Part shown: positions 1 through 64,000 of the stretch, in pieces
Layout of the letters: each line of letters begins with the position of its first letter
Position numbering within the stretch: position 1 is the first letter of the stretch
Source of the DNA: Leptolyngbya sp. CCY15150
Lineage (GTDB): Bacteria > Cyanobacteriota > Cyanobacteriia > RECH01
Direction of reading: 5' to 3'
Assembly: GCF_016888135.1 (NCBI RefSeq)
Contig: NZ_JACSWB010000243.1
Coordinates: 1 to 64,000, forward strand
Length of the DNA: 64,000 nucleotides
Position numbers and translations under genes: made by a program
The notes under the pieces: generated by a model
What the model saw: only the letters and a program-made list of their open reading frames with translations
Databases searched by the model: none
What the model was told of the DNA's origin: nothing

Positions 1-78
1 ATTGCAACCCGCTACGAGAAGAAGGCTGAGAACTACCTCGCCATGCTGACTCTAGCTTCTATCATGCTGTGGCTATAG
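1..78 (+). pseudogene. IS5-type transposase, C-terminal end (cut by window edge)
   Basis: The first 25 codons read in frame to a TAG at 76-78 and give a tail with the pattern TRYEKKAENYLAML followed by a hydrophobic stretch ending in MLWL. This matches the C-terminus of IS5-family DDE transposases, in which an Arg-Tyr-Glu/Asp-Lys motif is followed by a short hydrophobic helix. Everything upstream lies outside the window, so I cannot say whether the copy is intact. The bases just after the stop (TTTTAAAACAGAGCCTAG, 79-97 region) look like the right terminal inverted repeat of such an element. Confidence 0.7.
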
Positions 79-313
79 TTTTAAAACAGAGCCTAGTATT
101 TCGGGAAACCGGCAGTGCTAAATAGCGGTATGATTCCGCAAGCTTTTGCCTAGAGTTTCAGAATCTCTAGCTAGAGGTTCATACTCTGATTTAGCAACGC
201 CATGTCGGGAAACCTTCGTGGATTGACGATAGTTTCCTCCTTTTCCCCAGTCCTTCAAGATACCGTCCTCGCAGGCGCAGCGCCCTAGGTGAGGACGCTA
301 CGCCTACTACGAC
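79..313. other. Intergenic: IS right end and a miniature element
   Basis: No gene is visible. After the transposase stop there is a probable IS end (79-97), then the 10-mer TCGGGAAACC at 101-110 and again at 205-214. These direct repeats bracket an 83-bp miniature element (115-197), with 4-7 bp between each repeat and the element. The stretch at about 265-310 is a GC-rich imperfect inverted repeat of the kind common between cyanobacterial genes. Confidence 0.5.
115..197. repeat. 83-bp miniature element, copy 1
   Basis: The ends TGCTAAAT (116-123) and ATTTAGCA (189-196) are perfect inverted repeats. The interior shares TATGATTCCGC, TTTTG and GAGTTTCAG blocks with copies at 14452-14534, 38270-38352 and 59721-59801, all in the same orientation. 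In this copy both ends carry the matching change from TGCTGAAT/ATTCAGCA to TGCTAAAT/ATTTAGCA, so pairing is kept. Confidence 0.7.
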
Positions 314-1300
314 CTACGTAAGCTGGATATAGTCAGAGATGGAGCGATCGCCATGCACTCGGTTATGACGGCTAGATAGCCCATGAGACTGGTGATGACG
401 ATTGATTTCATCCCGCCGCGCATCAAACACTTGCTTGATCTTAGGTTGGGTTGCAGCCCCAACTTGCTTCAGCAAATCTTTCATAACTGGGTAGGATACT
501 GCCCACTTGTCTTCCTTTGATAACCCCGACTGGTTGTTGTAGCTAAAGATAGCTTCCAAGGCAAGGTTAACGTTAGAGTCTAGACCATTTGCACTACTGG
601 CAGCACGCCCTTTCGACGGAGGCCGTCCTCGGGTTGCTTTCTTCGTGGTCTTCGCTGTCTTTGTAGCCTTTGTCTTCCGCTGACGCGTGGGTGCTGGCTC
701 TGCTGCAGGAGGGCTGTAGGCAGGCTCTTCCTCCACAATCCCTAACGCCTGCTGCACATGGTTGACTTTGTCCCGTAGAGCCGCGTTTTCTGCTTTCAGA
801 GACTCATTTTCTGACTGCAGTTGGTCGATCGCCTGTGAGCTGACGCCCGGCACCGTTTTTTGAGTTTTGACCTGCTGCAACTGTTGACGCAGTTGCTCCA
901 CCTCACGAGTAAACCAAGACAACACTTGGGCTAGCTCTGAAACATCCTGAATGCTAGCTTTGCCTGGCTTGGGGCTAGGCGCTGGTGTCGCCACAGGAGC
1001 CGGCTCACGGGTAACGACAGGAGCTGGAGCCGGAGGCGTGACCTCTGTACGTCTGGGACGACCGGGCTTGCGCTTGGGAGGAACGTCGGGCTTGGGCACA
1101 GCATCACTAGGACGCATATCTTCCCAATTTCTGGCGTTGCGGCTGAATTTAGGCGTACTGCTGTAGGCTAGCCCATACTGCTTTTCTAGGGCTTGGGGCG
1201 TCTCGCGAGCCATCATCCGTAGCTGTTCTTTGGAACCATCAAAACCACGGTGCTGCGCCAAAACGTAGGCGTCACTGGTCGAAAGCATAAGATTAGCCAT
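314..1300 (-). CDS. AT-hook / coiled-coil DNA-binding protein
   Basis: A 328-residue protein of unknown function with clear nucleic-acid-binding features. An AT-hook-like core, KRKPGRPRR, lies near residue 80, and a second basic GRP motif (RGRPPSKGR) near residue 230. Between them is a Pro/Ala-rich linker and a heptad-like stretch (about 125-190, rich in Gln, Leu and Glu) that should form a coiled coil. The last 80 residues form a compact basic domain with the pattern AIFSYN, EDKWAVSYPVMKDL, and RRDEINRHH. From memory this resembles a small module found in cyanobacterial telomere-resolvase-like proteins, but I cannot confirm it. The ATG at 1300 is the first in frame. It is divergent from nothing: upstream lies a long gene-poor region. 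A nucleoid-associated or recombination-accessory role is an inference. Confidence 0.7.
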   Translation of the reverse strand: MANLMLSTSDAYVLAQHRGFDGSKEQLRMMARETPQALEKQYGLAYSSTPKFSRNARNWEDMRPSDAVPKPDVPPKRKPGRPRRTEVTPPAPAPVVTREPAPVATPAPSPKPGKASIQDVSELAQVLSWFTREVEQLRQQLQQVKTQKTVPGVSSQAIDQLQSENESLKAENAALRDKVNHVQQALGIVEEEPAYSPPAAEPAPTRQRKTKATKTAKTTKKATRGRPPSKGRAASSANGLDSNVNLALEAIFSYNNQSGLSKEDKWAVSYPVMKDLLKQVGAATQPKIKQVFDARRDEINRHHQSHGLSSRHNRVHGDRSISDYIQLT

Positions 1301-1870
1301 TTATCTATCCCTCATCTGTGGGGTTTACTGAATGAATCACCAGTTGGAACAGCCGAAAAACTCGGACTGCACCAGCGGCTTTGAGCGTGAGATTGGGTGA
1401 ACTAAACTCCTGAATTGCTCATCAATGAACAATCCTATCTGCCTGAATGAACGGCACAATCGCCCAAGACATTTGAATCGAACGATTGCGATCGCTAGAC
1501 TGACAGATGTCATTGTTTGATGGAATCCATAATATTCAATGATGAAAACCGACGGAGGTATAAGGCTGATATATCTGAAGCCGAAGACAATACTTGGTTG
1601 GGGTTATGAAGCAAGGCTGATTAGAAACAGCAGAATCCATGCTAGAAGGGGCTACAAACGGCAATCATTCAACCTTTTTCCCAATGTGCTGACCACTATA
1701 CTGAACCAGATGTTGATCTAGGCACATCTTTGCCGCCGAATGACGGAACAGCTCAGCTATAAGCCAGTCACCCGGTTGAACTTACTTCCCTTTGTAAACA
1801 ACGCTGCTATGTTCATGCCTCTTCCAAGGTCTATCCTGAATAAGAATTTGCGAAGACTAGATAATAGTAT

Positions 1871-1924
1871 CAAATATTTTCCAAAACTTGACAGGTCTTG
1901 AGTAAATTCAGTGGAAAATATTTG
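1871..1924. repeat. 12-bp inverted repeat (hairpin)
   Basis: CAAATATTTTCC (1871-1882) is followed after 30 bp by its exact reverse complement GGAAAATATTTG (1913-1924). AT-rich, with no T-run, in a gene-poor region; it could be a hairpin in a small RNA, a protein binding site or chance. Confidence 0.5.
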
Positions 1925-2626
1925 CAATCAGGATGAAATGTGTCATGTTTTGTAGGCAGAATCATGGTTTGGCGATGGGTATTGGGGTGGAATGAACACC
2001 TGTCAGAGCAACCATGCCCCAAAGATGAGGAACGGCTTTTGAAGGAAGAACCTGCTGTTGTGGCTATCAATGTGTTCATTCAAGCTGAATTTGAGATGCT
2101 TGTGTAGCTACTGTGACGGACTTGGTCTTCCCTGGCGATCGCTCTAGTCACCATGGGAGAGTTCATGGTTTTGCACTATCATTCCCACTTTATGTCAGCT
2201 TCATATCAACATTTCACCATGATTATCGCAGGATGGTGACGCGATCGCTGTGTGATGCCTATGGTTTGACTCTTCCCTGCTCTGGAGAGTTTTAGGATTT
2301 TCAGCATGGCTGTTGTCAGGTATTACATCGAATCAGGATATTCAAGAGCCGGTCTTACAGCCGTTGTGCCGCCCCAAGTTCACCATAAGAAGGTCTATCG
2401 TCGTTGATTGTCCATAAAACTTGTTCATAAAACAAGGAAGAAATCCTAGCTGCGGCCTAGATGAAATTACTGAATAACCAATAGGCCACTACCGTCTAAA
2501 TACTCAGAACCCTGGCTAATACCTTGATTATCAAGAACTATTGCACAATGTTACCGTAGGGTAACCGTTGGGACAATAAGTACGTCCGTAGGTCAGCCAT
2601 TCTCAGGATACATATTTCATCCGGGC

Positions 2627-2775
2627 GTTACTGAATCGCAGTAGGGTTTGCTATCGCAGTAGGATTTGCTAAGAAACCGTGAGCAGGACACTCACACGAC
2701 CTAGATGGTGAATGAATTGGGAGGGTGAGCAACCCGCTCCCATGGCGATTCATAGCCTCATTCAGCTTCGGCAAC
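2627..2775. repeat. Degenerate relative of the 24.2-kb repeat element
   Basis: It begins GTTACTGAAT and ends ATTCAGCTTCGGCAAC, decayed forms of the GTTGCTGAAT/ATTCAGCAAC ends. The interior block GTGAGCAGGACACTCACACG followed by ACCTAGATGGTGAATGAAT matches the block near 24230-24270 with a few changes. Confidence 0.45.
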
Positions 2776-3045
2776 GCCGGTTTGCGGGTGGTGGGCAGGT
2801 TGACCTGGTTATGGCTTGACCGATTGATAACAACAGCACCGTGACCTGCAGCTACCCTAGGGCATGTGCCAAGTACAAAAGATAAGCTCAGGCGATGCTG
2901 GCACCTTGGGCGGTTAGGTATTCATCCCAATGCCTAGGGTCTATGACATGAAACGTTGTGACGACTCTGTGCGTACCGAAAGAGAGATCTCTCTTGTCTC
3001 TCTACCCAAAGATAGACTGCTCGCGCCCCCTGTTGTGATAGACGA

Positions 3046-4056
3046 TCAGTCCAACATACTGCTGTTGGATGGATCATGGGTGAAGAACCGATGTAGATCA
3101 CCCAGAAGACATGTGAAAAATTGTTCTGAATCTACCGTTTGCGCAACCCAACTATTAGCAAACTGGGGTAGAAGGCGGCGATCGCTGACGGTTTGCCCAA
3201 GCGTCCATTGCCCAAGGGTTTCAACCTGCACCTGGGATCGTTGAAAGGTAAACAGGTGGGGGTAGCAGAGATAGGCGATCGCTGCCGCGTCATGCACCAG
3301 AAAACCTGGTTGCCCAGAGGTTTCTCGATAGGCCATGGCGGTTGTGATCAGACATTCACAGAGTTCCACCAACAGGCCTGCTGCTGGATGGTGGTGGAAC
3401 GTCTGCCCTAGCGATCGCACCTGCTCACGGGTGAACAGGAGGGTACGGGTGACATCCAGGGGAAGGATAACCACATCTTGGCGGCTGGCTAACACCGTTT
3501 GGGCTGCATCGGGGTTGAAGTGGATATTGAACTCTGCCTGAGCTGTAATGTTCCCAGGGCAGGTAAAGGCACCCCCCATCAGGACAATTTCTTTAGCCAG
3601 TTGCAAGATGCCCGGACGGGTTCGTTCTGCTGCCGCTAGATTGGTGAGAGGCCCAATTGCCACAACGGTGACTTCATGAGGACGGGTTTCGAGCTGCTGA
3701 ATGATCACATCTTCAGACCATGGAGCAGTTTCTCGATCATGACCAGGTGGCTCTAGAACCTGAGATAGACCGCCTAGTCCATCTGCCCCGTGGATATGAG
3801 ATGCATCGTCTGTCTGCCCACTGCCCTGCTGTCCTTGCCCCAAGATAACCGTTGCTTGCTGTAAGCGTGCTAGCACTTGACTGGCATTGCGGAAGGTTTG
3901 GGCTGCAGATACATTGCCATCTACCGTCGTCACAGCCACAAGCTCTATAAGCTTGGAGGCTTGGAGGGCCGCTAGCCAAAATAGCGCCACGACATCATCG
4001 CCTCCGGGGTCTGTATCTAAAATAACTGGACGAGGCGAGATAGGCTGAGGGGGCAT
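3046..4056 (-). CDS. Inosine-uridine-type nucleoside hydrolase
   Basis: This enzyme cleaves the N-glycosidic bond of ribonucleosides to free base and ribose. The N-terminal DTDPGGDD motif (about residues 14-21) is the Ca2+-binding signature of the IunH/nucleoside hydrolase superfamily (usual form DxDxGxDD). Further family features are the VAIGPLTNLA block (about 135-145), a GGAF block (about 160), AEFNIHFNPDAA (about 175, the NxxxDPEAA-like region) and an HDAAA block near residue 275 that carries the catalytic-pocket His and Asp. At 336 residues the length is normal for the family (310-330). The ATG at 4056 directly precedes a short Pro-rich segment and the first strand. No operon partner is visible. 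The cytosolic role in purine and pyrimidine salvage is inferred from family. Confidence 0.9.
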   Translation of the reverse strand: MPPQPISPRPVILDTDPGGDDVVALFWLAALQASKLIELVAVTTVDGNVSAAQTFRNASQVLARLQQATVILGQGQQGSGQTDDASHIHGADGLGGLSQVLEPPGHDRETAPWSEDVIIQQLETRPHEVTVVAIGPLTNLAAAERTRPGILQLAKEIVLMGGAFTCPGNITAQAEFNIHFNPDAAQTVLASRQDVVILPLDVTRTLLFTREQVRSLGQTFHHHPAAGLLVELCECLITTAMAYRETSGQPGFLVHDAAAIAYLCYPHLFTFQRSQVQVETLGQWTLGQTVSDRRLLPQFANSWVAQTVDSEQFFTCLLGDLHRFFTHDPSNSSMLD

Positions 4057-4371
4057 GGAGATGCGCTTTTTACAAAGATTTTACAAAGAATAGACTTAGC
4101 ATACTGGATTTCCTGCATCTCTCTATAGTTGCCCTAGATAGGTGATGGGTGGTTGACCCAGATAGGTGGTTGATCTAACTAGATGGTTGATTCGGATAGA
4201 TGAAGACGAAGGATTACATACTATTGATAACGGTCTATTGATCACGGTTGATCGGGATCACGGTTGATCGGAATCCTCCTGGAGAGTTATGGTTAGTGTG
4301 ACCTAGGTCGCGTACACGTTAAGACTCAGCTATAGTAAGAGTTTAATATTGCCCGTTAGGCGATCGCTCCT
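4057..4371. other. Divergent promoter region with short tandem repeats
   Basis: The 315 bp separate two divergent genes. They contain a perfect two-copy 16-bp tandem repeat (4240-4271) and several looser repeats of the AGATGGTTGAT type around 4140-4200. The region probably holds both promoters, but no convincing -35/-10 pair can be singled out. Confidence 0.4.
4240..4271. repeat. Tandem 16-bp repeat, two copies
   Basis: GATCACGGTTGATCGG occurs at 4240-4255 and again immediately at 4256-4271 without mismatch, about 100 bp before the start of the XRE-HTH gene. The unit contains GATCnnnnnTGATC-like half-sites, so it could be an operator. Confidence 0.6.
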
Positions 4372-6453
4372 ATGACCGCAGAATCCCATGCATCTTCTAC
4401 AACTGTTCAGGCCTCTCCTAGGGATGCCTCAGAAGGCGATCGCTCCCTAGACGTAGGTTCTAGAACAGATGTGGAGGTGGTTGTACCAACCACGATTCAT
4501 GCCTCAACTGGTTCTACAGGCTCTCCCGTCGGCGACAAAGGATATCGCTGGGCTAAGCTAGTCTCCGACCTGCTCACGCCAGACTATCTTGAAACCCTAA
4601 CAGGCACCTTACGGGACTATTCATCGTTGCCGGATACCGTCACCCTGCAACTGTTTCAGTATTTGGTGAGTGTCTATCAACATCGCCTTGCCCAAGATAT
4701 TGAAACCTACGGTATCGACGCGATCGATACGAGCCTGCCTCATCTGAAATTGGCTACAGGACGCCGCAAGGGGCCCCAGCGATTGGAGCTGGTACTCGAT
4801 GAAGACAAGACGAAGGCCTACCTCAAAAATTCCCTGGCAGAATTTTTCAATCATGCTGGCTTCAAAGAAGAGTTTGCCAGAGCCATTGGGGCCAATCTGG
4901 TCATCTGGGCCCTAGAGGATATTGAAGCTAGCATCAGTCCTGATACCCTGCAGCAAATCTCCTTATCCTCGCTGAAAGAACGCTGTAGCGCCTATTTGCT
5001 AGATCCTAGCTCACCCGTCCTGCAAGAAAAAATCAGCTTTTTTGGTCAAATTTATTGCCAGGATATTACTCAAAAAATTATCGATGGCTTCAATCTGCCC
5101 AACTGTACATTACAAGATATTGAGAAAATCCTGGGTCTCAAGCAGCGGCCACCAGCAGAGACAGAAACCAACCTCACCCTAGACCCAATTGCAGTGGTTC
5201 CCACCTGCATTCCCATTGCCAGCAGCATTCGGGCCCAGCTTCGTCCTGATTTATGGCAGCGGAGTGATGATGAACTGGCTGTTTTCCACTACCGCAGTCG
5301 GGTGAATCCGGCTAATTATATTGAGCATTACATCACCAACCCTGGGGATATTGCCATGCTGCCCTGGGAAGCCGCCGAGCAAATTATCAACAAATTTGGG
5401 TTTGATACCGTCAAGCTCCAGCTTATTTTCGCGGCTCAGACGATGGATCAAGGAGAGCCGTGGAAAAGTACGTTTACCCTGCGGGCCAGCGACATTATTC
5501 AGCTTCTCGGCTGGGACAAGAACCACAACACCAATATGCCCGAGAAGCGCAATGCGGTGGCGAGTACCGCCTACGCTCTATCCTGCCTACTAGTGCGATC
5601 GGTGTGGGTGGAGGGGCGGGGTCGCCGCCAGATTGATGCCAGCACTCCCATTGGGCGCATGTGGGACGTGTTGATTGACCCCCACGGGCAAATTGACTGG
5701 GTGACGGGCAAAATTGAGAAGCCTGAGGAAGTTTATATCACCATCAGTCCAGGTCTATGGACGAAGCATTTCCTCAACCGGGCGGGCAGCAAAGCCAAGG
5801 AAGCGCTACACCAGTTTGGCTATCTTGCCAAAGATATCCTAAAAATTGACCCCTACCATAATGAAATGGCGCTACGGCTGGCCATTCAGCTTACCCTCGA
5901 TGCTCGAATTCGCGCCCGCAACCAAAATCCCTACGATTACCGCGTGATTAGCCTGCTAGAAGAGGTGTTGCCTAAGCTAGAGCTGGATCGAGCCTTGAAC
6001 AACAAGTATAAAGCTCGTGACCTGAAGAAACGCTGGAATAAGGCGCTCAACCTTTTGATGAGCCTAGGCTGGCGGATTGAGTTTGATCCAGAAACCTATC
6101 CCGACTGGCTGCAGCCTGGCAGTAAAGATGCGAAACCTCAAGACTGGCGCAAGATTAAGGTGATTGAGCGCTTGCTGCAGGCCAAGCTGACGATCAAACC
6201 GCCTCACCCCATTCCCGATTTACTAGACAAAATTAAGGATCCCAAGCGCCCGAAAGCCATTACGCCGGCTGCGATTGTGGAATCCCTCACCGGCGACATC
6301 ATGAAATCTGCACGGCAAAATCAAGGCTGGAGCCGTAAGGAAATCGGTGGCTTTTTGGGGGTGAGTGCCGACTATATCGGTAAGCTAGAACGGGGCGATC
6401 GCTTCATTACTCCCGAACTAGAAACCAAGCTGAGAAAATTGCTACACCTCTAG
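4372..6453 (+). CDS. Large protein with C-terminal XRE-type HTH
   Basis: A 693-residue protein I do not recognise as a whole. The last 60 residues (about 635-693) are a typical Cro/C1 (XRE) helix-turn-helix: MKSARQNQGWSRKEIGGFLG, then VSADYIGKLERG and a closing helix. Upstream, residues 300-580 form an alpha/beta region with short motifs (PWEAAEQIINKFG; LWTKHFLN; RLAIQLTLDARIRARNQ) reminiscent of winged-helix DNA-binding domains of replication-initiator-like proteins, though I cannot assign a family. The first 55 residues are Ser/Thr-rich and look disordered. No signal peptide or membrane segment is present. It stands alone, divergent from the nucleoside hydrolase. A DNA-binding role is well supported by the HTH; whether it regulates transcription or replication is open. 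Confidence 0.75.
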   Translation: MTAESHASSTTVQASPRDASEGDRSLDVGSRTDVEVVVPTTIHASTGSTGSPVGDKGYRWAKLVSDLLTPDYLETLTGTLRDYSSLPDTVTLQLFQYLVSVYQHRLAQDIETYGIDAIDTSLPHLKLATGRRKGPQRLELVLDEDKTKAYLKNSLAEFFNHAGFKEEFARAIGANLVIWALEDIEASISPDTLQQISLSSLKERCSAYLLDPSSPVLQEKISFFGQIYCQDITQKIIDGFNLPNCTLQDIEKILGLKQRPPAETETNLTLDPIAVVPTCIPIASSIRAQLRPDLWQRSDDELAVFHYRSRVNPANYIEHYITNPGDIAMLPWEAAEQIINKFGFDTVKLQLIFAAQTMDQGEPWKSTFTLRASDIIQLLGWDKNHNTNMPEKRNAVASTAYALSCLLVRSVWVEGRGRRQIDASTPIGRMWDVLIDPHGQIDWVTGKIEKPEEVYITISPGLWTKHFLNRAGSKAKEALHQFGYLAKDILKIDPYHNEMALRLAIQLTLDARIRARNQNPYDYRVISLLEEVLPKLELDRALNNKYKARDLKKRWNKALNLLMSLGWRIEFDPETYPDWLQPGSKDAKPQDWRKIKVIERLLQAKLTIKPPHPIPDLLDKIKDPKRPKAITPAAIVESLTGDIMKSARQNQGWSRKEIGGFLGVSADYIGKLERGDRFITPELETKLRKLLHL

Positions 6454-6771
6454 GAGGTGCTGGCATCAATAATTTTCTATGGTCTAGACATGGTTCATCA
6501 AGGAAGCTCTGGTTTGCGGGTCGATCCTAGCTAGAATAAGAACCCATTAGCATCGCTTGCGCCCATGGGAGGAGGCAGGCTATTATCAGTCCGTACCATG
6601 GCGTGCCCGTAAATTTACGTCCGTAGAATTCCAGTCTTGCTGTTGTTACGCTGTCCAACAAGTTGAAGTAGGGGCGTGAGTCTCAGGCTATAGGGACGGG
6701 GTTACCCCTGTGATTCTACTGAAAGCACGTCATCTTTTATCTACTGTTCAGGGTGACCGAGGAGAGTAGCG
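6454..6771. other. Upstream region of the TPS operon
   Basis: 318 bp without a gene. It contains a 12-bp palindrome (6608-6619), a small hairpin GGGGTTACCCC near 6705 and a good ribosome binding site (GGAGAG, 6761-6766) six bases before the tpsA ATG. I see no match to a riboswitch consensus. Confidence 0.45.
6608..6619. promoter_or_regulatory. 12-bp palindrome, possible operator
   Basis: CGTAAATTTACG is its own reverse complement and is followed by ACGTCCGTA. It lies 153 bp before the tpsA start, in the only sizeable promoter region of the operon. The nearby 10-mer TACGTCCGTA (6616-6625) recurs at 2581-2590. No known regulator is assigned. Confidence 0.35.
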
Positions 6772-9498
6772 ATGAACCAGCCGGCTAGGGTAGGTTTGGG
6801 GGTAACCCTGATACTCAGTGTTTTAGCTGGGGTGGGGATGCCGGTTCACGGGCAAATTATTCGGGATGCGTCCCTAGGGGCAGAACCGTCGCGGGTAGTG
6901 CGGGATGTGCAGATTCGTGGCGCGCAGGGCGATCGCATTGAGGGTGGAGCCCAACGGGGCGGCAATTTGTTCCATAGCTTTCGGGAGTTTAATGTGGGGG
7001 ATGGACAGCGGGTGTATTTCACCAGTCCCGCTGGCGTAGACACCATCCTCACTCGGGTGACTGGCACCAGCCGCTCGGATCTGTTGGGTACCCTGGGGGT
7101 GGATGGAACAGCAGATCTGTTCTTGATGAACCCCAATGGGGTATTTTTTGGCCCCAATGCCCGCTTGGATGTATCTGGCTCGTTTGTGGCTACAACGGCG
7201 GATGCTATCCAGCTCGGCAACGGTGAGTTTAGCGCTCGTAGCCCGCAGGTGCCTGCCCAGACCCTGCGGGTTGATCCCTCAGCTTTTGTGTTCAATCAAC
7301 TGAATCGACCTCGGGGTGAAATTGTTCATCAAGCGATCGCCCCTGATCCTAACGATCTCAGACCTGTAGCCAACGGTCTTAGCGTACCTGACGGGCGCAG
7401 CCTCATTTTGCTGGGAGGGGATGTGATCCTGGAGGGTGGCTACCTGCGGGCATCGGGGGGACGGGTGGAACTGGGTGGATTGGTAGAACCTGGCACCGTG
7501 ACCATACGGAGCAGCCAAGATGGGCGTCGCCTGCGGCTCACCTACCCTGATGCTGCCGCTCTCGGTGATGTGACGCTGACGGATGGTGCCATCATTGACG
7601 TGACCGGAGCGGGGCGGGGCGATCTATCGATGACGGCTGGTACGTTGAGCATCCTCAGCGGCAGCAATATTTGCGGTGGATTGGGGGCATCGTCCTTTTG
7701 CGGTCGAGACGAAGATCAACAAGCTGTGGGAACGTCCCGCAGCCGGGCGGGCAATGTGGTGTTGGTGAGCACAGACAGGATGACGATTAGCGGAGCCAAT
7801 ACGGGGGTGCGTAATCGGCTCAATCCTGGAGCAACCGGCAACACGGAAGACATTTTTGAGGCGATCGCTCGTCTGGACGACACCAATGCCGACGACCCGA
7901 TTGATATTCTCTTCGGCTCAGTTTTGCTGATTTCTGGGGATGCCGTCACGGTTTCCGAGGGTGCCCAAGTCAGCACCAGCACCAATGGTCAGGGCAATGG
8001 CGGCTTGCTGTATGTTCTCTCGCCCAATGTGACGGTGGAAAGTAGCGGCGTTTTGGATAGCAATGTATTGAGCAATGGCAGGGGCCAGGCCGGCGGCGTG
8101 TTCATTGGCAGTTCCGCCCTGCAGGTTACCGGAGGATCATCGGTGGAAAGCGGCACGGATGGTCGGGGGCCAGCCGGTCGGGTGCTGATTCAATCGGGGA
8201 CGGTTGAGGTGAGTAACGGGGCACGCCTCTCCAGCGCAGTCTTCCAAAATGGTGTGGGGCGGGCTGGCGGTATTGCCATTGAAACCAATGGTTTAGTGAT
8301 GACCGATGGTGGATCGTTGAACAGCAGTACGTTTTCCCGAGGGCCGGCAGGGGCGATCGTGGTGGTCTCCAATGGGGCGATCGTCATCGATAACGCTCGC
8401 ATTGATAGCGCCGTTGGGGAAAATGCCGTGGGTCAAGGCGGCCAGATTCGTATCCTAGGGCAAGATACGCTGATTTTGTCTAACGGTGCTGTGATTAACA
8501 CCAGTACCAATGGGGTCGGTCAGGCTGGCGATATTGTTGTGGCAACCGCCAGCGATTTGATTCTGGAAAATGGTAGCTTTATTCTTAGTTTGGCGAACGT
8601 AGGAGCCCAAGGGAATGGCGGCGAAATTGGCATTGGGGCAGGGGGTTCCTTCATAGCTAATAGTGGGTCGGGTATTACCACCTTAGCGGTTGAACCAGAT
8701 GCGGCAGCCGGCGACCTGTTTTTGGCGGTCAACAACTTGTTCATCGTCACCGATCGCTCCTTTATTAATGCAGCAACCGGCTCCGGGGACGGCGGCAATT
8801 TGTTCTTGACGGGAACAGACTTTCTGATTTTGGCCAACGCCAGCAATATCTCCACCAGTGCTGGGCAGATCCAGGGAGGTGGAGACGGCGGCAATATTGA
8901 GCTGGATATTCAACGGGCGATCTTTGCCATTCCCTTTAATGACAACAACATCCGTGCCGAGGCCTTTGACGGGGATGGTGGCAATATTCGAATCGTGCGG
9001 CCGATTAATCTTCAGGATATTGCTGAACGACCGGATGTGCTGACAACCAATGACATCACGGCTAGCTCAGAATTTGGCGTGGATGGCATTGTAAATGTTA
9101 ATGAACTAGATGTGGATCCGATTCGCGGCTTAAATGAATTGCCGACCGCGTTGGTAAATGCGGAAGATTTGGTCACCCAAGAATGCCCAGGGTTAGGGTC
9201 GGGGCAGTCGGGGCAGGTCGGGGCGTTCTACGTCACTGGGCGTGGCGGCATTCCCACTACACCGGATACCTATCGAGGGCAGGCAGCGGTGATCGTCGAT
9301 TGGGCAGAGGACGATCGCTCTCCCGAGGTTAACGATCCATCCCAGGGCGATCGCTCCTCCATGATCCCCCATGAGCCATCTCAAATACCCCCCAGGGAGT
9401 TTCAAGGATGGCAGCGGGATGAAACGGGTCAGGTTTGGCTAGTAGCGGAGGGAGCATCCCAGCCAGCCACGCCAGCTTCAGTCTGTCCATCACCCTAG
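6772..9498 (+). CDS. TpsA-type filamentous haemagglutinin exoprotein
   Basis: Secreted partner of a two-partner (type Vb) secretion system. Residues 1-28 form a Sec signal peptide ending near VHGQ. Residues about 30-150 are the haemagglutination-activity (TPS) domain, with the conserved NPNG motif (FLMNPNGVFFG) and the preceding RVTG block that TpsB recognises. The rest, to about residue 800, is a run of Gly/Asn/Ser-rich strands (repeated GGxxxI and STSTNGxGxGG patterns) expected to build a beta-helix. The C-terminal 100 residues are Pro/Asp-rich. At 908 residues it is small for an adhesin but normal for cyanobacterial members. The start is fixed by GGAGAG six bases upstream. It is followed after 52 bp by its transporter gene. 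Likely function: surface adhesin or released effector. Confidence 0.92.
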   Translation: MNQPARVGLGVTLILSVLAGVGMPVHGQIIRDASLGAEPSRVVRDVQIRGAQGDRIEGGAQRGGNLFHSFREFNVGDGQRVYFTSPAGVDTILTRVTGTSRSDLLGTLGVDGTADLFLMNPNGVFFGPNARLDVSGSFVATTADAIQLGNGEFSARSPQVPAQTLRVDPSAFVFNQLNRPRGEIVHQAIAPDPNDLRPVANGLSVPDGRSLILLGGDVILEGGYLRASGGRVELGGLVEPGTVTIRSSQDGRRLRLTYPDAAALGDVTLTDGAIIDVTGAGRGDLSMTAGTLSILSGSNICGGLGASSFCGRDEDQQAVGTSRSRAGNVVLVSTDRMTISGANTGVRNRLNPGATGNTEDIFEAIARLDDTNADDPIDILFGSVLLISGDAVTVSEGAQVSTSTNGQGNGGLLYVLSPNVTVESSGVLDSNVLSNGRGQAGGVFIGSSALQVTGGSSVESGTDGRGPAGRVLIQSGTVEVSNGARLSSAVFQNGVGRAGGIAIETNGLVMTDGGSLNSSTFSRGPAGAIVVVSNGAIVIDNARIDSAVGENAVGQGGQIRILGQDTLILSNGAVINTSTNGVGQAGDIVVATASDLILENGSFILSLANVGAQGNGGEIGIGAGGSFIANSGSGITTLAVEPDAAAGDLFLAVNNLFIVTDRSFINAATGSGDGGNLFLTGTDFLILANASNISTSAGQIQGGGDGGNIELDIQRAIFAIPFNDNNIRAEAFDGDGGNIRIVRPINLQDIAERPDVLTTNDITASSEFGVDGIVNVNELDVDPIRGLNELPTALVNAEDLVTQECPGLGSGQSGQVGAFYVTGRGGIPTTPDTYRGQAAVIVDWAEDDRSPEVNDPSQGDRSSMIPHEPSQIPPREFQGWQRDETGQVWLVAEGASQPATPASVCPSP

Positions 9499-9550
9499 GC
9501 TTACTTACCTCGCACGCGATCGCCCTCTTAACGTCACGGACTACCACGGT

Positions 9551-11653
9551 ATGCATCACCGATCATTTCATTATTTTTATTTTATTTTAATACCTGGAAT
9601 ATTCTGTTGTTCCAGTCGGGTAGCTATTGCCCTTGAGGATTTCCGCGCTGTTGAGGAACCGCGGTATGATAGGGGAGCGATCGCCCAAGCGAACGTTGAA
9701 CCTACTGTGGATAGACTCAATCTAGGGAACTTAGATGGAATCGATGCACCCCAGTTGCTTGAGCCCTTCTCCCGCCAGCGTCCCACTGAGCCGTCGCTGC
9801 TCGTCGTTCCTGACCCGGCTATCCTAGTTCCCATTGAGCTTGTTCCAGACTCTGCTAGCGATCGCGCCCCCGTCCGTGAGTCTAAGGATCAGGACGATCC
9901 GGTGGTTCAGAGGAATGCTCCCGATACATCGCCCCAGACTATCCCCTTAGATCTACATACTCCAGATCGTCCAGAGGCACGTGGTTCTGTTTTCCTAGAC
10001 GCCCCAGTGAGCCAAGTGCTGCCAGCACCGCTGTTTAATGATCCGCTGTTTGATGACCCGCTGTTTGATGATGACGTACCGCCGCCCCTGCCGCCGCCGG
10101 ACGAGTTGCTGCGTCCCGTTGAACCAGACGCCATTGAGGATCCTGGTTTAGATAGCTTGGATCGCATTGTGGTAGAGCGATTTGAGTTTGTGGGCAATAC
10201 GGCCTTTAGTGACGCTGAGCTAGAGGAGGTTACTCAACCCTATACCAACCGACCGATTACCCTCGATGAACTGTACGAAGCGCGATCGGCGGTGACTCAG
10301 CTTTACCTGGATGCGGGCTACGTAACATCCGGGGCCTTCATTCCTCCCCAACCGATCCAAGCCGGGGTGGTGCAAATGGAACTGGTGGAAGGACGGCTAG
10401 AGGGCATTGAAGTACGCAATAACCAACGCTTGAGCGATCGCTACTTTAGCCGTCGTATTGCCCTAGGGGCTGATATCCCCTTGAATGTGAATGATTTGTT
10501 AGAGCGGCTGCAACTGTTACAGCTTGATCCGCGTATTCAGACGCTCACCGCCGAGCTATCGGCTGGCCCGGAGTTGGGTACGAGTTTATTGATCCTTGAT
10601 GTGCTGGAAGCCGATACGTTTAATATAATCGGCACCTTAGATAATCGGCGATCGCCCAGCGTGGGTGAATTTCGGCAGCGGCTGGAGATCAGCGAACTCA
10701 ATGTGAGCGGGGCAGGTGAAACCCTTAACCTTAGCTACGCTCGCACCTCGGGCAGTGATGCTCTGGAAGGGCGGTTTCGTGTGTTTCTGAATCCCCAGGG
10801 TGGCACCTTAGAATTCAGCACGGGGGTGGGTATGGCGGAGGTGATTGAGCGGCCGTTTAACCAGCTTCAGGTGGAGTCCGAGTCGAATTTCGTAGACCTG
10901 ACCTATCGCCAGCCGCTGTTTCAAACCCTGAATGAAGAGCTGGCCGTGGGCATCACCGCCAGCCGCCAACAAACCCGCAGCATTCTGGATCTACCGGCAG
11001 ACCTCGGTGGGCCGTTTCCGCTGACGGTGGGGGGTGCCGATGAAAATGGCTACACCCGCGTGGTGGCGCTGCGCTTGTTTCAGGAATGGCTGCAGCGCAG
11101 TTCCCAGGATGTGTTTGCGGTGCGATCGCAATTTAGCCTAGGTCTAGACGCCTTAGACGCTACGGTGAACCAAGATCGCCCCGACAGCCGCTTTTTGGCC
11201 TGGCGTGGTCAGGGTCAGTGGCTGCATTTATTTGCTGACGATGCCTTGCTGCTGGTGCGTAGTGATGTCCAGCTTTCCACCGACTCGCTGCTGTCCCTAG
11301 AGCAGTTTGGCATCGGTGGTCAGGATACGGTGCGCGGTTATCGCCGGGATCTGTTGCTCACGGATAATGGTGCCTTGCTGTCGGCAGAAGTGCGGCTACC
11401 GGTGTGGCGGCAGCCAAGGGTCAACGGCTTGCTCCAAGTCGCGCCCTTTTTGGATATGGGTATGGGCTGGAATGTCAATGACCCCGACCCCGATCCACGC
11501 ACCCTTGTGGGCGGCGGCATCGGTCTACTTTGGCAGCAAAACCATCTCAACGCTCGCTTGGACTGGGGTATTCCATTTGTATCAATAGAGGCGGATCGCA
11601 ACACATGGCAAGAACATGGGCTGTATTTTTCCATCAACGTCAGTCTGCGCTAG
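9551..11653 (+). CDS. TpsB outer-membrane transporter (ShlB/FhaC/HecB family)
   Basis: Outer-membrane pore that secretes the TpsA encoded just upstream. Residues 1-27 form a signal peptide. Residues about 28-205 are a Pro/Asp-rich linker with a NDPLF/DDPLF repeat and a poly-Pro stretch. A POTRA domain starts at about 213 (VERFEFVGNTAFSDAEL) and covers roughly 75 residues; a second POTRA-like part follows (LVEGRLEGIEVRNN). From about 355 to the end is a 16-strand-type beta-barrel, with the VRGYRRD motif near residue 597 corresponding to the conserved VRGY of the L6 loop. The last residue pattern (LYFSINVSLR) fits a final barrel strand. At 700 residues it is longer than FhaC because of the linker. 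Its 3' end overlaps the next gene by 49 bp, indicating one transcript. Confidence 0.92.
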   Translation: MHHRSFHYFYFILIPGIFCCSSRVAIALEDFRAVEEPRYDRGAIAQANVEPTVDRLNLGNLDGIDAPQLLEPFSRQRPTEPSLLVVPDPAILVPIELVPDSASDRAPVRESKDQDDPVVQRNAPDTSPQTIPLDLHTPDRPEARGSVFLDAPVSQVLPAPLFNDPLFDDPLFDDDVPPPLPPPDELLRPVEPDAIEDPGLDSLDRIVVERFEFVGNTAFSDAELEEVTQPYTNRPITLDELYEARSAVTQLYLDAGYVTSGAFIPPQPIQAGVVQMELVEGRLEGIEVRNNQRLSDRYFSRRIALGADIPLNVNDLLERLQLLQLDPRIQTLTAELSAGPELGTSLLILDVLEADTFNIIGTLDNRRSPSVGEFRQRLEISELNVSGAGETLNLSYARTSGSDALEGRFRVFLNPQGGTLEFSTGVGMAEVIERPFNQLQVESESNFVDLTYRQPLFQTLNEELAVGITASRQQTRSILDLPADLGGPFPLTVGGADENGYTRVVALRLFQEWLQRSSQDVFAVRSQFSLGLDALDATVNQDRPDSRFLAWRGQGQWLHLFADDALLLVRSDVQLSTDSLLSLEQFGIGGQDTVRGYRRDLLLTDNGALLSAEVRLPVWRQPRVNGLLQVAPFLDMGMGWNVNDPDPDPRTLVGGGIGLLWQQNHLNARLDWGIPFVSIEADRNTWQEHGLYFSINVSLR

Positions 11654-14316
11654 GCAAGCGGCAGGGCCGGCGATCGCTACGGCTGCGGTCTAGTCTGGCG
11701 ATCGCCCTCGGTTGCCTAGTAGCGTTGAGCATTATCCTGCCAACTCAGATAGAGCGGGGCATGGCCAGTCCCCCATCGATCAGTCAAGGCGTGAGTGCTG
11801 ATGATCTCGTCCAGCAAGGTCAGCAGTTCTATGATGCTGGCCGCTATCAAGATGCGGCTGACCGCTTGCAGCAGGCGGCCCAAGTCTATGCTCAGCAGGG
11901 AGCCGAACGACAGCAGGCGATCGCCCTCAGTAACCTGGCCCTCACCTGGCAGCATCTAGGAAACTTAGAGGCTGCGACCCGTGCCATCGACACCAGTTTA
12001 TCCCTGCTGCGTGCGGCTGACGGCGCAAATCCATCCCGTTCCTATGCCCAAGCCCTATCGATCTACGGTCGTATTCAGCTAGCTCAGGGGCTGCTGAACG
12101 AGGCCTACGATAGTTGGGGACAAGCTGCCGATCTCTATGGAACCTTAGAGGATCCGGCAGGGGTGACCCAAAGCCGCATCAACCAAGCCCAGGCCCTAAA
12201 AGACCTAGGCTTTTATCGGCGGGCCGTTGACCTGCTCCAGGATCAGGTTGATGCCCTCAACGCCCAACCGGCTAGCTTGACCACGGCGATCGCCTTGCGT
12301 AGCTTGGGGGAAACTCTCCAGCTTTTAGGACAGTTTGCGCCAGCTATTCAGACCCTGGAGGCTAGTCTCGCCATCGCTACCCAGATTGGCGATCCCGATG
12401 CGATCGCCGCTGCAAACCTGAGTCTGGGCCATACCCTGCGCGCCCAAGCCGCCCGCCAACGCCAGCTCCAAGAAGCCGGTACGCCGGGAGCCGGTAATGC
12501 CACCGATACCCTCATGCAAGCCCAACGCGCCTACACCGCAGCGATCGCCGCTGATCCCTCGTTCCCACACCAAATCCAAATTCGTAGCAGTCAGCTCAGT
12601 CTATTGGTGGATCAACAGAACTGGTTGGCCGCCCAAACCCTTTGGCTCCAGCTTCAGCCTGACCTTGCCCAACTGCCCCCCACCCGCGCCAGCCTGGATC
12701 AGCAGGTGGAGGTGGCTAAAACCTTGATCCGTCTGCGTCAGGGACAGGATCCATCCAGCAGCCCGACGGTATTAGAGATTGCCAATCTGCTGACCCAAGC
12801 CCATCAACAGGCCCAGCAGATTGGCGACCAGCGCTCCCAATCCTATGCCCTAGGCACCCTTGGGGAACTTTATGAGCAAAACCAGCAGTGGCGGGATGCC
12901 CAAACCTTGACCCAAGATGCCCTAGCCCTTTCCCGTCGCCTAGAGGCTCCGGAGGTGTCCTATCGCTGGCAGTGGCAACTGGGAAGGCTGTTGAAGCAGC
13001 AACAGGATCGTGAGGGAGCGATCGCCGCCTATGATCAAGCGATCGCCACCCTGAAAACCCTGCGGTCGGATGTCGTTTCCATTAATAATCCCGAAGCCTG
13101 GCTCTCCTTTCGCGACACCATCGAACCTGTCCACCGGGAATTCGTAGACCTGCTGCTAGCCCCCGATCGCACCCCCAGTTCCGCAGAGCTTGACCGGGCC
13201 CGAGAAACGGTCGAAGCGCTTCAGCTTGCGGAGTTGGATAACTTCTTCAAGGCAGCCTGTCTAGATGCCGATGCCGTTAATATCGAAACCATCGATCCTC
13301 GGGCTGCAGTCATCTATCCTATTCTCCTCAGCGATCGCTTGGAGCTGATCCTTAACCTACCCGATCAGCCCCCGATCCGCCATAGCGTTCCCGTCCCTGC
13401 CGAAACTGTTGCCGCCACCGCCCGCGAGCTTCGTCCCCTGCTGTTTCGGGATCTATCAGGCATAGGCATCCGCTTGCGTCCTCTGACAGCACAACTCTAT
13501 GACTGGCTGATTCGTCCCTTAGCGGCTGATCTTGCCACCAGCGACTTAGATACCCTAGTCTTTGTTCTGGATGGCTCTCTGCGTAATATTCCCATGGCAG
13601 TATTATTTGATGGTACGGACTATCTTATTCAAGACTATAACATTGCCCTAGCTCCTGGCTTACAGTTAGTTGATCCTGCACCCGAGCGATCGCCTGACTA
13701 TAGCATCCTCCTAGCGGGCGTCAGCGAAGTGCCTGAAGACTCTCCCTTCTTTGGACTCTTGAACAACTTACCTAACGTTGAAGAAGAGCTCAACGCTATC
13801 CGCTCCCAGATTTCCGGACAAGTATTGCTGAACGAGGCATTTACGACTCGTAGTCTACAAACTACTGTGAATGTTGCTTCTACACCAATTGTTCACTTGG
13901 CAACCCACGGTCAGTTTAGCTCCGATCTAGATAATACCTATGTCTTAGCTTGGGACAATACCATTAACGTACTACAGCTACGGGATCTCCTAGAAGTCAC
14001 CGATGTGCGCCGCCGGGTACCCATTGAACTTCTGGTCTTTAGCGCCTGTGACACAGCCCAAGGTGATGATCGCGCTGCCCTTGGCTTGGCTGGCGTTGCA
14101 GTGCAGGCTGGAGCCCGCAGCACCATCGGCAGTCTTTGGAAAGTGGATGATGCTTCCACATCTGTCTTCATGCAGCAGTTTTACCAAGCCTTGACCCAAG
14201 ATAATTTATCCAAGGCGGCTGCCCTTCGCCAAGCCCAACTTGCCCTACTAGATAGTGAAGCCTATCAAGCTCCCTACTACTGGGCTCCTTTTATCCTTGT
14301 TGGCAACTGGCTTTAG
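11605..14316 (+). CDS. TPR-CHAT protein (caspase-like peptidase domain), third gene of the TPS operon
   Basis: I start at the ATG at 11605, 49 bp inside the end of tpsB, because it is followed by a basic segment (KRQGRRSLRLR) and a hydrophobic stretch (about residues 33-48), giving a signal peptide or anchor; an earlier in-frame ATG at 11530 lies deep in tpsB. Residues about 65-490 are TPR-like helical repeats (FYDAGRYQDAADRLQQA and relatives). From about 590 to 903 is a CHAT domain with the His-Cys dyad in place: His768 in HLATHG and Cys815 in SACDTA, then the AGVAVQAGARSTIGSLW block. CHAT domains belong to the caspase-like clan CD. The overlap with tpsB suggests a job linked to TpsA export or processing; that link is inference. 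Confidence 0.9.
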   Translation: MARTWAVFFHQRQSALGKRQGRRSLRLRSSLAIALGCLVALSIILPTQIERGMASPPSISQGVSADDLVQQGQQFYDAGRYQDAADRLQQAAQVYAQQGAERQQAIALSNLALTWQHLGNLEAATRAIDTSLSLLRAADGANPSRSYAQALSIYGRIQLAQGLLNEAYDSWGQAADLYGTLEDPAGVTQSRINQAQALKDLGFYRRAVDLLQDQVDALNAQPASLTTAIALRSLGETLQLLGQFAPAIQTLEASLAIATQIGDPDAIAAANLSLGHTLRAQAARQRQLQEAGTPGAGNATDTLMQAQRAYTAAIAADPSFPHQIQIRSSQLSLLVDQQNWLAAQTLWLQLQPDLAQLPPTRASLDQQVEVAKTLIRLRQGQDPSSSPTVLEIANLLTQAHQQAQQIGDQRSQSYALGTLGELYEQNQQWRDAQTLTQDALALSRRLEAPEVSYRWQWQLGRLLKQQQDREGAIAAYDQAIATLKTLRSDVVSINNPEAWLSFRDTIEPVHREFVDLLLAPDRTPSSAELDRARETVEALQLAELDNFFKAACLDADAVNIETIDPRAAVIYPILLSDRLELILNLPDQPPIRHSVPVPAETVAATARELRPLLFRDLSGIGIRLRPLTAQLYDWLIRPLAADLATSDLDTLVFVLDGSLRNIPMAVLFDGTDYLIQDYNIALAPGLQLVDPAPERSPDYSILLAGVSEVPEDSPFFGLLNNLPNVEEELNAIRSQISGQVLLNEAFTTRSLQTTVNVASTPIVHLATHGQFSSDLDNTYVLAWDNTINVLQLRDLLEVTDVRRRVPIELLVFSACDTAQGDDRAALGLAGVAVQAGARSTIGSLWKVDDASTSVFMQQFYQALTQDNLSKAAALRQAQLALLDSEAYQAPYYWAPFILVGNWL

Positions 14317-14451
14317 AGAGAGGAACCCCTTTTTCGTTACCGTTGCAAAGCAAGAGAGCAAGCCCAGATTTTCTTGTCAGATAGTGGTAGCTGCCATAAC
14401 AGAAATTCGTCTGTCACTAGCATGTCTCACCATGACGAAAGAGGGGTGGCA

Positions 14452-14534
14452 TTGCTGAATAGTGAGATGATTCCGCAACCTTTTGCATGGAGTTTCAGGT
14501 TTTATAGCTAGCGGTTAATCTTTTAGTTCAGCAA
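14452..14534. repeat. 83-bp miniature element, copy 2
   Basis: TTGCTGAA (14452-14459) and TTCAGCAA (14527-14534) are perfect inverted ends. The interior is closest to copy 1 (TGATTCCGCAA, CTTTTGC, GGAGTTTCAG, TAGCTAG). It lies between the CHAT gene and the convergent gene at 14565. Confidence 0.75.
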
Positions 14535-14564
14535 CACCAGAGAGTTAATGGCAAGGGAGCCCCT

Positions 14565-15647
14565 CTATATACCGCAGGCAGGGCCAGCCAAGTCGCCAAA
14601 AGCCACATCTGGCCCCTTGACAGCTACTGTTGTACGACCCACTGTTAACGATCCAGATAGGGTTACCGAAAACTCACCTTCTACAAATCCACCACCCGGC
14701 TGCCACTTAATACCACTCAGGCGAGCATTGGGATCCGGATTCACTAATTCTCCTCGGGGTGATGCATCTACAATCCGCGCACAGCTTGGCAGTTCTAGCA
14801 CCCAGTTACTTAAATCCTGGGCAACAGGCAACTCTTCGACGTAGTATCGCCACGTTGAGCTTTGTCCTGTGTAAGACACACCCAAAAATGTCACGCGATA
14901 TCCATTGGAAAGCGTTACCACATCGTCGCCAGCCACGGAACCTGTTGTCGAGTCAGGGCTAGGAAGTTCAGGAAGCCCCGTGATCGCACTAGGTCGATTA
15001 GACACTCCACCTTCCTGAATCTCAGGTAGACCAATTCGTCCTCCCGGGCGGTTGAAGATACCGCTCTCCCTTGACGTCTCAGTCTGTTCTACGATCCCCA
15101 CAATGCCATCAATCGTGGTTGTTTGAGCGATCAAGCTATAGGACTGAGTTTGGACTGTCTCTACTACTTGATCCCGTCTACCGCCGCGCACATCATACCG
15201 CACTTGGGCAACAACACGTAGATCGACCTCTGATAGGTTTAGACCCTCTTGATCTAGGCGCTCTTGTAACGCAGTAATGGGAATGACTTCTGGCTCTAAG
15301 GTCACAGATCCTGCTTGGGAGGTGATCAACCGAGCGCCTGTGTTGGTATAAATTCCTTGCCATTGACCATCGATCAGTGCAAAAACTTCATACACCGTAT
15401 TGGCATAAGATGTATCAGGTTTGTTTAAGACATTAAGCTGCACGACTAAATCCGTTACCTCTTGACTAGCATTGACCAGTCGTACTACGTCTAAAGCCGT
15501 CTGCCAGTCTTGGGATTGCTGACTGATCTGGTACGGAGCAGCGATCGCTTCAGGGGTGAGGGTATAAATTGAGCCAAGGACAGTTGTAGCTATTAAGGCA
15601 ATGGGTAGGTGTTGCCACAGGATATGTGAATGAAGAGGTTTTCTCAT
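14565..15647 (-). CDS. Secreted protein of unknown function
   Basis: I use the ATG at 15647 because it gives a textbook signal peptide: MRKPLHSHI, a hydrophobic core (IALIATTVLGSIYTL), and a cleavage region near EAIAAP. An upstream in-frame ATG at 15731 would put 28 extra residues before it. The mature part begins with a QDWQTALDVVRLVNASQEVTDLVVQL region that reads like an alpha/beta domain. Next is a central Gly/Pro linker with a GLPEIQEGG-type repeat. A C-terminal beta domain of about 110 residues follows, with the pattern WRYYVEE, LSNWVLELPSC and a closing GPAC; its two Cys could pair. That pattern resembles a beta-sandwich module common in bacterial surface proteins, but I cannot name the family. 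It is convergent with the CHAT gene. Confidence 0.65.
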   Translation of the reverse strand: MRKPLHSHILWQHLPIALIATTVLGSIYTLTPEAIAAPYQISQQSQDWQTALDVVRLVNASQEVTDLVVQLNVLNKPDTSYANTVYEVFALIDGQWQGIYTNTGARLITSQAGSVTLEPEVIPITALQERLDQEGLNLSEVDLRVVAQVRYDVRGGRRDQVVETVQTQSYSLIAQTTTIDGIVGIVEQTETSRESGIFNRPGGRIGLPEIQEGGVSNRPSAITGLPELPSPDSTTGSVAGDDVVTLSNGYRVTFLGVSYTGQSSTWRYYVEELPVAQDLSNWVLELPSCARIVDASPRGELVNPDPNARLSGIKWQPGGGFVEGEFSVTLSGSLTVGRTTVAVKGPDVAFGDLAGPACGI

Positions 15648-16142
15648 GGTCATGGAGATCATTAAAATCCAGTAGAATTTCGGAGAATGTTGCCATGCCC
15701 AGGTATGGCTGATACACACCAATGGGGTCAAATGACGACGGCGAGATTATACAAGTTCCTGCCCTAGGAAGCATAGATGGCAATCTGGATCAGGATATAA
15801 GGTTCATGTAATATCAAGTCCGAAGTTCAGTGGTCACCTCATAGATCTACCCGTTCGGCTGAACTCACGCCGCAGCCCCAAACCTCTCACGGAACGCGTA
15901 GTTGTCTCTCCCAGATCTGAAAGGGGATTGAGATAAGAGATAGATTCTATGGCTTTTTAACTAAACTTGATATCATTCCCTGATGCAGTAAAACTCATGG
16001 CAGCAACTCCTTCATATTCACAGATTCACGGAATTGTAGGCGAGAATTTCACGTGTAATTCAGTCCATTTTTCTGGAATGACAACCAAGTTTTCTGTTGT
16101 TGACTAGGCAACTTGTTTGATGTCATGACAGGAGTGAAGTCT
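15648..16142. other. Intergenic region with a 163-bp inverted-end element
   Basis: No gene. Apart from the element at 15811-15973, the region probably carries the promoters of the two divergent secreted-protein genes. A ribosome binding site (AGGAG, 16129-16133) precedes the start at 16143. Confidence 0.4.
15811..15973. repeat. 163-bp element sharing ends with the 141-bp family
   Basis: ATATCAAGT (15811-15819) and ACTTGATAT (15965-15973) are perfect 9-bp inverted ends, and the first 14 bases parallel the ATATCAAATCCxGTT end of the 141-bp elements. The interior is different, so it is a relative with the same ends, not a copy. Confidence 0.5.
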
Positions 16143-16772
16143 ATGATCCAATCGACACTGCCAACGTGGGGACGGCTGACGATGCTCGCAGTGTTGGCCC
16201 TAGGTCTCTCTTCTCTGTCGGATCTAGGGGCGATCGCTGCTCCCGAGGCTCAGCTAGGTCAGCCAGTAGCGGCTCTGAACCAAGCCATGCTGACGGTAAA
16301 CGACATGAACATTTTGCGGCAGGCTGAAATTCCCATCGCCTTGCCCACCTACATTCCTGAGGGCTTTCAGGTAGACTATGTAGAAGCCTTTGCCCCCAAT
16401 CCTAGCGGCCCCGGTGATGGTCATGGTTATCTAATTACCTATCGTCAACCTCAACTGAGCGGTACCGAAGCGGCTTGTTTTGAAATAGAGGCCAGCACTG
16501 GGGGATTTGGCGGGCCGGTTCCGGAGCGATCGCAAGCTATTAACCCACCCACCTTTGTCCAAGATGCAAGCCCTCCCAGCTACCAAATCTTTTGGACTGA
16601 AACCGGCGATCCAGACGGCCCCTTTCCCGAACCCATCTTGTTTTCTGACTGGATTGAGGGCGACGGCGCATTCTACCGTCTTTCTAGCCGTATGACCATG
16701 CGACGCTATTGCAATCTTCTGCGCCCCGAGACCGCCCGGCAAATTTTAGAATCATTTCGCTATGTGGACTGA
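16143..16772 (+). CDS. Secreted protein of unknown function
   Basis: The ATG at 16143 has AGGAG nine bases upstream and gives a signal peptide (TLPTWGRLTMLAVLALGLSS, cleavage near AIAAP); two in-frame ATGs (16113, 16125) lie further up without a better site. The mature protein of about 175 residues has an opening motif ILRQAEIPIALPTYIPEGFQ. The PxYIPEGF part resembles the start of DUF4367-like domains of extracytoplasmic proteins, but the similarity is short. Two Cys in the second half could form a disulfide. It is followed 76 bp later by the prohibitin gene on the same strand. The function is unknown. Confidence 0.65.
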   Translation: MIQSTLPTWGRLTMLAVLALGLSSLSDLGAIAAPEAQLGQPVAALNQAMLTVNDMNILRQAEIPIALPTYIPEGFQVDYVEAFAPNPSGPGDGHGYLITYRQPQLSGTEAACFEIEASTGGFGGPVPERSQAINPPTFVQDASPPSYQIFWTETGDPDGPFPEPILFSDWIEGDGAFYRLSSRMTMRRYCNLLRPETARQILESFRYVD

Positions 16773-16848
16773 CTAGACCCATGATCAGACGGCGACACGG
16801 GTGACACCTTGCGCTACAGTCAAGAAGCGACGAGCGTAGGATAACTCT

Positions 16849-17661
16849 ATGAAAGAACAGCCAAGTGTACAGTCTCTGATTGCCATTGGATTGGTAGGAC
16901 TGTTGGCCATTTTCAGCCTTAACTCCTTTTTCATCATCAATCCCGGTGAGGCAGGGGTGTTGAGCATTTTAGGAAAAGCGCGGGACGGCGTGTTGCTAGA
17001 AGGATTCCACTTCAAGCCACCCATCATCGCCCGTGTGGATGTGTATGATGTCACGGTGCAAAAATTTGAAGTGCCGGCCCAAAGTTCGACCAAAGACTTG
17101 CAGCAACTATCGGCAAGTTTTGCGATCAACTTCCGCCTTGATCCAATTGAGGTGGTAAATATCCGTCGTACCCAAGGGACGCTGCAAAATATTGTGGCTA
17201 AGATTATTGCACCGCAAACTCAAGAATCTTTCAAGGTGGCAGCGGCTCGACGGACGGTGGAAGAAGCTATTACGAAGCGGGATGAACTTAAGAAAGACTT
17301 CGATGAAGCGCTGGGTCAGCGTTTGGTCAAGTACGGCATTATTGTGTTAGACACCAGTGTCGTGGATCTTAATTTCTCAACGGAATTTTCCAAGGCGGTT
17401 GAGGAAAAGCAAATAGCTGAACAGCGTGCCCAGCGAGCTGTCTACATTGCTCGGGAGGCAGAGCAGGAAGCAGAAGCCACCATTAACCGCGCTAAAGGAC
17501 AGGCGGAAGCTCAGCGACTGCTGCGAGAAACCCTCACTGCAGAGCTATTGCAGAAGCAGGCCATTGAAAAATGGGATGGTAAGTTTCCTCAAGTCCTGGG
17601 TGGCGATGGTGCCATCCCGTTCATCAACATTGAGCCTCGGGCCCTGCAAACAACCCGTTGA
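16849..17661 (+). CDS. Prohibitin / SPFH (Band 7) membrane protein
   Basis: A membrane-anchored SPFH protein of the prohibitin type, which forms ring-like oligomers and modulates membrane proteases such as FtsH in other organisms. Residues about 8-30 are one N-terminal membrane helix. The SPFH domain follows (PGEAGVLSILGK to about 190), with the family pattern GFHFKPP and the AQSSTKDLQQLSASFAINFRL block. Residues 190-245 form a charged coiled coil (EEKQIAEQRAQRA, EAEATINRAKGQAEAQRL). The 270-residue length and the short C-terminus are typical of cyanobacterial prohibitin homologues. It stands downstream of a secreted protein gene, probably by chance. Role in membrane-protein quality control is inferred from family. 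Confidence 0.9.
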   Translation: MKEQPSVQSLIAIGLVGLLAIFSLNSFFIINPGEAGVLSILGKARDGVLLEGFHFKPPIIARVDVYDVTVQKFEVPAQSSTKDLQQLSASFAINFRLDPIEVVNIRRTQGTLQNIVAKIIAPQTQESFKVAAARRTVEEAITKRDELKKDFDEALGQRLVKYGIIVLDTSVVDLNFSTEFSKAVEEKQIAEQRAQRAVYIAREAEQEAEATINRAKGQAEAQRLLRETLTAELLQKQAIEKWDGKFPQVLGGDGAIPFINIEPRALQTTR

Positions 17662-18038
17662 GACTCTTTCTCTCGTTAGATCACACCTGCTTAGAGAGCT
17701 ATAGGATCGGCTCCTCACGCTAGCCCTCTTCCAACCTTGGATGATCAGCTAATCTTAGCCCTTCTCCCTCCAGGAGAAGGGTTTGGGGTGAGGGTCTTCG
17801 GGTTTTGTCCGTCAACCAAGTGCTGATCAGTTGTGATGTGGGTGCGGCTCTATCCTGTTGATGCTTTCAGGTTCTCTCTAGGAGAAATCTAGAGGGTGAA
17901 CGCTAGGCCTGAAAAGCTCTGTAGTCTTTCACACAGAGTTATACCAGAGGGTAGCTTACAGTGCAGAAGGCGATCGCTGCTTGATAGTTCCAGGCAGGCT
18001 GCGATCGCTTTTCCGTATCTACACTTAGCGATCCCACT
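17662..18038. other. Intergenic region with hairpins
   Basis: 377 bp without a gene. It contains a REP-like hairpin (17759-17781), a smaller inverted repeat CTCTAG/CTAGAG (17876-17894) and two HIP1 sites before the amine oxidase start. Confidence 0.45.
17759..17781. repeat. REP-like hairpin
   Basis: CCCTTCTCC, a five-base loop and GGAGAAGGG form a perfect 9-bp stem, followed by TTTGGGGTGAGGG. This is a widely dispersed bacterial intergenic motif. A decayed relative (CCCTCAATCCTTCTCCCAGA) lies at about 25508. It may also end prohibitin transcription. Confidence 0.6.
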
Positions 18039-19985
18039 ATGACCACGACTCCTCGTCCCACTCGTTCCATTGCCACAGCCACCCATCCCCTAGATCCCCT
18101 CTCGCCCGCAGAACTGCAGGCAGCGATCGCTATCCTGCGTCACCAATCGCCCTTAGGCAGCACCTATCGTTTTGTCAGCGTGGCGCTTCAGGAACCGCCT
18201 AAGCTAGAGGTGTTGGCCTTTACCCCAGGGCAAGCGATCGACCGCCAGGCCTTTGCCATAATCTTAGATAATGCTACCGGCTATACCTACGAAGCCGTTG
18301 TATCGATCACCCAGGATGAGGTGCTGTCTTGGACGCATATCCCCGATGTACAGCCCTGCATCATGCTGGATGAATTTTTGGCCTGCGAGAATGCGGTCAA
18401 AGCATCCCCAGACTTCCGCGCGGCGCTGAAAAAGCGCGGCATTGAGGATATGGATTTGGTGATGGTCGATCCTTGGTCGGCGGGGAACTATGGCATTGAA
18501 GAGGAACAAGGTCTACGGCTTTCCCGTGCCTTCTGCTGGGTGCGATCGGAGGCGAACGATAACGGCTATGCGCGCCCCATTGAGGGGGTTGTGCCCATGG
18601 TAGACCTCAACAAAATGGAGGTGATCCGGGTAGAAGACTATGGTGTGGTGCCGCTGCCGCCCCATCCAGGTAACTATGCGCGGGAGTATATCCCTAACTT
18701 TCGGGATGACTTGAAGCCTTTGGACATTGTGCAACCGGAAGGGCCAAGTTTTACCGTGGATGGCTACCAGGTCTCTTGGCAAAAGTGGCAGTTTCGCATC
18801 GGCTTCACGCCTCGGGAAGGATTAGTTCTCTACAATGTTAGCTATGCTGACCAAGGACGGCAGCGATCGATTCTCTACCGCGCGTCCTTGGCGGAAATGG
18901 TGGTGCCCTACAATGACCCCAGTACCCCCGCATCCAATCACTATCGCAAGAATGCCTTTGACGTCGGTGAATATGGCGTGGGGATGTTGGCTAACTCCCT
19001 GACCTTGGGCTGCGACTGTTTGGGAGTGATCCGCTATTTTGATGCTTATCTGACCAATAGCTCCGGTGATGTCTCGATCATTGAAAACGCCGTCTGTATG
19101 CATGAGGAAGATTTTGGCATTCTCTGGAAGCATACGGATTGGCGCACCAATCAAGCTGAGGTAAGGCGATCGCGTCGGTTGGTAGTGTCCTTTATCGCGA
19201 CGGTCGGCAACTATGAGTATGGATTTTTCTGGTATTTCTACCAGGATGGCAATATCGAGTATGAAGTCAAGCTGACTGGCATTCTCAACACCTCTGCTAT
19301 TGCACCGGGAGAAGAGCCAGCCTACGGCGCGTTGCTTGCACCCCAGTTAGTTGGCCATGTTCATCAACATTTCTTTAGCCTGCGCTTAGATATGATGGTA
19401 GATGGTCTATCGAATACAGTGCGAGAGGTGAATACCGAAGCACTACCCTTGGGCCCAGACAATCCCTATGGCAATGCTTGCCAGGTGACAGCAACGGTAC
19501 TGAAGACAGAACAAGAGGCCCAGCGCACCATCGATCCCTTTAAAGCACGCTACTGGAAGATTGAAAACCCCCACGTTAGTAATTGGGTAGGTAAACCAGT
19601 CGCCTACAAGCTGATGCCTGGAGATACGGTATTGCCCTTTGCTCAGCCAGAATCGAGCGTCATGCAGCGGGCCGGATTCATGGCCAAAACCCTATGGGTG
19701 ACGCCCTACGATCCGTCAGAGCGCTATTCCGCAGGTATGTATCCTAACCAACATCCTGGGGGAGAAGGGTTGCCGAAGTGGACAGAGGCAAATCGCTCCA
19801 TTGAAGATACAGATGTTGTGGTGTGGTATACATTTGGTCAACATCATATTCCCCGTCCAGAAGACTGGCCAGTCATGCCGGTATCCTATGCAGGATTTAT
19901 GCTTAAGCCTCAAGGATTCTTTGATGCAAGCCCTGCCATGGACGTGCCGCCGTCTGCCCCCAAGCATCACTGCTGTCCGGAGTAG
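18039..19985 (+). CDS. Copper-containing primary-amine oxidase
   Basis: Oxidises primary amines to aldehyde, ammonia and hydrogen peroxide using copper and the self-made cofactor topaquinone (TPQ). The TPQ-precursor motif N-Y-E-Y lies in VGNYEYGFFW, with the precursor Tyr at about residue 392. The catalytic-base Asp sits in AFDVGEYGVG (about 308). Two of the copper His ligands form the H-x-H of VHQH near residue 440, and the third lies in the C-terminal region (HHIPRPEDWPVMP). At 648 residues it matches bacterial tyramine/phenylethylamine oxidases. There is no signal peptide, so it is probably cytosolic. It stands alone. In a photoautotroph it most likely serves to obtain ammonium from amines; that use is inferred. 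Confidence 0.93.
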   Translation: MTTTPRPTRSIATATHPLDPLSPAELQAAIAILRHQSPLGSTYRFVSVALQEPPKLEVLAFTPGQAIDRQAFAIILDNATGYTYEAVVSITQDEVLSWTHIPDVQPCIMLDEFLACENAVKASPDFRAALKKRGIEDMDLVMVDPWSAGNYGIEEEQGLRLSRAFCWVRSEANDNGYARPIEGVVPMVDLNKMEVIRVEDYGVVPLPPHPGNYAREYIPNFRDDLKPLDIVQPEGPSFTVDGYQVSWQKWQFRIGFTPREGLVLYNVSYADQGRQRSILYRASLAEMVVPYNDPSTPASNHYRKNAFDVGEYGVGMLANSLTLGCDCLGVIRYFDAYLTNSSGDVSIIENAVCMHEEDFGILWKHTDWRTNQAEVRRSRRLVVSFIATVGNYEYGFFWYFYQDGNIEYEVKLTGILNTSAIAPGEEPAYGALLAPQLVGHVHQHFFSLRLDMMVDGLSNTVREVNTEALPLGPDNPYGNACQVTATVLKTEQEAQRTIDPFKARYWKIENPHVSNWVGKPVAYKLMPGDTVLPFAQPESSVMQRAGFMAKTLWVTPYDPSERYSAGMYPNQHPGGEGLPKWTEANRSIEDTDVVVWYTFGQHHIPRPEDWPVMPVSYAGFMLKPQGFFDASPAMDVPPSAPKHHCCPE

Positions 19986-20073
19986 GTTAGCGGTAGTGCC
20001 CAGTAAGCTAGGCTTCGAGACCGTGACGCGATTGTGAGTCAAGGCGTCCTGTCGTCATCATGACTTAGAATGA

Positions 20074-20106
20074 CCTGTAGGGTCGTGTATAGCACAACCC
20101 TACAGG
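20074..20106. terminator. Strong hairpin between convergent genes
   Basis: CCTGTAGGGT (20074-20083) pairs with ACCCTACAGG (20097-20106); past one mismatch the stem continues by GTG/CAC, leaving a five-base loop. It sits between the convergent amine oxidase and peptidoglycan-binding genes. There is no clear T-run, so it may be a dispersed repeat used as a bidirectional terminator. Confidence 0.55.
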
Positions 20107-20203
20107 CTCTCAATCTGTTGATCGTTGATCAATGGATCAATGGTTTGATCTACCGCAGCAGAATCCGAGTTCTATGGGCAGGATAACTAGCGACCTTTAC
20201 GCT

Positions 20204-20773
20204 TTACATCGGATCATAGCGGGTATAGCAATGATCAGGAAATATGCTAGGGTCATCGCTTAACAACTGATCGAGCTGTTCTAGCGCTTTCTCGGTTTGA
20301 GAGCCAAATTGCCCGTCTACCTCTCCAGCATAGATACCTTGGTGTTTTAGATAAGACTGGAGCGTTTGCACAGACTCCTGGGTACAATTTTCCTGTTTTA
20401 CATAGGACAGAACTTGCTGAATAGAGCAGCGCATCTGGTCAACGGAGTCCTTCAATCCCTTCACTAAGTTTTCCATATCAGAAAAATTCCTCATCTTTCT
20501 AAGCAAGGCAGTTTGCTGCTGATCAATAAAAGTACTATCAATGAGATTCAGTTTGTGCGCAACAACATGATCAACTTCATCAATCCAGAAGCTAAGCAGG
20601 GTGTCTTGTGTAGCCTCATCAAGAATTGCTTCAAGCCGTTCTGCTTGGGGTTCGGTTAAAACATCTAGCAATGAAAGAGTGAAATATTCGATTACTTTAG
20701 AACGAAGATCTAACGATTTTGCTCGGAAGCGTTCTAAGGAATCCGGAAATTGGTTGTCTGTAAGCGTTCCCAT
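20204..20773 (-). CDS. Protein with C-terminal peptidoglycan-binding-like domain
   Basis: A 189-residue protein without signal peptide or membrane segment. The first 135 residues are helical and charged, with no family I recognise. The last 50 residues match the small three-helix PG_binding_1 fold: SVQTLQSYLKHQGIYAGEVDG, then QFGSQTEKALEQL. It starts 88 bp after the end of the sigma-like gene and is on the same strand, so the two are probably co-transcribed. A natural guess is that it senses or modulates the partner sigma factor, since it is cytosolic in spite of the binding domain; nothing in the sequence proves this. Confidence 0.7.
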   Translation of the reverse strand: MGTLTDNQFPDSLERFRAKSLDLRSKVIEYFTLSLLDVLTEPQAERLEAILDEATQDTLLSFWIDEVDHVVAHKLNLIDSTFIDQQQTALLRKMRNFSDMENLVKGLKDSVDQMRCSIQQVLSYVKQENCTQESVQTLQSYLKHQGIYAGEVDGQFGSQTEKALEQLDQLLSDDPSIFPDHCYTRYDPM

Positions 20774-20861
20774 TATTCGTGATTCACTCCAATCTAGTAC
20801 GAACGTCTATGGATAGCAATGTAAATGTAGGTGTTCTACCGTACATTACTCTCGCAATCAG

Positions 20862-21476
20862 TTATCCCTGAGACTGTTCAAGACGATGAAAAAGCAGGCG
20901 AAACTTTTTCTTGGCCCGCGACAGCTTTTTGCGTAAGGCAACATCATTGATAGGTTGACGATACTTGGCGCTCCATTGTTCAGCGATATCCTGCCACGAT
21001 AACCGATCCAACGTTCTCAAACAAAGCAATTCAAAGGCTTCTGGTTCTTCTCGGGCAAAGATAGCGATCGTTTCCCGTAGATCCTGCAATTCCTCTTGCC
21101 AGATGAGTTGTCCCATCGGTTCATCATCGTCGTCACTGACAACATCAGATAGAATAGCTGGATCCGTTGGTATACCTTTTTTAGATCGACTATATTCCCG
21201 GATAATGTTGAACGAGGTTTTCTTAAGCCATGCATGGGGGTTTGTAATAGCTTTCCCTGCTTTAAGAGCAGCGACGCCTCGTTGATAGGCTTCATGGAGT
21301 ACGTCATGGGGTTCCATCCGCCAATGAAGCTGATATTGTCGTAACGCCCGTTTGATAAATGAGAACATAGTGTAAGCATAGGGGTTATTCTTACCTAAAA
21401 TCTCATCAAGCGCCTTGTCGAGAGTTGTGTTGTCTAACCAGTCGCTAGGTGGTCGAGGGCAAGTTGGATCTGTCAT
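20862..21476 (-). CDS. Sigma-70-like (ECF-type) RNA polymerase sigma factor
   Basis: A 204-residue protein with the two-domain plan of small sigma factors. Residues about 40-105 fit region 2: LRQYQLHWRMEPHDVLHEAY, then NPHAWLKKTSFNIIREYSRSKK, the latter like the -10-recognition helix. A short acidic linker (DVVSDDDDE) follows. Residues about 135-200 fit region 4 with an HTH (EAFELLCLRTLDRLSWQDIAEQW, VALRKKLSRAKKKFRLLF). The similarity to the YlaC/RpoE-type ECF group is recognisable but divergent, and the region-4 helix contains an unusual insertion (SAKYRQPIND). The partner gene downstream carries a peptidoglycan-binding-like domain. Its own upstream region is 571 bp long and could hold an autoregulated promoter. 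Confidence 0.8.
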   Translation of the reverse strand: MTDPTCPRPPSDWLDNTTLDKALDEILGKNNPYAYTMFSFIKRALRQYQLHWRMEPHDVLHEAYQRGVAALKAGKAITNPHAWLKKTSFNIIREYSRSKKGIPTDPAILSDVVSDDDDEPMGQLIWQEELQDLRETIAIFAREEPEAFELLCLRTLDRLSWQDIAEQWSAKYRQPINDVALRKKLSRAKKKFRLLFHRLEQSQG

Positions 21477-22056
21477 CGGTAGTTCCCACTGATGTGTTGC
21501 GACGCAAGAATACTGATACTTGGTAGAGTTAAATCGTTTAGGTGAGGTACCTCCTCCACATGTGATTAGGGTCTCTAAAGTATTAGTGACATCAGGTGAG
21601 GGTTTGTGACCGCGTCTTGAAAAAACGGTTGGGACATGCCTTCAATCCCCCGCTTCGCTGCCTCCCTAGCAAGACGTCCACAGACATCTAGGTACTGCCA
21701 CAGCCTTGAATGCGTAGCGCGCATCTAGTCAGACTGGATAAACAGTTCACGAATCTTCATGGGGGGCGATCGCTCCTTGTCCCTCTTCCACGTCATCGAC
21801 TACCCACCCAATCTCAAAGGGTGGCTCTGGCAAGTATGCCAGTTTCAGAAATGGCAGGATTTAGGCGGTTAATTGTATCAGTTGATGTTAAAACTTGGAT
21901 GTCACTTGGAAAAGTGTCATAGGATACGTTTCATACCCATCAATAATAGGGTCACCATGGCATCATCCCTGACAACAGCCCCCAACGGCATGTTAGGGCC
22001 GTGATGCAGGTTACGTCGAACCCATCACACTCGCATCTCTTCAAAGGTTGACCCCC
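21477..22056. other. Divergent promoter region
   Basis: No gene seen. A 10-bp palindrome GAGGTACCTC (21544-21553) lies about 70 bp before the sigma-like gene. A short inverted repeat CACTTGGAAAAGTG is found near 21905, before the DUF2157 gene. One 70-codon open frame (21710-21922) has no supporting signal. Confidence 0.4.
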
Positions 22057-23445
22057 ATGATGCCAGAAAAGTTTCGTCAACAGTTACGTCAAGAAGCGAT
22101 CGCTTGGCGTGAGGAAGGTTTGATTCAGCCTTCGCTCTATGATCACCTCAGCGATCGCTACCAGTTTGATCAAATCGACAGCACGGCCCGTAACAAATTC
22201 GTCATGATCTTGCTCGGGCTGGGCAGCGTGTTAATTGCCCTCGCCGTGATCACCTTTATTGCCGCCAACTGGCAAGAATGGTCGCGTCTGGCGAAAGTGC
22301 TGCTGCTCGTGAGTTTATTCATCGGTATCAACAGCGGCGGCTTTTATCTATGGCGCGGAGCCGGCCAGCGCTGGCAAGCTCGCTTAGGACAGGCGCTATT
22401 GCTGTTAGGTGCATTACTGATTGGCCCTAGCCTCGCCCTGTTCTCCCAGATGTTTCACCAAACGGGCAGTGTGCAAATCCTGTTTTTAGTTTGGGGACTG
22501 GCTGTGCTGGTCATGGCCTACAGCCTATGCCTGCCGATGCTGGGTATTGTATCCATCATCTTGGTATCGATGGGCTATTTCTGGTACTATCCAGACCCTG
22601 GTGTCCATGGTCTATGGTTAAGTCTGTTAGCCTATTTCCCACTGATCGCGATCGCTCTCTTCTTTCCCCTAGCGCGATGGAGTCGATCGGCGTGGCTTTT
22701 GAGATTAGTTGTTCTCTTTACGGTGTTCGCTCTGCAGTTTAAATTGCTGCAATTCGTCAACACATTAAATAACTTCAATCATAGCTGGACATTACTAGGG
22801 GCGATCGCTGCGAGCTGCCTGATTCCGTTTCTGCTGTGGGGCTCTCGTGCCCTAGGTTCTATCTTCGCAGAAGAAGACGATGTTGCCCTATCAAGTTCCA
22901 GGCTAGCCGTTGTTTATGTCAGCTTCTTTAGCTTCCTCTTTTCCTTCAACTACTGGTGGCGAAATCCAGTATCCTTGGCAACGGAAACAGAGACAACCTC
23001 TGCAATGGTCAATGGATTGGTGTTAGTTGTTCTTTTCAGTGCTATCGCCCTTGCTTTGTGGTGGCGCTTGGGTACCCTACGCGGTTCAGTGTGGCGACTT
23101 ACCCTATCCGACACCTCTTTTGCAGCCGTCTTGCTGATCATTGCCGGACTGATTTGGGCTCACTGGACTTTCGGCCCCCTATGGGTGGCAGGAACGCTGA
23201 TCTTAAACATTCTGCTCACCCTAATAGCGATCGCCTGTATTCAAGAAGCGCTCAGCAGCAGCGATCGTCAAGGTTTTTGGTGGGGACTGCTGGTGCTTGT
23301 GGTGCAAATTATGTCCCGCATGTTGGAATACGATACGGGTCTTCTGGCAAAATCCCTAGCTTTCCTGCTTTGCGGCATTGGTGTCATTCTGGCAGGACTA
23401 TGGTTTGAGCGCTACGTTCGTACCCTGGCCTCCTCTCGCCCCTAA
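22057..23445 (+). CDS. DUF2157 integral membrane protein
   Basis: The ATG at 22057 (or the adjacent one at 22060) is preferred to a TTG at 22048, with AAAGG nine bases upstream. Residues about 8-45 form the conserved N-terminal soluble part of DUF2157 (WREEGLIQPSLYDHLSDRY). Then come about twelve hydrophobic segments, the first at residues 48-68 (ILLGLGSVLIALAVITFIAAN). The block NWQEWSRLAKVLLLVSLFIG and the following FLWRGAG-like turn are typical of the family. The protein is an inner-membrane protein of unknown biochemical function. In many bacteria DUF2157 lies next to a DUF4401 or GDYXXLXY gene, and here a GDYXXLXY protein follows 124 bp downstream, confirming the usual pairing. Confidence 0.85.
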   Translation: MMPEKFRQQLRQEAIAWREEGLIQPSLYDHLSDRYQFDQIDSTARNKFVMILLGLGSVLIALAVITFIAANWQEWSRLAKVLLLVSLFIGINSGGFYLWRGAGQRWQARLGQALLLLGALLIGPSLALFSQMFHQTGSVQILFLVWGLAVLVMAYSLCLPMLGIVSIILVSMGYFWYYPDPGVHGLWLSLLAYFPLIAIALFFPLARWSRSAWLLRLVVLFTVFALQFKLLQFVNTLNNFNHSWTLLGAIAASCLIPFLLWGSRALGSIFAEEDDVALSSSRLAVVYVSFFSFLFSFNYWWRNPVSLATETETTSAMVNGLVLVVLFSAIALALWWRLGTLRGSVWRLTLSDTSFAAVLLIIAGLIWAHWTFGPLWVAGTLILNILLTLIAIACIQEALSSSDRQGFWWGLLVLVVQIMSRMLEYDTGLLAKSLAFLLCGIGVILAGLWFERYVRTLASSRP

Positions 23446-23569
23446 GCCGCTGGTGCTGAACATGAAGACGACATTGGACTTGTGTGAAGAGACCATAAGA
23501 GTCCCCCCGTCATCTGCTACGCACCATCCTCCTGATTGTTGTAACCCCTTTTGATGGATTGACAGTCCT

Positions 23570-24193
23570 ATGACCTCCTCTCCTACGTCCCCCATGCCCC
23601 GCTGGCGATTTTGGCTGCCCCTGCTGGCCCAACTGACCTTGATCTTGGGACTACCCGCCCAAGCGATGTTGACTTACCTGACCGGCACAACCGTGATTTT
23701 ACAAACCGCTCCGGTTGATCCCTACGACTTACTGCGCGGCTATTCTCAAACCCTGAACTACAATATTTCCCTGGTTGATACCCTGGATGATCTACCAGGG
23801 TGGGAGGCTGTGGAAGAACGCAGCAGCCGTGAAAGTACGGATCAGACTCAAGCTAGCATCCCGGTGTATGTTGTGCTGGAGCAGCCTGATGCTGATCCAA
23901 CAGCGGAGATTCCCTTAGCTTGGCAACCGGTGGCGATCGCTCCTGATCTACCCCGCAACCTACCAGATACCCAGGTTGTGATTACCGGACAGTTGTACTA
24001 TCAACAGGTAACCTACGGTTTAGAGCGCTACTACATGCCCGAAGATCAACGGGATACCATCAACACCGAAATCATGGAGCTGAACCAAGAGTTTGGCAAT
24101 GAGCCGCCCTTTGTGGTGGAAGTACGGGTGCGGGGCAATGGTTATGCGGTGCCCATAAGCCTCTGGGTGGGCGATCGCCAGTATCAATTCTAG
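23570..24193 (+). CDS. GDYXXLXY-domain protein
   Basis: A 207-residue protein with one N-terminal membrane helix (about 12-35, RFWLPLLAQLTLILGLPAQ) and an extracytoplasmic domain. After the helix comes VDPYDLLRGYSQTLNY, which corresponds to the PRDPLRGDYxxLxY signature of the family; here the canonical GDY reads RGY, a small deviation. Further on, VVITGQLYYQ and the TYGLERYYMPEDQ segment match the GxYxxYFVPE-like block, and VEVRVRGNGYAVPISLWVGD closes the domain. It follows the DUF2157 gene, its usual partner. The molecular function of the pair is not known. Confidence 0.8.
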   Translation: MTSSPTSPMPRWRFWLPLLAQLTLILGLPAQAMLTYLTGTTVILQTAPVDPYDLLRGYSQTLNYNISLVDTLDDLPGWEAVEERSSRESTDQTQASIPVYVVLEQPDADPTAEIPLAWQPVAIAPDLPRNLPDTQVVITGQLYYQQVTYGLERYYMPEDQRDTINTEIMELNQEFGNEPPFVVEVRVRGNGYAVPISLWVGDRQYQF

Positions 24194-24690
24194 ACCGGGT
24201 GTTGCTGAATGAAGCTATGACATCAGACTGTGAGCAAGATGCTCCCACGACCTTGATTGCGAAGGAATACTAGACCTTATCGGTACTTAGTTGCCCGACA
24301 TCTACATGGATGTACTAGCCATACGATCGATCGGTTTCGGGCTAAGATTAATTGCTTTTCCTACTTCTGATGAAGTCTCATCAATGGCGACTGTGAGCGT
24401 CCCACTCACGGTTGGTTAGCGCCAATCCTATCGCGATTCAGCAACGCTCACTCAAACTTTCTGCAAACGTTGTGGAGGCATCTTGTTATTACCGCTATAT
24501 TTTTTAGGAGGACGTGGGTAATTTCACCAGCTATTGGGGCACATTAGAAATGAACAAAACCTAGACCATCCAGGATGGTTGAGATAGCTCAATCGTCAGG
24601 GCAACCATAGGCTATTGGCATTACACTCCAGCCTAGGAGCTGTACCAATCATTATCTATCTGCTAGTGCCAACATTGGGGAGGCTGGATC
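24194..24690. other. Intergenic region filled by a 243-bp repeat element
   Basis: No gene. About half is the element at 24201-24445. The remaining part up to 24690 contains an AT-rich segment (TATTTTTTAGGAGGACG near 24503) and a ribosome binding site GGGGAGG before the start at 24691. Confidence 0.45.
24201..24445. repeat. Long inverted-end element with GTTGCTGAAT termini
   Basis: GTTGCTGAAT (24201-24210) and ATTCAGCAAC (24436-24445) are exact 10-bp inverted ends, the same as those of the 83-bp family. The interior is longer and contains a TGTGAGCAAGATGCTCCCAC block near the left end and an approximate inverse CTGTGAGCGTCCCACTCACG near the right end. A degenerate relative lies at 2627-2775. 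Confidence 0.6.
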
Positions 24691-25455
24691 ATGATCGATC
24701 TGATGGACTTTAATGAATGCCCACGACTGGGTAGCTCTTGGACACAGTTTACTCAATCTATTTCGCGGCTTTTACTGACGCCATTGCCCCTGCATGTCAA
24801 AGGATTGATTGTACTCATCGCCTGTGCGATCGCCGTTTGGCTAGGGCGGACAATCTATCGTCAGTGGAACAAGCGCCATCATCCCCACTGGAACCCCACC
24901 TGGACAAGGGTGACGATTGGTGGGGCGATCGCTTTCTTGGTTTTAGTGTCGCCCCCAAGCCTCAACCTAGCGCTCTGGGGACTGAGCAGCCACATTCCGT
25001 CTGACCCAGGCACCCCCGCCGATGCCATTGTGTTTCCAGGACGACCCTATCGCCTAGATGGCGGTGGACGGTTTGCAGCGGCGGCTGAGCTATGGCAAGA
25101 AGGACGGGCACCGTTGATTTTCGTCAGCGGTTCCGGCACCACTCCCTTTGACATTCTGGAAGATATGGGGGTGCCTCGGTCGGCCATGAGTGGGGAAGTC
25201 TGCTCCCTAACGACCAACGAAAATGCCATCTATAGTGCCTATAGTCTGCTGCCAGAGGGCATCCAGGAGATTGTCTTGATCACCGATCCACCCCACATGT
25301 GGCGATCGATCCTCACCTTCCAAAACCAAGGCTTTGAGGTGATCCCCCACATGACCTCCTTGGTGAAGGATCTTGGCTACCGAGAGAAAATTGTGCTGGT
25401 GCTGCGGGAATATGGCGGTCTCCTCAGCTATGTTGTGCTGGGACGACTGGAGTAG
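24691..25455 (+). CDS. YdcF/SanA/ElyC family (DUF218) protein
   Basis: A 254-residue membrane-anchored protein with a DUF218 domain. Two hydrophobic segments are present: about residues 30-52 (LPLHVKGLIVLIACAIAVWLG) and 70-95. The DUF218 domain follows from about 110, with DAIVFPGRPYRLDGGGRFAAAAELW (the usual AxVVLGGG region), APLIFVSGSG, the SLTTNENAIYSAYSLLP block (the conserved SxxTxENA motif) and VLITDPPHMWRSIL (the VTSxxHxxRA block). Family members in E. coli act in cell-envelope integrity, and some bind S-adenosylmethionine; the reaction is not known. It is preceded by GGGGAGG and stands alone between two repeat-rich stretches. Confidence 0.82.
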   Translation: MIDLMDFNECPRLGSSWTQFTQSISRLLLTPLPLHVKGLIVLIACAIAVWLGRTIYRQWNKRHHPHWNPTWTRVTIGGAIAFLVLVSPPSLNLALWGLSSHIPSDPGTPADAIVFPGRPYRLDGGGRFAAAAELWQEGRAPLIFVSGSGTTPFDILEDMGVPRSAMSGEVCSLTTNENAIYSAYSLLPEGIQEIVLITDPPHMWRSILTFQNQGFEVIPHMTSLVKDLGYREKIVLVLREYGGLLSYVVLGRLE

Positions 25456-25608
25456 ACGTCTGGATAGGCTATACCAAGTCTTGGATTGCCCGCCACAGTG
25501 CCCCTACCCTCAATCCTTCTCCCAGAGGGCTCCTAAGTACAGACAAGTCCAACGTTTGTGACCCTAAGTCCTGAAACCCTTGCCTAGCAGGGTGCCGCTA
25601 TGCGAAGC

Positions 25609-25645
25609 CGTAACGCACCGTCTCACGAGGACTGGATGCGTTACG
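25609..25645. terminator. Inverted repeat after crtL
   Basis: CGTAACGCA (25609-25617) is followed after 19 bp by TGCGTTACG (25637-25645). This is a common cyanobacterial intergenic motif and lies between the convergent YdcF and lycopene cyclase genes, where it could stop transcription from either side. No T-run. Confidence 0.4.
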
Positions 25646-25665
25646 CTGCCGCTTTAGCCTGGAGA

Positions 25666-26922
25666 TCACTGGGCCAGGAGCGATCGCCAGAGCAGTTTGC
25701 GATCGCTCCAGCTTGCTTTGAGTAATTCTTGCCGCACATCGTTGGTGGTTTTACCGAACAGAGTGACCATAGCCAGCATCAGCTCCGGCATGGTTAGAGT
25801 ATCAGCCAAGAAGCCCGACCACTGGGGTTTGGAGAGCTGGAAGAAGGCATGAAAAAAGTCGTTGAGCTGAGGCTCATCAAAGGCCAGCAAATTGCTGAGC
25901 CCAAAGCGATACAGATAATATTTCCGCAAGCGCTCCGGCGACCATAGGGCCTGCCAAGCCGCCCGCGCAGTTTGCTGGGGAGAACTGGCACCGTTGAGAG
26001 CTTGGGCGATCGCTTCTGCCACGATCGGGCCACGGCGCAGGAGACTGCCCACCATGTAGCCAGATGCTGGATGCACCATGCTAGCCGCGCCGCCAAACCC
26101 AACCACGGGTTGATCCAAGAAGGGCATGGGCAAGTTCATGGGAAATAGGCAGCGTTCGGTGTGATGAACCTCGGTGACCGCTACGCCGTAGTGGGCCAAC
26201 CGTTGATGGAGGCGACGTTCTAGTTCCTCAAAGGCGATCGCGGGACTGTGGGCCAAAGACGTTTCCTCAACAAAATAGACCCCATCACCTAAATCCATGG
26301 CATAGAGGAACGTGGGAGGTTGGGCCCGCTCGGCCGCCGTGAGATGATCGGCACGATAGTCCATCAACACAAACTGCTGAGGACGAATAGGGGGTTTGGA
26401 GAAGCGGCCGACGATGCCATAGGCTGCTTGATAGGCAACGTTGGCTAAGGGCGGCCGCTGCACCAAGGCAGGGCGATGGCCGCTGGCATCGACGACAATG
26501 CGGGCGGTGAGCTGTGTGCCATCTTGGGTGGTGATGCAGGAGACCTCTGATTTATGGTCAATCTGGGCGGCAGTGCCCTGGTGCCAAGTCACAGCGTGGC
26601 GATCGCAGCGATCGAGGAAATAGGTCTGGAGCTTCGTTTTATCAATCAGTCCATAGTCACGGTTCAACGCTGTGACCTTTGACCCTGTATAAACCACGCA
26701 GTCATGCCAGCGATGGCCCAACATATCAGCCAGCAACAGCGACTCTAGTTCATCGCACCAAATGCCGTAGGTGTTGGGCCAAGCAGCGGTCGGCTCAGCC
26801 ATGGTCAGCCCAATCACCCGCAAGCCCCGACTCCCCAGCTCGGCAGCCATGGATAATCCGGCAGGCCCAGCCCCTATCACTACGGCATCTGCTACGTCAC
26901 GATGTTCCACAGGCTCACCCAT
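25666..26922 (-). CDS. crtL: Lycopene beta-cyclase, CrtL type
   Basis: Cyclises the ends of lycopene to beta-rings, giving beta-carotene. The N-terminal dinucleotide-binding motif VIGAGPAGLSMAAELGSRG (about residues 15-33) is followed by the lycopene-cyclase signature NTYGIWCDELE (about 50-60). Other family blocks are YGLIDKTKLQTYFLDRC (about 90), VVDASGHRPAL (about 143-153), the FLYAMDLGDGVYFVEETSL region (about 203-222) containing the F-E-E-T catalytic loop, and FGGAASMVHPASGYMVGSLLRR (about 273-294). The 418-residue length is normal for CrtL of cyanobacteria and plants, as opposed to CruA/CruP. It starts 79 bp after the end of a Crp-type regulator on the same strand, so the two may share a transcript. 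Confidence 0.95.
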   Translation of the reverse strand: MGEPVEHRDVADAVVIGAGPAGLSMAAELGSRGLRVIGLTMAEPTAAWPNTYGIWCDELESLLLADMLGHRWHDCVVYTGSKVTALNRDYGLIDKTKLQTYFLDRCDRHAVTWHQGTAAQIDHKSEVSCITTQDGTQLTARIVVDASGHRPALVQRPPLANVAYQAAYGIVGRFSKPPIRPQQFVLMDYRADHLTAAERAQPPTFLYAMDLGDGVYFVEETSLAHSPAIAFEELERRLHQRLAHYGVAVTEVHHTERCLFPMNLPMPFLDQPVVGFGGAASMVHPASGYMVGSLLRRGPIVAEAIAQALNGASSPQQTARAAWQALWSPERLRKYYLYRFGLSNLLAFDEPQLNDFFHAFFQLSKPQWSGFLADTLTMPELMLAMVTLFGKTTNDVRQELLKASWSDRKLLWRSLLAQ

Positions 26923-27001
26923 ACTTGTCTTTATTACTCACCTCCTTTAGTCTACCGGTCGCGCCGTCAGGATATCTAGCGATCGCCCCTGGAACGGTTA
27001 G

Positions 27002-27697
27002 CTACTCGGCCGCCGCCAGCATTTCATCTAAACGCTGCCAGTCCTGCACCCAAATCCGTCCACCCCGTTGATAGGTGACCACAGGATGCAGTTGCTTAAA
27101 GAGGCGCACACATTCTTCATAGGTGATACCAATGCTGCGGGCAATTTGGTAGTGGGGCAGAGGCGATCGCAGTTCTTCTCCCTCCGCTAGGGTGACCGTG
27201 CCATAGTGGTCGGCGGCGTATTGCAGATAATGGACAAGCCGCACCATAGCTCGTTCCGACACCAGCCCATGGACGGTATCGTGGAGCTGCTGTAGGCGAT
27301 GGTTGAACATCATCAGCATGGTCAGCGGCACGTCTGGATGCTGGCGAAATAGGGTCAGCAGTGCCTGGCGATCGATGGTGATCACCTGGGCCTCAGCGAT
27401 CGCAGTGACGGTAGCGGGTGCAACCTGATCGCCAAACAGGGCCGGCGCAGCAAAGATATCGCCGGGGGCCAGGGTGCGTAAAATGGTCTCCTTGCCGCTG
27501 CTGGCCAGCTTCGCCACCCGCAGGTGGCCAACGCTGAGACTATAAAGCTGGGAGGGGAGGCGATCGCCCTCTTGTAACACCACCTCCCCCGCCTGGTAGG
27601 ACAGAAGGCGGGTATGGGGTTGGAGATCGGCTAACTCATCCGTGTCAAGGTTGTGGAAGAGGGGGAGCTGGACAAGCTGATGTAAGGAAACGACCAT
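27002..27697 (-). CDS. Crp/Fnr-family transcriptional regulator
   Basis: Residues about 8-125 (from the ATG at 27697) form a cyclic-nucleotide-binding-type beta-roll: LFHNLDTDELADL, YQAGEVVLQEGDRL, VGHLRVAKL and TILRTLAPGDIFAAPALFG. A dimerisation helix and a C-terminal winged helix (LPHYQIARSIGITYEECVRLFKQL, then VTYQRGGRIWVQD) follow. The effector site lacks the Arg-Ser pair seen in cAMP-binding CRP, and no Fnr-type Cys cluster is present, so the signal is unknown. An in-frame ATG at 27778 would add 27 residues that do not fit the family; those lie next to an IS630 remnant and may be an artefact of the insertion. It precedes crtL on the same strand and could regulate it. Confidence 0.85.
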   Translation of the reverse strand: MVVSLHQLVQLPLFHNLDTDELADLQPHTRLLSYQAGEVVLQEGDRLPSQLYSLSVGHLRVAKLASSGKETILRTLAPGDIFAAPALFGDQVAPATVTAIAEAQVITIDRQALLTLFRQHPDVPLTMLMMFNHRLQQLHDTVHGLVSERAMVRLVHYLQYAADHYGTVTLAEGEELRSPLPHYQIARSIGITYEECVRLFKQLHPVVTYQRGGRIWVQDWQRLDEMLAAAE

Positions 27698-27794
27698 GGG
27701 CAATTGGGGCTCTACACCATCATTCAACGCCCATTTGACCGTTGACCGCAAGGTTTGGCGTCTAAGCCTGCCCTTCATGCGGACGGCGTGGTAG

Positions 27795-28247
27795 CGAGCA
27801 GCCTGGAATAGAGTCTATGACGTTAAGCCATATTACCGAGGTGCGAACGTGAGTGTGGTTGGGGGCATCAGCATCAAGAAGGTGTTGGCCATCATGACGC
27901 TCGACGGTTCCATGGATGGCAATGCGTTCAAGGTTTTTATTAAGCGTTTTCTATTGCCACAGTTATGGGTTGGTGCCGTTGTGGTGATAGATAATTTGCC
28001 AGCCCATAACGTTGAAGAGGTCGAGTCATTAATTAAGTCGGTTGGTGCAAGTGTTCTGTATTTATCCTCATATTCTCCAGAAGTTAATCCCATTGAACAT
28101 TGGTGGTCACACTTGAAAGCGTTCTTGAGACTATTTTCTCCAGCTACGGTATCGGGTGTGGATAGGTTGATTAAAATAGCCCTGCAACTCATGAATCCTG
28201 AACACCTCAAACATTGGTTTACACATTGCTGCTACTGCACTTCATAA
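27795..28247 (+). pseudogene. IS630-family transposase, C-terminal remnant
   Basis: From 27795 the frame reads RAAWNRVYDVKPYYRGANVS and continues through VVGGISIKKVLAIMTLDGSM to a stop at 28245-28247; an in-frame TAG at 27792 closes it upstream. The catalytic Asp lies in VVVIDNLPAHN, and the last block, LSSYSPEVNPIEHWWSHLK, holds the IS630/DDE_3 Glu motif (PxxNPIExxWS). The first catalytic Asp and the N-terminal HTH are missing, so the copy is dead. The last residues (HCCYCTS) are typical for the family. No terminal inverted repeat is recognisable. The remnant is squeezed between the start of the Crp-type gene and an ACT-domain gene. Confidence 0.85.
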
Positions 28248-28265
28248 ACTTCGAATCCGCCCCTA

Positions 28266-28667
28266 CTAACCGGACTGTGCCAAGACATGAAGGCAGTCCA
28301 GCACCGCATCGGCTTTTGCTGCCGAGACAAACAGATGATCGTGATAATAGGCCGACACAGGATTAACGCTGATGCCTTCACGGGCTAGGGCTTGGGTGAC
28401 GGCTGCTAGAAAGCCCACGGCGTCGAGGCTAGAGTGAACAGAGAGGGTGATCATGGAGAAAATGGTGCCATAGGGCAGGCGATGGGCATCGGCGCTAGGG
28501 CGAGGCAGGATGAGCGTCAGCCCCTCAGCTTCCTGGAACAGGCCGAGGGGGTTAAAGGCAATGCATTGGGCCATCGGTATCTGAACGGTACAAAAGACAT
28601 ACTCTCCCTCCTGTTTGACAGGTGTCATGGAGGTGAGTAGGGTCGCGAGATCGGTTTCGCCAGACAT
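28266..28667 (-). CDS. ACT-domain protein
   Basis: A 133-residue cytosolic protein made of two ACT-like halves. The first is an opening strand-helix part (CTVQIPMAQCIAFNPLGLFQEAEGLTLILP). The second, from about residue 73, has the usual ACT beginning MITLSVHSSLDAVGFLAAVTQALAREGISVNPVSAYYHDHLFVSAAKADAVLDCL. Such proteins of the ACT_7/CASTOR-like type usually bind an amino acid or another small ligand. No enzyme domain is attached, and neighbours give no clue. The ligand is unknown. Confidence 0.78.
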   Translation of the reverse strand: MSGETDLATLLTSMTPVKQEGEYVFCTVQIPMAQCIAFNPLGLFQEAEGLTLILPRPSADAHRLPYGTIFSMITLSVHSSLDAVGFLAAVTQALAREGISVNPVSAYYHDHLFVSAAKADAVLDCLHVLAQSG

Positions 28668-28784
28668 GGGTGAACGAATAGAGATAGGGTAAACGGTGCT
28701 CTAGGCTTCTTTCAATCTTAGAATATCTAATGATCTTAGCTTTTTTCTCTTTGGGATAGGGATTTGGGGCTTCGGCGTGATCTC

Positions 28785-28925
28785 ATATTAAATCCGTTTA
28801 GACCCACGATTTATTTAAAACAGCGGCAGCACCCAGATGTTGGTAGCCCACTTGTCCAAGGAACGGCGAAGTAGGGGATCGAGCGCAGGATGTCTCGGCG
28901 ATGAACCTTCAAGCAGACTTGATAG
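28785..28925. repeat. 141-bp miniature element, copy 1
   Basis: It starts ATATTAAATCC and ends GACTTGATAG, decayed inverted ends. The interior CCCAGATGTTGGTAGCCCAC, the GGCGAAGTAGGGGATCGA segment and GCAGGATGTC match the copies at 37832-37972 and 42076-42216 block by block, with identical total length. Confidence 0.7.
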
Positions 28926-28956
28926 GAGTATAGCCAGATCCTGATTTAATCTGAGC

Positions 28957-28989
28957 ATAAAAAACCGTAGCCAAAATTTTTGACTACGG
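28957..28989 (-). terminator. Rho-independent terminator of the amidase gene
   Basis: On the minus strand CCGTAGTCAAAA pairs with TTTTGGCTACGG over 12 positions with one G-U, then TTTTTTATG follows. It lies 43 bp past the amidase stop. Confidence 0.85.
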
Positions 28990-29031
28990 CATGAGGTAAC
29001 GTGTTGGATCGTCAGGATTCTGATGGCTAAA

Positions 29032-30117
29032 CTAGCCGTTGGTGGAAACTGATACAGGGGATGATTGAGCCTTTTGAGCAGGAACCGGCACGGTCTTAGT
29101 TGGTAGCCCTTCAATAGGACATTCCTCCGTGCCCACGGTTGGGCGAGTCAGTGCCTCTACGTTTTCCTTCACCTTCTTCGGATCAAGAACCCAGTCACGG
29201 TAGAACTGGTAGGGACATTCCGCCATGCCCTCGCTACCGTCTCCGGAGTTGATCATGCCAGTGTAGCCACGGTGTAGCAACTTGAAGAGGTGGTTCTGAG
29301 ACTGAGAGTTCTTACGGAAGTCGCGAATGGCAAACTTCGACAGCGCCGCATACTGAATGCCGTTTTCTTCCTCACCACATTCACCCAAGGTGCGGCCATC
29401 AAAGCCAACGACAGCGGAATGGCCAAAGTAGCTATAGACGCCGTCAAAACCTGCAGCATTGGCAACAGCAACGTAGACATTATTCATCCAGGCCATGGCC
29501 TTGGATACCATCACCTGCTGATCCTTAGCTGGATACATATAGCCTTGGCAACGGATAATCAGTTCTGCACCCTTCATGGTACAGTCGCGCCAGATTTCCG
29601 GATAGTTGCCGTCATCACAAATGATCAAGCTAATTTTCAGACCCTTCGGCCCATCCGAAACATAGGTGCAATTACCTGGATACCAACCTTCAATAGGCGT
29701 CCAAGGCATGATCTTGCGATACTTTTGAACAATCTCACCCTGATCGTTCATCAATATCAAGGTGTTGTAGGGTACCTTGTTAGGATGATCCTCATGGCGC
29801 TCGCCCGTGAGGGAGAAGACGCCCCATACTTTATTGCGAATACAGGCTTCTGCGAAAATATCTGTTTCTGGCCCAGGAATGGATGCCGCATTCTCCATCA
29901 TTTCCTTGGGATCATACATGATGCCGTGGGTGGAGTATTCTGGAAAGATCACCAGATCCATACCGGGCAACCCCAACTTCATCCCATCAATCATGGATGC
30001 AATGTTCTTGCAGTTGGCAAGGATCTCATCTTTGGTATGCAGCCGTGGCATTTTGTAATTGACAACTGCGACACCAACTGCATCATCGCTGGAAGAAATA
30101 TCGCCGTGGTAAGACAT
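29032..30117 (-). CDS. amiE: Aliphatic amidase (AmiE type)
   Basis: Hydrolyses short aliphatic amides to the acid and ammonia; a cytosolic nitrilase-superfamily enzyme. The catalytic triad is complete: Glu60 in FPEYST, Lys135 in QKYRKIMPW, Cys167 in [10 protein letters not shown]. The opening [20 protein letters not shown] and the blocks [13 protein letters not shown] and [20 protein letters not shown] follow the Pseudomonas AmiE pattern almost word for word over 340 residues. The 361-residue length is slightly longer because of a Pro/Thr-rich tail. The ATG at 30117 has GGAG ten bases upstream. A terminator follows. The gene is monocistronic; a nitrogen-scavenging role is inferred. The related formamidase AmiF is the main alternative. 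Confidence 0.93.
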
Positions 30118-31085
30118 GTTAGGCTCCAGTTAATGTTTCTTGCATGTACGAGCAACACATGTGAGGGCAGCACTCCTCAAATGTCGCTATTGGGCAAAAC
30201 TTACTTGCACCTAGCTATGGAGAGCAACGCCTACATCTAAGACGTTCAACGGCTTATGTTCGCATAGCAGGTGGCTTACTTTCTCAGAGAATGACAGAGT
30301 TACTAGAGCTATTGTAGGGAACATCCAAGGTAGAATTTGTATCTAGTTTTACACAAAATAGTTAAGTGCCTAACCATTTTGCGTGGTGCCCCTCCGAACA
30401 TCCTGGATGATGGCCTGGCTCTGCCTCAGAGATTCAGGAGTTGCGCAAGCCTCTGGCTGACCGCACAGCAATGCTCCCAGCAGCGCTCCTGTGCCCAGAC
30501 CTTAGTTGTCGAGAAGAGTCGCAGGAGCGACCAAGACAGGTGTCAACGCGGGAGCACTGGCACCATCAGCAACTCAAGCAGTTGACCGGGGTAGAAGCCT
30601 GTCAGTGCCGCAAAGCACGGATTCAGCGCAATCCCATTGCTTGTGCGCTGCTCGTCTGGACACGATTGAAGACGATGGCTTACCAACGTGGGCAAACGAT
30701 TTATCAAATCAAGCATGGTCTGTTGTCCAACAACTTGATAGCGCAACTCAAGCAACCGGCGATCTCAATGCTTCTTGCGTAAGTCCTGCCTTCATTCAGC
30801 ATCGCCCGAGATGTGCGTTACAGCTACGCCTAACGGTACGGTTTGATCTGAGCGATCGCAACCCATCTCCTATGCTTCGAGCAGATCAGCATGGCCAAGA
30901 CTATGCCAGTCAAACTCGCGCTAGAGACATATATCTTATCCATCTCAACGATTCATCCCTAGCCAAGGCTAGTGAGATGAGCCGGCCCATGGACATGCAT
31001 TCTCAGCAACAACTTCTCAGCAACTATTGATAACCTATCAGGGTTGTAGCACCATGCAGATCAACCCAGGGATCTAGATAGCTGC
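30118..31085. other. Gene-poor region with transposase debris
   Basis: 968 bp with no intact gene. The only recognisable part is the IS701-like transposase tail at 30546-30782. The region upstream of the amidase start (30118-30330) should hold its promoter; I see no clear NtcA site (GTAN8TAC) in it. Confidence 0.45.
30546..30782 (+). pseudogene. IS701/IS4-like transposase, C-terminal remnant
   Basis: The frame reads TREHWHHQQLKQLTGVEACQ, then CRKARIQRNPIACALLVW, then a segment ending IYQIKHGLLSNNLIAQLK, before a stop at 30780-30782. This is the conserved tail of a cyanobacterial DDE transposase group, in which a Trp-x-x-E-x-x-H-(8-10)-LKQLTGVE block is followed by ARIQRNHIACALLVW. Here that block is shortened and the catalytic Glu region is lost. 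Upstream codons in the same frame (from 30441) do not resemble a transposase. Only about 79 codons survive. Confidence 0.7.
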
Positions 31086-31949
31086 CTAGCGGAAAACAAG
31101 TACCGGAATCATGGTGCTACGGAGAATTTGGCTGGTCGTACTGCCAAGGACGAGGTAACGAATGCGGCTATGGCCATAGGCTCCCATGAGCAAGAGATTG
31201 ATGTGATGCTCGGTGACGTAGTTGGCGATCGCTGTTTCTGAATCTCCCTGAAGAACCTGGCTAATGGGTGTAAAGCCGGCTGGCCGCACTAGGTCTTCTG
31301 CCTCTTTGATCTGAGCGATCGCAGCGTCATGGTCAGCAGCGTTGGCAACGGTGAGCAGATGAAGCTCTAATCCTTGAAATAGCGTTGATCGGGCTAGAAA
31401 CTCCAGAATTTTTTGACAGCTCTTGCTACCATCATAGGCAAGCAAGAGGCGTTCGATGGGCTGGAACGCTTGCGGGGTAACCAGACAAGGCTTATGGCTT
31501 GATCGCAGAATGCGTTCTACGTTGGCCCCCAAATGTCCGGTGGCAAACTGGGCTGTTTCGCCACGCTTACCCAGCATCACCAGGTCTGCCTGATCTTCAA
31601 ATTCATGGAAGCAGTCCACCAAAAACCCTGTTTCGTGGAGAAGCTGCACCTGCTCGGCACCCAGCTCCTTCAGGCGGGCTTCGGCCGTTTGCAGCACTAG
31701 CTTCGCCCGTTGGTGGTTCAACTTCGCCCGTTGATGCTCCAATTCCACAAGCTGACTGAGCAAAACCTCTGAGGCATCAATGCCAATGCTGCCACTCAGA
31801 TTACCGCTGGCGATCGCTTGCTGCGAGCGAATATCCGTGACAAACAGAACATCAATCGCGGCGGGCAGTCGGCTAGCAAACCAGGCTCCGTAGGGGTAAC
31901 TATTTTCCGCAAAGGGTGATCCATCGGTACATAGCAAGATTTTTTTCAT
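31086..31949 (-). CDS. Tandem universal stress protein (two Usp domains)
   Basis: Start at the ATG at 31949, with AGGAG upstream; a TTG nine bases earlier is less likely. Residues 1-145 form the first Usp domain (KILLCTDGSPFAENSYPYG to LGKRGETAQFATGHLGANVERILRSS), and residues 150-287 the second (RLLLAYDGSKSCQKILEFLA to LLMGAYGHSRIRYLVLGSTT). The second keeps the ATP-binding pattern G-2x-G-9x-G-S/T, and the first a looser version. A coiled-coil-like insertion rich in Gln/Leu (about 65-95) contains the repeated RAKLNHQRAKLV. At 287 residues it is the standard tandem Usp. A cytosolic stress function is known for the family, but the trigger is not visible here. Confidence 0.88.
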   Translation of the reverse strand: MKKILLCTDGSPFAENSYPYGAWFASRLPAAIDVLFVTDIRSQQAIASGNLSGSIGIDASEVLLSQLVELEHQRAKLNHQRAKLVLQTAEARLKELGAEQVQLLHETGFLVDCFHEFEDQADLVMLGKRGETAQFATGHLGANVERILRSSHKPCLVTPQAFQPIERLLLAYDGSKSCQKILEFLARSTLFQGLELHLLTVANAADHDAAIAQIKEAEDLVRPAGFTPISQVLQGDSETAIANYVTEHHINLLLMGAYGHSRIRYLVLGSTTSQILRSTMIPVLVFR

Positions 31950-32112
31950 AGGAACCAAGGCTCCTGAGGGGCGATGGGGGACATGTCGATCATGATGTTT
32001 TCCTGTCAGGGCGATGAGGAGTGTTGGACGAGAACCGACCCCTCTCGCCGATCATGACATGAAGGCCACCGCCCTACAAGCCAGTAACCCTTCCTGGGTT
32101 GATAAGCCTCAG

Positions 32113-33213
32113 CTATGGATTCGCCTGAGCATAGTCCAAAATACCGCGGGCGATCGCGTAGGCAATCAGTTCGCGAAACTCTGGATCAGCTAACAGGGCG
32201 GCATCTTCTGCCCCCGTGACAAATCCCATTTCCACCAGCGCCGAGGGCATGGATGTATTGACCAAGACATAAAACCGCGCCGACTTAGCGCCGCGATCGC
32301 GCATCCCTGTTGCTTGCAGCAGACTGCGCTGAATAGCTTCGGCCACCTGGCGATCGCTAGAGGAATAGTAGTAGGTTTCCACACCATTCACGTCTGGGCG
32401 ACTCATGCTAATGGCATTGGCATGGAGGCTAATAAACATATCAGCCCCATAACGCTCGGCAGTTTGCACCCTGGGAGCTAGATCGAGGGTGCGATCATCT
32501 TGTCGGGTGAGCACCACCTGAGCCCCCTGCTGTTCGAGCAAGGTGGCGACCCGTTGGGCAACGGGGAAGACTATATCTTTTTCCCGCAGACCGCTAATTC
32601 CCACAGCTCCAGGATCAGAACCGCCATGACCGGGGTCAATCACAATCAGCGGACGTAGGTGGGCCACATTAGGCAGGGTGATGTCGGCAATTCGGGCAGC
32701 GATCGCCTCGGAGGTGATGGGCGTTGACGTAGATGTCCCTCCCAGCGGTACCGCCAATCGTTGGCCATCCAATTGGCGAATGGTGCCAACCTGCACTCTG
32801 GCCACCAATTCAAGCTGCACCACAACCGTGGTGGCGTCAGCTTGCTCCACCCGCATCGATACGAGACCCGGATGGTCTGTGAGGTCGGGCAGCATCACCT
32901 GCGGGGCCAGTTGGGTATTCGACAGTTCAATCCGATGGCTGGTAACCCGCTGTTGCCAACCACTATTCACCTGCCCCACAGCCCGATCGGTGCGAAGAAT
33001 CAGTTGACTACCATCCTCTGACAGCTCAATGGCTTGTAGGGTGGCGATCTGGGAGGAAAATAAACCTTGGCTAATTTGATGGGGCTGAGAGGTTAACGGT
33101 GAGCCGGATGCGGCATCGAGGGTGGACAAGTCCGATGCGGTTGCTAGGGTTGGTAAGGCCATCAATGCCCCACAACACCCTAGCCACATTGATAAAAAAC
33201 GATAGGTCTTCAA
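32113..33213 (-). CDS. N-acetylmuramoyl-L-alanine amidase with AMIN domain
   Basis: A periplasmic zinc amidase that cuts the bond between N-acetylmuramic acid and L-alanine in peptidoglycan. I choose a TTG start at 33213: AGGAGAG lies seven bases upstream and it gives a clean signal peptide (KTYRFLSMWLGCCGALMALP, cleavage near ATA). The longest frame opens with GTG at 33258. The N-terminal half holds an AMIN-type beta domain (about 50-160) with IELSEDGSQLILRTD. The Amidase_3 domain follows (about 190-365), with the zinc ligands in DPGHGG (His), LREKD (Glu) and SLHAN (His), and the catalytic Glu in ALVEMGF. The architecture and size match AmiC-type amidases that split daughter cells and, in filamentous cyanobacteria, perforate septa. 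Confidence 0.92.
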   Translation of the reverse strand: MKTYRFLSMWLGCCGALMALPTLATASDLSTLDAASGSPLTSQPHQISQGLFSSQIATLQAIELSEDGSQLILRTDRAVGQVNSGWQQRVTSHRIELSNTQLAPQVMLPDLTDHPGLVSMRVEQADATTVVVQLELVARVQVGTIRQLDGQRLAVPLGGTSTSTPITSEAIAARIADITLPNVAHLRPLIVIDPGHGGSDPGAVGISGLREKDIVFPVAQRVATLLEQQGAQVVLTRQDDRTLDLAPRVQTAERYGADMFISLHANAISMSRPDVNGVETYYYSSSDRQVAEAIQRSLLQATGMRDRGAKSARFYVLVNTSMPSALVEMGFVTGAEDAALLADPEFRELIAYAIARGILDYAQANP

Positions 33214-33348
33214 GCAAACTCTCCTGGTGTGTAAGGAGACAGGCAGCGATCGCACCACTCACCTGTCTAAAGCTTTCCATGATTTACACCGCCTGATCTC
33301 GTCCTGCCGGACAGGGGAGAACCTGTTGGGCAGGGGCAGTGTATCAAT

Positions 33349-33419
33349 ACAGGTGAAAGCAACGCGGTCGTTGAGATGAAATTAAATTGGGGGCCGTACA
33401 GGAACACAGGTGAAAGCAA
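33349..33419. repeat. 14-bp direct repeat upstream of the amidase
   Basis: ACAGGTGAAAGCAA occurs at 33349-33362 and 33406-33419, 57 bp apart, between the amidase start and the end of the cyclophilin-RTX gene. Significance unknown. Confidence 0.4.
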
Positions 33420-33435
33420 TGGTAACAGCAGTCAT

Positions 33436-34806
33436 CTAGACAAAACTCGATGGGGTGATGCGAGAGGCCTGGACATCGTTCAAGACCAGCAATGTCGTAT
33501 TACCGGCTTGAATGAGCGTGTTGTCTTGTCGTTGACGAAAGGTCAGTTGACCGACGGTGAGCGATCCGGTGAGCTGAATGCGATCTTGGCGGGGGTTGAA
33601 ATCGGTGACGATGTCGGTGCCGTCCCTTGGGCCAATCACTAGGATATCGCGTCCTAACCCCGTGGTGATGCGATCGCTTCCCCGGCCACCGATGAGTTGA
33701 TCATTCCCAGCACCGCCGTCTAGCCCATCATTCCCGGCACTGCCGTCCAAGCGATCATTGCCGGGGCCTCCCAACAGCAGGTCATTGCCAGCATCGCCTA
33801 AGAGCCGATCATTGCCCTGGAAACCCAGAAGGCGATCGTTGCCCCCCAAACCCCGCAAAACATCATCTCGCCGGGTGCCCCGCAGAACGTCGTCGCCCTG
33901 GGTCGGCGGATTGGGATCGGTGACCGTGACCACAAAGCTTTCCTCCACGCTGACGCCCAGCAGGTTGGTAGCCCGCACGGTAATCTCGGCAGTACCGGTG
34001 CGGATGGCGCTATAGTCCAGCACTAAACGATTCTGACGAATGGAGGCATTGACCAGGCGGCTATTGGAATTGCTGACCACCGAAAAGGTGAGTTCATCCC
34101 GCTGGGCGATGGTAATGCGGCGATAGCGCACAAAATTTTCATCACCCGTCACCTCCGGTACCAGGGGATTATCGACGCTCAGGGGCAAGCTGTTGAGCAC
34201 TCCATTGTCGATATTGAAGCGAGGCAGGGCAGCGATCGCGTCTACAACAGCCAAATCACGATTGGAGCGCAGTTGCCCAAAGACCGTAAAGCCACCATTT
34301 TGAGCATCTAGATTGGTCGAATTGTCGTTCAGGTTAAAAAACCATTGGCTGGTGGCGCTATTGGGATTGCCATCGACCTTAGCCATGGCGATGGTGCCCC
34401 GTAAGTTGGAGCGATCGCTGCTGAACTCATTGACGACCGGCGGATTGGTGGGAATAGTGGCAATCGGGATGGAGGAGACCGGTGCAGAAAAATCATCCAC
34501 CGTAAAACCACCCCCCTGCACAATGAAGCCAGGCACCGATCGATGGATAATCGAATTAACATAGGCACCGTTGTTCACATAGGCCTGAAAGTTTTGCACC
34601 GTTTGCACAGCTCCGCCCCCGGCTTGGTCAAACAAGACCACCTCCGCCACACCCCCCCCTAGGGATGTGTCATACAACACAAAGCGAGCTACCAATCCCG
34701 TTGTCAGCGGATCATCGAAATTATTGCCGAGATTAATCAAGCGGTCGGGGGCATTTTTGTCCGCATTAATATCCCTTAACGGAGTTACCGTAATCGCCAC
34801 AGGCAT
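33436..34806 (-). CDS. Cyclophilin domain fused to RTX calcium-binding repeats
   Basis: Residues about 10-215 form a cyclophilin-type peptidyl-prolyl isomerase domain, with VQNFQAYVNNGAYVNSIIHR, SVPGFIVQGGGF, GTIAMAKVDGNPNSATSQWF and GFTVFGQL, which are the core motifs around the active Arg, Phe and Gln. A small beta domain follows (about 225-315). Then come about nine RTX-type nonapeptides (GGNDRLLGF, GAGNDQLIG and relatives, about 318-400) and a C-terminal FNPRQDRIQLTG-type segment. There is no Sec signal; RTX proteins usually leave by a type I system that reads the C-terminus, so this should be an extracellular foldase. The combination is unusual though it occurs in some cyanobacteria. No transporter gene is nearby. 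Confidence 0.9.
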   Translation of the reverse strand: MPVAITVTPLRDINADKNAPDRLINLGNNFDDPLTTGLVARFVLYDTSLGGGVAEVVLFDQAGGGAVQTVQNFQAYVNNGAYVNSIIHRSVPGFIVQGGGFTVDDFSAPVSSIPIATIPTNPPVVNEFSSDRSNLRGTIAMAKVDGNPNSATSQWFFNLNDNSTNLDAQNGGFTVFGQLRSNRDLAVVDAIAALPRFNIDNGVLNSLPLSVDNPLVPEVTGDENFVRYRRITIAQRDELTFSVVSNSNSRLVNASIRQNRLVLDYSAIRTGTAEITVRATNLLGVSVEESFVVTVTDPNPPTQGDDVLRGTRRDDVLRGLGGNDRLLGFQGNDRLLGDAGNDLLLGGPGNDRLDGSAGNDGLDGGAGNDQLIGGRGSDRITTGLGRDILVIGPRDGTDIVTDFNPRQDRIQLTGSLTVGQLTFRQRQDNTLIQAGNTTLLVLNDVQASRITPSSFV

Positions 34807-34898
34807 ACCTCTCGCAACTGTTGCACAACACCATGCTCATGGATAATTTAACCTAGTTCTGCCACAATCGATCGCAACAACTCCAGGATTCTACTGAT

Positions 34899-35795
34899 AT
34901 GCCAGCCACACCTAGTCCCCGTACTATCCTCGAAACCCTGCTGCCCCATCTGCGGGTGGCCGCCCGCTATGCCCAGCAGATCCAAACCAGCATCGTGGCC
35001 CTACCCGACAAGGGCGATGCCAGCAATGCCTTTGCCGCAGCCCTCACGGCGGCAGATCTATCGGTGCAAACAGCAGTGGAGGTGGCGCTCTTGGGTACTT
35101 TTCCCCATCTGCATTTCTATGGCGAAGAGTATGAAAAATCCTTCAATACCGGCTATGTGCGATCGCAAGACCTGAGCCCGCCGGGCAATTATTTGGTGAC
35201 CCTCGACCCCATTGACGGCACCCGCTTCTACGTGGATGGCCATGACAACTACCAGATTCTGCTGGGCGTCTTGGGCTGGGAAGAATTTGAGGCCGTATTG
35301 GCGATTACCCCCGCCCAAAACCGTTACGCCTACGCGCTGCGGGGCCAGGGGCTGGCTCAGGGAGCCCTGCATGAGGATCTGGATGCCTGCACTCCGGTGC
35401 ATATCGAACAGCCACAGGCCGCTATCCTCCTGGGCTCGGGCATGGCCAAGGTCAAGCCTTTTTTGCCCGACACCTATGAGGCGATCGCTGTGGAAACTGA
35501 TTATGACCAAGTGCGGAGGATTCCCAATGTTAACGGCGTCTTGACAGGGGAGTTAGCCGGAGCCGTGCTGCGGGGCGGTAAGTTCATTGACGGTGCAGCG
35601 ATCGCCTTCTTAGCCACCGAGATGGGCTATGTGGTCACCACCCACCAGGGTGAACCGCTACCCCCGCTCCACGCCTGTTCCGACTACGCTCGACCAGGGC
35701 TGATCATTGCCGCCTCTGCCAAGATTCACCAGGATCTGCTCCAGGCCGTCCAAGCAGCGATCGCCCGCGACGCCACCGAGTCCTCTGAGGCGTAA
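34899..35795 (+). CDS. Inositol monophosphatase-family phosphatase
   Basis: A 298-residue Mg2+-dependent phosphatase of the IMPase/FBPase/CysQ superfamily. Motif 1 appears as FYGEEYEKS (about residues 72-80, the metal-binding Glu pair), and motif 2 as LDPIDGTRFYVDG (about 101-113), the hallmark D-P-x-D-G-T/S. The third metal site of the usual pattern (WDxAxG) is replaced by GKFIDGAAIAFLATEMG near residue 228-245, which retains the Asp. Candidate substrates are 3'-phosphoadenosine-5'-phosphate, inositol phosphate or sugar phosphates; the sequence does not decide. The gene is flanked by the divergent cyclophilin-RTX gene and a convergent EamA transporter. Confidence 0.85.
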   Translation: MPATPSPRTILETLLPHLRVAARYAQQIQTSIVALPDKGDASNAFAAALTAADLSVQTAVEVALLGTFPHLHFYGEEYEKSFNTGYVRSQDLSPPGNYLVTLDPIDGTRFYVDGHDNYQILLGVLGWEEFEAVLAITPAQNRYAYALRGQGLAQGALHEDLDACTPVHIEQPQAAILLGSGMAKVKPFLPDTYEAIAVETDYDQVRRIPNVNGVLTGELAGAVLRGGKFIDGAAIAFLATEMGYVVTTHQGEPLPPLHACSDYARPGLIIAASAKIHQDLLQAVQAAIARDATESSEA

Positions 35796-35840
35796 GGAAC
35801 CCGCTTATTGGCTGAGGCAGGCAACCTCGGGCGTCCTAGA

Positions 35841-35893
35841 CTTCCTTTTCGTTCTTCCTTTTCGTTCTTCCTTTTCATTCTTCTGTCTTCGTT
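35841..35893. repeat. 13-bp tandem repeat, CTTCCTTTTCGTT type
   Basis: CTTCCTTTTCGTT at 35841-35853 and 35854-35866, then CTTCCTTTTCATT at 35867-35879, and a decayed unit CTTCTGTCTTCGTT to 35893. Pyrimidine-rich on this strand, between two convergent genes. Confidence 0.7.
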
Positions 35894-35909
35894 CTTCTGT
35901 CCTGCGGTA

Positions 35910-36830
35910 CTAAGATCTACGGTTGGTGAAAAAGACGCCCGTAACGACCAACAGTCCTCCCAGAGCCAACGATGGCGTAAACGGCTCCTGCAAAATCACA
36001 AGACCGGCAATCACCGCCACCACCGGCACCAGCGTGATAAACACCGATGCCCGGGCCGGGCCAATGGCCTGCAGACCCTCGTAGTACCAATAAAATCCAA
36101 CCACCGTCCCGAGGGCTGCCAGGTACAAAATGCCTAGCCAAGCAGCGGGAGCCACATCCCCCCAGTCGGTGAGCAAGCCATCTTGAATCGCCGGGATGAT
36201 AAACAGCGGTGTACCGATCAGACAAGCATAGGTGGTGGCGGTTAGGGGTGATAGATCCGCCATCACCCACTTGCCCACCAGGGTATAGATCACCCAGCAG
36301 ATCACACAGCCCACTAAAAAGAGATCGCCTAGGGTAATGCCCTGAGACAACAATGCCCAAGGCTGTCCGTTACTAATCACCAGCGTAGCTCCCAGCAACG
36401 CCGCCGCAATGCCCACCAGCCGGGATGGCGTTAGGCGATCGCCAAAGACTAGTGCTGCACCTAGAGCAATCACACTGGGATTGGTGGTAATAATCAACGA
36501 GGCCCGGCTAGCGGGCACGGTTTGCAGCCCCAAAAAGAAAAAGATGTTGTAGGCAAAAATGCCGCTCAACCCCAGCAGCGTCAGGGGTAAAATATGTCGC
36601 CGCTGTAGGGGCGGCAGTCCACCTTCCCGATAGAGCATCCAAGCCACAAGGATCACCGTAGCCACAGCATAGCGATAAAAGGCCGCACAGATTGGCCCCA
36701 TACTTTGCACGGCAATGCGTCCAGCAATAAAAGTGCCGCCCCAGATCAGGGTCATGCCCACTAATTTGAGATAGATCCAGAGGAGCGATCGCCCCTGGGG
36801 AGGAGAACTAGAGAGATTGGGCAGGGTCAT
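35910..36830 (-). CDS. EamA (DMT) family transporter
   Basis: An inner-membrane protein with ten predicted helices in two EamA repeats. The first repeat runs from LKLVGMTLIWGGTFIAGRIA through SLIITTNPSVIALGAALVFG to the DRLTPSRLVGIAAALLGA block. The second includes GDLFLVGCVICWVIYTLVGK and ends with VPVVAVIAGLVILQEPFTPSLALGG. I start at the ATG at 36830; a TTG at 36845 would add five residues. The family exports or imports metabolites such as amino acids and nucleosides, and the substrate cannot be read from sequence. It is convergent with the phosphatase gene. Confidence 0.88.
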   Translation of the reverse strand: MTLPNLSSSPPQGRSLLWIYLKLVGMTLIWGGTFIAGRIAVQSMGPICAAFYRYAVATVILVAWMLYREGGLPPLQRRHILPLTLLGLSGIFAYNIFFFLGLQTVPASRASLIITTNPSVIALGAALVFGDRLTPSRLVGIAAALLGATLVISNGQPWALLSQGITLGDLFLVGCVICWVIYTLVGKWVMADLSPLTATTYACLIGTPLFIIPAIQDGLLTDWGDVAPAAWLGILYLAALGTVVGFYWYYEGLQAIGPARASVFITLVPVVAVIAGLVILQEPFTPSLALGGLLVVTGVFFTNRRS

Positions 36831-36944
36831 GAATGCCTTGGACAACGGTGAACAGTATACACAGAGTCGTGACGATAGAATAGCGATCGCCCGCGTTGTC
36901 TACATCCTCCACTGGTATGAACCTATCGTTATGAGTCTATTGTT

Positions 36945-37517
36945 ATGAATACACCGGCCCACATCGCCCTCAACCTACTTTGTATTGGGCGGAAAGATAG
37001 TCCTTCTGTTCTACTGCCTGTAGCTCTGGGCGCGCTGCTGCCTGATGTTCCTATCTTTATATTCTATGGCGTCGAGAAATTGGTCTTCGGCGTTCCCGAG
37101 TCGGTCATCTGGAGCCAAAGCTACTATCAGCCCGGCTGGCAAACCGTGATTGCCCTCTCCCACTCCCTACCGCTGATGCTCTTGGGGCTCGGTCTATCCC
37201 TCTGGAGGCGATCGCACCTTGGCCTCCTCTTATTCAGCAGCATGATGCTGCATGTCGCCGGGGATCTCCCCCTCCACCATGACGACGCCCATCGACACTT
37301 TTTTCCACTCTCCAACTGGCGATTTATGAGTCCTGTTTCCTACTGGGATCCTCGCTATTACGGAGATATTTTCGGAGTTATTGAAGCGATCGCTGTCCTC
37401 GTCAGTTGTGGATGGTTATGGCGGATCTATCAATCTAAGCTCAGTCGAGCAGGCGTACTCTTAATTGGCGGCATTTATATAGCCTATCTTATTTATGTAG
37501 TTCTGGTGTGGGTTTAA
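36945..37517 (+). CDS. Membrane-bound metal-dependent hydrolase-like protein (YbcI/DUF457-like)
   Basis: A 190-residue inner-membrane protein with four or five hydrophobic segments. Conserved polar residues fit the DUF457/LexA-binding-like hydrolase group: an N-terminal His (NTPAHIALNLL), LPDVPIF, HSLPLMLLG and HVAGDLPLHHDDAHRHFFP, the last a His/Asp cluster likely to bind metal at the membrane face. NWRFMSPVSYWDPRYYG follows. The reaction is unknown. It is divergent from the EamA gene and is followed by the 1.2-kb feo leader region. Confidence 0.72.
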   Translation: MNTPAHIALNLLCIGRKDSPSVLLPVALGALLPDVPIFIFYGVEKLVFGVPESVIWSQSYYQPGWQTVIALSHSLPLMLLGLGLSLWRRSHLGLLLFSSMMLHVAGDLPLHHDDAHRHFFPLSNWRFMSPVSYWDPRYYGDIFGVIEAIAVLVSCGWLWRIYQSKLSRAGVLLIGGIYIAYLIYVVLVWV

Positions 37518-37831
37518 GATTATTTGTTTTGGTTCATGATGAAATATTCTGACGGACTCTCGTCATGACAGCTAACCACATCTGACGATAGCACCAGGGG
37601 TAGACCCTGATTGGTAGACCCTGATTGACAGGGCAAACTCCTGCGATCTTGATTCTCTCGTAGGTTAGGTTAGCGTCAGCGTAACCCAACGGAATCTAAG
37701 CTGGTACTGGGTTTTACGTTGCTCAACCTAGTCTAGACAAAAAGATTTGCCAGTCAATCAGAGAGTAGACCTCCTTGGTTGCGAACGTGATGTTGCGGGA
37801 GCAATATTGCGAGAGTGGCAGGCGAAAGATT

Positions 37832-37972
37832 ATGTCAACTCTAGTTAGCCCCACGATTCCTTTAAGACTGTGCCGTACCCAGATATCTGTAGCTCCCTTG
37901 CCAAAGAGGGCGGTGAAGCAAGGGATTGAAGGCAGGATATCTCAGGCATGGCTATTCCATCGGATGTGACAT
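37832..37972. repeat. 141-bp miniature element, copy 2
   Basis: Ends ATGTCAACTC and GATGTGACAT. The interior has CCCAGATATCTGTAGCTCCC, then TTGCCAAAGAGGGCGG and GGCAGGATATCTC in the same order and spacing as the copies at 28785 and 42076. Confidence 0.72.
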
Positions 37973-38052
37973 GCGTAGGGGTCACGCCGTGACTTCGCAA
38001 CACCTTAAAGGTTTATAAAGCTCTAGACAAGTCCTAGAGTTTAATGGTATCT

Positions 38053-38071
38053 ATTGAGAATAATTTTCAAT
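38053..38071. promoter_or_regulatory. Fur-box-like palindrome upstream of feoA
   Basis: ATTGAGAATAATTTTCAAT is a 19-bp near-palindrome (arms ATTGAgAA/TTtTCAAT) of the composition and size of bacterial Fur boxes. It is 615 bp before feoA, an unusually large distance, with two miniature elements in between. Confidence 0.5.
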
Positions 38072-38269
38072 CAAGAGCGTTGTTCTTGCTTAATCCAAGT
38101 CGTCTAAATCCACCTTAGCCAGGAACTCTTCATGCTTCTGTCCCATGGTTGACACTATGTAGTTCTTCTCATGAATCCACCACAGCTTTGTAGTATGCGC
38201 CATTATTGTTGCCTAAGGTTTAGATCCTTGGCCAGCAAGACTTAGTGTTGATCGATGCAGGACCTGGGT

Positions 38270-38352
38270 TTGCTGAAAAGTAGTATGACGCCGCGAACAT
38301 TTGCAGAAGGTCTTAGACTCTCTAGTTCGAGGTTCACACCCTAATTCAGCAA
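38270..38352. repeat. 83-bp miniature element, copy 3
   Basis: TTGCTGAA (38270-38277) and TTCAGCAA (38345-38352) are perfect inverted ends; TATGACGCCGCGAACATTTG inside aligns with the other copies. More diverged than copies 1 and 2. Confidence 0.72.
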
Positions 38353-38460
38353 TACCCAGGCATCAACCAAATGTTTCATCATTCACCCCAGAGATATGCC
38401 TGTCCTACATCAATGGATCAGCTTCATCAGCAAATTTACCCTCTTATTGACAAACAACTC

Positions 38461-38601
38461 ACATCAAATTCGGTTGAATAGCTATCACGGGGATATCCTG
38501 TCTTGGATCTTCCGCTGCGTTGTCTCCTGATCCAGGAAGCTATCAATACCCGGCGACTATCAATATCTCATATGAAACGTCTGTCTAGCCGGATTTGACA
38601 T
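38461..38601. repeat. 141-bp miniature element, copy 3 (inverted orientation)
   Basis: Ends ACATCAAATT and GATTTGACAT. The reverse complement aligns with copy 2: GACAGGATATCCCC against GGCAGGATATCTCA, then AGCTATTCAACCGAATTTGA against GGCTATTCCATCGGATGTGA. Same total length of 141 bp. It lies directly upstream of feoA. Confidence 0.65.
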
Positions 38602-38685
38602 CAGTTAAACCTATCCATCGTCGAAAGATTGACCTTTCAAGATTCATGATGGCACTCACCTTATTTTTAGCGCTAGGAGTCTGTT

Positions 38686-39348
38686 ATGCATAGCGGAGAT
38701 GATTTAGTCCATCATTGGCTACAAGATGTTCATCCCTCAGATTGGGAGAGATTTACCTATGTCAGCGATCGCCCTCCTTCCTCTTCACCCGAGAGTGATT
38801 CCCTAGATCAGTCCTCCAACCCCTATGTTTTGTCAAACATGGAGGTTGGCGATCGCGTTCAGATTATTGGACTAAACTGCGGAGACGCCACTGCACGCCT
38901 ACGAGGCATGGGATTTATGCCCGGGGTGGCGTTAGAGATTGTCAGCGTACTCTCTAGTGGCTCGGTAATCGTTCGCTTAGGTCAGCAAAGTATCGGGCTC
39001 AATGCACTGATGGCAGGTCAAGTTCAAGTACAGCCTATGGCAGACGGATACGATGCAACCTTAGAAACCTATCAACAGACACCCATTAGGATGAACGATA
39101 TTAAGCCTGGAAACAGCGCTAGCCTGCTAGAATCCAGAATTGGCGATCGCTTTCGGGTCATTGGTTACACCGCAGCAGCCCGCACCTATAAACGTAAACT
39201 CCTCGCCATGGGCTTAACGCCTGGTACAGAGTTCATCGTCACCCGCCATGCTCCTCTTGGTGATCCTACAGAGATTGAGGTAAGACATTTCCATCTAAGT
39301 TTACGTAAAGCAGAAGCAGAAGCATTACATATCGAACGTATTGATTAG
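38686..39348 (+). CDS. feoA: FeoA-type protein with two FeoA domains
   Basis: A 220-residue cytosolic protein needed for FeoB-driven ferrous iron uptake. Canonical FeoA is a single SH3-like domain of about 75-85 residues; here there are two. The first (about 50-122) reads MEVGDRVQIIGLNCGD, ARLRGMGFMPGVALEIV and VRLGQQSIGLNALMAGQVQV. The second (about 135-218) reads GDRFRVIGYTAAARTYKRKL, LAMGLTPGTEFIVTRHAPLG and IEVRHFHLSLRKAEAEAL. A polar 45-residue leader precedes them. feoB begins eleven bases after the stop, so the two are co-transcribed. The doubled form is found in several cyanobacteria. Confidence 0.92.
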   Translation: MHSGDDLVHHWLQDVHPSDWERFTYVSDRPPSSSPESDSLDQSSNPYVLSNMEVGDRVQIIGLNCGDATARLRGMGFMPGVALEIVSVLSSGSVIVRLGQQSIGLNALMAGQVQVQPMADGYDATLETYQQTPIRMNDIKPGNSASLLESRIGDRFRVIGYTAAARTYKRKLLAMGLTPGTEFIVTRHAPLGDPTEIEVRHFHLSLRKAEAEALHIERID

Positions 39349-39358
39349 GGAGATTATT

Positions 39359-41728
39359 ATGCGCCGTTCAATGCCCACATCCTCCTCACCGTCGCAGCTA
39401 CAAACAGACCTACATCCAGTTATTGCCTTAGTGGGTAACCCTAATTGCGGCAAAACCACGCTGTTTAATGCTCTGACAGGAGCCAATCAGCGGGTCGGCA
39501 ACTGGCCGGGCGTCACCGTTGAACGCAAGGAGGGCTTATATCGTCATCAGGATCAATCGTTTTCCATCGCTGACTTACCTGGCATCTATTCGTTAGACGT
39601 AGAAGATGCCGCTATTGGGTTAGATGAACAGGTCGCTAGAGATTATTTAATCTCCAACGCCGCAGATCTGGTCATCAACATTGTGGATGCCTCCAACCTA
39701 GAACGCAATCTCTATCTGACAACCCAAATTTTAGAGATGGGTCTTCCCATGGTGGTCGTGCTGAATATGATGGATTTAGCAGAAAAGCGAGAGCTACAAA
39801 TACGCCCCCATGAGTTAGCTCAGCGTCTAGGCTGCCAGGTTGTACCCATTTGTGCCACGCGACATCAAACGCTCTCAACCCTCAAAACAACCATTCAGGA
39901 TGCGATCGCCCATCCAGCGATTCCCTCTGCCTATGTGGCCTATCCTCCCCTAATTGAAACTGCCCTAAGCGAGATTTTATCCCTGCAAGATTTAGCCCAT
40001 CCATCAACGACACATCGGCGTTGGCTAGCTCTAGAGCTATTGCAGTATGAGGATCATCATCAAGATACGAGTCCTGATCTGCAGCGCTGTATTGTGCAGC
40101 ATCGCCATCGAATTCACCAAGTTTTGGGAGACGATCTAGACCTGTTAATTGCTGATGCTCGGTATAGTTGGATTCATCACATAGTTCAACAGGTTAAAAC
40201 CAAGGGACAGACCGTACAGCCTTATCTATCTGACCGGATTGATCGCATTGTATTAAGTCGTGCCTTGGGCATACCCATCTTTCTGGTGGTTATGTATGCC
40301 ATGTTTTTGATATCAATTAACCTCGGCGGAGCCTTTATTGACTTTTTTGATATTGCATTTGGTACCATTTTCATTGATGGCATTGCCCATGGTTTGACAT
40401 CCATTAGCGCTCCCGGTTGGCTCATCGGACTCTTGGCTGATGGCGTTGGAGGCGGTATTCAAACCACGGCAACTTTCATTCCGCAAATTGGTTTGTTGTT
40501 TATTTGCTTATCCATTTTAGAAGACTCTGGCTACCTTGCTAGGGCAGCGTTTGTCATGGATCGCTTCATGCGGCTTGTGGGATTGCCTGGCAAGTCTTTT
40601 GTGCCCATGATGGTGGGGTTTGGGTGTAACATCCCTGGAATTATGGCCACCCGCACCCTAGAAAGCCGACGCGATCGCTTAATGACGATCATGATGAATC
40701 CGTTCATGTCCTGCGGCGCTCGGTTACCTGTCTATGCTTTATTTTGTGCCGCCTTCTTTCCTAGAAATGGACAGAATATTGTTTTCATGTTGTATCTACT
40801 AGGGATTCTAGCTGCGGTATTCACCGGCCTGGTGCTCAAGCATACTCTACTCAAGGGTGAGATTTCTCCCTTTATCATGGAGCTACCGCCCTATCATATT
40901 CCTACCCTGCGTGGCGTATTGATTCGAGCCTGGGAGCGCCTGAGATCCTTTATTATCCGAGCCGGCAAGATGATTGTGATCATGGTTGTGGTATTGGGTC
41001 TGCTTAACTCGGTGGGCACCGACGGATCCGTTGGTCACCAAGATAGTCAGACATCCATGCTCAGTGCTGTCAGCCGTACCATTACTCCAGTTTTTGCGCC
41101 CATGGGCATCCAATCTGAAAACTGGCCAGCCACCGTCGGGATTTTTACGGGAGTCTTTGCGAAGGAGGTGATGGTGGGCAGCATGGATTCTTTGTATACG
41201 GAGCTGGCGAGTCAGGAATTAGGTCATGAAGAAGACGCTCCTGAGGACTTTAGTTTATGGGGTGGTCTAGGAGAAGCGATCGCTAGTATTCCAGCCAATC
41301 TGGCAGATCTCGGCAATCAGATCCTAGATCCAGTCGGCATGAACATTATGGATAGCTCGACCGACCAAACGGCAGCCGCCGAAGCTCAAGAGGTTCACTA
41401 CACCACCTTCGGACAGATGGCCCAGCGGTTTGGCAGTTCTACAGCCGCGATCGCTTACCTATTGTTTGTCTTACTGTACTTCCCCTGTGTTTCGGCAACT
41501 GCGGCGGTGTTCCGTGAAACGAATCTGGGCTGGACTATCTTTGTTGGGCTCTGGACAACTGGACTTGCCTACTGGGTGGCAGTCTTGTATTACCAAAGCA
41601 TGTCGTTAGCGCAAGCACCTGGTACAGCAATTCCTTGGATTGCCGGTCTGCTGGCTGCGATGGGCTTGGTCATCCTAGGGTTCAAGATAGCAGGCGATCG
41701 CCTAACCCCCACCAAGGCTCGTTCCTAA
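39359..41728 (+). CDS. feoB: Ferrous iron transporter FeoB
   Basis: Inner-membrane Fe2+ transporter with an N-terminal G-domain. The ATG at 39359 has AGGGAG eight bases upstream; a TTG at 39341 would overlap feoA. G motifs: G1 GNPNCGKTT (about 25-33), G2 region VGNWPGVTVER, G3 DLPG, G4 NMMD and a G5-like CATR. A helical guanine-dissociation-inhibitor domain follows (about 190-285). The membrane part runs from about 295, with two Gate motifs, including the FGCNIPGIMATRTLESRRDR block with the conserved Cys and MNPFMSCGARLPVYALF. FAKEVMVGS marks the second Gate region. At 789 residues it is of normal size. It is followed by a hairpin and feoC. Confidence 0.95.
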   Translation: MRRSMPTSSSPSQLQTDLHPVIALVGNPNCGKTTLFNALTGANQRVGNWPGVTVERKEGLYRHQDQSFSIADLPGIYSLDVEDAAIGLDEQVARDYLISNAADLVINIVDASNLERNLYLTTQILEMGLPMVVVLNMMDLAEKRELQIRPHELAQRLGCQVVPICATRHQTLSTLKTTIQDAIAHPAIPSAYVAYPPLIETALSEILSLQDLAHPSTTHRRWLALELLQYEDHHQDTSPDLQRCIVQHRHRIHQVLGDDLDLLIADARYSWIHHIVQQVKTKGQTVQPYLSDRIDRIVLSRALGIPIFLVVMYAMFLISINLGGAFIDFFDIAFGTIFIDGIAHGLTSISAPGWLIGLLADGVGGGIQTTATFIPQIGLLFICLSILEDSGYLARAAFVMDRFMRLVGLPGKSFVPMMVGFGCNIPGIMATRTLESRRDRLMTIMMNPFMSCGARLPVYALFCAAFFPRNGQNIVFMLYLLGILAAVFTGLVLKHTLLKGEISPFIMELPPYHIPTLRGVLIRAWERLRSFIIRAGKMIVIMVVVLGLLNSVGTDGSVGHQDSQTSMLSAVSRTITPVFAPMGIQSENWPATVGIFTGVFAKEVMVGSMDSLYTELASQELGHEEDAPEDFSLWGGLGEAIASIPANLADLGNQILDPVGMNIMDSSTDQTAAAEAQEVHYTTFGQMAQRFGSSTAAIAYLLFVLLYFPCVSATAAVFRETNLGWTIFVGLWTTGLAYWVAVLYYQSMSLAQAPGTAIPWIAGLLAAMGLVILGFKIAGDRLTPTKARS

Positions 41729-41740
41729 CGCCACAACATT

Positions 41741-41771
41741 TGTGGGCTAGGGGTCAGTCCTCCAGCCCACA
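41741..41771 (+). terminator. Hairpin between feoB and feoC
   Basis: TGTGGGCT (41741-41748) pairs with AGCCCACA (41764-41771) across a 15-base loop; a weak T-rich run follows (TTAGTTTATTTC). It could end or attenuate transcription before feoC, or stabilise the upstream message. Confidence 0.55.
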
Positions 41772-41836
41772 GGTTAGTTTATTTCGTCAACACATTTTTC
41801 TCATACCACTTTTTATCCATAAGGACAGTAGATGAT

Positions 41837-42055
41837 ATGCTTTTAACTGAACTACAGCGCTATCTACACCAGCATCCGCGCTCATCGTTACAGGAACTGT
41901 CCGAGAATTTACAGGTGGATGCAGATGCATTACGAGGAATGCTGAGTCATCTGATTCGCAAAGGCCGCGTGCATCAACTCAAGACTAAACCCTGCACCCA
42001 CTGCAGCAGTTGCAACCCAGAAACCCTAGAATTCTATGAATGGATCGGCCGCTAA
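41837..42055 (+). CDS. feoC: FeoC-like small regulator
   Basis: A 72-residue winged-helix protein of the FeoC type: LLTELQRYLHQHPRSSLQEL, SENLQVDADALRGMLSHLIR and KGRVHQL form the HTH. The tail CTHCSSC gives a C-x2-C-x2-C cluster that in FeoC proteins can bind an iron-sulfur cluster. FeoC is thought to protect FeoB from proteolysis or tune the operon in response to iron or oxygen. The gene is 108 bp downstream of feoB on the same strand, completing a feoABC set. AAGGACAG lies about ten bases before the ATG. The stop codon is at the edge of a repeat element. Confidence 0.85.
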   Translation: MLLTELQRYLHQHPRSSLQELSENLQVDADALRGMLSHLIRKGRVHQLKTKPCTHCSSCNPETLEFYEWIGR

Positions 42056-42085
42056 GCTCATATCAAATCAAGCTCATATCAAATC
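42054..42085. repeat. 16-bp tandem duplication at the element's left end
   Basis: AAGCTCATATCAAATC at 42054-42069 is repeated exactly at 42070-42085. The second copy includes the left end of the 141-bp element; the first overlaps the feoC stop codon. Confidence 0.7.
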
Positions 42086-42216
42086 CAGTTGGAGACGCTG
42101 TTTATTCAAGGCGTTGGCATTCCCCAGGTATCTGTAACTCCCTGGGCAAGGGGGCGGCGAATTGGGGGATCGAATGCAGGATGGTACCGTTATGACCATT
42201 CAACCAGATTTGATAT
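42076..42216. repeat. 141-bp miniature element, copy 4
   Basis: The best preserved ends of the family: ATATCAAATC (42076-42085) and GATTTGATAT (42207-42216), an exact 10-bp inverted repeat. The interior CCCAGGTATCTGTAACTCCC and GGGGGATCGAATGCAGGAT match the other copies. It lies between the convergent feoC and permease genes. Confidence 0.8.
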
Positions 42217-42236
42217 CATTTAGTATCCCCAAATAT

Positions 42237-43283
42237 CTAAAATCCGCTGATCACGCCATAGAGCGAACCAAAAAGTACTGATCCTATTATGGCAAAGCTT
42301 AGATAAGCAAAGAAGACAGGACGACGGGCCAAGGCAAAAACAGCCATCATCGCGGGAATGGATGTAGCACCTCCGGCTAATAAGAATGCCATACCTGCAC
42401 CGGGGTTCATGCCTTGCTGAATCAGTCGCCCCACTAAGGGCAGAGCCGCATAGCCGTTGAGATAAGCAGGAATACCCACAGCAGTGGCGGTGATCACGGA
42501 GCCTAGGCCTCCATCGCCAGCGATCGCTCCGATCCATCCATCCGGCACATAGGCCACCATGAGACTTTCGAGCAAAAACGCTAGAGCCAACCATTTTCCG
42601 AGGAAAATAGCACTGTTACGGATGCCATTTCCAAACCGTTTCTGCCGCTCAGGATCCGACCAAAACCGCCACATGACCGGCTTGGGATTGCGGATCTTGC
42701 TGCCCACACAGCCGCCATTGCCCACACCGGATCGTAGCGGATTTTGTAGGGCTGGGGTTAAGGGTTTGATTCGCATCAGCGCCCAAATACCCCAACCGCC
42801 TAGTAGTCCCATCCCCAAAGCTGCCAGAGTTTTGGCGATCGCAAACGGCATTCCCAACGTCCCCGCCGTCAGAAAGAACATGGAAGGATCCATCAGGGGT
42901 GAGGAGAGCCAAAAGGCCATCACCGCCGCTGTCGGCACGCCCATAGACAGCAGCGCGGCAATGAGGGGAATCACACCGCAGGAGCAAAAGGGGGACAGAG
43001 CCCCAATCACGGCAGCAATCGGCACCATGGTCACCACCCGTCCCTGAAACGCTTTGGCAATCAGGGCATCGGCTCCCGTGGCCTGGCTATAGGCAGCGAT
43101 CGCCACGGAGATCAGCAGGAAGGGCGCAACCGACCATAAACTGCTGACCATAAACTCCACGCTAGCGATCGCCTGGGATGGCACGATGGCTAGCAATCCT
43201 AGAATCAGCAGGGCGATCGCCCCCAGCACAACATCTAGGTGTTTCATCTGGCGATACATGCGGGTCAAGGGCGTTACGGTCAT
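42237..43283 (-). CDS. ArsP/DUF318-type permease
   Basis: An inner-membrane permease of the PF03773 group (two-fold repeat, about ten helices), which includes ArsP exporters of organic arsenicals. The motif FCSCGVIPLIAALLSMGVP (about residues 98-117) carries the Cys pair seen in the family, and TATAVGIPAYLNGYAALPLVGRL is the matching block of the second half. Between the halves is a hydrophilic loop (about 180-215) with RSGVGNGGCVGSKIRN. The start at 43283 has GGAG seven bases upstream. An ArsR-type repressor gene precedes it on the same strand 112 bp away, so expression is probably metal or metalloid controlled. The substrate is not settled. Confidence 0.82.
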   Translation of the reverse strand: MTVTPLTRMYRQMKHLDVVLGAIALLILGLLAIVPSQAIASVEFMVSSLWSVAPFLLISVAIAAYSQATGADALIAKAFQGRVVTMVPIAAVIGALSPFCSCGVIPLIAALLSMGVPTAAVMAFWLSSPLMDPSMFFLTAGTLGMPFAIAKTLAALGMGLLGGWGIWALMRIKPLTPALQNPLRSGVGNGGCVGSKIRNPKPVMWRFWSDPERQKRFGNGIRNSAIFLGKWLALAFLLESLMVAYVPDGWIGAIAGDGGLGSVITATAVGIPAYLNGYAALPLVGRLIQQGMNPGAGMAFLLAGGATSIPAMMAVFALARRPVFFAYLSFAIIGSVLFGSLYGVISGF

Positions 43284-43395
43284 GGATGTCTCCTAGGGTA
43301 AAATTTGGTATTTCTACAACTATCAAAATAAATAGTCCACGGTGAGTAGGGCAGCGATCGCTACCTCAGGCAAGAGAATCGTGGCTCAAGATAGT

Positions 43396-43725
43396 TTAGT
43401 CATCTAACTCCACAACATGGTTACGCGTACAGCATTCCTCAAATAAGAAATCGATCAGTTGCTTGAGCACCTGAGGCTGCACGGCATACCAAATCCACTG
43501 CCGATCCTTGGTGGCGGTTACCACACCCACCTGCCGTAGTTTTTCAAGATGGTGCGACAGGGTAGAGGCGGTAATCTCCAACTCTCGCTGGATCTCGCCG
43601 GCAGGCAATCCTTGAGGGTGGGCAGATAGCAACAGCCGCACAATATTCAGCCGCGAGGGTTGCCCCAGGGCTGCAAAGGTGGCCGCGATATCGGTCGTGG
43701 ACAGTGAGCCGGACTTGGTTTCCAT
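43396..43725 (-). CDS. ArsR/SmtB-family metal-responsive regulator
   Basis: From the ATG at 43725 the protein has 109 residues, the usual size; an in-frame ATG at 43812 would add 29 residues not found in the family. A winged HTH covers residues about 15-90: IAATFAALGQPSRLNIVRLL, PAGEIQRELEITASTLSHHL, EKLRQVGVVTATKDRQWIWYA. The pair Cys-Cys in the tail (FEECCTRNHVVELDD) plus nearby His could bind metal or metalloid near the C-terminus; the classic alpha-3 ELCVCD site is absent. It is followed by the permease it presumably represses. A likely operator would lie in the AT-rich 43285-43345 stretch. Confidence 0.85.
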   Translation of the reverse strand: METKSGSLSTTDIAATFAALGQPSRLNIVRLLLSAHPQGLPAGEIQRELEITASTLSHHLEKLRQVGVVTATKDRQWIWYAVQPQVLKQLIDFLFEECCTRNHVVELDD

Positions 43726-43892
43726 AATTCGATAATCGTCGAAATGAATGAACTTGTCAACACCTTGGTCATACGTAGGTAGACTCAATTGAGGTGTCAG
43801 CAAAATTGGCATGAGTATTTGGCATTAGTATTTGGCATTAGTATTAAGAAGTAGATTGACAAGATGAACCCTGCTGATAGCGTCTGAATGCC

Positions 43893-46796
43893 ATGCCCAT
43901 TTATCCAGCTACCAAAATTGTCAAAGATCGGCGGGACTACAATACTTGGGTGGCCACTGAAACCCTAGAAGACTATGCCCTCCGCTTTGCGCCCACCTCA
44001 TTTCGGAAATGGTCAGAACTCTTAGTTGCGAATACGGCCAATGGTGGTCTCTCCTTTTTGGCCTTGGAAGCTATTGGCGGATCGTTGGCCATTCGCTATG
44101 GGTTCGTCAACTCATGTTGGGCGATCGCTGTCGTCGGCATGATCATTTTCCTTACCGGCCTCCCGATCGCTTATTATGCCGCTCGATACAACGTAGATAT
44201 TGATTTGCTCACCCGAGGAGCAGGTTTTGGCTATATCGGGTCAACGATGACCTCCTTGATCTATGCCTCGTTTACCTTTATCTTCTTTGCCATCGAAGCT
44301 GCCATCATGGCCCAGGCTCTAGAACTCTATCTTCATCTACCGTTGCCTGTTGGCTACATTATCTGTTCTGTCTCGATTATCCCCTTAGTCTTTTTCGGCA
44401 TGACGCTGCTCAATCAACTGCAGCTATGGACTCAGCCCATTTGGTTGATTCTCATCCTATTGCCCTATGCCTGCGTGTTGTATAAGGAACCCAGTGCCTT
44501 TACCAACTGGACACATTTTACAGGGCAACTGAGAGCATCCACCTTTGATCCCCTACTCTTTGGATCTGCGGCTACCGTATCGTTTGCATTAATTGTGCAG
44601 ATTGGTGAACAGGTTGACTTTTTGCGATTTCTGCCAGATAAGCAGGATAGTAATCGACGCGCTTGGTGGCTAGCCGTGCTCATGTCTGGCCCAGGCTGGA
44701 TCGTGATTGGCTGTCTGAAACAGTTAGGAGGAGCATTCCTGGCTTCGTTGGCGATCGCCCATGGCGTCAGTTTTGCCAAAGCTCATGAACCTACTCAAAT
44801 GTATCTTGTTGGGTTTGAGTATGTGTTTTCCAATCCAGACGTGGTGTTAGCCGTCACCATTCTATTTGTCATCCTTTCCCAGGTCAAAATTAATGTTACC
44901 AATGCCTATGCTGGTTCCTTAGCTTGGTCTAACTTTTTCTCGCGACTGACCCATAGCCATCCTGGACGCGTCGTGTGGCTGGTGTTTAATGTGGCGATCG
45001 CCCTTGTCCTTATGGAGTTCGGTATCTTTTCAACCCTAGAGGTCGTCTTGGGGCTCTATGCCAACGTGGCGATCGCTTGGGTGGGGGCCTTGGTTGCCGA
45101 TTTGGTGATTAATAAGCCCCTAGGCTTAAGTCCGCGCCACATCGAGTTTAAGCGCGCCCATCTTTATAACTTTAATCCTGTGGGCTGTGGATCGGCCCTG
45201 ATTGCTTCCCTCGTCTCGATCGCCGCCTTTGTGGGCGCTTTTGGCCCAGAAGCTAAGGCCTTTGCGTCATTCATTGCCCTGGGTTTATCCTTGCTGCTGT
45301 CGCCAGCGATCGCCCTCCTCACCCGTGGTAAGTATTATTTAGCCCGAGAGGATAGCTATGAAACCACTGGACAGCCCATCAATTGCTGTATCTGTGAGCA
45401 AGAGTATGAGCCCCAGGATATGTCGTTTTGTCCCGTCTATGCTGATGCCATCTGTTCTCTCTGCTGTAGTTTAGATATGCGCTGTCATGACGTGTGTAAA
45501 ACCCCATTTGTTCAGTTGTCTGACCAGCTTGAACGCGCACAACCCGCTGTGTCAAACCCGGATGAGGCACTGAGGCTGGAGGAACGCGATCGCCAATCAC
45601 CCTCACCCTCTCCCCCCATTCATCTCCCGGATCAGACCCTCCTCGGACGCTTTCTTCAGACTAAGCTATCGCCCCAGTTGGGCATGAAATTACTGAAATA
45701 CCTAGCCATATTTCTGGTATTATCTGTCTTGGTGGGAAGTATTTTAGGACTGGTGTACTATCAGCAGGTGATGAGCGATCCAACCCTCTCACCCAGCACC
45801 GTGCAGCGTCTCACCTCAACCTTGATTGAAGTTGCGGCTACCTTTTGGGTGCTCATTGGCATTGGCGCATGGTGGTTAGTGCTGACTGAAGAAAGTCGGC
45901 AGCTTGCCCAAGACGAGCTAGATAAGCAAAACCTTCAGCTTCAGCAAGAAGTACAGGAGCGTCAGTTGGCAGAAGTACAGCTACAGGAAAAAGCCCAGCA
46001 GCTCGAACAAACCCTGCGGAATTTGCAGCAAGCCGAAGCCCAACTGATTCAGACTGAGAAAATGGCCGCCTTGGGAGGGTTGGTGGCAGGGATTGCCCAT
46101 GAAATTAACACCCCGATTGGGATTGGGGTCACGGCGGCGTCATTTTTGATGGAAAAAACAACGGCCTTTGCCGACGCCTTTAAGAACGGCACCATGAAGC
46201 GATCGGATCTGCAAAAGTTTATCGATATTGCCGAACAAAGTAGCGGCATGACCTTGACCAATCTCAATCGTGCTGCCCAGCTCATCCAGAGCTTTAAGCA
46301 GGTGGCGGTGGATCAATCCAGCGAATCGAAGCGCGTCTTTCACCTGGTTGTTTATCTAGAAGAGATTTTGCTACAGCTTAGTCCTAAACTCGCCCTCACG
46401 CCCCATCGCGTTGACGTCAAGGGCGATCGCCATCTGAGTCTCCATAGCTATCCGGGAGCATTTTCCCAAATTGTGACTAATTTGGTGATCAATTCCCTCC
46501 TCCATGCCTATGGGCCGGATGACCAAGGGCATATTTGTTTAACCGTTGTGCAAACAGAACGCGGTATTGTATTGGACTATACAGATGACGGCTATGGGAT
46601 TCCGCCCGAGAATTTGGGCAAAATATTTGAACCCTTCTTCACCACAAAACGAGGTCAGGGCGGCAGCGGTTTGGGGCTACATATCGTGTACAATCTCGTG
46701 ACTCAAAAGTTAGGTGGCACCATTCAATGTGAAAGTCAACTGGCGGTTGGTACAACCTTTCGCATTGAGTTGCCTAACCCATCCACTCAACCTTAG
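43893..46796 (+). CDS. NCS1-type permease fused to a sensor histidine kinase
   Basis: Residues about 30-480 form a complete NCS1 nucleobase-cation symporter-like domain with some twelve helices (ESxxLL-like SELLVANTANGGLSFLALEA at the start, GAGFGYIGSTMTSLIYASFT in the middle). A Cys-rich module follows at 497-536, with nine Cys in a CCxC-11x-C-7x-CxxCC-5x-C-3x-C pattern. Two further helices (about 600-620, 640-665) lead to a coiled coil and the kinase: H-box GIAHEINTP with His736, N-box VTNLVINSLLHAYG, and G-boxes DDGYGIP and GGSGLGLHIV. So a transporter body serves as sensor, as in the CbrA plan where the transporter is of the SLC5 type. The partner regulator gene starts 4 bp after the stop. 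The ligand is probably a nucleobase or related compound; that is inferred from the fold. Confidence 0.92.
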   Translation: MPIYPATKIVKDRRDYNTWVATETLEDYALRFAPTSFRKWSELLVANTANGGLSFLALEAIGGSLAIRYGFVNSCWAIAVVGMIIFLTGLPIAYYAARYNVDIDLLTRGAGFGYIGSTMTSLIYASFTFIFFAIEAAIMAQALELYLHLPLPVGYIICSVSIIPLVFFGMTLLNQLQLWTQPIWLILILLPYACVLYKEPSAFTNWTHFTGQLRASTFDPLLFGSAATVSFALIVQIGEQVDFLRFLPDKQDSNRRAWWLAVLMSGPGWIVIGCLKQLGGAFLASLAIAHGVSFAKAHEPTQMYLVGFEYVFSNPDVVLAVTILFVILSQVKINVTNAYAGSLAWSNFFSRLTHSHPGRVVWLVFNVAIALVLMEFGIFSTLEVVLGLYANVAIAWVGALVADLVINKPLGLSPRHIEFKRAHLYNFNPVGCGSALIASLVSIAAFVGAFGPEAKAFASFIALGLSLLLSPAIALLTRGKYYLAREDSYETTGQPINCCICEQEYEPQDMSFCPVYADAICSLCCSLDMRCHDVCKTPFVQLSDQLERAQPAVSNPDEALRLEERDRQSPSPSPPIHLPDQTLLGRFLQTKLSPQLGMKLLKYLAIFLVLSVLVGSILGLVYYQQVMSDPTLSPSTVQRLTSTLIEVAATFWVLIGIGAWWLVLTEESRQLAQDELDKQNLQLQQEVQERQLAEVQLQEKAQQLEQTLRNLQQAEAQLIQTEKMAALGGLVAGIAHEINTPIGIGVTAASFLMEKTTAFADAFKNGTMKRSDLQKFIDIAEQSSGMTLTNLNRAAQLIQSFKQVAVDQSSESKRVFHLVVYLEEILLQLSPKLALTPHRVDVKGDRHLSLHSYPGAFSQIVTNLVINSLLHAYGPDDQGHICLTVVQTERGIVLDYTDDGYGIPPENLGKIFEPFFTTKRGQGGSGLGLHIVYNLVTQKLGGTIQCESQLAVGTTFRIELPNPSTQP

Positions 46797-46800
46797 ATTT

Positions 46801-47925
46801 ATGGAACCGTCTATGTCCAAAAAAGCGTATGATGCCTTGACTGGTGCCCAACAGGATGAGCTTATGTATGATCTTGAGGATGATGAACTTCAATTTGCCG
46901 AAGAAACAGAATTACAATCGCCAGAAAAGAGCTGGAAGATCTTGATTGTGGATGACGAGGCGGAGGTGCACCACGTCACCAAACTAGCCCTCGCAGATGT
47001 CACCTTTGAGAATCGCTCTCTCGCGTTTATGAGTGCCTATTCTGGGGAAGAAGCAAAGCAGGTGATTCGTGCCCATCCCGATACGGCGATCATCTTTTTG
47101 GATGTGGTCATGGAAACGGAAAACGCCGGCTTAGACGTCATTCAGTTTGTACGCGAGGAGTTAGAAAACTCGGCGGTGCGGATTATTCTACGCACTGGAC
47201 AGCCCGGCCAAGCGCCGGAAACGGTGGTGTCGGTAAATTATGGTATCGACGAATACAGAACCAAAACAGAACTTACATCACAAAAGCTATTTATTACCGT
47301 GGTGACGGCCTTAAGAACCTTTTCCATCTTGATGCAAGAACGCGAGAAAATACAGCAGCTAGAGCGATCGCTGCGTCTATTCCAGCATGTTCAGCTCCAG
47401 CCCGAGCAGCGGGAGAAAATTGAAACTCTCGGTCAACTGGTCACTGAGGTCACCCAAGATATCATCAATTCCCCCAGCGGCGGAGCCCTATCGATGATGT
47501 CTAAACTAACGCGGCTAGCGCGAGTTGTGCTGCGAATTACGGATGAGCAATCGGCGAAACTTGGTTTGTCTCAAAGTAAACTATCGGTGCTCATGTATCT
47601 CAATAGTGAGCCAGACTTTTGTTCTAGTCCATCCTTGCTGGCGAAACACTGCGGCATTTCCCGAGCTGCCATGACGGGTTTGCTAGACGGCTTGGAGCAA
47701 GATCACTATATTGAGCGCGATAGTCATCCATCGGATCGCCGCGCCTTGATGGTCAAACTCACCCCGAAGGGACAACAGTTTTTCGATTGGATTGCTCTAG
47801 AGGAGGGGGCTCAACTATCTACGCTCATGGATGCCCTCGATGATACTGAACGGCAGAAACTATTTGATCTCGCTACCCACGCACTCAAACTTGTTGAAAA
47901 GAAAACCGAGCAGGCTGATCCATAA
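46801..47925 (+). CDS. Response regulator with MarR-type output domain
   Basis: I start at the ATG at 46801, 4 bp after the kinase stop; 46813 is possible. Residues 47-175 form a receiver: ILIVDDEAEVH, phospho-acceptor Asp101 in IIFLDVVMETENAGLDVI, and the closing IDEYRTKTELTSQKLF with the conserved Lys. This receiver is of the sort found with DUF3369 outputs (long METENAGL loop). After a helical linker (about 180-250) comes a MarR-like winged helix (about 255-370): LGLSQSKLSVLMYL, LLAKHCGISRAAMTGLLDGLEQ, YIERDSHPSDRRALMVKLTPKG. Receiver plus MarR is a rare pairing. Together with the upstream fusion it forms a two-component system. Target genes are unknown. Confidence 0.92.
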   Translation: MEPSMSKKAYDALTGAQQDELMYDLEDDELQFAEETELQSPEKSWKILIVDDEAEVHHVTKLALADVTFENRSLAFMSAYSGEEAKQVIRAHPDTAIIFLDVVMETENAGLDVIQFVREELENSAVRIILRTGQPGQAPETVVSVNYGIDEYRTKTELTSQKLFITVVTALRTFSILMQEREKIQQLERSLRLFQHVQLQPEQREKIETLGQLVTEVTQDIINSPSGGALSMMSKLTRLARVVLRITDEQSAKLGLSQSKLSVLMYLNSEPDFCSSPSLLAKHCGISRAAMTGLLDGLEQDHYIERDSHPSDRRALMVKLTPKGQQFFDWIALEEGAQLSTLMDALDDTERQKLFDLATHALKLVEKKTEQADP

Positions 47926-47976
47926 CCATCATCATCGATCTTCAGCGGCATGTCGTATAGCCTCTTTCATTCAATC

Positions 47977-48792
47977 CTACAGCGATCGCGCTATAGGAAT
48001 ACACATCGGTGTTCCAGCGACAGGATCGGCAATAATTTTGCTTTTTAAGCCAAACACATCCTGCACCATGGTTGCAGTCATGACCACCGAGGGAGCACCT
48101 TGGGCGTAGATCTTACCCTCTTTGATAGCTACTACATGGTGACCATAACGACAGGCTTGATTTAGATCATGGAGCACCAAAACAATGGTTCGTCCTTGGG
48201 ATTGATACAAATCGTAGAGGAGATCCAAAACCTCTACTTGGTGAGCCAGGTCAAGAAATGTCGTGGGTTCATCCAGGAGTAAAATATCCGTATCTTGAGC
48301 AAGAACCATGGCGATCCAGGCCCGCTGGCGTTGCCCTCCCGATAGTGTGTCCAGAGGGCGATCGCACAAATCTTCCAGATCGGTAATCTGCAAAGCATCA
48401 TCTACGGCCTGCTCATCCTGGATAGACCATTGCTGCAGCCAAGTTTGGTGTGGATAGCGCCCTTGAGCCACTAGTTCACGAACCGTTAGTCCTTCTGGAG
48501 CTACTGGATTTTGGGAGAGGAGAGCAATATGGCGAGCGATCGCCTTGGTTGACTGAGAGGCTAGGGGTTTATTATTTAAATACACTTGCCCCGTGCAGGG
48601 TTTTAGCAATCGTCCTAGCCCTTTGAGCAGCGTTGACTTGCCACAGCCGTTAGCCCCAACTAAAACCGTAATTTGTCCAGGGGGAATGGCTAAGCTAACC
48701 TGATGAATAATAGTCGTTCGACCATAGGCTAAGGTTAGATTTCTTGCCTCGATCTGCACCGTTGAGCATGGCATGGTACTCAGCTTGTTCAT
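47977..48792 (-). CDS. Fe3+-siderophore ABC transporter, ATPase
   Basis: A 271-residue ATP-binding subunit of the FepC/FecE type. Walker A GANGCGKST (about residues 43-51), Q-loop ALLSQNP, signature LSGGQRQRAWIAMVLAQ, Walker B ILLLDEPTTFLDL, and switch His in VLHDLNQACRYG are all intact. The family marker GLTVRELVAQGRYPHQTW supports a ferric-siderophore or cobalamin importer. It lies seven bases after the second permease gene on the same strand, as last gene of a three-gene operon. No binding-protein gene is in the set. Confidence 0.93.
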   Translation of the reverse strand: MNKLSTMPCSTVQIEARNLTLAYGRTTIIHQVSLAIPPGQITVLVGANGCGKSTLLKGLGRLLKPCTGQVYLNNKPLASQSTKAIARHIALLSQNPVAPEGLTVRELVAQGRYPHQTWLQQWSIQDEQAVDDALQITDLEDLCDRPLDTLSGGQRQRAWIAMVLAQDTDILLLDEPTTFLDLAHQVEVLDLLYDLYQSQGRTIVLVLHDLNQACRYGHHVVAIKEGKIYAQGAPSVVMTATMVQDVFGLKSKIIADPVAGTPMCIPIARSL

Positions 48793-48798
48793 GGATAC

Positions 48799-49887
48799 CT
48801 AAACTCCTCCCACTGATGGACGTTGTTTCATCATTAACATGAGAAAATAAGGCGCTCCTAGTAATGATGTAATCAAACCACAGGGTAGCTCGATAGGGGC
48901 AAAGATACTCCGCCCCAGCAAATCAGCAGCCATCACCAAGCAGGCACCCACAACGGCTGAGACTAAAATAACCCCCTCATGGCTAGGCCCGACTAATTGG
49001 CGGGAAATATGGGGGGCAATAAATCCAACAAAGCCAATCGTACCGGCTGTAGCGACCGATGCTCCAGATAATAGAACAGCCACTAGAAGTAATATACCTC
49101 GTCGCCACTCTAGGGCAATTCCCAACCCACGGGCCGTATCATCACCCAAATTAAGACCATTAAGGTCGCGGGCCATTAGCAGCACTATCGGTAAACTAAC
49201 CATCAGCCACGGCGCTAGGGCCCATACTTGATCCCAGGTGCGTCCATAGACACTGCCCGTTAGCCAGATGAGGGCTTGGGAGACTTGGTTGAGGTTGCCA
49301 AAGGTGATCAAAATGTTGGTGATGGCTCCGGTCATCAGCGAGAAGCCAATGCCAACTAAAACAAGACGGATGGGCGAAGTTCCGCTATTCCAGGATAGTC
49401 CGTAAACCAATCCTGCTACCATCAAGCCGCCACTAAAGGCCGCGATGGGTAAGATAGCGGTGGGTACGCTAGGCACGACAATGATACATATTACGGCTGC
49501 CAATGCGGCACCGTTGTTAATGCCAATGATATCTGGCGACGCGAGGGGATTGCGTAATAGTCCCTGGGTAATCGTGCCGGCGATCGCTAACCCCATACCT
49601 GCCAGCAAAGCAGTGAGCACCCGAGGAAGGCGTAGGCTGTTGACCACAAATAGATAGTCTGGATTCTGGGTTTGGCCTCCCAGGATAGCCCGAACAACCT
49701 CAAGGGGTGGTACTGGGTATTCACCATGGGCGACTGAGATCACCAACAGCGCCACAACAAGCCCTCCAAGACCCAGGACAACCGCAGGAACTTGGGCTTT
49801 AATCCGAAATGAAAGGGGAAGAAAGCGGCTGCGAAGGATGAGCCATTGGGGCGATCGCACGGCAGAAGTCTGGTGGGGATGGGTCAT
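48799..49887 (-). CDS. Fe3+-siderophore ABC transporter permease (FecD/FepG-like)
   Basis: A BtuC/FecCD-family permease with about ten helices. Characteristic blocks: LRLPRVLTALLAGMGLAIAG (about 83-102), QGLLRNPLASPDIIGINNGAALAAV (about 107-131), and GTIGFVGFIAPHISRQLVG near residue 285, which is the coupling region. Its start overlaps the stop of the preceding permease gene by 4 bp, so translation is coupled. The paired partner is encoded at 49884-50954. Confidence 0.92.
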   Translation of the reverse strand: MTHPHQTSAVRSPQWLILRSRFLPLSFRIKAQVPAVVLGLGGLVVALLVISVAHGEYPVPPLEVVRAILGGQTQNPDYLFVVNSLRLPRVLTALLAGMGLAIAGTITQGLLRNPLASPDIIGINNGAALAAVICIIVVPSVPTAILPIAAFSGGLMVAGLVYGLSWNSGTSPIRLVLVGIGFSLMTGAITNILITFGNLNQVSQALIWLTGSVYGRTWDQVWALAPWLMVSLPIVLLMARDLNGLNLGDDTARGLGIALEWRRGILLLVAVLLSGASVATAGTIGFVGFIAPHISRQLVGPSHEGVILVSAVVGACLVMAADLLGRSIFAPIELPCGLITSLLGAPYFLMLMMKQRPSVGGV

Positions 49888-50954
49888 CGTTTTAGCTTTG
49901 TGCGAATTAGATAGATAAAGAAGGGAGCCCCCAGCAACGGCATGATCAAGCCGACGGGAACCTCCTGGGGGCGAATCACAAGACGGGCTAGAATATCTGC
50001 TATGATCAACAAGATACCCCCCATAAGAGCAGAATAGGGCAACACCCAGCGATAGTCGATGCCTGCAAAAAAACGCACCAGATGGGGAACGACTAAGCCA
50101 ATAAATCCAATTGGGCCAGCCATAGCCACACTACTACCCACCAGTAATACTACAGTTAGCGTACCTAGTCCTTTAACCCACGCCGTATTTTGACCCAATC
50201 CCTGAGCAATTGGCTCTCCCAAACTCAATACCGTCAGATTCCGAGCCAGCACTAGAGATAATGCCATTCCCAGCAGTAAGATAGGGAAAACATGCTGGAG
50301 CACCTCCATACTCCCCCCAGCGACAGAGCCAGCCAGCCAAAACCGAACTTGTTCTAGGGTTTGCTGGTTGAGCAACAGCAGGCTAGTCGTCAACGTGCTG
50401 ATCAGGGTGGCAAATACGGTTCCAGATAGGGTCAGGTTCAATGGGGTGATGCCGCCGGGGGCAAAAGATGCAAATAGATAAACAAGCACAGCAGTGCTGG
50501 CCCCACCGATCATCGCCAGACTGGCTTGGGTCATGGGGTCGTTGACTCCCCAGAGGGATGTGGATACCACAACGGCAAAGGCTGCCCCGGCACTAACGCC
50601 GAGAATGCTAGGCGAGGCTAGGGGGTTGCAGGTTAACCCTTGCATAGTGGCTCCAGCGATCGCCATGGCCGCACCGACCAGCAGAGCCACCAGCGATCGC
50701 GGTAGGCGCACCGTACGGATAATCAGATGGTTGGTGGAGGTTTCATCAAAGTTGACGAGCGACTGCCACACCTCCAAGGGCGTGATATCAGCAGCGCCGA
50801 GGGCAACACTGGCAAATAGACACCCCACCAAGGCTAGAGTTCCAAGTACCAGACCCACCATAAGCATAGACAACGACCGGCGGGCGATCGCTGGCTGACG
50901 GACAGACGATAGCATAGTAGACCGTGAATAGTATGGATTTAATTGAGGCATCAT
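49884..50954 (-). CDS. Fe3+-siderophore ABC transporter permease (FecC/FepD-like)
   Basis: A second FecCD-family permease and first gene of the operon. It shows TVRLPRSLVALLVGAAMAIA, GLTCNPLASPSILGVSAGAAFAVV and GPIGFIGLVVPHLVRFFAG at the expected spacing. The true start could be the ATG at 50915, which would remove 13 residues of a polar leader. Upstream of it are only 176 bp before exbD, and no gene for a substrate-binding protein is found on either side, so that component must be encoded elsewhere. Confidence 0.92.
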   Translation of the reverse strand: MMPQLNPYYSRSTMLSSVRQPAIARRSLSMLMVGLVLGTLALVGCLFASVALGAADITPLEVWQSLVNFDETSTNHLIIRTVRLPRSLVALLVGAAMAIAGATMQGLTCNPLASPSILGVSAGAAFAVVVSTSLWGVNDPMTQASLAMIGGASTAVLVYLFASFAPGGITPLNLTLSGTVFATLISTLTTSLLLLNQQTLEQVRFWLAGSVAGGSMEVLQHVFPILLLGMALSLVLARNLTVLSLGEPIAQGLGQNTAWVKGLGTLTVVLLVGSSVAMAGPIGFIGLVVPHLVRFFAGIDYRWVLPYSALMGGILLIIADILARLVIRPQEVPVGLIMPLLGAPFFIYLIRTKLKR

Positions 50955-51130
50955 ACCCAGTCATTGAACGGGGCCGACAGATCGTCAATCCCGATGGATT
51001 GAGCTGTGATGGTTAAGGGACAAATTTTGGGGCTTGTTCTACATTTGCTGTTGAATAAGATGAGCTGTTGACCAGATTTGATCGAAATCAGAGATCAAAA
51101 ACGTCATGGCAGCGACCCTAGAGCACTATC

Positions 51131-51550
51131 TTACTGCACCGCCTGAGACTGAGAGCGCTGAGTGGCAATTCCAAGCTGGGCCCCTTCTACGGTGCGTAAC
51201 TCATCCATGACAGATACGACGATGCCGTGGGATACCTCTGTATCAGCGTTAATCGTGACTAGCGCACTATCGCGATCGCCCTTCAGTTGACTAACTTGAT
51301 CAGCCAGATCCGGTAGGGCCACCGAGTTACGATTGAGGCTTAGCTCCCCTGATGGATCAATGGTGACGACAATGGCCTCAGTGCGCTGAGTTTCGGCGGT
51401 TTCAGCATTGGGTAGATTGACCGGCAAACCCTCTGAGCGGGTCATGAACAGGGTAGACATAATGAAAAAGGTCAAAATAGCAAAAATGACATCAATCATC
51501 GGCACGATATTAATATCCGCAGTCGTATCCATATCATCTGGCACATTCAT
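51131..51550 (-). CDS. exbD: ExbD/TolR-family protein
   Basis: A 139-residue inner-membrane protein, one of the two proton-channel subunits that energise TonB. The single helix near the N-terminus contains the proton-carrying Asp in NIVPMIDVIFAILTFFIM (Asp at about residue 19). A periplasmic domain follows (VNLPNAETAE, VVTIDPSGELSLN, VTINADTEVSHGIVVSVMDEL). Its ATG overlaps the exbB stop codon by 4 bp (ATGA), the usual coupling. Confidence 0.93.
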   Translation of the reverse strand: MNVPDDMDTTADINIVPMIDVIFAILTFFIMSTLFMTRSEGLPVNLPNAETAETQRTEAIVVTIDPSGELSLNRNSVALPDLADQVSQLKGDRDSALVTINADTEVSHGIVVSVMDELRTVEGAQLGIATQRSQSQAVQ

Positions 51551-52218
51551 GATCGTTCACTCCCAACCATCTGATGTTGATACCCATGGGCTTGCTCATA
51601 GCGACAAAGATAGAGGAGCTCCAGTTGTCCACCATGTTCTTGAATTAAGGCAAGCTGACGTCGATAAAAGCCTCGAAATAAATTGGCAAAGATCAGCGTA
51701 AAAATAGCGATCGCCATCCCCGCCGCCGTAGACACCAAAGCCTCACTGATGCCCCCGGTGACAGCCGCCGCATTGCTGGCTCCCAGATCTCCCAACTGTA
51801 GCGACGAGAAGGAACGAATCAGTCCCAAAATTGTACCTAACAATCCCAATAATGGGGCAGCACTGATGACAATATCAAAGGCAGTATTAAAGCGTCGCAG
51901 CAATGGGATCTCAGCTTGGGTTGCGCTCTCCAACGCCAGGCGAAATCCCACCGGCGATAGATTGTATGAAACCTCAAAGGCTTCGAGAAAAATGCGGGCA
52001 ATGGGCAGATCGGCATGACGCTTTAATGTATCCACCACCGCCGCTGGATCATGCTGAAAAAGGGACAGCGTCTCTTGCACAACCCGACGCTGACGACGGT
52101 TAACGCGTGACCAAAATACCAACCGCTCAATAATTAACCCAATGGAAAGCAGCGAAAAACCAAGCAGCGGCACCATGACAATGCCGCCAGCCACTAGAGT
52201 ATCGATCAAATTTTGCAT
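51547..52218 (-). CDS. exbB: ExbB/TolQ/MotA-family proton channel protein
   Basis: A 223-residue inner-membrane protein with three helices: about 10-33 (GGIVMVPLLGFSLLSIGLII), 115-140 (FDIVISAAPLLGLLGTILGL) and 160-185. The last two carry the TolQ/ExbB signature APLLGLLGTILGLIRSF and GISEALVSTAAGMAIAIFTLI with the conserved Thr. It is the first gene of the exbB-exbD unit. A TonB-like gene is divergent across a 355-bp region that holds a Fur-box-like site and a 30-bp palindrome. Confidence 0.93.
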   Translation of the reverse strand: MQNLIDTLVAGGIVMVPLLGFSLLSIGLIIERLVFWSRVNRRQRRVVQETLSLFQHDPAAVVDTLKRHADLPIARIFLEAFEVSYNLSPVGFRLALESATQAEIPLLRRFNTAFDIVISAAPLLGLLGTILGLIRSFSSLQLGDLGASNAAAVTGGISEALVSTAAGMAIAIFTLIFANLFRGFYRRQLALIQEHGGQLELLYLCRYEQAHGYQHQMVGSERS

Positions 52219-52256
52219 GAAGACAATCCAACTTAAGGGGACTAGACAACCTTGAG

Positions 52257-52275
52257 TTTGAGAACCAATATCAAT
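52257..52275. promoter_or_regulatory. Possible Fur box upstream of exbB
   Basis: TTTGAGAACCAATATCAAT shares TTGAGAA and the closing CAAT with the 19-bp site upstream of feoA (38053-38071) at the same spacing. It is 39 bp before the exbB start, a plausible repressor position. The match is partial. Confidence 0.4.
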
Positions 52276-52430
52276 AAAGATTAGACCTTTAGATGCGATC
52301 GCTTGTCAAGTACACCCGGCCGCTCTGTAGCAGCAACCTGCTTAGCGCACCTGTTCTAAGCATGGGTTGATGAAGAGGGCAATAATGCTCTAAGATCTAT
52401 CAGCACTAGGGTTTAACAGGTTATCGAGTG

Positions 52431-52460
52431 AGTATCATCCTTCGATCGAAGGATGATACT
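52431..52460. promoter_or_regulatory. Perfect 30-bp palindrome
   Basis: AGTATCATCCTTCGA is followed at once by its exact reverse complement, so all 30 bases pair around the central TCGA with no loop. It lies between the divergent exbB and tonB-like genes, 114 bp before the latter. It may be an operator for a dimeric regulator or a hairpin. Confidence 0.65.
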
Positions 52461-52573
52461 TTGAAGTTATGTGCCTGCTGCACCCTCAATTTTTGACATC
52501 AGCTATTTGACAATAGTTGTATTGTCTTGCTAGATCTAATCTTAAATGACTATCAATTGCAACTAAGTATGAC

Positions 52574-53977
52574 ATGAGTTTATCGCAGACCGCTTTCCAG
52601 CATCGCGATCGCCAATCTCAACTCTCCAATCCCATCCTGCTTTGGGGGGTCGTAGGTTCCATGGTTGCCCATGGTGGGCTGCTGCCTATGTTCCTGTGGC
52701 TAGGACAACAGAGTCCTCTGCCAGAGCCAGCTCGCATTGAGATTATTGTTACGGAACCCCCGCCCTTAGCCGAAGAAGAACCCGAGCCTGCCCAGTTGAG
52801 CGATCGCCCCCTAGAGGAAGCGCCTGTGGACGAGCCATCTCCCCAGGATCCTGGAGTGGAAGCTGCACCCACAGCCTCTCTGCTAGCCCCCGATGCTACG
52901 CCTGAACCCGTGGATAGTCCTCCAGAGACGGTGGATGACCAGGTTAACGAGCCTGTGGAAGAGGAGCCCGTGGAGGAGGACATAGTGGCAGACCAGCCAG
53001 ATTCCCCAGACGAGGAAAGTCCCGATTCAGAAGCGCCCGATGAGGTGGGCGAGGTTGACGAACCCGAGCCGTCTGCCTCGGCTACAGAAGCTGATTCTGA
53101 GCCGGCCGAACCCCGAGCCAGCACGCCTAGGACTCATGCGTCGCGTCGCTCTACCCAAGCTCTGGGCGATCGCCTCCAAGGCCGTACTCCATCCAATTCC
53201 CGTTCCCAGGGCAGCGATCGCCCTGGGCCGCCCGCCGACACCCAAGCTGCCCAACCTGGACAGACGGGTTCCGACAATGCCGGAGAAGATTCTGCGGACG
53301 AAGATGCTGGCGGCGACTCCCGAACCGTTGCCTGTCAGCATTGCCCTTCCCCTAGGTATCCGCAATCTGCCCTCGATGCCAATGTTGAAGGCAGCGTTGG
53401 CATTATGGTTGACATCAGCCCCAGCGGCGCGGTGTCCCATGCCAGCGTCGTCAGCTCCAGCGGCTCCTCAGCCCTCGACCAAGCTGCGCTATCCACCGTG
53501 AGAGGAGAATGGCTTTTCCAGCCTATTTCCGGCGGTGCCAATGGAGTCATGGTGAGTGTGGTTATGACTATTTCTGGCTCAGACCTCAACCGTCGGGCCC
53601 AAGAGCAGGGTAATCGAGAGTCCGTCGATCTGCCGTCTGAGCCGGAGCCAGAGGAAAGCACAGCAGAGGTAGAGTCCGAGGAGCGCCAGGATCAGGACGA
53701 TAGTGCAGAATCGACGACCGAACCACTGCCGGAATCACCCCCTCCCTCCGAGTCGCCTTCCGAGGATAGCCTGCCGCCTGAAGCTCCAGCCGTCGAGCCG
53801 CCCGAGGCGATAAGTCCGCCTGAGGAAGCACCCGCCGAGCCGCCCCCGGCCGATCCTGTGCCAGATCCCCCCGCTGCCGTTGAGCCGCCCCCGCCGCCTG
53901 AACCGGCTGCGCCAGCCCCACCTGTTGAGGTTAATCCACCTTCTGAGATCGAGAACGAGGAGGAGACTGGGCTGTAG
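52574..53977 (+). CDS. TonB-like energy transducer with an internal TonB domain
   Basis: Residues about 20-42 form one membrane helix (LLWGVVGSMVAHGGLLPMFLWLG), with the membrane His (VAHGG) that TonB proteins need. Then comes a Pro/Glu-rich spacer (about 50-245). A TonB C-terminal-type domain follows at about 255-335: CQHCPSPRYPQSALDANVEG, then VGIMVDISPSGAVSHASVVSSSG and ALSTVRGEWLFQPISG. In ordinary TonB this domain ends the protein; here another 125 residues of Pro/Glu/Ser-rich tail follow. The CQHC pair just before the domain is also uncommon. Length 467. It is divergent from exbB-exbD, which should power it. The receptor it serves is not in the window. Confidence 0.85.
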   Translation: MSLSQTAFQHRDRQSQLSNPILLWGVVGSMVAHGGLLPMFLWLGQQSPLPEPARIEIIVTEPPPLAEEEPEPAQLSDRPLEEAPVDEPSPQDPGVEAAPTASLLAPDATPEPVDSPPETVDDQVNEPVEEEPVEEDIVADQPDSPDEESPDSEAPDEVGEVDEPEPSASATEADSEPAEPRASTPRTHASRRSTQALGDRLQGRTPSNSRSQGSDRPGPPADTQAAQPGQTGSDNAGEDSADEDAGGDSRTVACQHCPSPRYPQSALDANVEGSVGIMVDISPSGAVSHASVVSSSGSSALDQAALSTVRGEWLFQPISGGANGVMVSVVMTISGSDLNRRAQEQGNRESVDLPSEPEPEESTAEVESEERQDQDDSAESTTEPLPESPPPSESPSEDSLPPEAPAVEPPEAISPPEEAPAEPPPADPVPDPPAAVEPPPPPEPAAPAPPVEVNPPSEIENEEETGL

Positions 53978-54077
53978 TCTATTTCTCAGACAACTGGAGT
54001 TCGGGATAATACGGCTTGAGGCGAAAATGGCGGGTACAAGAGATAAGCGATCGCTCTTGCCACTACAATCAAGATAG

Positions 54078-54677
54078 ATGCCAATGGTGAGAAGAATGGT
54101 TGCTTCGTCTCAACTCCCCGTTGACCCCGATGAATATCTGCGGCTTGAAGCCGAAAGCCCCATCAAGCATGAGTACGTCAACGGTGAAGTCTATGCGATG
54201 GCAGGGGCGACGGATGCCCACGTGACGATCGCTGGCAACCTGTTTGCCATGCTCCGCAGCCATGTGCGGGGAACAGGATGCCGCGTTTACATTGCCGATA
54301 TGAAACTACGGGTGGAGTTGCGCAACTGTTTTTATTATCCCGATGTGGTGGTGACGTGTGATGAACGGGATGCGGAGACTTCGACGTACAAGCGATTCCC
54401 GAAGCTGATTGTAGAGGTGCTGTCGGCTTCGACAGAAGCGTTCGATCGCGGCAATAAGTTTTTTGATTACCAAACCCTCGATACGCTGGACGAATATGTG
54501 CTGATTAATACCCAGCATCAACGGGTGGAATGTTTTCGGCGTAACTCGGAGGGACTGTGGGTGCTGCAATCCTATCATCCAACGGATAAAACCTTTGAGT
54601 TACAGAGCCTTGCGTTTCAGGATAATCTAGATGCACTCTATGAAGATGTGACGTTGGAGCCAACTCCATCGACTTGA
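54078..54677 (+). CDS. Uma2-family (DUF820) putative endonuclease
   Basis: A 199-residue protein of the Uma2 family, very numerous in cyanobacteria and with a PD-(D/E)xK nuclease fold. The family pattern is clear: DPDEYLRLEAESPIKHEYVNGEVYAM at the start, VYIADMKLRVELRNCFYYPDVVVTCD with the acidic Asp, and PKLIVEVLSAST with the Glu. The segment RGNKFFDYQTLDTLDEYVLIN follows. The true start may be the ATG at 54096, which matches the family start better. The cellular role is unknown; mobile-element association is often suggested. It is not in an operon. Confidence 0.85.
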   Translation: MPMVRRMVASSQLPVDPDEYLRLEAESPIKHEYVNGEVYAMAGATDAHVTIAGNLFAMLRSHVRGTGCRVYIADMKLRVELRNCFYYPDVVVTCDERDAETSTYKRFPKLIVEVLSASTEAFDRGNKFFDYQTLDTLDEYVLINTQHQRVECFRRNSEGLWVLQSYHPTDKTFELQSLAFQDNLDALYEDVTLEPTPST

Positions 54678-55125
54678 GGAGCGATGTCAGTTTGGGGGTG
54701 AGCGGTTTGACCATTTTGTTGCCACTATCTTGTTGCCTATGACGCGATCTCGATCATGTCATGCTTGTGGCTGATCAGTTCAAAATCGCTCCTTGATAGT
54801 CTAGGGGGATGACGTGATTGAGGCGCAGGAGTTCTGGAATCATGACCCGCAGTTTGTTTTACAGACTATCCAAGGAGGGGGATTCAGTAACAAGTCCGGG
54901 AATGTCGTCGCTGGTGACGCCCCAAACGGCAGCCATAGCATCCCAAACGGCGTTGGTTTGAAGAGGGGGGTGGTTCATGCTGGCTGAGGTTTTATGCAAT
55001 TGCCTTCTCCCAAGCATAGCCAATGAGGTGTTTGAACAGATGACGAAGGACATAGGCGAAAACTGCATAGCTGCTTGCTGCCCTGCGACTATGTACGATA
55101 TGGATGTAATGAGAAACCCCAAACC
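54678..55125. other. Intergenic region containing a broken DUF1902 gene
   Basis: 448 bp between Uma2 and the CHAT gene; the minus strand carries the DUF1902 remnant (54775-54978). The rest has no recognisable feature. Confidence 0.5.
54775..54978 (-). pseudogene. DUF1902 (antitoxin-like) gene with an in-frame stop
   Basis: From the ATG at 54978 the frame reads TNAVWDAMAAVWGVTSDDIP and GLVTESPSLDSL, then a TAA at 54859-54861, and continues in the same frame with NKLRVMIPELLRLNHVI to a TGA at 54775-54777. Both parts together give a 68-codon protein fitting the DUF1902 pattern (WD-x-A-x-VW-x-TSDDIPGL, then KLRVMIPELL). The second half lies where the family's second helix should be, so one stop codon has split the gene. 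No toxin gene is visible next to it. Confidence 0.7.
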
Positions 55126-58100
55126 ATGAACGCGAAAACATTTTTGCCGTTGCTGACTTCGTTGCTCGTTGTGCCTGTTTCCCTGTTTGTGGTACTGTTG
55201 CCAGCCTCACGGGCGGAGGCTCAGGTTACGGTTGCCCAGATGGATGCGGCAGCCTTGCTGGTAGGAGCAAATCGCCTTCTCCAACAAGGCATTCAACAGT
55301 ATCAGGTAAGCCAGTTTCAATCTGCCTTACAGTCCTGGCAAAAGGCACTAGAACTCTATCAAGATCCATCTGTGCGAACTGCGTTTCCTCAAGAGAGCCG
55401 TCAAGGAGAAGGAAATGTACTACGGCGCTTAGGCAATATTGACTTTGTACTGGGTCAGTACGATCAATCCATTGACTTTTATGAGCAAGCTCTTGAAATT
55501 GCCCGTGAGATGGGCGATCGTTCTAGTGAAGGCAGCGCTCTAAGTGGTCTGGGGAATAGTCACGCGGCTTTGGGTCAATATCAACAAGCAATTGACTTCT
55601 ATGAACAAGCCCTGGAGATTGCCCGCGAGATTGGCAGTCGCGATGGAGAGGGATCGGTTTTGGACAGTTTAGGTAATGTTTACCAAAGTCTGGGTCAATA
55701 TCAACAAGCAATTGACTTCTATGAACAAGCCCTGGAGATTGCCCACGAGATTGGCAGTCGTTTTGGTGAAGGCAGCGCTCTAAGTGGTCTGGGGAGTGGT
55801 TACGTGGCTTTGGGTCAATATCAACAAGCAATTGACTTTTATGAACAAGCCCTGGAGATTGCCCGCGAGATTGGCAGTCGCAGTGGAGAAAGATCGGTTT
55901 TGGACAGTTTAGGTAATGTTTACCAAAGTCTGGGTCAATACCAACAAGCAATTGACTTTTATGAACAAGCCCTGGAGATTGCCCGCGAGATTGGCAGTCG
56001 CGATGGAGAGGGATCGGTTTTGGCCAATTTAGGTAATATTTACCAAAGTCTGGGTCAATATCAACAAGCAATTGACTTCTATGAACAAGCCCTAGAGATT
56101 GCCCGTGAGATTGGCAGTCGTTGGAGAGAGGGATCGGTTTTGGACAGTTTAGGCAATGTTTACCAACGTTTAGGTCAATATCAACAAGCAATTGACTTTT
56201 ATGAACAAGCCCTGGAGATTGCCCGCGAGATTGGTACTCGTTCTGGTGAAGGCAGCACTCTAAGTAGTCTGGGGCGTGGTTACATGGCTTTGGGTCAATA
56301 TCAACAAGCAATTGACTTCTATGAACAAGCCCTGGAGATTGCCCGCGAGATTGGCAGTCGTTGGAGAGAGGGATCGGTTTTGGACAGTTTAGGTAATGTT
56401 TACGGTCGGCTCGGGCAACATCAACAAGCGATTGACTTTTATAAGCAAAGCCTTGCTATTGCGCGTGAGATTGGCGCTCGTGTTGGTGAAGGTAGTTCGC
56501 TGGGTGGGCTGGCCAATGCTTATTCAGCTTTGGGGCAGTATCAGAAGGCACTTGAGGGCTATCAGCAAGCGTTAACCATCGCTCAGGAGATTGGCAATCG
56601 CTCTGCAGAAGGCTTGTGGCTCAGTAATATAGGTTTCCTGCTGGCTCAGCAAAACCAACCCGAACTCGCTATTGTATTCTACAAACAATCCGTCAACGTC
56701 CGAGAATCCATTCGGGCTGATATTCGCGGCTTACCCCAGGAACAGCAACAAACTTATACCGAAACCATTGCAGGCTCATATCGGGCACTAGCCGATTTAC
56801 TCCTGCAACAAAACCGCATCCTGGAAGCCCAGCGCGTCCTCGACCTGTTGCGCGTCCAAGAACTAGACGACTACCTCGACGGCGTTCGCAGTACGGCTCA
56901 GACGGAGAGCGGCATTGACCTGCGCGACCCGGAACAGGCGATCAACAACCGCGTCATTGCCGTGGGCTATGAACTAGCCCAACTGCGTGATATTCCTCCC
57001 AACCAGCTCTCTGATAACCAGCTTCAGCGCCTCAGCGAACTCGATATGACCCAGCGGGAGATGTCCGCCGATTTCCAGGGTTTCCTCAACAGTCCTGAAA
57101 TTCAAGCCCTCGTTGCCCAACTCGATGCCAGTCTGCAAGAGCAAGACATCCTGGCCCGCGCTGATGAATTCATTAACCTGCAGAATAATTTACGTGCCAT
57201 CGACCAAAATGCGGTGATGATTTATCCGCTGATCCTAGAAGACCGCCTGGAACTGGTGGTGGTGACACCTTTCAGCGAACCTGCTCGCTATCCCGTTCCG
57301 GTTGACTCCACCGAGCTCAATGCCGCCATTGTGGAATTCCGTCAAGCTCTGGATGACCCCACCAGTGACCCGCGCCCTATTGCCCAACAGCTTTATGATT
57401 GGCTAATCGCGCCGATGGAAGACGACCTAGAAGCCATTGGAGCCGAAACCATTCTCTACGCCCCCGACGGAGCCTTGCGCTATATTCCCCTCGCTGCCCT
57501 GCACGACGGCGACCAATGGCTGATTGAGAACTACCGCATCAACCACATCACCGCCGCCAGTCTGCAAAACTTCACCCTACGCCCCAGCGCTACCCCCTTG
57601 ATCCTAGCCGCCGCTTTCAGTGAAGGAGCCTTTGACGTCCAGATTGGTCAGCGGTCATTTTCCTTTGCGGGTCTTCCCTTTGCTGGAGTAGAAGTGGAAA
57701 ACCTGGTCGCTGCTTTTCCTGACACCACCCAGTTGATGAACGATCGCTTCAGCCGTTCCCTGGTCGAGCCATTGATGGACAGCCACACGATTGTGCATTT
57801 GGCCACCCATGCCGCCTTTGTACCCGGTTCTCCAGCAGATTCATTTATTCTATTTGGCAATGGCGATCGCCTCTCCCTGCAAGACATCCGCGACACCTGG
57901 CAAGGACGGTTCAACCGAGTAGAGTTGATTGTGCTGAGTGCCTGTGAAACTGGGGTCGGGGATGCTCTGGGCAATGGGGAAGAAATCCTTGGGTTTGGCT
58001 ATCTGATGCAGGAAGCAGGAGCCTCAGCAGCGATCGCTTCCCTGTGGGCGGTGAGTGATGGCGGTACGCAAACCTTGATGGATGCCTTCTACGCCAATCT

Positions 58101-58302
58101 GAACCAGCAGATGACCAAAGCCGAGGCCCTGCGCCAAGCCCAGATTGCCTTGATTACCGGCGATCTAACCGCCTCCGGCGTAGAGCGGGGTGCCAGTATC
58201 GATGTGATCAGCACCCGCACCGGCCTGCCGATCGCTGTTGCAGAGACCCTGTCCCATCCCTACTATTGGGCACCGTTCATTTTGATTGGCAACGGATTGT
58301 AA
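55126..58302 (+). CDS. TPR-CHAT protein with near-identical 40-residue repeats
   Basis: The ATG at 55126 gives a signal peptide (KTFLPLLTSLLVVPVSLFVV, cleavage near AEA); an in-frame ATG 51 bp earlier is less likely. Residues about 60-100 are a first divergent TPR. Then follow about ten 40-residue kinesin-light-chain-type TPRs (GQYQQAIDFYEQALEIAREI with variable GSRxGEGSxLxxLG), exactly 120 bp apart from about 55440 to 56640. The C-terminal CHAT domain (about 770-1058) carries the complete dyad: His895 in HLATHA and Cys940 in SACETG, with GASAAIASLW after it. Two types of repeat alternate. The protein is expected outside the cytoplasm. CHAT-TPR proteins are peptidases or peptidase-like in several characterised cases; the target here is unknown. 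Confidence 0.92.
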   Translation: MNAKTFLPLLTSLLVVPVSLFVVLLPASRAEAQVTVAQMDAAALLVGANRLLQQGIQQYQVSQFQSALQSWQKALELYQDPSVRTAFPQESRQGEGNVLRRLGNIDFVLGQYDQSIDFYEQALEIAREMGDRSSEGSALSGLGNSHAALGQYQQAIDFYEQALEIAREIGSRDGEGSVLDSLGNVYQSLGQYQQAIDFYEQALEIAHEIGSRFGEGSALSGLGSGYVALGQYQQAIDFYEQALEIAREIGSRSGERSVLDSLGNVYQSLGQYQQAIDFYEQALEIAREIGSRDGEGSVLANLGNIYQSLGQYQQAIDFYEQALEIAREIGSRWREGSVLDSLGNVYQRLGQYQQAIDFYEQALEIAREIGTRSGEGSTLSSLGRGYMALGQYQQAIDFYEQALEIAREIGSRWREGSVLDSLGNVYGRLGQHQQAIDFYKQSLAIAREIGARVGEGSSLGGLANAYSALGQYQKALEGYQQALTIAQEIGNRSAEGLWLSNIGFLLAQQNQPELAIVFYKQSVNVRESIRADIRGLPQEQQQTYTETIAGSYRALADLLLQQNRILEAQRVLDLLRVQELDDYLDGVRSTAQTESGIDLRDPEQAINNRVIAVGYELAQLRDIPPNQLSDNQLQRLSELDMTQREMSADFQGFLNSPEIQALVAQLDASLQEQDILARADEFINLQNNLRAIDQNAVMIYPLILEDRLELVVVTPFSEPARYPVPVDSTELNAAIVEFRQALDDPTSDPRPIAQQLYDWLIAPMEDDLEAIGAETILYAPDGALRYIPLAALHDGDQWLIENYRINHITAASLQNFTLRPSATPLILAAAFSEGAFDVQIGQRSFSFAGLPFAGVEVENLVAAFPDTTQLMNDRFSRSLVEPLMDSHTIVHLATHAAFVPGSPADSFILFGNGDRLSLQDIRDTWQGRFNRVELIVLSACETGVGDALGNGEEILGFGYLMQEAGASAAIASLWAVSDGGTQTLMDAFYANLNQQMTKAEALRQAQIALITGDLTASGVERGASIDVISTRTGLPIAVAETLSHPYYWAPFILIGNGL
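55441..56640. repeat. 120-bp coding tandem repeats of the CHAT gene
   Basis: Ten units of exactly 120 bp, in register with the coding frame. The core TATCAACAAGCAATTGACTT is repeated almost without change in units from 55561 to 56340. The variable half falls into two types (ALSGLG..YVALG and VLDSLGNVYQSLG) in a partly alternating order. Confidence 0.9.
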
Positions 58303-58414
58303 TCATCTCATCACATCATCAAAAACTAGACAGGAATACTGCATAGGTGTGTGGTGTCCTTCCAGTATGTGAGTTCAGTTCACCAAAACATGGATCACAA
58401 AAACGGAGGAGTGA

Positions 58415-58843
58415 ATGATGATGTGTCGTGAAATGCCCCCCAAGGTCACCAGCTTGGAGCCGATATTTGCCGAACGGATGGAGCACGCGGATGATTGGTA
58501 TGAGTGGGGACAACGGTTAATTGAGCTGAGAAAATACCCTAAGGCCTTGCTGGCATTTCATCGGGTGGTGATGCTGTCGCCAAGGCACAAGCAAGGATGG
58601 TATCAGTTGGGACGGCTATGGGGCGTGTTGGAACAGTATGAGCCGTCGATTCGTGCCTTGGATAGGGCGCTGGCGATCGCCCCCGATCATGCTCAGGCTT
58701 GGTATTACCGAGGGTTAGCTTTTTATTATCTATCGCAGCGGCAGGAAAGTATCGCGTCGTTAGAACGAGCGGTGCAGTGTGATCCAGGATTGACGGAGGC
58801 GGTAGAGTTGTTGCAAGTGTTGCGAGACGAGGGTTGTAGTTAG
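58415..58843 (+). CDS. Small TPR protein
   Basis: A 142-residue cytosolic protein with three TPR units: residues about 27-60 (DDWYEWGQRLIELRKYPKAL and LAFHRVVMLSP), 61-94 (WYQLGRLWGVLEQYEPSIRAL) and 95-128 (AWYYRGLAFYYLSQRQESIASL). The ribosome binding site GGAGGA lies directly before three consecutive ATGs (58415, 58418, 58421); any may be used. It follows the CHAT-TPR gene by 112 bp on the same strand and may belong to the same unit, but the sequence gives no shared repeats. Function: a protein-protein interaction scaffold. Confidence 0.75.
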   Translation: MMMCREMPPKVTSLEPIFAERMEHADDWYEWGQRLIELRKYPKALLAFHRVVMLSPRHKQGWYQLGRLWGVLEQYEPSIRALDRALAIAPDHAQAWYYRGLAFYYLSQRQESIASLERAVQCDPGLTEAVELLQVLRDEGCS

Positions 58844-59061
58844 CTCAACCCGCCTAGGATCGTGACTACGGTTGGGGCATGGTTACCTGAGGAAGTTAGA
58901 GGTCATGGTGATGGCTAGATACCGATCACAGAGTACATTGCTGCCATCTATCACCACTATTTCCACATGCTTATCCCTAGCATTACTCTATCAATAGCTA
59001 AGCTACATCCCCAAAGCCATTGGTTGACAGATACAATGTCGTACATTCATCAGTAAGCATC

Positions 59062-59661
59062 ATGAAAATAAAGCATGTTTGTCTATTTTTCTGTGCGGTT
59101 ACGTTATCGATTTTGGCAACATCGACTCCCGCCTATGCCCGTCGTCGAGCTCCCGTTATTATTTCGTGGGGAGGAGAACGGATTATTAAAGTTGCTGACT
59201 TTCCAGATACGGACATTTTTAGGACTACTGATGGACGGTATATAGATCCTGGCTATCGATACAAGCAGATAAAGCTCTTTTTTATTCCTGTATGGAACTA
59301 TGGTGGTCAATGGTGTGGCTATATTGGTACTACAGAGCAGTACTTAGACATTGACAAAGCGCAATTAGATGTCTTTGCAGGATTTGGCGGCATTCAACTC
59401 CCCGATACTCCAAGCCTTCCATCTTGGGATGCCTATGGAGGAAAACTAGTATTTCTTTCGTTCTTTATCATCTTAGTTGTTATTGGCAAACGGAGGAAGG
59501 AAGACTCAGCACTACCGCCGTCGATACCATTGCCAGAGCCTCCAAGGTCAATCAATCCTCCCATGCCAAATCCCATGGACTCATCCAAACTACCCAAGCC
59601 ACCCAGAGCACCTAGCATAAGGGATAACAAGAACCAATCTACGGATGAATCGCAAAGATAA
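59062..59661 (+). CDS. Membrane-anchored extracytoplasmic protein, unknown function
   Basis: From the ATG at 59062 the protein has 199 residues. The signal peptide (KIKHVCLFFCAVTLSILATS, cleavage near AYA) is followed by a basic RRRAP. Residues 30-110 form a domain rich in aromatic residues (VIISWGGERIIKVADFPDTD, LFFIPVWNYGGQWCGYIG). A membrane helix lies at about 130-147 (KLVFLSFFIILVVIGKRRK), with a positively charged stop-transfer end. The C-terminus is Pro-rich and cytoplasmic by the inside-positive rule. I do not recognise the family. G+C content is lower than in neighbours, which may point to a recently acquired gene. Confidence 0.65.
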   Translation: MKIKHVCLFFCAVTLSILATSTPAYARRRAPVIISWGGERIIKVADFPDTDIFRTTDGRYIDPGYRYKQIKLFFIPVWNYGGQWCGYIGTTEQYLDIDKAQLDVFAGFGGIQLPDTPSLPSWDAYGGKLVFLSFFIILVVIGKRRKEDSALPPSIPLPEPPRSINPPMPNPMDSSKLPKPPRAPSIRDNKNQSTDESQR

Positions 59662-59720
59662 TTGATTCGTGCCGATTTCAATCACGCAAGGCATCTTCCC
59701 GACAGGAGCGATCGCTGGCG

Positions 59721-59801
59721 TTGCTGACTAGCAGTATGATTCCACGACATTTTGAAAAAGTTTCAGATCCTGTCGCTAGGGTTCATCTCCTGGTTCAGCA
59801 A
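59721..59801. repeat. 83-bp-family miniature element, copy 4 (81 bp)
   Basis: Starts TTGCTGAC and ends TTCAGCAA; the interior has AGTATGATTCCACGACATTT and GTTTCAG in register with the other copies. It has lost two bases. It lies downstream of the convergent gene pair at 59661/59865. Confidence 0.65.
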
Positions 59802-59864
59802 CATCGAGCGATCGCCATCATGACTTGTTGTTTTCAAGGCTAGCGAAGCGATTGAAGCCACTAT

Positions 59865-61811
59865 CTATGAACTTACCCAACGAAAGATCATGACGGAGAT
59901 TGCCGGAACTGTCACCTCGATAGCGTAGGGCCATGCCTGTCCCCACTCACGCGTTTCCAAAGGATCAGAGTGAATTTGACCATGCCCTCCATAGGTATGG
60001 GCATCGGTATTCAGCAACTCCTGATAGGTGCCACTCTCCCGCACGCCCACCCAATAGTGATGATAGGTATTGGGCTTGAAATTACAGATCACCACGAGAG
60101 ATTCACCGGAGGTTGGATCTTTGCGCAGGTAGGAAATTAGTCCCCGTGCTCCATCGTTACAGTCAATCCACTCAAAGCCTTCTTGACGATCATCACAGGC
60201 ATACAGCGCAGAATGAGAGCGATAGAGACGGTGTAAATCAATCACGAGTTGCTTTAACTGTTGATGGGGAGCATACTGCAATAATCCCCAAGCTAGGTCA
60301 GCATTGACGTTCCATTCCTGGGTTTGACCAAACTCCATTCCCATGAATAAACTTTTCTTACCTGGATGAGTAAAGAGGTAACCAAAGAGCGATCGCAGGT
60401 TAGCCATTTTTTGGCGATCGTCTCCAGGCATTTTGTGGAATAGGTGTCCTTTGCCATGCACCACCTCGTCGTGAGACAGGGCTAGCATAAAGTGTTCGCT
60501 GAATGCATACCAAAGGCTAAACGTTAGGGTGCCATGCATATTAGAGCGATCTTGGGGATGCACCTGGAAATAACGTAGGGTATCATTCATCCAGCCCATA
60601 TTCCACTTGAAGGTAAACCCTAACCCTCCCTCTGACGTGGGAGCAGATACCTTTGGCCATGAGGTAGATTCTTCCGCAATGGACATGACACCGGGGTAAT
60701 AGTCAGCGATCGCATCATTGAGCTGTCGCAGAAAGTCCACGGCTTCTAGATGCTCATGGCCACCATGGTGATTTGCTATCCATTCTTGGCGCTCATAATC
60801 TAGATACAATAATGATGCAACGGCATCCACTCGAATACCATCAATGTGATAGTTTTCACACCAAAACAGCGCGCTGGCAATCAAAAAGTTACAGACTTCT
60901 TTCCGCCCATAATCGAACACTAACGTTCCCCAACTCTTGTGTTCGCCTTTGCGGGGATCGCCATATTCATACAGGGGTTGACCATTAAACTGAGCTAGGC
61001 CATGGGCATCTTTAGGAAAATGTCCTGGCACCCAATCCAGAATCACACCAAGGCCATGCTGATGGCATTGATCCACAAAATACATGAAATCTTGGGGACT
61101 GCCATAGCGCGACGTTGGCGCATAAAAACCGACGACCTGATACCCCCATGAACCGTCGAAGGGATGCTCCGTAACCGGCAGCAACTCAATGTGGGTATAG
61201 CCTAGCTCTAAAACGTAGGGAATCAAGCGATCGGCAAGTTCGCGATAGGTGAGGAAGCGAGCACCGCTTTTGTGGGGAACAGGCACCGCCTCACCATTCT
61301 CCGGAGGATGCTCAAGGGCGTCATGGAGCCATGATCCTAAATGGACTTCATAGATAGAAACAGGGCAGTTGTGAGGTTGCTGGTGCGATCGCTCTTGCAG
61401 CCACGCTTGATCATGCCAGTTGTAGGCCAGGTCAGTGACCACGGATGCAGTTGCCGGTCGCAGTTCTTGCCGATAGCCGTAGGGATCCGTTTTGAGCCAC
61501 GTATGCCCTTGATCATCCCGCAGAGCATATTTATAGAGCGCACCCACGGCTAGACCAGGCACAAACACTTCCCAAATACCCATTTGGTTATGAGCCATCG
61601 GACATTGCTGCGCATCCCAATGGTTCCAATCACCTACCACCGACACCTGCTGAACATGGGGAGCCCAGACAGCAAATAATACGCCCTCCTGTCCGTTCAC
61701 CTCGGTAGCATGAGCGCCAAATTTTTCATAAATGCGGTAGTGTGTACCTTCACCAAAAAGATGAACGTCAAAATCACTAAACCAGTGGGGGATTGGGGCG
61801 ATCGCTTGCAT
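59865..61811 (-). CDS. glgB: 1,4-alpha-glucan branching enzyme
   Basis: Forms the alpha-1,6 branches of glycogen. The ATG at 61811 is preferred to a TTG nine bases earlier. Residues about 20-115 are a CBM48 domain (YRIYEKFGAHATEVNGQEG, FAVWAPHVQQVSVVGDWN). The GH13 catalytic barrel covers about 145-545: ELLPVTEHPFDGSWGYQ, VILDWVPGHF (region I), GIRVDAVASLLYLDY with the nucleophile Asp (region II), MSIAEESTSWP with the acid Glu (region III) and ALSHDEVVHGK (region IV). A C-terminal all-beta domain ends the protein. At 648 residues it lacks the extra N-terminal CBM48 (N1) of longer cyanobacterial GlgB of about 770 residues. It may therefore be a second, shorter branching enzyme of the genome. 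Confidence 0.93.
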   Translation of the reverse strand: MQAIAPIPHWFSDFDVHLFGEGTHYRIYEKFGAHATEVNGQEGVLFAVWAPHVQQVSVVGDWNHWDAQQCPMAHNQMGIWEVFVPGLAVGALYKYALRDDQGHTWLKTDPYGYRQELRPATASVVTDLAYNWHDQAWLQERSHQQPHNCPVSIYEVHLGSWLHDALEHPPENGEAVPVPHKSGARFLTYRELADRLIPYVLELGYTHIELLPVTEHPFDGSWGYQVVGFYAPTSRYGSPQDFMYFVDQCHQHGLGVILDWVPGHFPKDAHGLAQFNGQPLYEYGDPRKGEHKSWGTLVFDYGRKEVCNFLIASALFWCENYHIDGIRVDAVASLLYLDYERQEWIANHHGGHEHLEAVDFLRQLNDAIADYYPGVMSIAEESTSWPKVSAPTSEGGLGFTFKWNMGWMNDTLRYFQVHPQDRSNMHGTLTFSLWYAFSEHFMLALSHDEVVHGKGHLFHKMPGDDRQKMANLRSLFGYLFTHPGKKSLFMGMEFGQTQEWNVNADLAWGLLQYAPHQQLKQLVIDLHRLYRSHSALYACDDRQEGFEWIDCNDGARGLISYLRKDPTSGESLVVICNFKPNTYHHYWVGVRESGTYQELLNTDAHTYGGHGQIHSDPLETREWGQAWPYAIEVTVPAISVMIFRWVSS

Positions 61812-62745
61812 CAGAATCAATTAACCTGAACACTAAATGGCATAGCAGGCGTCACCCTGCCACTGCCGCCATTGTCTGTAGATTAGGCCCAGATTGCAAG
61901 CGATCGCCCCAGATGCTTGTCTAATCGTTGAAGCAAAGCTTCTTGCATGTTGGCTTTATGGCTCTTGTGTCTCTACAGGCTATAGTACAGGCGATCGCCT
62001 CTTCGATCAATCCCTTCCTCAACCTGTCTGACCATGGCAAAATCAAGACATACCCCTCAGCCGACACCTTTATACCCTGAGCGATGAGGCAATACCCATA
62101 CCTCGACCTTAAAATTGGCCGAGCTCGAAACCCCAGAACCACGCAATCCGCAATTCAAGCCCAGCCTAAACTCTGACGGATGACCGAACACATCTAATCG
62201 ATGCCTCCTAACACCCAGAAAATACGGTAAATACTCAAGATTTTTACTACATTAAAAACCCCGTGTTATTTCGGAACTTACAGAGTGTCGGTATATTTTT
62301 CAGTAGATCTACGCTTCCACTAATTTTCCGTCAAAAGAAATGGGAGATCATCACGCAGGACTTCGCGGATATCTGGAGAACTAAGCTCCAAACTCCGTGA
62401 TTTTGCACATCCGCTAGGCAGATGACTTGGAGTTCAATACAGATATTCCAAAAGGTAATTGACTTCAGGAACCCCACGGAAAGCTGCTTTGCTCTGTGAT
62501 CCTGAGTTCTCTACCGGCGGAATCCATCATCAGGGTGTGTCTGCACCTAAATCTGCATCTAGTCCAGGCCCATTACTTCTACTTTGCTTGTAATGATTCT
62601 CTTCTGAGAGCTGTAAATAGATAGAACCATCAAGCCTTGTTGATCGTTAATCCATCTTATCTAAAGTAGTAGACAGTCAACCAGCCTTGATGTGCTCGTA
62701 TGTCTCGTATGCCTAGTTCAGTCGTTCTTTATTTTATCATCTTCT
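61812..62745. other. Gene-poor region of 0.9 kb
   Basis: No gene, RNA or repeat of the two families seen. One open frame of 73 codons (minus, 61921-62142) has no support. The region should contain the promoter of glgB and, close to 62700, that of the right-edge gene. Confidence 0.4.
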
Positions 62746-64000
62746 ATGCCTCTTCTCTCCAACCTTATCCAGCCGATTACAGGGATCACGAATGTATTGC
62801 TAGGCAACATCTATGACAAGAGCTTAGCGTTGTGGAATAACCTATTGGGCGACGATGTACTACTGGACAACATTGTCCAAGATACAGGTGAATTGCTGGA
62901 TGATACTATTGATTTATTATCTAGTACGTCCAGTACCTTCACAAGCATTTCAGATCAGATTAACGGCGGCACGAGCCCTACCGTAGCTTTGCTAGACTTG
63001 AACGGTTTGGTGACCAGTCTTGATGCTGCTGTACCCGATCTAGCAGCTCTAAACTCTGAGGCTGTTGATCAACTGGTTGGCTTGATGACGCAGCTCAGCC
63101 TTGACCTCACTGCAGTGGTGGGAGCTGCTGGAACATTGACGGATGAAGAAGCGATTGAGTTTCTCTCCATCATGGGCGAAGGTACGAATCTTTTGAATGG
63201 TTCTTTGACGGACGGCTTTATTGAAGGGCTTGTCACAGATATCAGCGATAGCTTAGCGGGGATTCTTGGAAATAGCTTGATCTTAACTGATGCCTCAGAC
63301 GTTCTAGGCGTTGAGGTAACAGACGCTATTGAAGGTGTTCTCAACAACCTCAACACCGTTACCCAAGACCTGCCCAACTCACTCCAAGGTGATCCAAATA
63401 CACTCTCAACCACCCTACAATCTCTAGTTACCGAGGTTCAAGGTCTTGTTGACACATTAGCCGGCTTGACAGATAACTCCACCATTGCTGCGCTATCTAC
63501 CACACTCTCAGGCTTGAGCGATCGCCTCTTAGCTGTCGTTAAAGACTTAGATGATGGCACCGTTCCTAGCCTCACGGAGTTGGTGAATGCGATCGCTCCT
63601 GTAGCTGACGATCTCCTAGGCATTACCTCTGCGTTAGATAATTTAGAGCTGCCAGTCAATCCCTTCATCCCTAATGAGACAGTCATCAACAGTCTCATTG
63701 ATACTCTGGGTGAGCTAGGCTTTACTGAGCTAACAACTGAATTGACAGGTTCTCTGACAGAACTACAGGCTCTTCAAGATGCCCTTACTAATGGAACACA
63801 GGATCCAGGACACGATTTTCAAGCCATTGCTGATGTCCTGAACCAAATTGTAGATAATTTTGATCCGATCGTCACAGCTCTGCAAACAGAGGGCAGCCCG
63901 TCTGCCCTAGAGTTAGCAAATCTATTGCAGGAACTGTCCACTAGCTTGACCGCCACTGTAGATGACTTGGTAGATGGCAATCCACCTGTAGCCGAGGATC
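62746..64000 (+). CDS. Start of a large Leu/Asp/Thr-rich acidic protein (runs off the window)
   Basis: From the ATG at 62746 the frame is open through position 64000, at least 418 codons, with no stop; upstream in frame the first stop is at 62662. The protein lacks Cys, is poor in Lys and Arg, and is rich in Leu, Asp, Thr, Ser and Asn. Amphipathic helical segments alternate with TDLxDG/NGT turns (SLTELQALQDAL, LVTSLDAAVPDL, TLSGLSDRLLAVVKDL). There is no signal peptide (MPLLSNLIQPITGITNVLLG), which, with the acidic composition, fits a substrate of type I secretion such as a giant RTX-type adhesin. No family is recognised from the visible part, and the C-terminus is needed for assignment. Confidence 0.75.
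   Translation, partial: MPLLSNLIQPITGITNVLLGNIYDKSLALWNNLLGDDVLLDNIVQDTGELLDDTIDLLSSTSSTFTSISDQINGGTSPTVALLDLNGLVTSLDAAVPDLAALNSEAVDQLVGLMTQLSLDLTAVVGAAGTLTDEEAIEFLSIMGEGTNLLNGSLTDGFIEGLVTDISDSLAGILGNSLILTDASDVLGVEVTDAIEGVLNNLNTVTQDLPNSLQGDPNTLSTTLQSLVTEVQGLVDTLAGLTDNSTIAALSTTLSGLSDRLLAVVKDLDDGTVPSLTELVNAIAPVADDLLGITSALDNLELPVNPFIPNETVINSLIDTLGELGFTELTTELTGSLTELQALQDALTNGTQDPGHDFQAIADVLNQIVDNFDPIVTALQTEGSPSALELANLLQELSTSLTATVDDLVDGNPPVAED

Follow-up and report, generated by a model that had tools for sequence, protein, structure and literature searches.

Several bacterial two-component systems sense through an entire transporter body fused to a histidine kinase that governs nutrient use, and the described examples, CbrA/CbrB, CrbS/CrbR and RpuS/RpuR, are SLC5 transporter-histidine kinases (PMC7096432, PMC13022988, PMC5715377, PMC9100948). 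Here, we describe a gene pair from Leptolyngbya sp. CCY15150, located in a window of 64,000 nucleotides (the whole stretch of DNA that was analysed), that likewise joins a transporter body and a complete kinase in one protein, bearing out the likeness to CbrA-type transporter-kinases drawn in an earlier note on this DNA. The sensor, or "transceptor" (NCS1-Cys-kinase, 967 aa; 43893-46796, + strand; defined by ORF and motifs), is separated in the ORF list by 4 nt from a 374-aa receiver-MarR response regulator (46801-47925, + strand, start ATG 46801), which is the layout the note had given. Compared with CbrA, CrbS and RpuS, the transporter appears NCS1-like rather than SLC5, an 8-Cys module follows it where a STAC four-helix bundle has been described for them, the kinase has two additional helices in front of it, a receiver-MarR protein serves as output, and the inferred ligand is urea or amides, whereas theirs is histidine, acetate or pyruvate. 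With NCS1, the few known transporter-kinases gain a second transporter family. A search of open-licence papers found no description of NCS1-kinase fusions or of receiver-MarR regulators.

The transporter body (residues 1-486; 43893-45350, + strand) was modelled with AF2 (pTM 0.84) and compared with PDB folds, yielding CodB (VIA Z 33.1) and Mhp1 (VIA Z 28.2) as best matches. The top structure matches are all NCS1 (Z 33.1, 28.2, 27.9 and 25.0) with the best non-NCS1 row at 23.9, and SLC5-type structures rank further down (Z about 20-22), leaving NCS1 the better fit. The predicted fold is the same as that of CodB and Mhp1 and covers nearly all of CodB (397/400 residues aligned), but sequence identity to the two is only about 15-19%, and they differ from the protein described here in its extra Cys module, fused kinase and amide/urea gene context. 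Pfam gave no match to residues 1-471, PF02133 included, even at E<=10, two stand-alone relatives of the transporter gave no match to PF02133 at E<=1, and solved structures searched by sequence, using the transporter part, Cys module or A1 profile as query, returned no match. As the membrane part has no Pfam match, the NCS1 name needed both the fold evidence and a bridging homologue, a urease-linked Klebsiella permease (L255) that matches PF02133 at 38.1 bits (cut-off 23.5) and aligns with the sensor over 540 columns at 44% identity (E=4e-160). The proposed NCS1-type body is thus upheld without a direct Pfam match, and the membrane part is, by its modelled structure, an NCS1-like transporter with a fold closest to CodB and Mhp1.

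The Cys-rich module (residues 487-540; 45351-45512, + strand; defined by invariant columns of the A1 alignment) has nine Cys at residues 498-535; across 49 relatives, eight of these never vary. Because stand-alone transporters (ORFs of 546-554 aa) also end in this module, it is a feature of the transporter family and not an addition to the kinase. Pfam found no domain match in residues 470-599, although a STAC or other fold missing from the structure lists may be present. Two extra hydrophobic helices (residues 603-665; 45699-45887, + strand), at about residues 603-621 and 647-665 by hydropathy, are followed by a HisKA/HATPase kinase core (residues 726-965; 46068-46787, + strand) identified by Pfam (HATPase_c PF02518, E=1.1e-23) and by its boxes (His736, an N-box near residue 867 and G-boxes at 898/924); across 20 kinase relatives, the H-, N-, F- and G-box positions examined show little or no variation. 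The nine-Cys module, the two helices and the complete kinase core were therefore all found where the earlier note had placed them. In the regulator, the MarR winged helix scores above curated Pfam cut-offs for MarR_2 (PF12802, 37.0 bits; cut-off 27) and MarR (PF01047, 35.6; cut-off 24.6), while Response_reg scores 29.9 bits on the full protein, just below its cut-off of 30.2, and exceeds it when the regulator is trimmed and in a relative. Among 13 homologues, D51, D52, D101, T132 and K155 are invariant, as is the recognition-helix/wing region, in agreement with the proposed joining of a receiver (Asp101) to a MarR winged helix. AF2 modelled the receiver-MarR protein poorly (13 sequences, pLDDT 58, pTM 0.40), and the model was set aside.

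Relatives share 61-92% identity with sensor residues 1-551. The adjacent pair is conserved, as the earlier proposal required of it, in 7 cyanobacterial loci with a receiver-MarR partner, and a survey of 291 cyanobacterial genomes found regulator-type matches in 20, with the sensor in 20/20 and amiE in 16/20 (hypergeometric 3e-13 for co-occurrence, in a test that ignores kinship among regulator-bearing genomes that are related). The MarR pairing is confined to one group of cyanobacteria and the sensor itself is widespread. The transporter-Cys module occurs with a kinase and receiver-MarR protein, with a hybrid kinase and LuxR regulator, with PAS-GGDEF-EAL (one case), and also alone.

Relatives of the sensor adjoin genes for urea/amide ABC transporters (urtABCDE-like), formamidase (fmdA) and aliphatic amidase (amiE). 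Amide/urea genes are present in the fetched flanks of 40/42 proteobacterial loci (fmdA in 31 of these 42) and, among cyanobacteria, of 7/9 loci with this kinase type and 7/7 with the receiver-MarR partner, compared with 0/6 loci with another kinase; the same context is seen in independently annotated records from Burkholderia, Azospirillum, Klebsiella and Paraburkholderia. In the window, the pair adjoins ArsR/ArsP, FeoB and FecCD-type genes, and amiE, its proposed target, lies 14 kb away (29032-30117, - strand), matching the NCBIfam aliphatic amidase PRK13286 above cut-off (E=3.9e-214) and being 88% identical to the amiE that adjoins the pair in another locus (L014). Elsewhere in the same genome, contig C155 carries urtA-E-like genes, fmdA and fmdB, with urease-type accessory genes adjoining the urt-like genes (by eye, weak similarity). 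In two cyanobacteria, fmdA-fmdB come after a stand-alone transporter homologue, and another such homologue closes a urease cluster in Klebsiella, where it is annotated "cytosine permease". The gene context is one of urea and short-chain amide use, not of nucleobases. The NCS1 resemblance could point to a sensor of nucleobases or of hydantoin/allantoin, since CodB (cytosine) and Mhp1 (hydantoin) have the nearest solved folds and a homologue is labelled a cytosine permease, but that homologue belongs to a urease cluster, identity to CodB and Mhp1 is low, and the identified conserved neighbours are urea/amide transporters and amidases. We consider such a sensor very improbable, and the nucleobase-like ligand of the earlier note was not borne out.

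Urea could also be the sole signal, with amiE and fmdA as mere nitrogen-scavenging neighbours, in line with the urt-type ABC genes found throughout, the faintly similar urease-type accessory genes of the same genome and the urease-linked homologue. This is a distinctly less probable reading, given that the gene bearing the promoter element described below is in most genomes an aliphatic amidase, that fmdA is so frequent in the proteobacterial loci, and that Methylophilus fmd genes respond to formamide as well as urea (PMC10781810). The portions consulted of the accounts of the Methylophilus methylotrophus fmd cluster and of the Bradyrhizobium amide-linked urt-type ABC cluster mention no transporter-kinase (PMC10781810, PMC3098086).

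An EM motif search of nine amiE upstream regions yielded a palindrome, ATAGTTAAG-NN-CTTAACTAT, with a score of 119 compared to 35-37 in shuffles. Allowing <=2 mismatches, the 5.75 Mb genome holds just one site, the copy upstream of amiE in the window (30358-30377, no strand assigned; 16/18 positions). It lies 5 bp from an NtcA-type box, GTAAAACTAGATAC (30339-30352, - strand), which is followed after 22 bp by a -10-like TACAAT (30311-30316, - strand), so that the promoter carries, at the level of sequence, the NtcA-type arrangement GTAN8TAC-N22-TAnnnT. With the -10-like hexamer at -12 to -7, the centres of palindrome and box fall at about -63.5 and about -41.5, placing the palindrome two helical turns further upstream. 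Across the composite elements, N22 is constant and the gap between palindrome and box is 3-13 bp (5 bp in 13/16); in some relatives, the element lies upstream of a DUF3318 gene that precedes a stand-alone transporter copy. The palindrome was also considered as a terminator of the regulator gene and rejected, being about 16 kb away from that gene in this genome and keeping its spacing to the NtcA-type box.

Among genomes with the regulator, 12/14 have the palindrome (at least 16/18) in the 700 nt upstream of amiE, compared with 0/12 of those lacking the regulator (Fisher 9.5e-6; the genomes are related, phylogeny is uncorrected, and the family-level group f15 has both kinds). Of the two exceptions, G213 carries a perfect site further upstream, and the best that G281 offers is a 14/18 match adjoining the kinase gene on a different contig. 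G241 (82% complete) also has the regulator but yielded no linked site. From this co-occurrence, we infer that the palindrome is the operator of the receiver-MarR regulator, and the NtcA-type box is a candidate second input to the system at the promoter, in place of the ligand input that the earlier note suggested for the MarR domain. Correlation is not binding and the genomes are related, so another transcription factor co-inherited with the pair might own the site; this seems doubtful, as amiE genes without the regulator lack the palindrome, even some within f15, and the element also precedes another gene set in relatives. A whole-class scan with the palindrome alone was noisy (74/291 genomes, busy reversed control), and only sites near amide genes were therefore used. 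On the urt-like/fmdA contig of the same genome, no convincing palindrome was found (best 13/18, chance level), leaving regulation of those genes unsupported here, and no shared operator is proposed for the urt-like operon, whose upstream regions gave motif scores little above those of shuffles. Rfam gave no match within the window or in 14 amiE loci.

Nitrate assimilation in cyanobacteria combines NtcA with a pathway-specific activator such as NtcB, which is LysR-type. Similarly, the pair is probably a two-component system that signals the presence of urea and/or short-chain amides (formamide, acetamide) and activates amiE with NtcA, pairing a general nitrogen signal with a specific inducer, although the part of the LysR-type protein would here be taken by a receiver-MarR response regulator. 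The ligand would bind to or pass through the NCS1-like body, the change would be relayed via the Cys module, the two extra helices and a coiled coil to the kinase, and phosphate would pass from His736 to Asp101, allowing the regulator to bind its palindrome. The position of the palindrome relative to the NtcA-type box suggests that the regulator acts with NtcA as a pathway-specific activator, forming an AND gate in which amiE would be made only if nitrogen is short and amide or urea is present. Many MarR proteins repress, and the receiver-MarR protein might instead be a repressor released by phosphorylation or ligand in an otherwise unchanged system; this is rather unlikely given where the palindrome sits, beyond the NtcA-type box on its upstream side, two helical turns from the box centre and clear of the predicted -35 to +1 region. 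A response regulator of the receiver-MarR type, with its putative operator, would be an unusual kind of output.

More broadly, we lean slightly towards the NCS1-Cys module being a urea/small-amide sensor across cyanobacteria and proteobacteria, with varied outputs and also a role as plain transporter, the cyanobacterial version using receiver-MarR and an NtcA promoter that needs both amide and nitrogen shortage. The sensor thus gains a probable ligand class, target gene and short operator, making transporter signalling testable in a defined promoter. Close versions of the sensor occur across many bacteria, with hospital Klebsiella plasmids among the carriers, under uninformative names; "ATP-binding protein" or even "ArcB" is given in many records, including 342 Klebsiella plasmid records, and in the one Klebsiella plasmid record inspected, the sensor adjoins urt and formamidase genes.

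Both open reading frames that the earlier note placed here are present on the forward strand, the sensor at 43893-46796 (967 aa) and the regulator at 46801-47925 (374 aa) with 4 nt between them, as are the sensor's His736, N- and G-boxes, nine cysteines (498-535) and two extra helices, and the receiver Asp101 of the regulator. Pfam hits in the sensor are HATPase_c and, weakly, HisKA; those in the regulator are MarR and a borderline receiver. The NCS1 body claimed for the sensor lacks a direct profile match, no Pfam model being found for the membrane part even at E<=10, and is supported by fold and transitive homology. The best five PDB matches (Foldseek) of an AF2 model of residues 1-560 (pTM 0.84, 49 sequences) are Mhp1 and CodB structures, and VIA-align pairs the model with CodB at Z 33.1 (397 of 400 residues) and with Mhp1 at Z 28.2 (best other row, 23.9). 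The transitive link is a Klebsiella permease that itself matches PF02133 at 38.1 bits (cut-off 23.5); its alignment to the sensor spans 540 columns at 44% identity (E=4e-160) and takes in part of the Cys module. In this genome the pair is directly preceded (39341-43812) by genes for FeoB, an ArsP-type permease and an ArsR-type regulator, unlike in those relatives whose pair adjoins amide genes.

In a collection scan of which the 80 most similar loci were kept (several are MAG fragments), relatives from cyanobacteria, Pseudomonas, Bradyrhizobium, Variovorax and methylotrophs share 61-92% identity over sensor residues 1-551, and eight cysteines of the Cys module are invariant. By percent identity, the kinase core is conserved differently from the transporter part, being at least 69% identical in cyanobacteria of this type versus 21-34% in nearly all others, where the transporter part stays above 60%. 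The module of transporter body and Cys-rich part is joined to this kinase type followed by a receiver-MarR regulator; to this kinase type with a receiver-kinase protein, in which the same receiver type precedes a histidine kinase instead of MarR (L020:10972-12486, L037:8607-10187); to other cyanobacterial kinases; to proteobacterial hybrid kinases, in most cases with a LuxR-type regulator next; and, in one Campylobacterales contig, to PAS-GGDEF-EAL in place of the kinase (L069:7986-11618). It also stands alone as a 546-554 aa protein. In a tree, the stand-alone forms cluster as a single group, and members with this kinase type come close to doing so (2 changes). Cyanobacterial relatives L024, L025, L026, L028, L031 and L033 have a different kinase core, with no receiver-MarR partner seen adjoining and no amide genes nearby. 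A DUF3318-type gene is near the stand-alone transporter in 4/4 loci (L121, L122, L123, L124); in L121 and L122 it lies upstream of the transporter and shares its strand.

Neighbors of the relatives were assigned as aliphatic amidase (PRK13286), formamidase FmdA, an FmdB-type zinc ribbon and UrtA-E-like ABC components. ORFs in high-GC loci came from a simple calling script, so context was counted by tblastn: amide/urea genes lie in 40 of 42 proteobacterial loci (at least 14 kb), in 7 of 9 loci with this kinase type (both exceptions are receiver-kinase ones) and in 0 of 6 cyanobacterial loci with another kinase. Annotated Azospirillum and Burkholderia records have fmdB-fmdA-urtEDCBA adjoining the sensor and LuxR-type regulator, with aliphatic amidase or nitrilase also close by; one proteobacterial record, from Tistrella, has no amide/urea neighbors. 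A Klebsiella stand-alone homologue is the last gene of a urease cluster. Sensor homologues occur in 342 Klebsiella plasmid records (H34-H52, L252; about 52% identity in most listed) under the names 'ATP-binding protein', 'response regulator' and 'ArcB', and formamidase-urtEDCBA adjoins the sensor homologue in the single record inspected. A Bradyrhizobium urt-like cluster adjoining fmdA and amiE has already been argued to carry amide, not urea (PMC3098086). Here, amiE is in the window with the pair (29032-30117, reverse strand) and is 88% identical to the amiE adjoining the pair in relative L014, and the urt-like genes, fmdA and fmdB are on another contig, C155. The regulator search gave matches in 20 of 291 cyanobacterial genomes (two look like the receiver-kinase variant), all 20 with the sensor and 16 with amiE, versus amiE in 36 of 291 overall (hypergeometric 3e-13, relatedness uncorrected).

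Nine amiE upstream regions yielded the palindrome AaATAGTTAAg..cTTAACTATTt (score 119 versus 35-37 in shuffled sequence), a putative operator of the regulator. It is followed, usually 5 bp on, by GTAN8TAC, 22 bp and TAnnnT, which judged by sequence has the form of an NtcA-activated promoter. The window palindrome (30358-30377) is the only site with at most 2 mismatches in the 5.75 Mb genome. Among amiE genes with a located start (in four more, unscored loci it was not found), matches of at least 16/18 within 700 nt upstream occur in 12 of 14 with receiver-MarR versus 0 of 12 without (Fisher 9.5e-6, relatedness uncorrected); of the latter 12, ten come from genomes lacking the sensor, one from a genome that has the sensor alone and one from a genome with the receiver-kinase variant, and their best match, 13, is inside the shuffled range. 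Genome G213 has a perfect palindrome further upstream than 700 nt, and L019 a 16/18 palindrome between fmdA and the kinase gene. The composite element also occurs in L122 and L121/L105, ahead of the DUF3318 gene located upstream of the stand-alone transporter. All 13 regulators compared have an unchanged RAAMTGLLD in the recognition-helix region and DRRAL in the wing; a shared operator would predict such constancy.

Anatomy, gene context, the promoter element and its correlation with the regulator are the observed basis of the following proposal. Urea or an amide would act on the transporter body, the kinase would phosphorylate the regulator, and the regulator, bound to the palindrome at about -63.5, would assist NtcA, positioned at about -41.5, in switching on amiE. 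The regulator might instead repress amiE, a reading that the palindrome position does not favor; because of that position, the activator role is favored. In its way of working, as read from the genes, the system resembles the CbrA-type transporter-kinases, a likeness the earlier note had drawn correctly, and we class it as a variant of that kind, differing in its NCS1-like body, Cys module and receiver-MarR output.

The amiE leader is nearly 190 nt from predicted promoter to start (30118-30310), with no Rfam match, and longer in several relatives. A transposase-fragment-like ORF, seen by eye only, is close to amiE (27849-28247, forward strand). A primary-amine oxidase gene (18039-19985, forward strand; PRK11504, E=1.4e-302) possibly encodes another nitrogen-scavenging enzyme. 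In several cyanobacteria, tubulin/FtsZ-like proteins (PF00091 weak, below cut-off) are encoded downstream of amiE (L013:14109-15650, L015:13582-15129, L017, L021), and some cyanobacterial amiE loci have a second, related gene.

Follow-up and report, generated by a model that had tools for sequence, protein, structure and literature searches.

The window, that is, the whole 64,000-nucleotide stretch of Leptolyngbya sp. CCY15150 that was analysed, holds a tonB gene with an ATG start in the midst of iron-transport genes (Table 1). Upstream of it and divergently oriented lie exbB and then exbD, followed by two FecCD permeases and an ATPase, and FeoA and FeoB matches are found at 38686-41728. The neighbours of tonB are iron importers, alongside an ExbB that scores closer to TolQ (63 bits) than to ExbB2 (42 bits) in NCBIfam, both values being below the cut-offs. 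The same order of importer, exbD, exbB, and tonB was read by eye from the ORFs of two other loci (L138 and L139), and at a third (L140) we recognised the importer together with exbB and tonB; there, a gene for a receptor follows tonB directly. In the gap between exbB and tonB, the best Fur-box match agrees at 13 of 19 bases, lies at the 95th percentile of 500 shuffles, and is not kept in relatives.

Table 1. Features of the tonB gene, its protein, and the adjoining genes.
Feature	Position	Strand	Basis
tonB gene, 467 aa	52574..53977	+	ORF; TonB_C and tonB_Cterm matches
Membrane anchor, residues 19-46, with Ser29 and His33	52628..52711	+	full-length model; four of four sequences
Periplasmic linker, residues 47-250, Pro/Glu-rich, predicted disordered	52712..53323	+	low pLDDT, no helix or strand
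Cys254-Gln-His-Cys257 (CQHC)	53333..53344	+	sequence; pair in 103/120 strong closed homologues
TonB_C domain, residues 259-332	53348..53569	+	Pfam; fold match 2gsk_B, Z 11.8
Post-domain helix, residues 336-351	53579..53626	+	both AlphaFold models
Tail, residues 352-467, Pro/Glu-rich, predicted without helix or strand	53627..53974	+	composition, full-length model
ExbB-type proton channel gene	51547..52218	-	MotA_ExbB, E 2e-30
ExbD-type gene	51131..51550	-	ExbD/TolR, E 5e-29
Iron-chelate ABC importer: two FecCD permeases and ATPase	47977..50954	-	domain matches

The protein has what is expected of a TonB transducer: a TonB_C domain (PF03544; E 1.6e-15, 57.8 bits against a Pfam cut-off of 24.6), an anchor with Ser and His, and adjoining ExbB and ExbD genes. 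The full-length model gives the anchor as helices 19-34 and 36-46 (low confidence), and its Ser29 and His33, invariant in the four sequences compared, are presumably the counterparts of the Ser/His motif of E. coli TonB. TonB is known mainly from E. coli, where the chain stops with the domain and has Arg at position 158. Here, the protein does not end with the domain but continues for 134 residues beyond it, so the first-pass annotation was right that the domain is internal and the tail long. The 125 residues given for that tail need adjusting, to 134 if the count starts where the domain ends, or to 116 if it starts after the post-domain helix. What did not stand is the view of a domain in mid-protein as an oddity, as this layout is common in the class; for Anabaena, the legend of Fig. 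1 in PMC8597729 describes TonB2, TonB3, and TonB4 with a C-terminal extension. With anchor, long linker, domain, and extension all present, the ORF is a TonB of the usual cyanobacterial form.

Two known systems are particularly close. TonB3 of Anabaena sp. PCC 7120 (all5036), which serves ferric schizokinen uptake, likewise has an anchor, a long linker, a TonB-box-binding region, and a C-terminal extension in the available text of PMC8597729, where a linker of 32 nm at 0.54 nm per 3.6 residues (~213 residues) is similar to the linker here; this likeness is by published description and not by sequence. According to the same paper, a tonB3 mutant no longer transported ferric schizokinen. The TonB family protein WP_198808596.1 (L082) of Leptolyngbya sp. 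BL0902 likewise has the Cys pair, with a tail of 146 residues, and there too exbB and exbD adjoin tonB on the other strand, with a receptor and an iron ABC importer nearby. It differs in that its tonB is on a plasmid (finished and annotated) and in that the receptor is annotated as being of hemoglobin/transferrin type.

Structure prediction places the conserved parts of the protein on the E. coli fold. AlphaFold2 applied to residues 234-368 with four sequences returned a mean pLDDT of 78, with blocks of 87-95 across positions 21-100 of that segment, and 81 and 57 for the blocks of the post-domain helix. Both this and the full-length model contain a strand at the Cys pair, a strand of two residues at segment 81-82, and a helix beyond the last strand; in the full-length model they appear as strand 254-256, strand 314-315, and helix 336-351, and both linker and tail are without helix or strand. 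Strands 21-23 and 81-82 probably face or pair with each other. The pair had been described as preceding the first strand of the domain, and it does lie ahead of the TonB fold; its first Cys, however, opens a short strand of its own, which puts the pair at a strand and not merely before one. Directly behind the domain, the equivalents of Gly335-Ser336 are invariant in all 22 aligned sequences, which had been chosen for having the Cys pair. The E. coli TonB C-terminal domain has the same fold (2gsk, 2grx, and 1u07, with Z of 11.8, 9.9, and 11.5), and its aligned chain stops a few residues past the domain. VIA-align superposes model positions 19-101 on residues 153-233 of 2gsk_B (rmsd 1.6, 81 aligned) and 24-103 on 158-235 of 2grx_C (rmsd 1.8, 78 aligned), a placement with which a profile alignment agrees. 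TolA structures reach a best Z of 7.8, versus up to 11.9 for TonB. Cys254 and Cys257 map to E. coli positions 155 and 158, with Arg158 in place of Cys257 (chain numbering). Since the TonB boxes of BtuB and FecA were disulfide-trapped to the region of TonB residue 160, as the available part of PMC11658791 describes, the pair would, by this mapping, adjoin a TonB-box contact. A thioredoxin-like family was not among the Pfam matches up to E 1, and the model has the first Cys in a strand ahead of the TonB fold, the expected place of a thioredoxin-type CxxC being the start of a helix; absence from a fold list does not in itself disprove such a kinship.

How common the pair and tail are was assessed by searching TonB_C in overlapping samples (59 relatives, 194 genomes from the phylum, and 291 from the class) and by re-reading the fetched strong matches (137) with a purpose-built domain profile. 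By hand count, 113 of the first 128 listed rows had been fetched; the other 15 were 12 extra copies in f4, f13, and f52, families in which the pair was not seen, and three short frames (G386, G392, G411). Excluded from the 137 were four frames that run off a contig end (each has the pair), six matches from outside the class (none with it), and seven below 50 bits. Among the matches listed, this left 120 strong homologues of the class with closed frames, spread over 112 genomes and 21 families. Among these listed matches, 103 have a Cys pair before the domain (95 genomes, 16 families). The spacing is C-x-x-C in 101 of the 103, and overall it varies between C-x2-C, C-x3-C, and C-x4-C. Behind the domain, 88 of the pair proteins have tails of at least 50 residues (55-261, median 151), kept in 14 families, six have 6-49 residues, and nine at most five, while all 17 homologues without the pair (f4, f13, f20, f29, f52) end within five residues. 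Because family sizes are uneven, these counts are of sequences and not of evolutionary events. With both features in 88/120, the pair and tail pointed out in the first-pass annotation are genuine and common to the class, and its proviso that homologues might end right after the domain does not apply. Their occurrence together at the same place in so many homologues appears to be more than chance.

At 40 bits or more there were 123 rows, 90 with pair and tail and one (L024) with a tail and no pair before the domain; at 20 bits or more there were 127, and those without the pair included two long tails (L024, L030) and three of 6-49 residues (L026, L028, L031). Twenty weaker matches, hand-chosen from the listed rows, included 14 with the pair (two cut by a contig end) and six without. 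On a tree of the domain only (125 rows, 74 columns; support of the deepest fork 60/85), three changes account for the rows without the pair and nine for short-tailed Cys rows, which would fit, though it does not prove, an old Cys pair with repeated tail loss. The same counts of three versus nine changes led us to reject the idea of pair and tail as one strict unit.

The cysteines are not always at the same places. In the numbering of the 234-368 segment, the main form has its pair at 21 and 24. In four sequences (L024, L186, L204, L206; f28, f35, f41), the first Cys at 21 is kept and the second is at 82, within the short model strand 81-82; two of these, L024 and L186, had been candidates for single-Cys homologues, which the Cys at 82 rejects. 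Nine TonB-like sequences (L196-L203 and L205; f34, f35, f41) have Cys at 34 and 105, the latter just behind the last strand, and none at 21, 24, or 82, and six more (L026, L030, L031, L178, L182, L002) resemble this form by eye. The nine, with 10-176 residues after the match, look like a second TonB-like group. Proteins of the 21/82 and 34/105 forms are also often long-tailed. Of 14 loci examined, three have the pair, two the 21/82 form, and nine the 34/105 form, a pattern to test and not a sampled frequency, as these loci were picked by hand after L024 and L186 had been seen. Within the pair proteins, 102/103 have no Cys inside the domain and 101/103 none anywhere after it. Two cysteines that are kept while their positions move would be expected of a disulfide, and the pattern appears to favour a plain structural one. 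As to other partners, the TonB box of the receptors (31 receptor loci) has no conserved Cys, and a mixed disulfide with the receptor was rejected, since 26/31 loci have no Cys in a 46-residue TonB-box stretch; in four of the remainder (L149, L150, L154, L158) the Cys precedes the box-like motif, and the frame of L159 is broken. The window's ExbD offers no Cys partner either.

From its residue 21 on, the tail is 31% Pro, 29% Asp/Glu, and 0.9% Lys/Arg, and the description of the tail as acidic is therefore correct for this protein. As a conserved trait we rejected acidity: the mean net tail charge by family ranges from -37 to +26, with f1, f12, and f24 below zero and f31 (at a guess, Nostocaceae) and f27 above it. 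Compared with the nearest relative, dN/dS is 0.05 for pair and domain, 0.25 for the tail, and 0.32 for the linker, values that are rough, coming from one sequence pair with dS near saturation. Across the 18 codons of the helix region, the same comparison has one amino-acid change and eight silent codon changes. The constrained unit thus appears to be the pair, the domain, and the helix.

The receptor Plug family occurs at one place in the whole genome, on contig C247 and not on the contig of tonB, in an AMIN-Plug-barrel protein (L143) whose neighbours are a periplasmic binding protein, a condensation domain, an ABC exporter-like protein, and an aminotransferase. These are NRPS-like pieces, and the place may be a locus for the organism's own siderophore. 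Besides this tonB, the genome gave just one TonB_C match (L002), which is below the cut-off and is without a Cys pair before the domain; with one receptor and a single strong TonB_C match, one TonB most likely serves one receptor. In the wider set, ExbB and ExbD are both in the fetched flank of 58/69 Cys-pair matches versus 2/9 matches without the pair. A Cys-pair TonB was in the set for 26/96 class genomes, 25 of which have a receptor (the exception is G001); since a receptor is also present in 12/13 genomes with a strong TonB lacking the pair, receptor presence marks TonB and not the pair. Neither strong kind was found in 57/96 class genomes, of which 21 have a receptor, and this group includes some with a merely diverged TonB (e.g. 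G021, G035, G048).

In the established action of the TonB family, a membrane helix is energised by ExbBD, the linker spans the periplasm, and TonB_C pairs with the TonB box of the receptor. The best explanation of our data, which we favour somewhat over its alternatives taken together, is a TonB driven by ExbBD in the ordinary way, with its hinge stapled by a disulfide and a tail that is loose in sequence. The family, fold, neighbours, and conservation of the protein are direct observations. Beyond these, the TonB_C domain, the fold, the adjoining ExbB and ExbD, and the receptors in Cys-pair genomes suggest a machine that would power iron-chelate uptake via an outer-membrane receptor, with a disordered linker of ~200 residues crossing the periplasm. 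Cys254 and Cys257 would form a disulfide in the oxidising periplasm, as suggested by the moving Cys places, the Cys-free domain, and the presence of a VKOR gene in the genome; the second Cys at 82 in L024 and L186 makes this somewhat likelier. Such a disulfide would staple the short strand at the point where the pulled linker joins the domain, next to the TonB-box contact, and may keep the hinge from fraying under load. The helix behind the domain may cap the last strand, and the tail past it would be a disordered spacer in which bulk counts and not sequence or charge, consistent with its linker-like dN/dS and low predicted structure. Against this explanation count the varying Cys spacing, the 17/120 strong homologues without the pair, the tail being short or absent in 15/103 pair proteins and so dispensable in some, and the ExbB that is nearer TolQ than ExbB2.

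Among the alternatives, an arm that binds peptidoglycan or the wall and anchors or steers TonB, which goes beyond the first-pass annotation's suggestion that the tail may reach into the periplasm or wall, would suit tails that are this long and this widely kept, yet composition and charge differ between families, and a changing sign argues against one conserved wall ligand; with dN/dS like that of the linker and no wall-binding domain found in the protein by Pfam, we regard such an arm as unlikely. To a frameshift or misassembly as the origin of the tail we give practically no credence, as the tail is in frame in the nearest relative with dN/dS near 0.25, the BL0902 plasmid record is finished with a single uninterrupted gene, and 88/120 homologues have the same layout.

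The cysteines could also act by opening and closing with redox state, in line with the redox response proposed in the first-pass annotation, or by binding a metal, tuning the coupling between TonB and receptor. Cyanobacteria produce oxygen and require much iron, and a pair beside the TonB-box contact with near-constant CxxC spacing would be well placed for this in such organisms; the 21/82 and 34/105 variants, however, fit a structural disulfide more naturally, and a single chain does not offer a third or fourth Cys as metal ligand, making regulation of this kind rather improbable. Its fuller version, a built-in coupling switch whose redox or metal state locks the hinge at the TonB-box groove, with helix and tail co-evolved, strikes us as quite doubtful. 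If it were true, oxidant load or metal status would throttle iron import in the final step of force transfer. Two TonB chains might instead be joined through their pairs, by disulfides or by one metal on four Cys as in a zinc hook. TonB fragments have crystallised as dimers, and neither the TonB box of the receptors nor the window's ExbD presents a Cys partner; the 21/82 variants, on the other hand, would give a different bridge, and we consider the bridge very improbable. The preferred reading remains that of a structural disulfide.

The tail of cyanobacterial TonB is already in print, in the portion of PMC8597729 available, while the Cys pair seems undescribed: the word "cysteine" has no occurrence in the available text of PMC8597729, PMC8262864, PMC2771747, PMC12204202, PMC10878165, or PMC10792254, and we found no title on a TonB Cys pair in the mostly open-access literature covered. 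New to us are the map of the pair to E. coli 155/158, the two-Cys variants 21/82 and 34/105, and the conserved post-domain helix before a disordered tail that is negatively charged in some families and positively in others. A conserved and apparently movable Cys pair at a receptor-contact hinge, with a conserved helix behind the domain, is a widespread change at the spot where TonB grips its receptor. The organisms concerned need very large amounts of iron, and the change could reveal how a hinge that bears force gets reinforced.

Several other features of the window may be recorded. Directly after tonB is a gene for an Uma2-type putative endonuclease (54078-54677), and beyond it, near-identical 120-base tandem repeats (55450-56543; 7.5 copies, 80% matches) lie inside a TPR-like ORF (55075-58302). 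On the importer side, a 967-residue protein (43893-46796) ends as a histidine kinase ATPase, and its first two thirds look transporter-like by our own reading, with no Pfam match. The gene overlapping it (46714-47925) has a weak response-regulator match (29.7 bits against a cut-off of 30.2) and a MarR-type domain. At 33436-34806, one protein combines a cyclophilin-type isomerase domain with calcium-binding repeats of RTX type.
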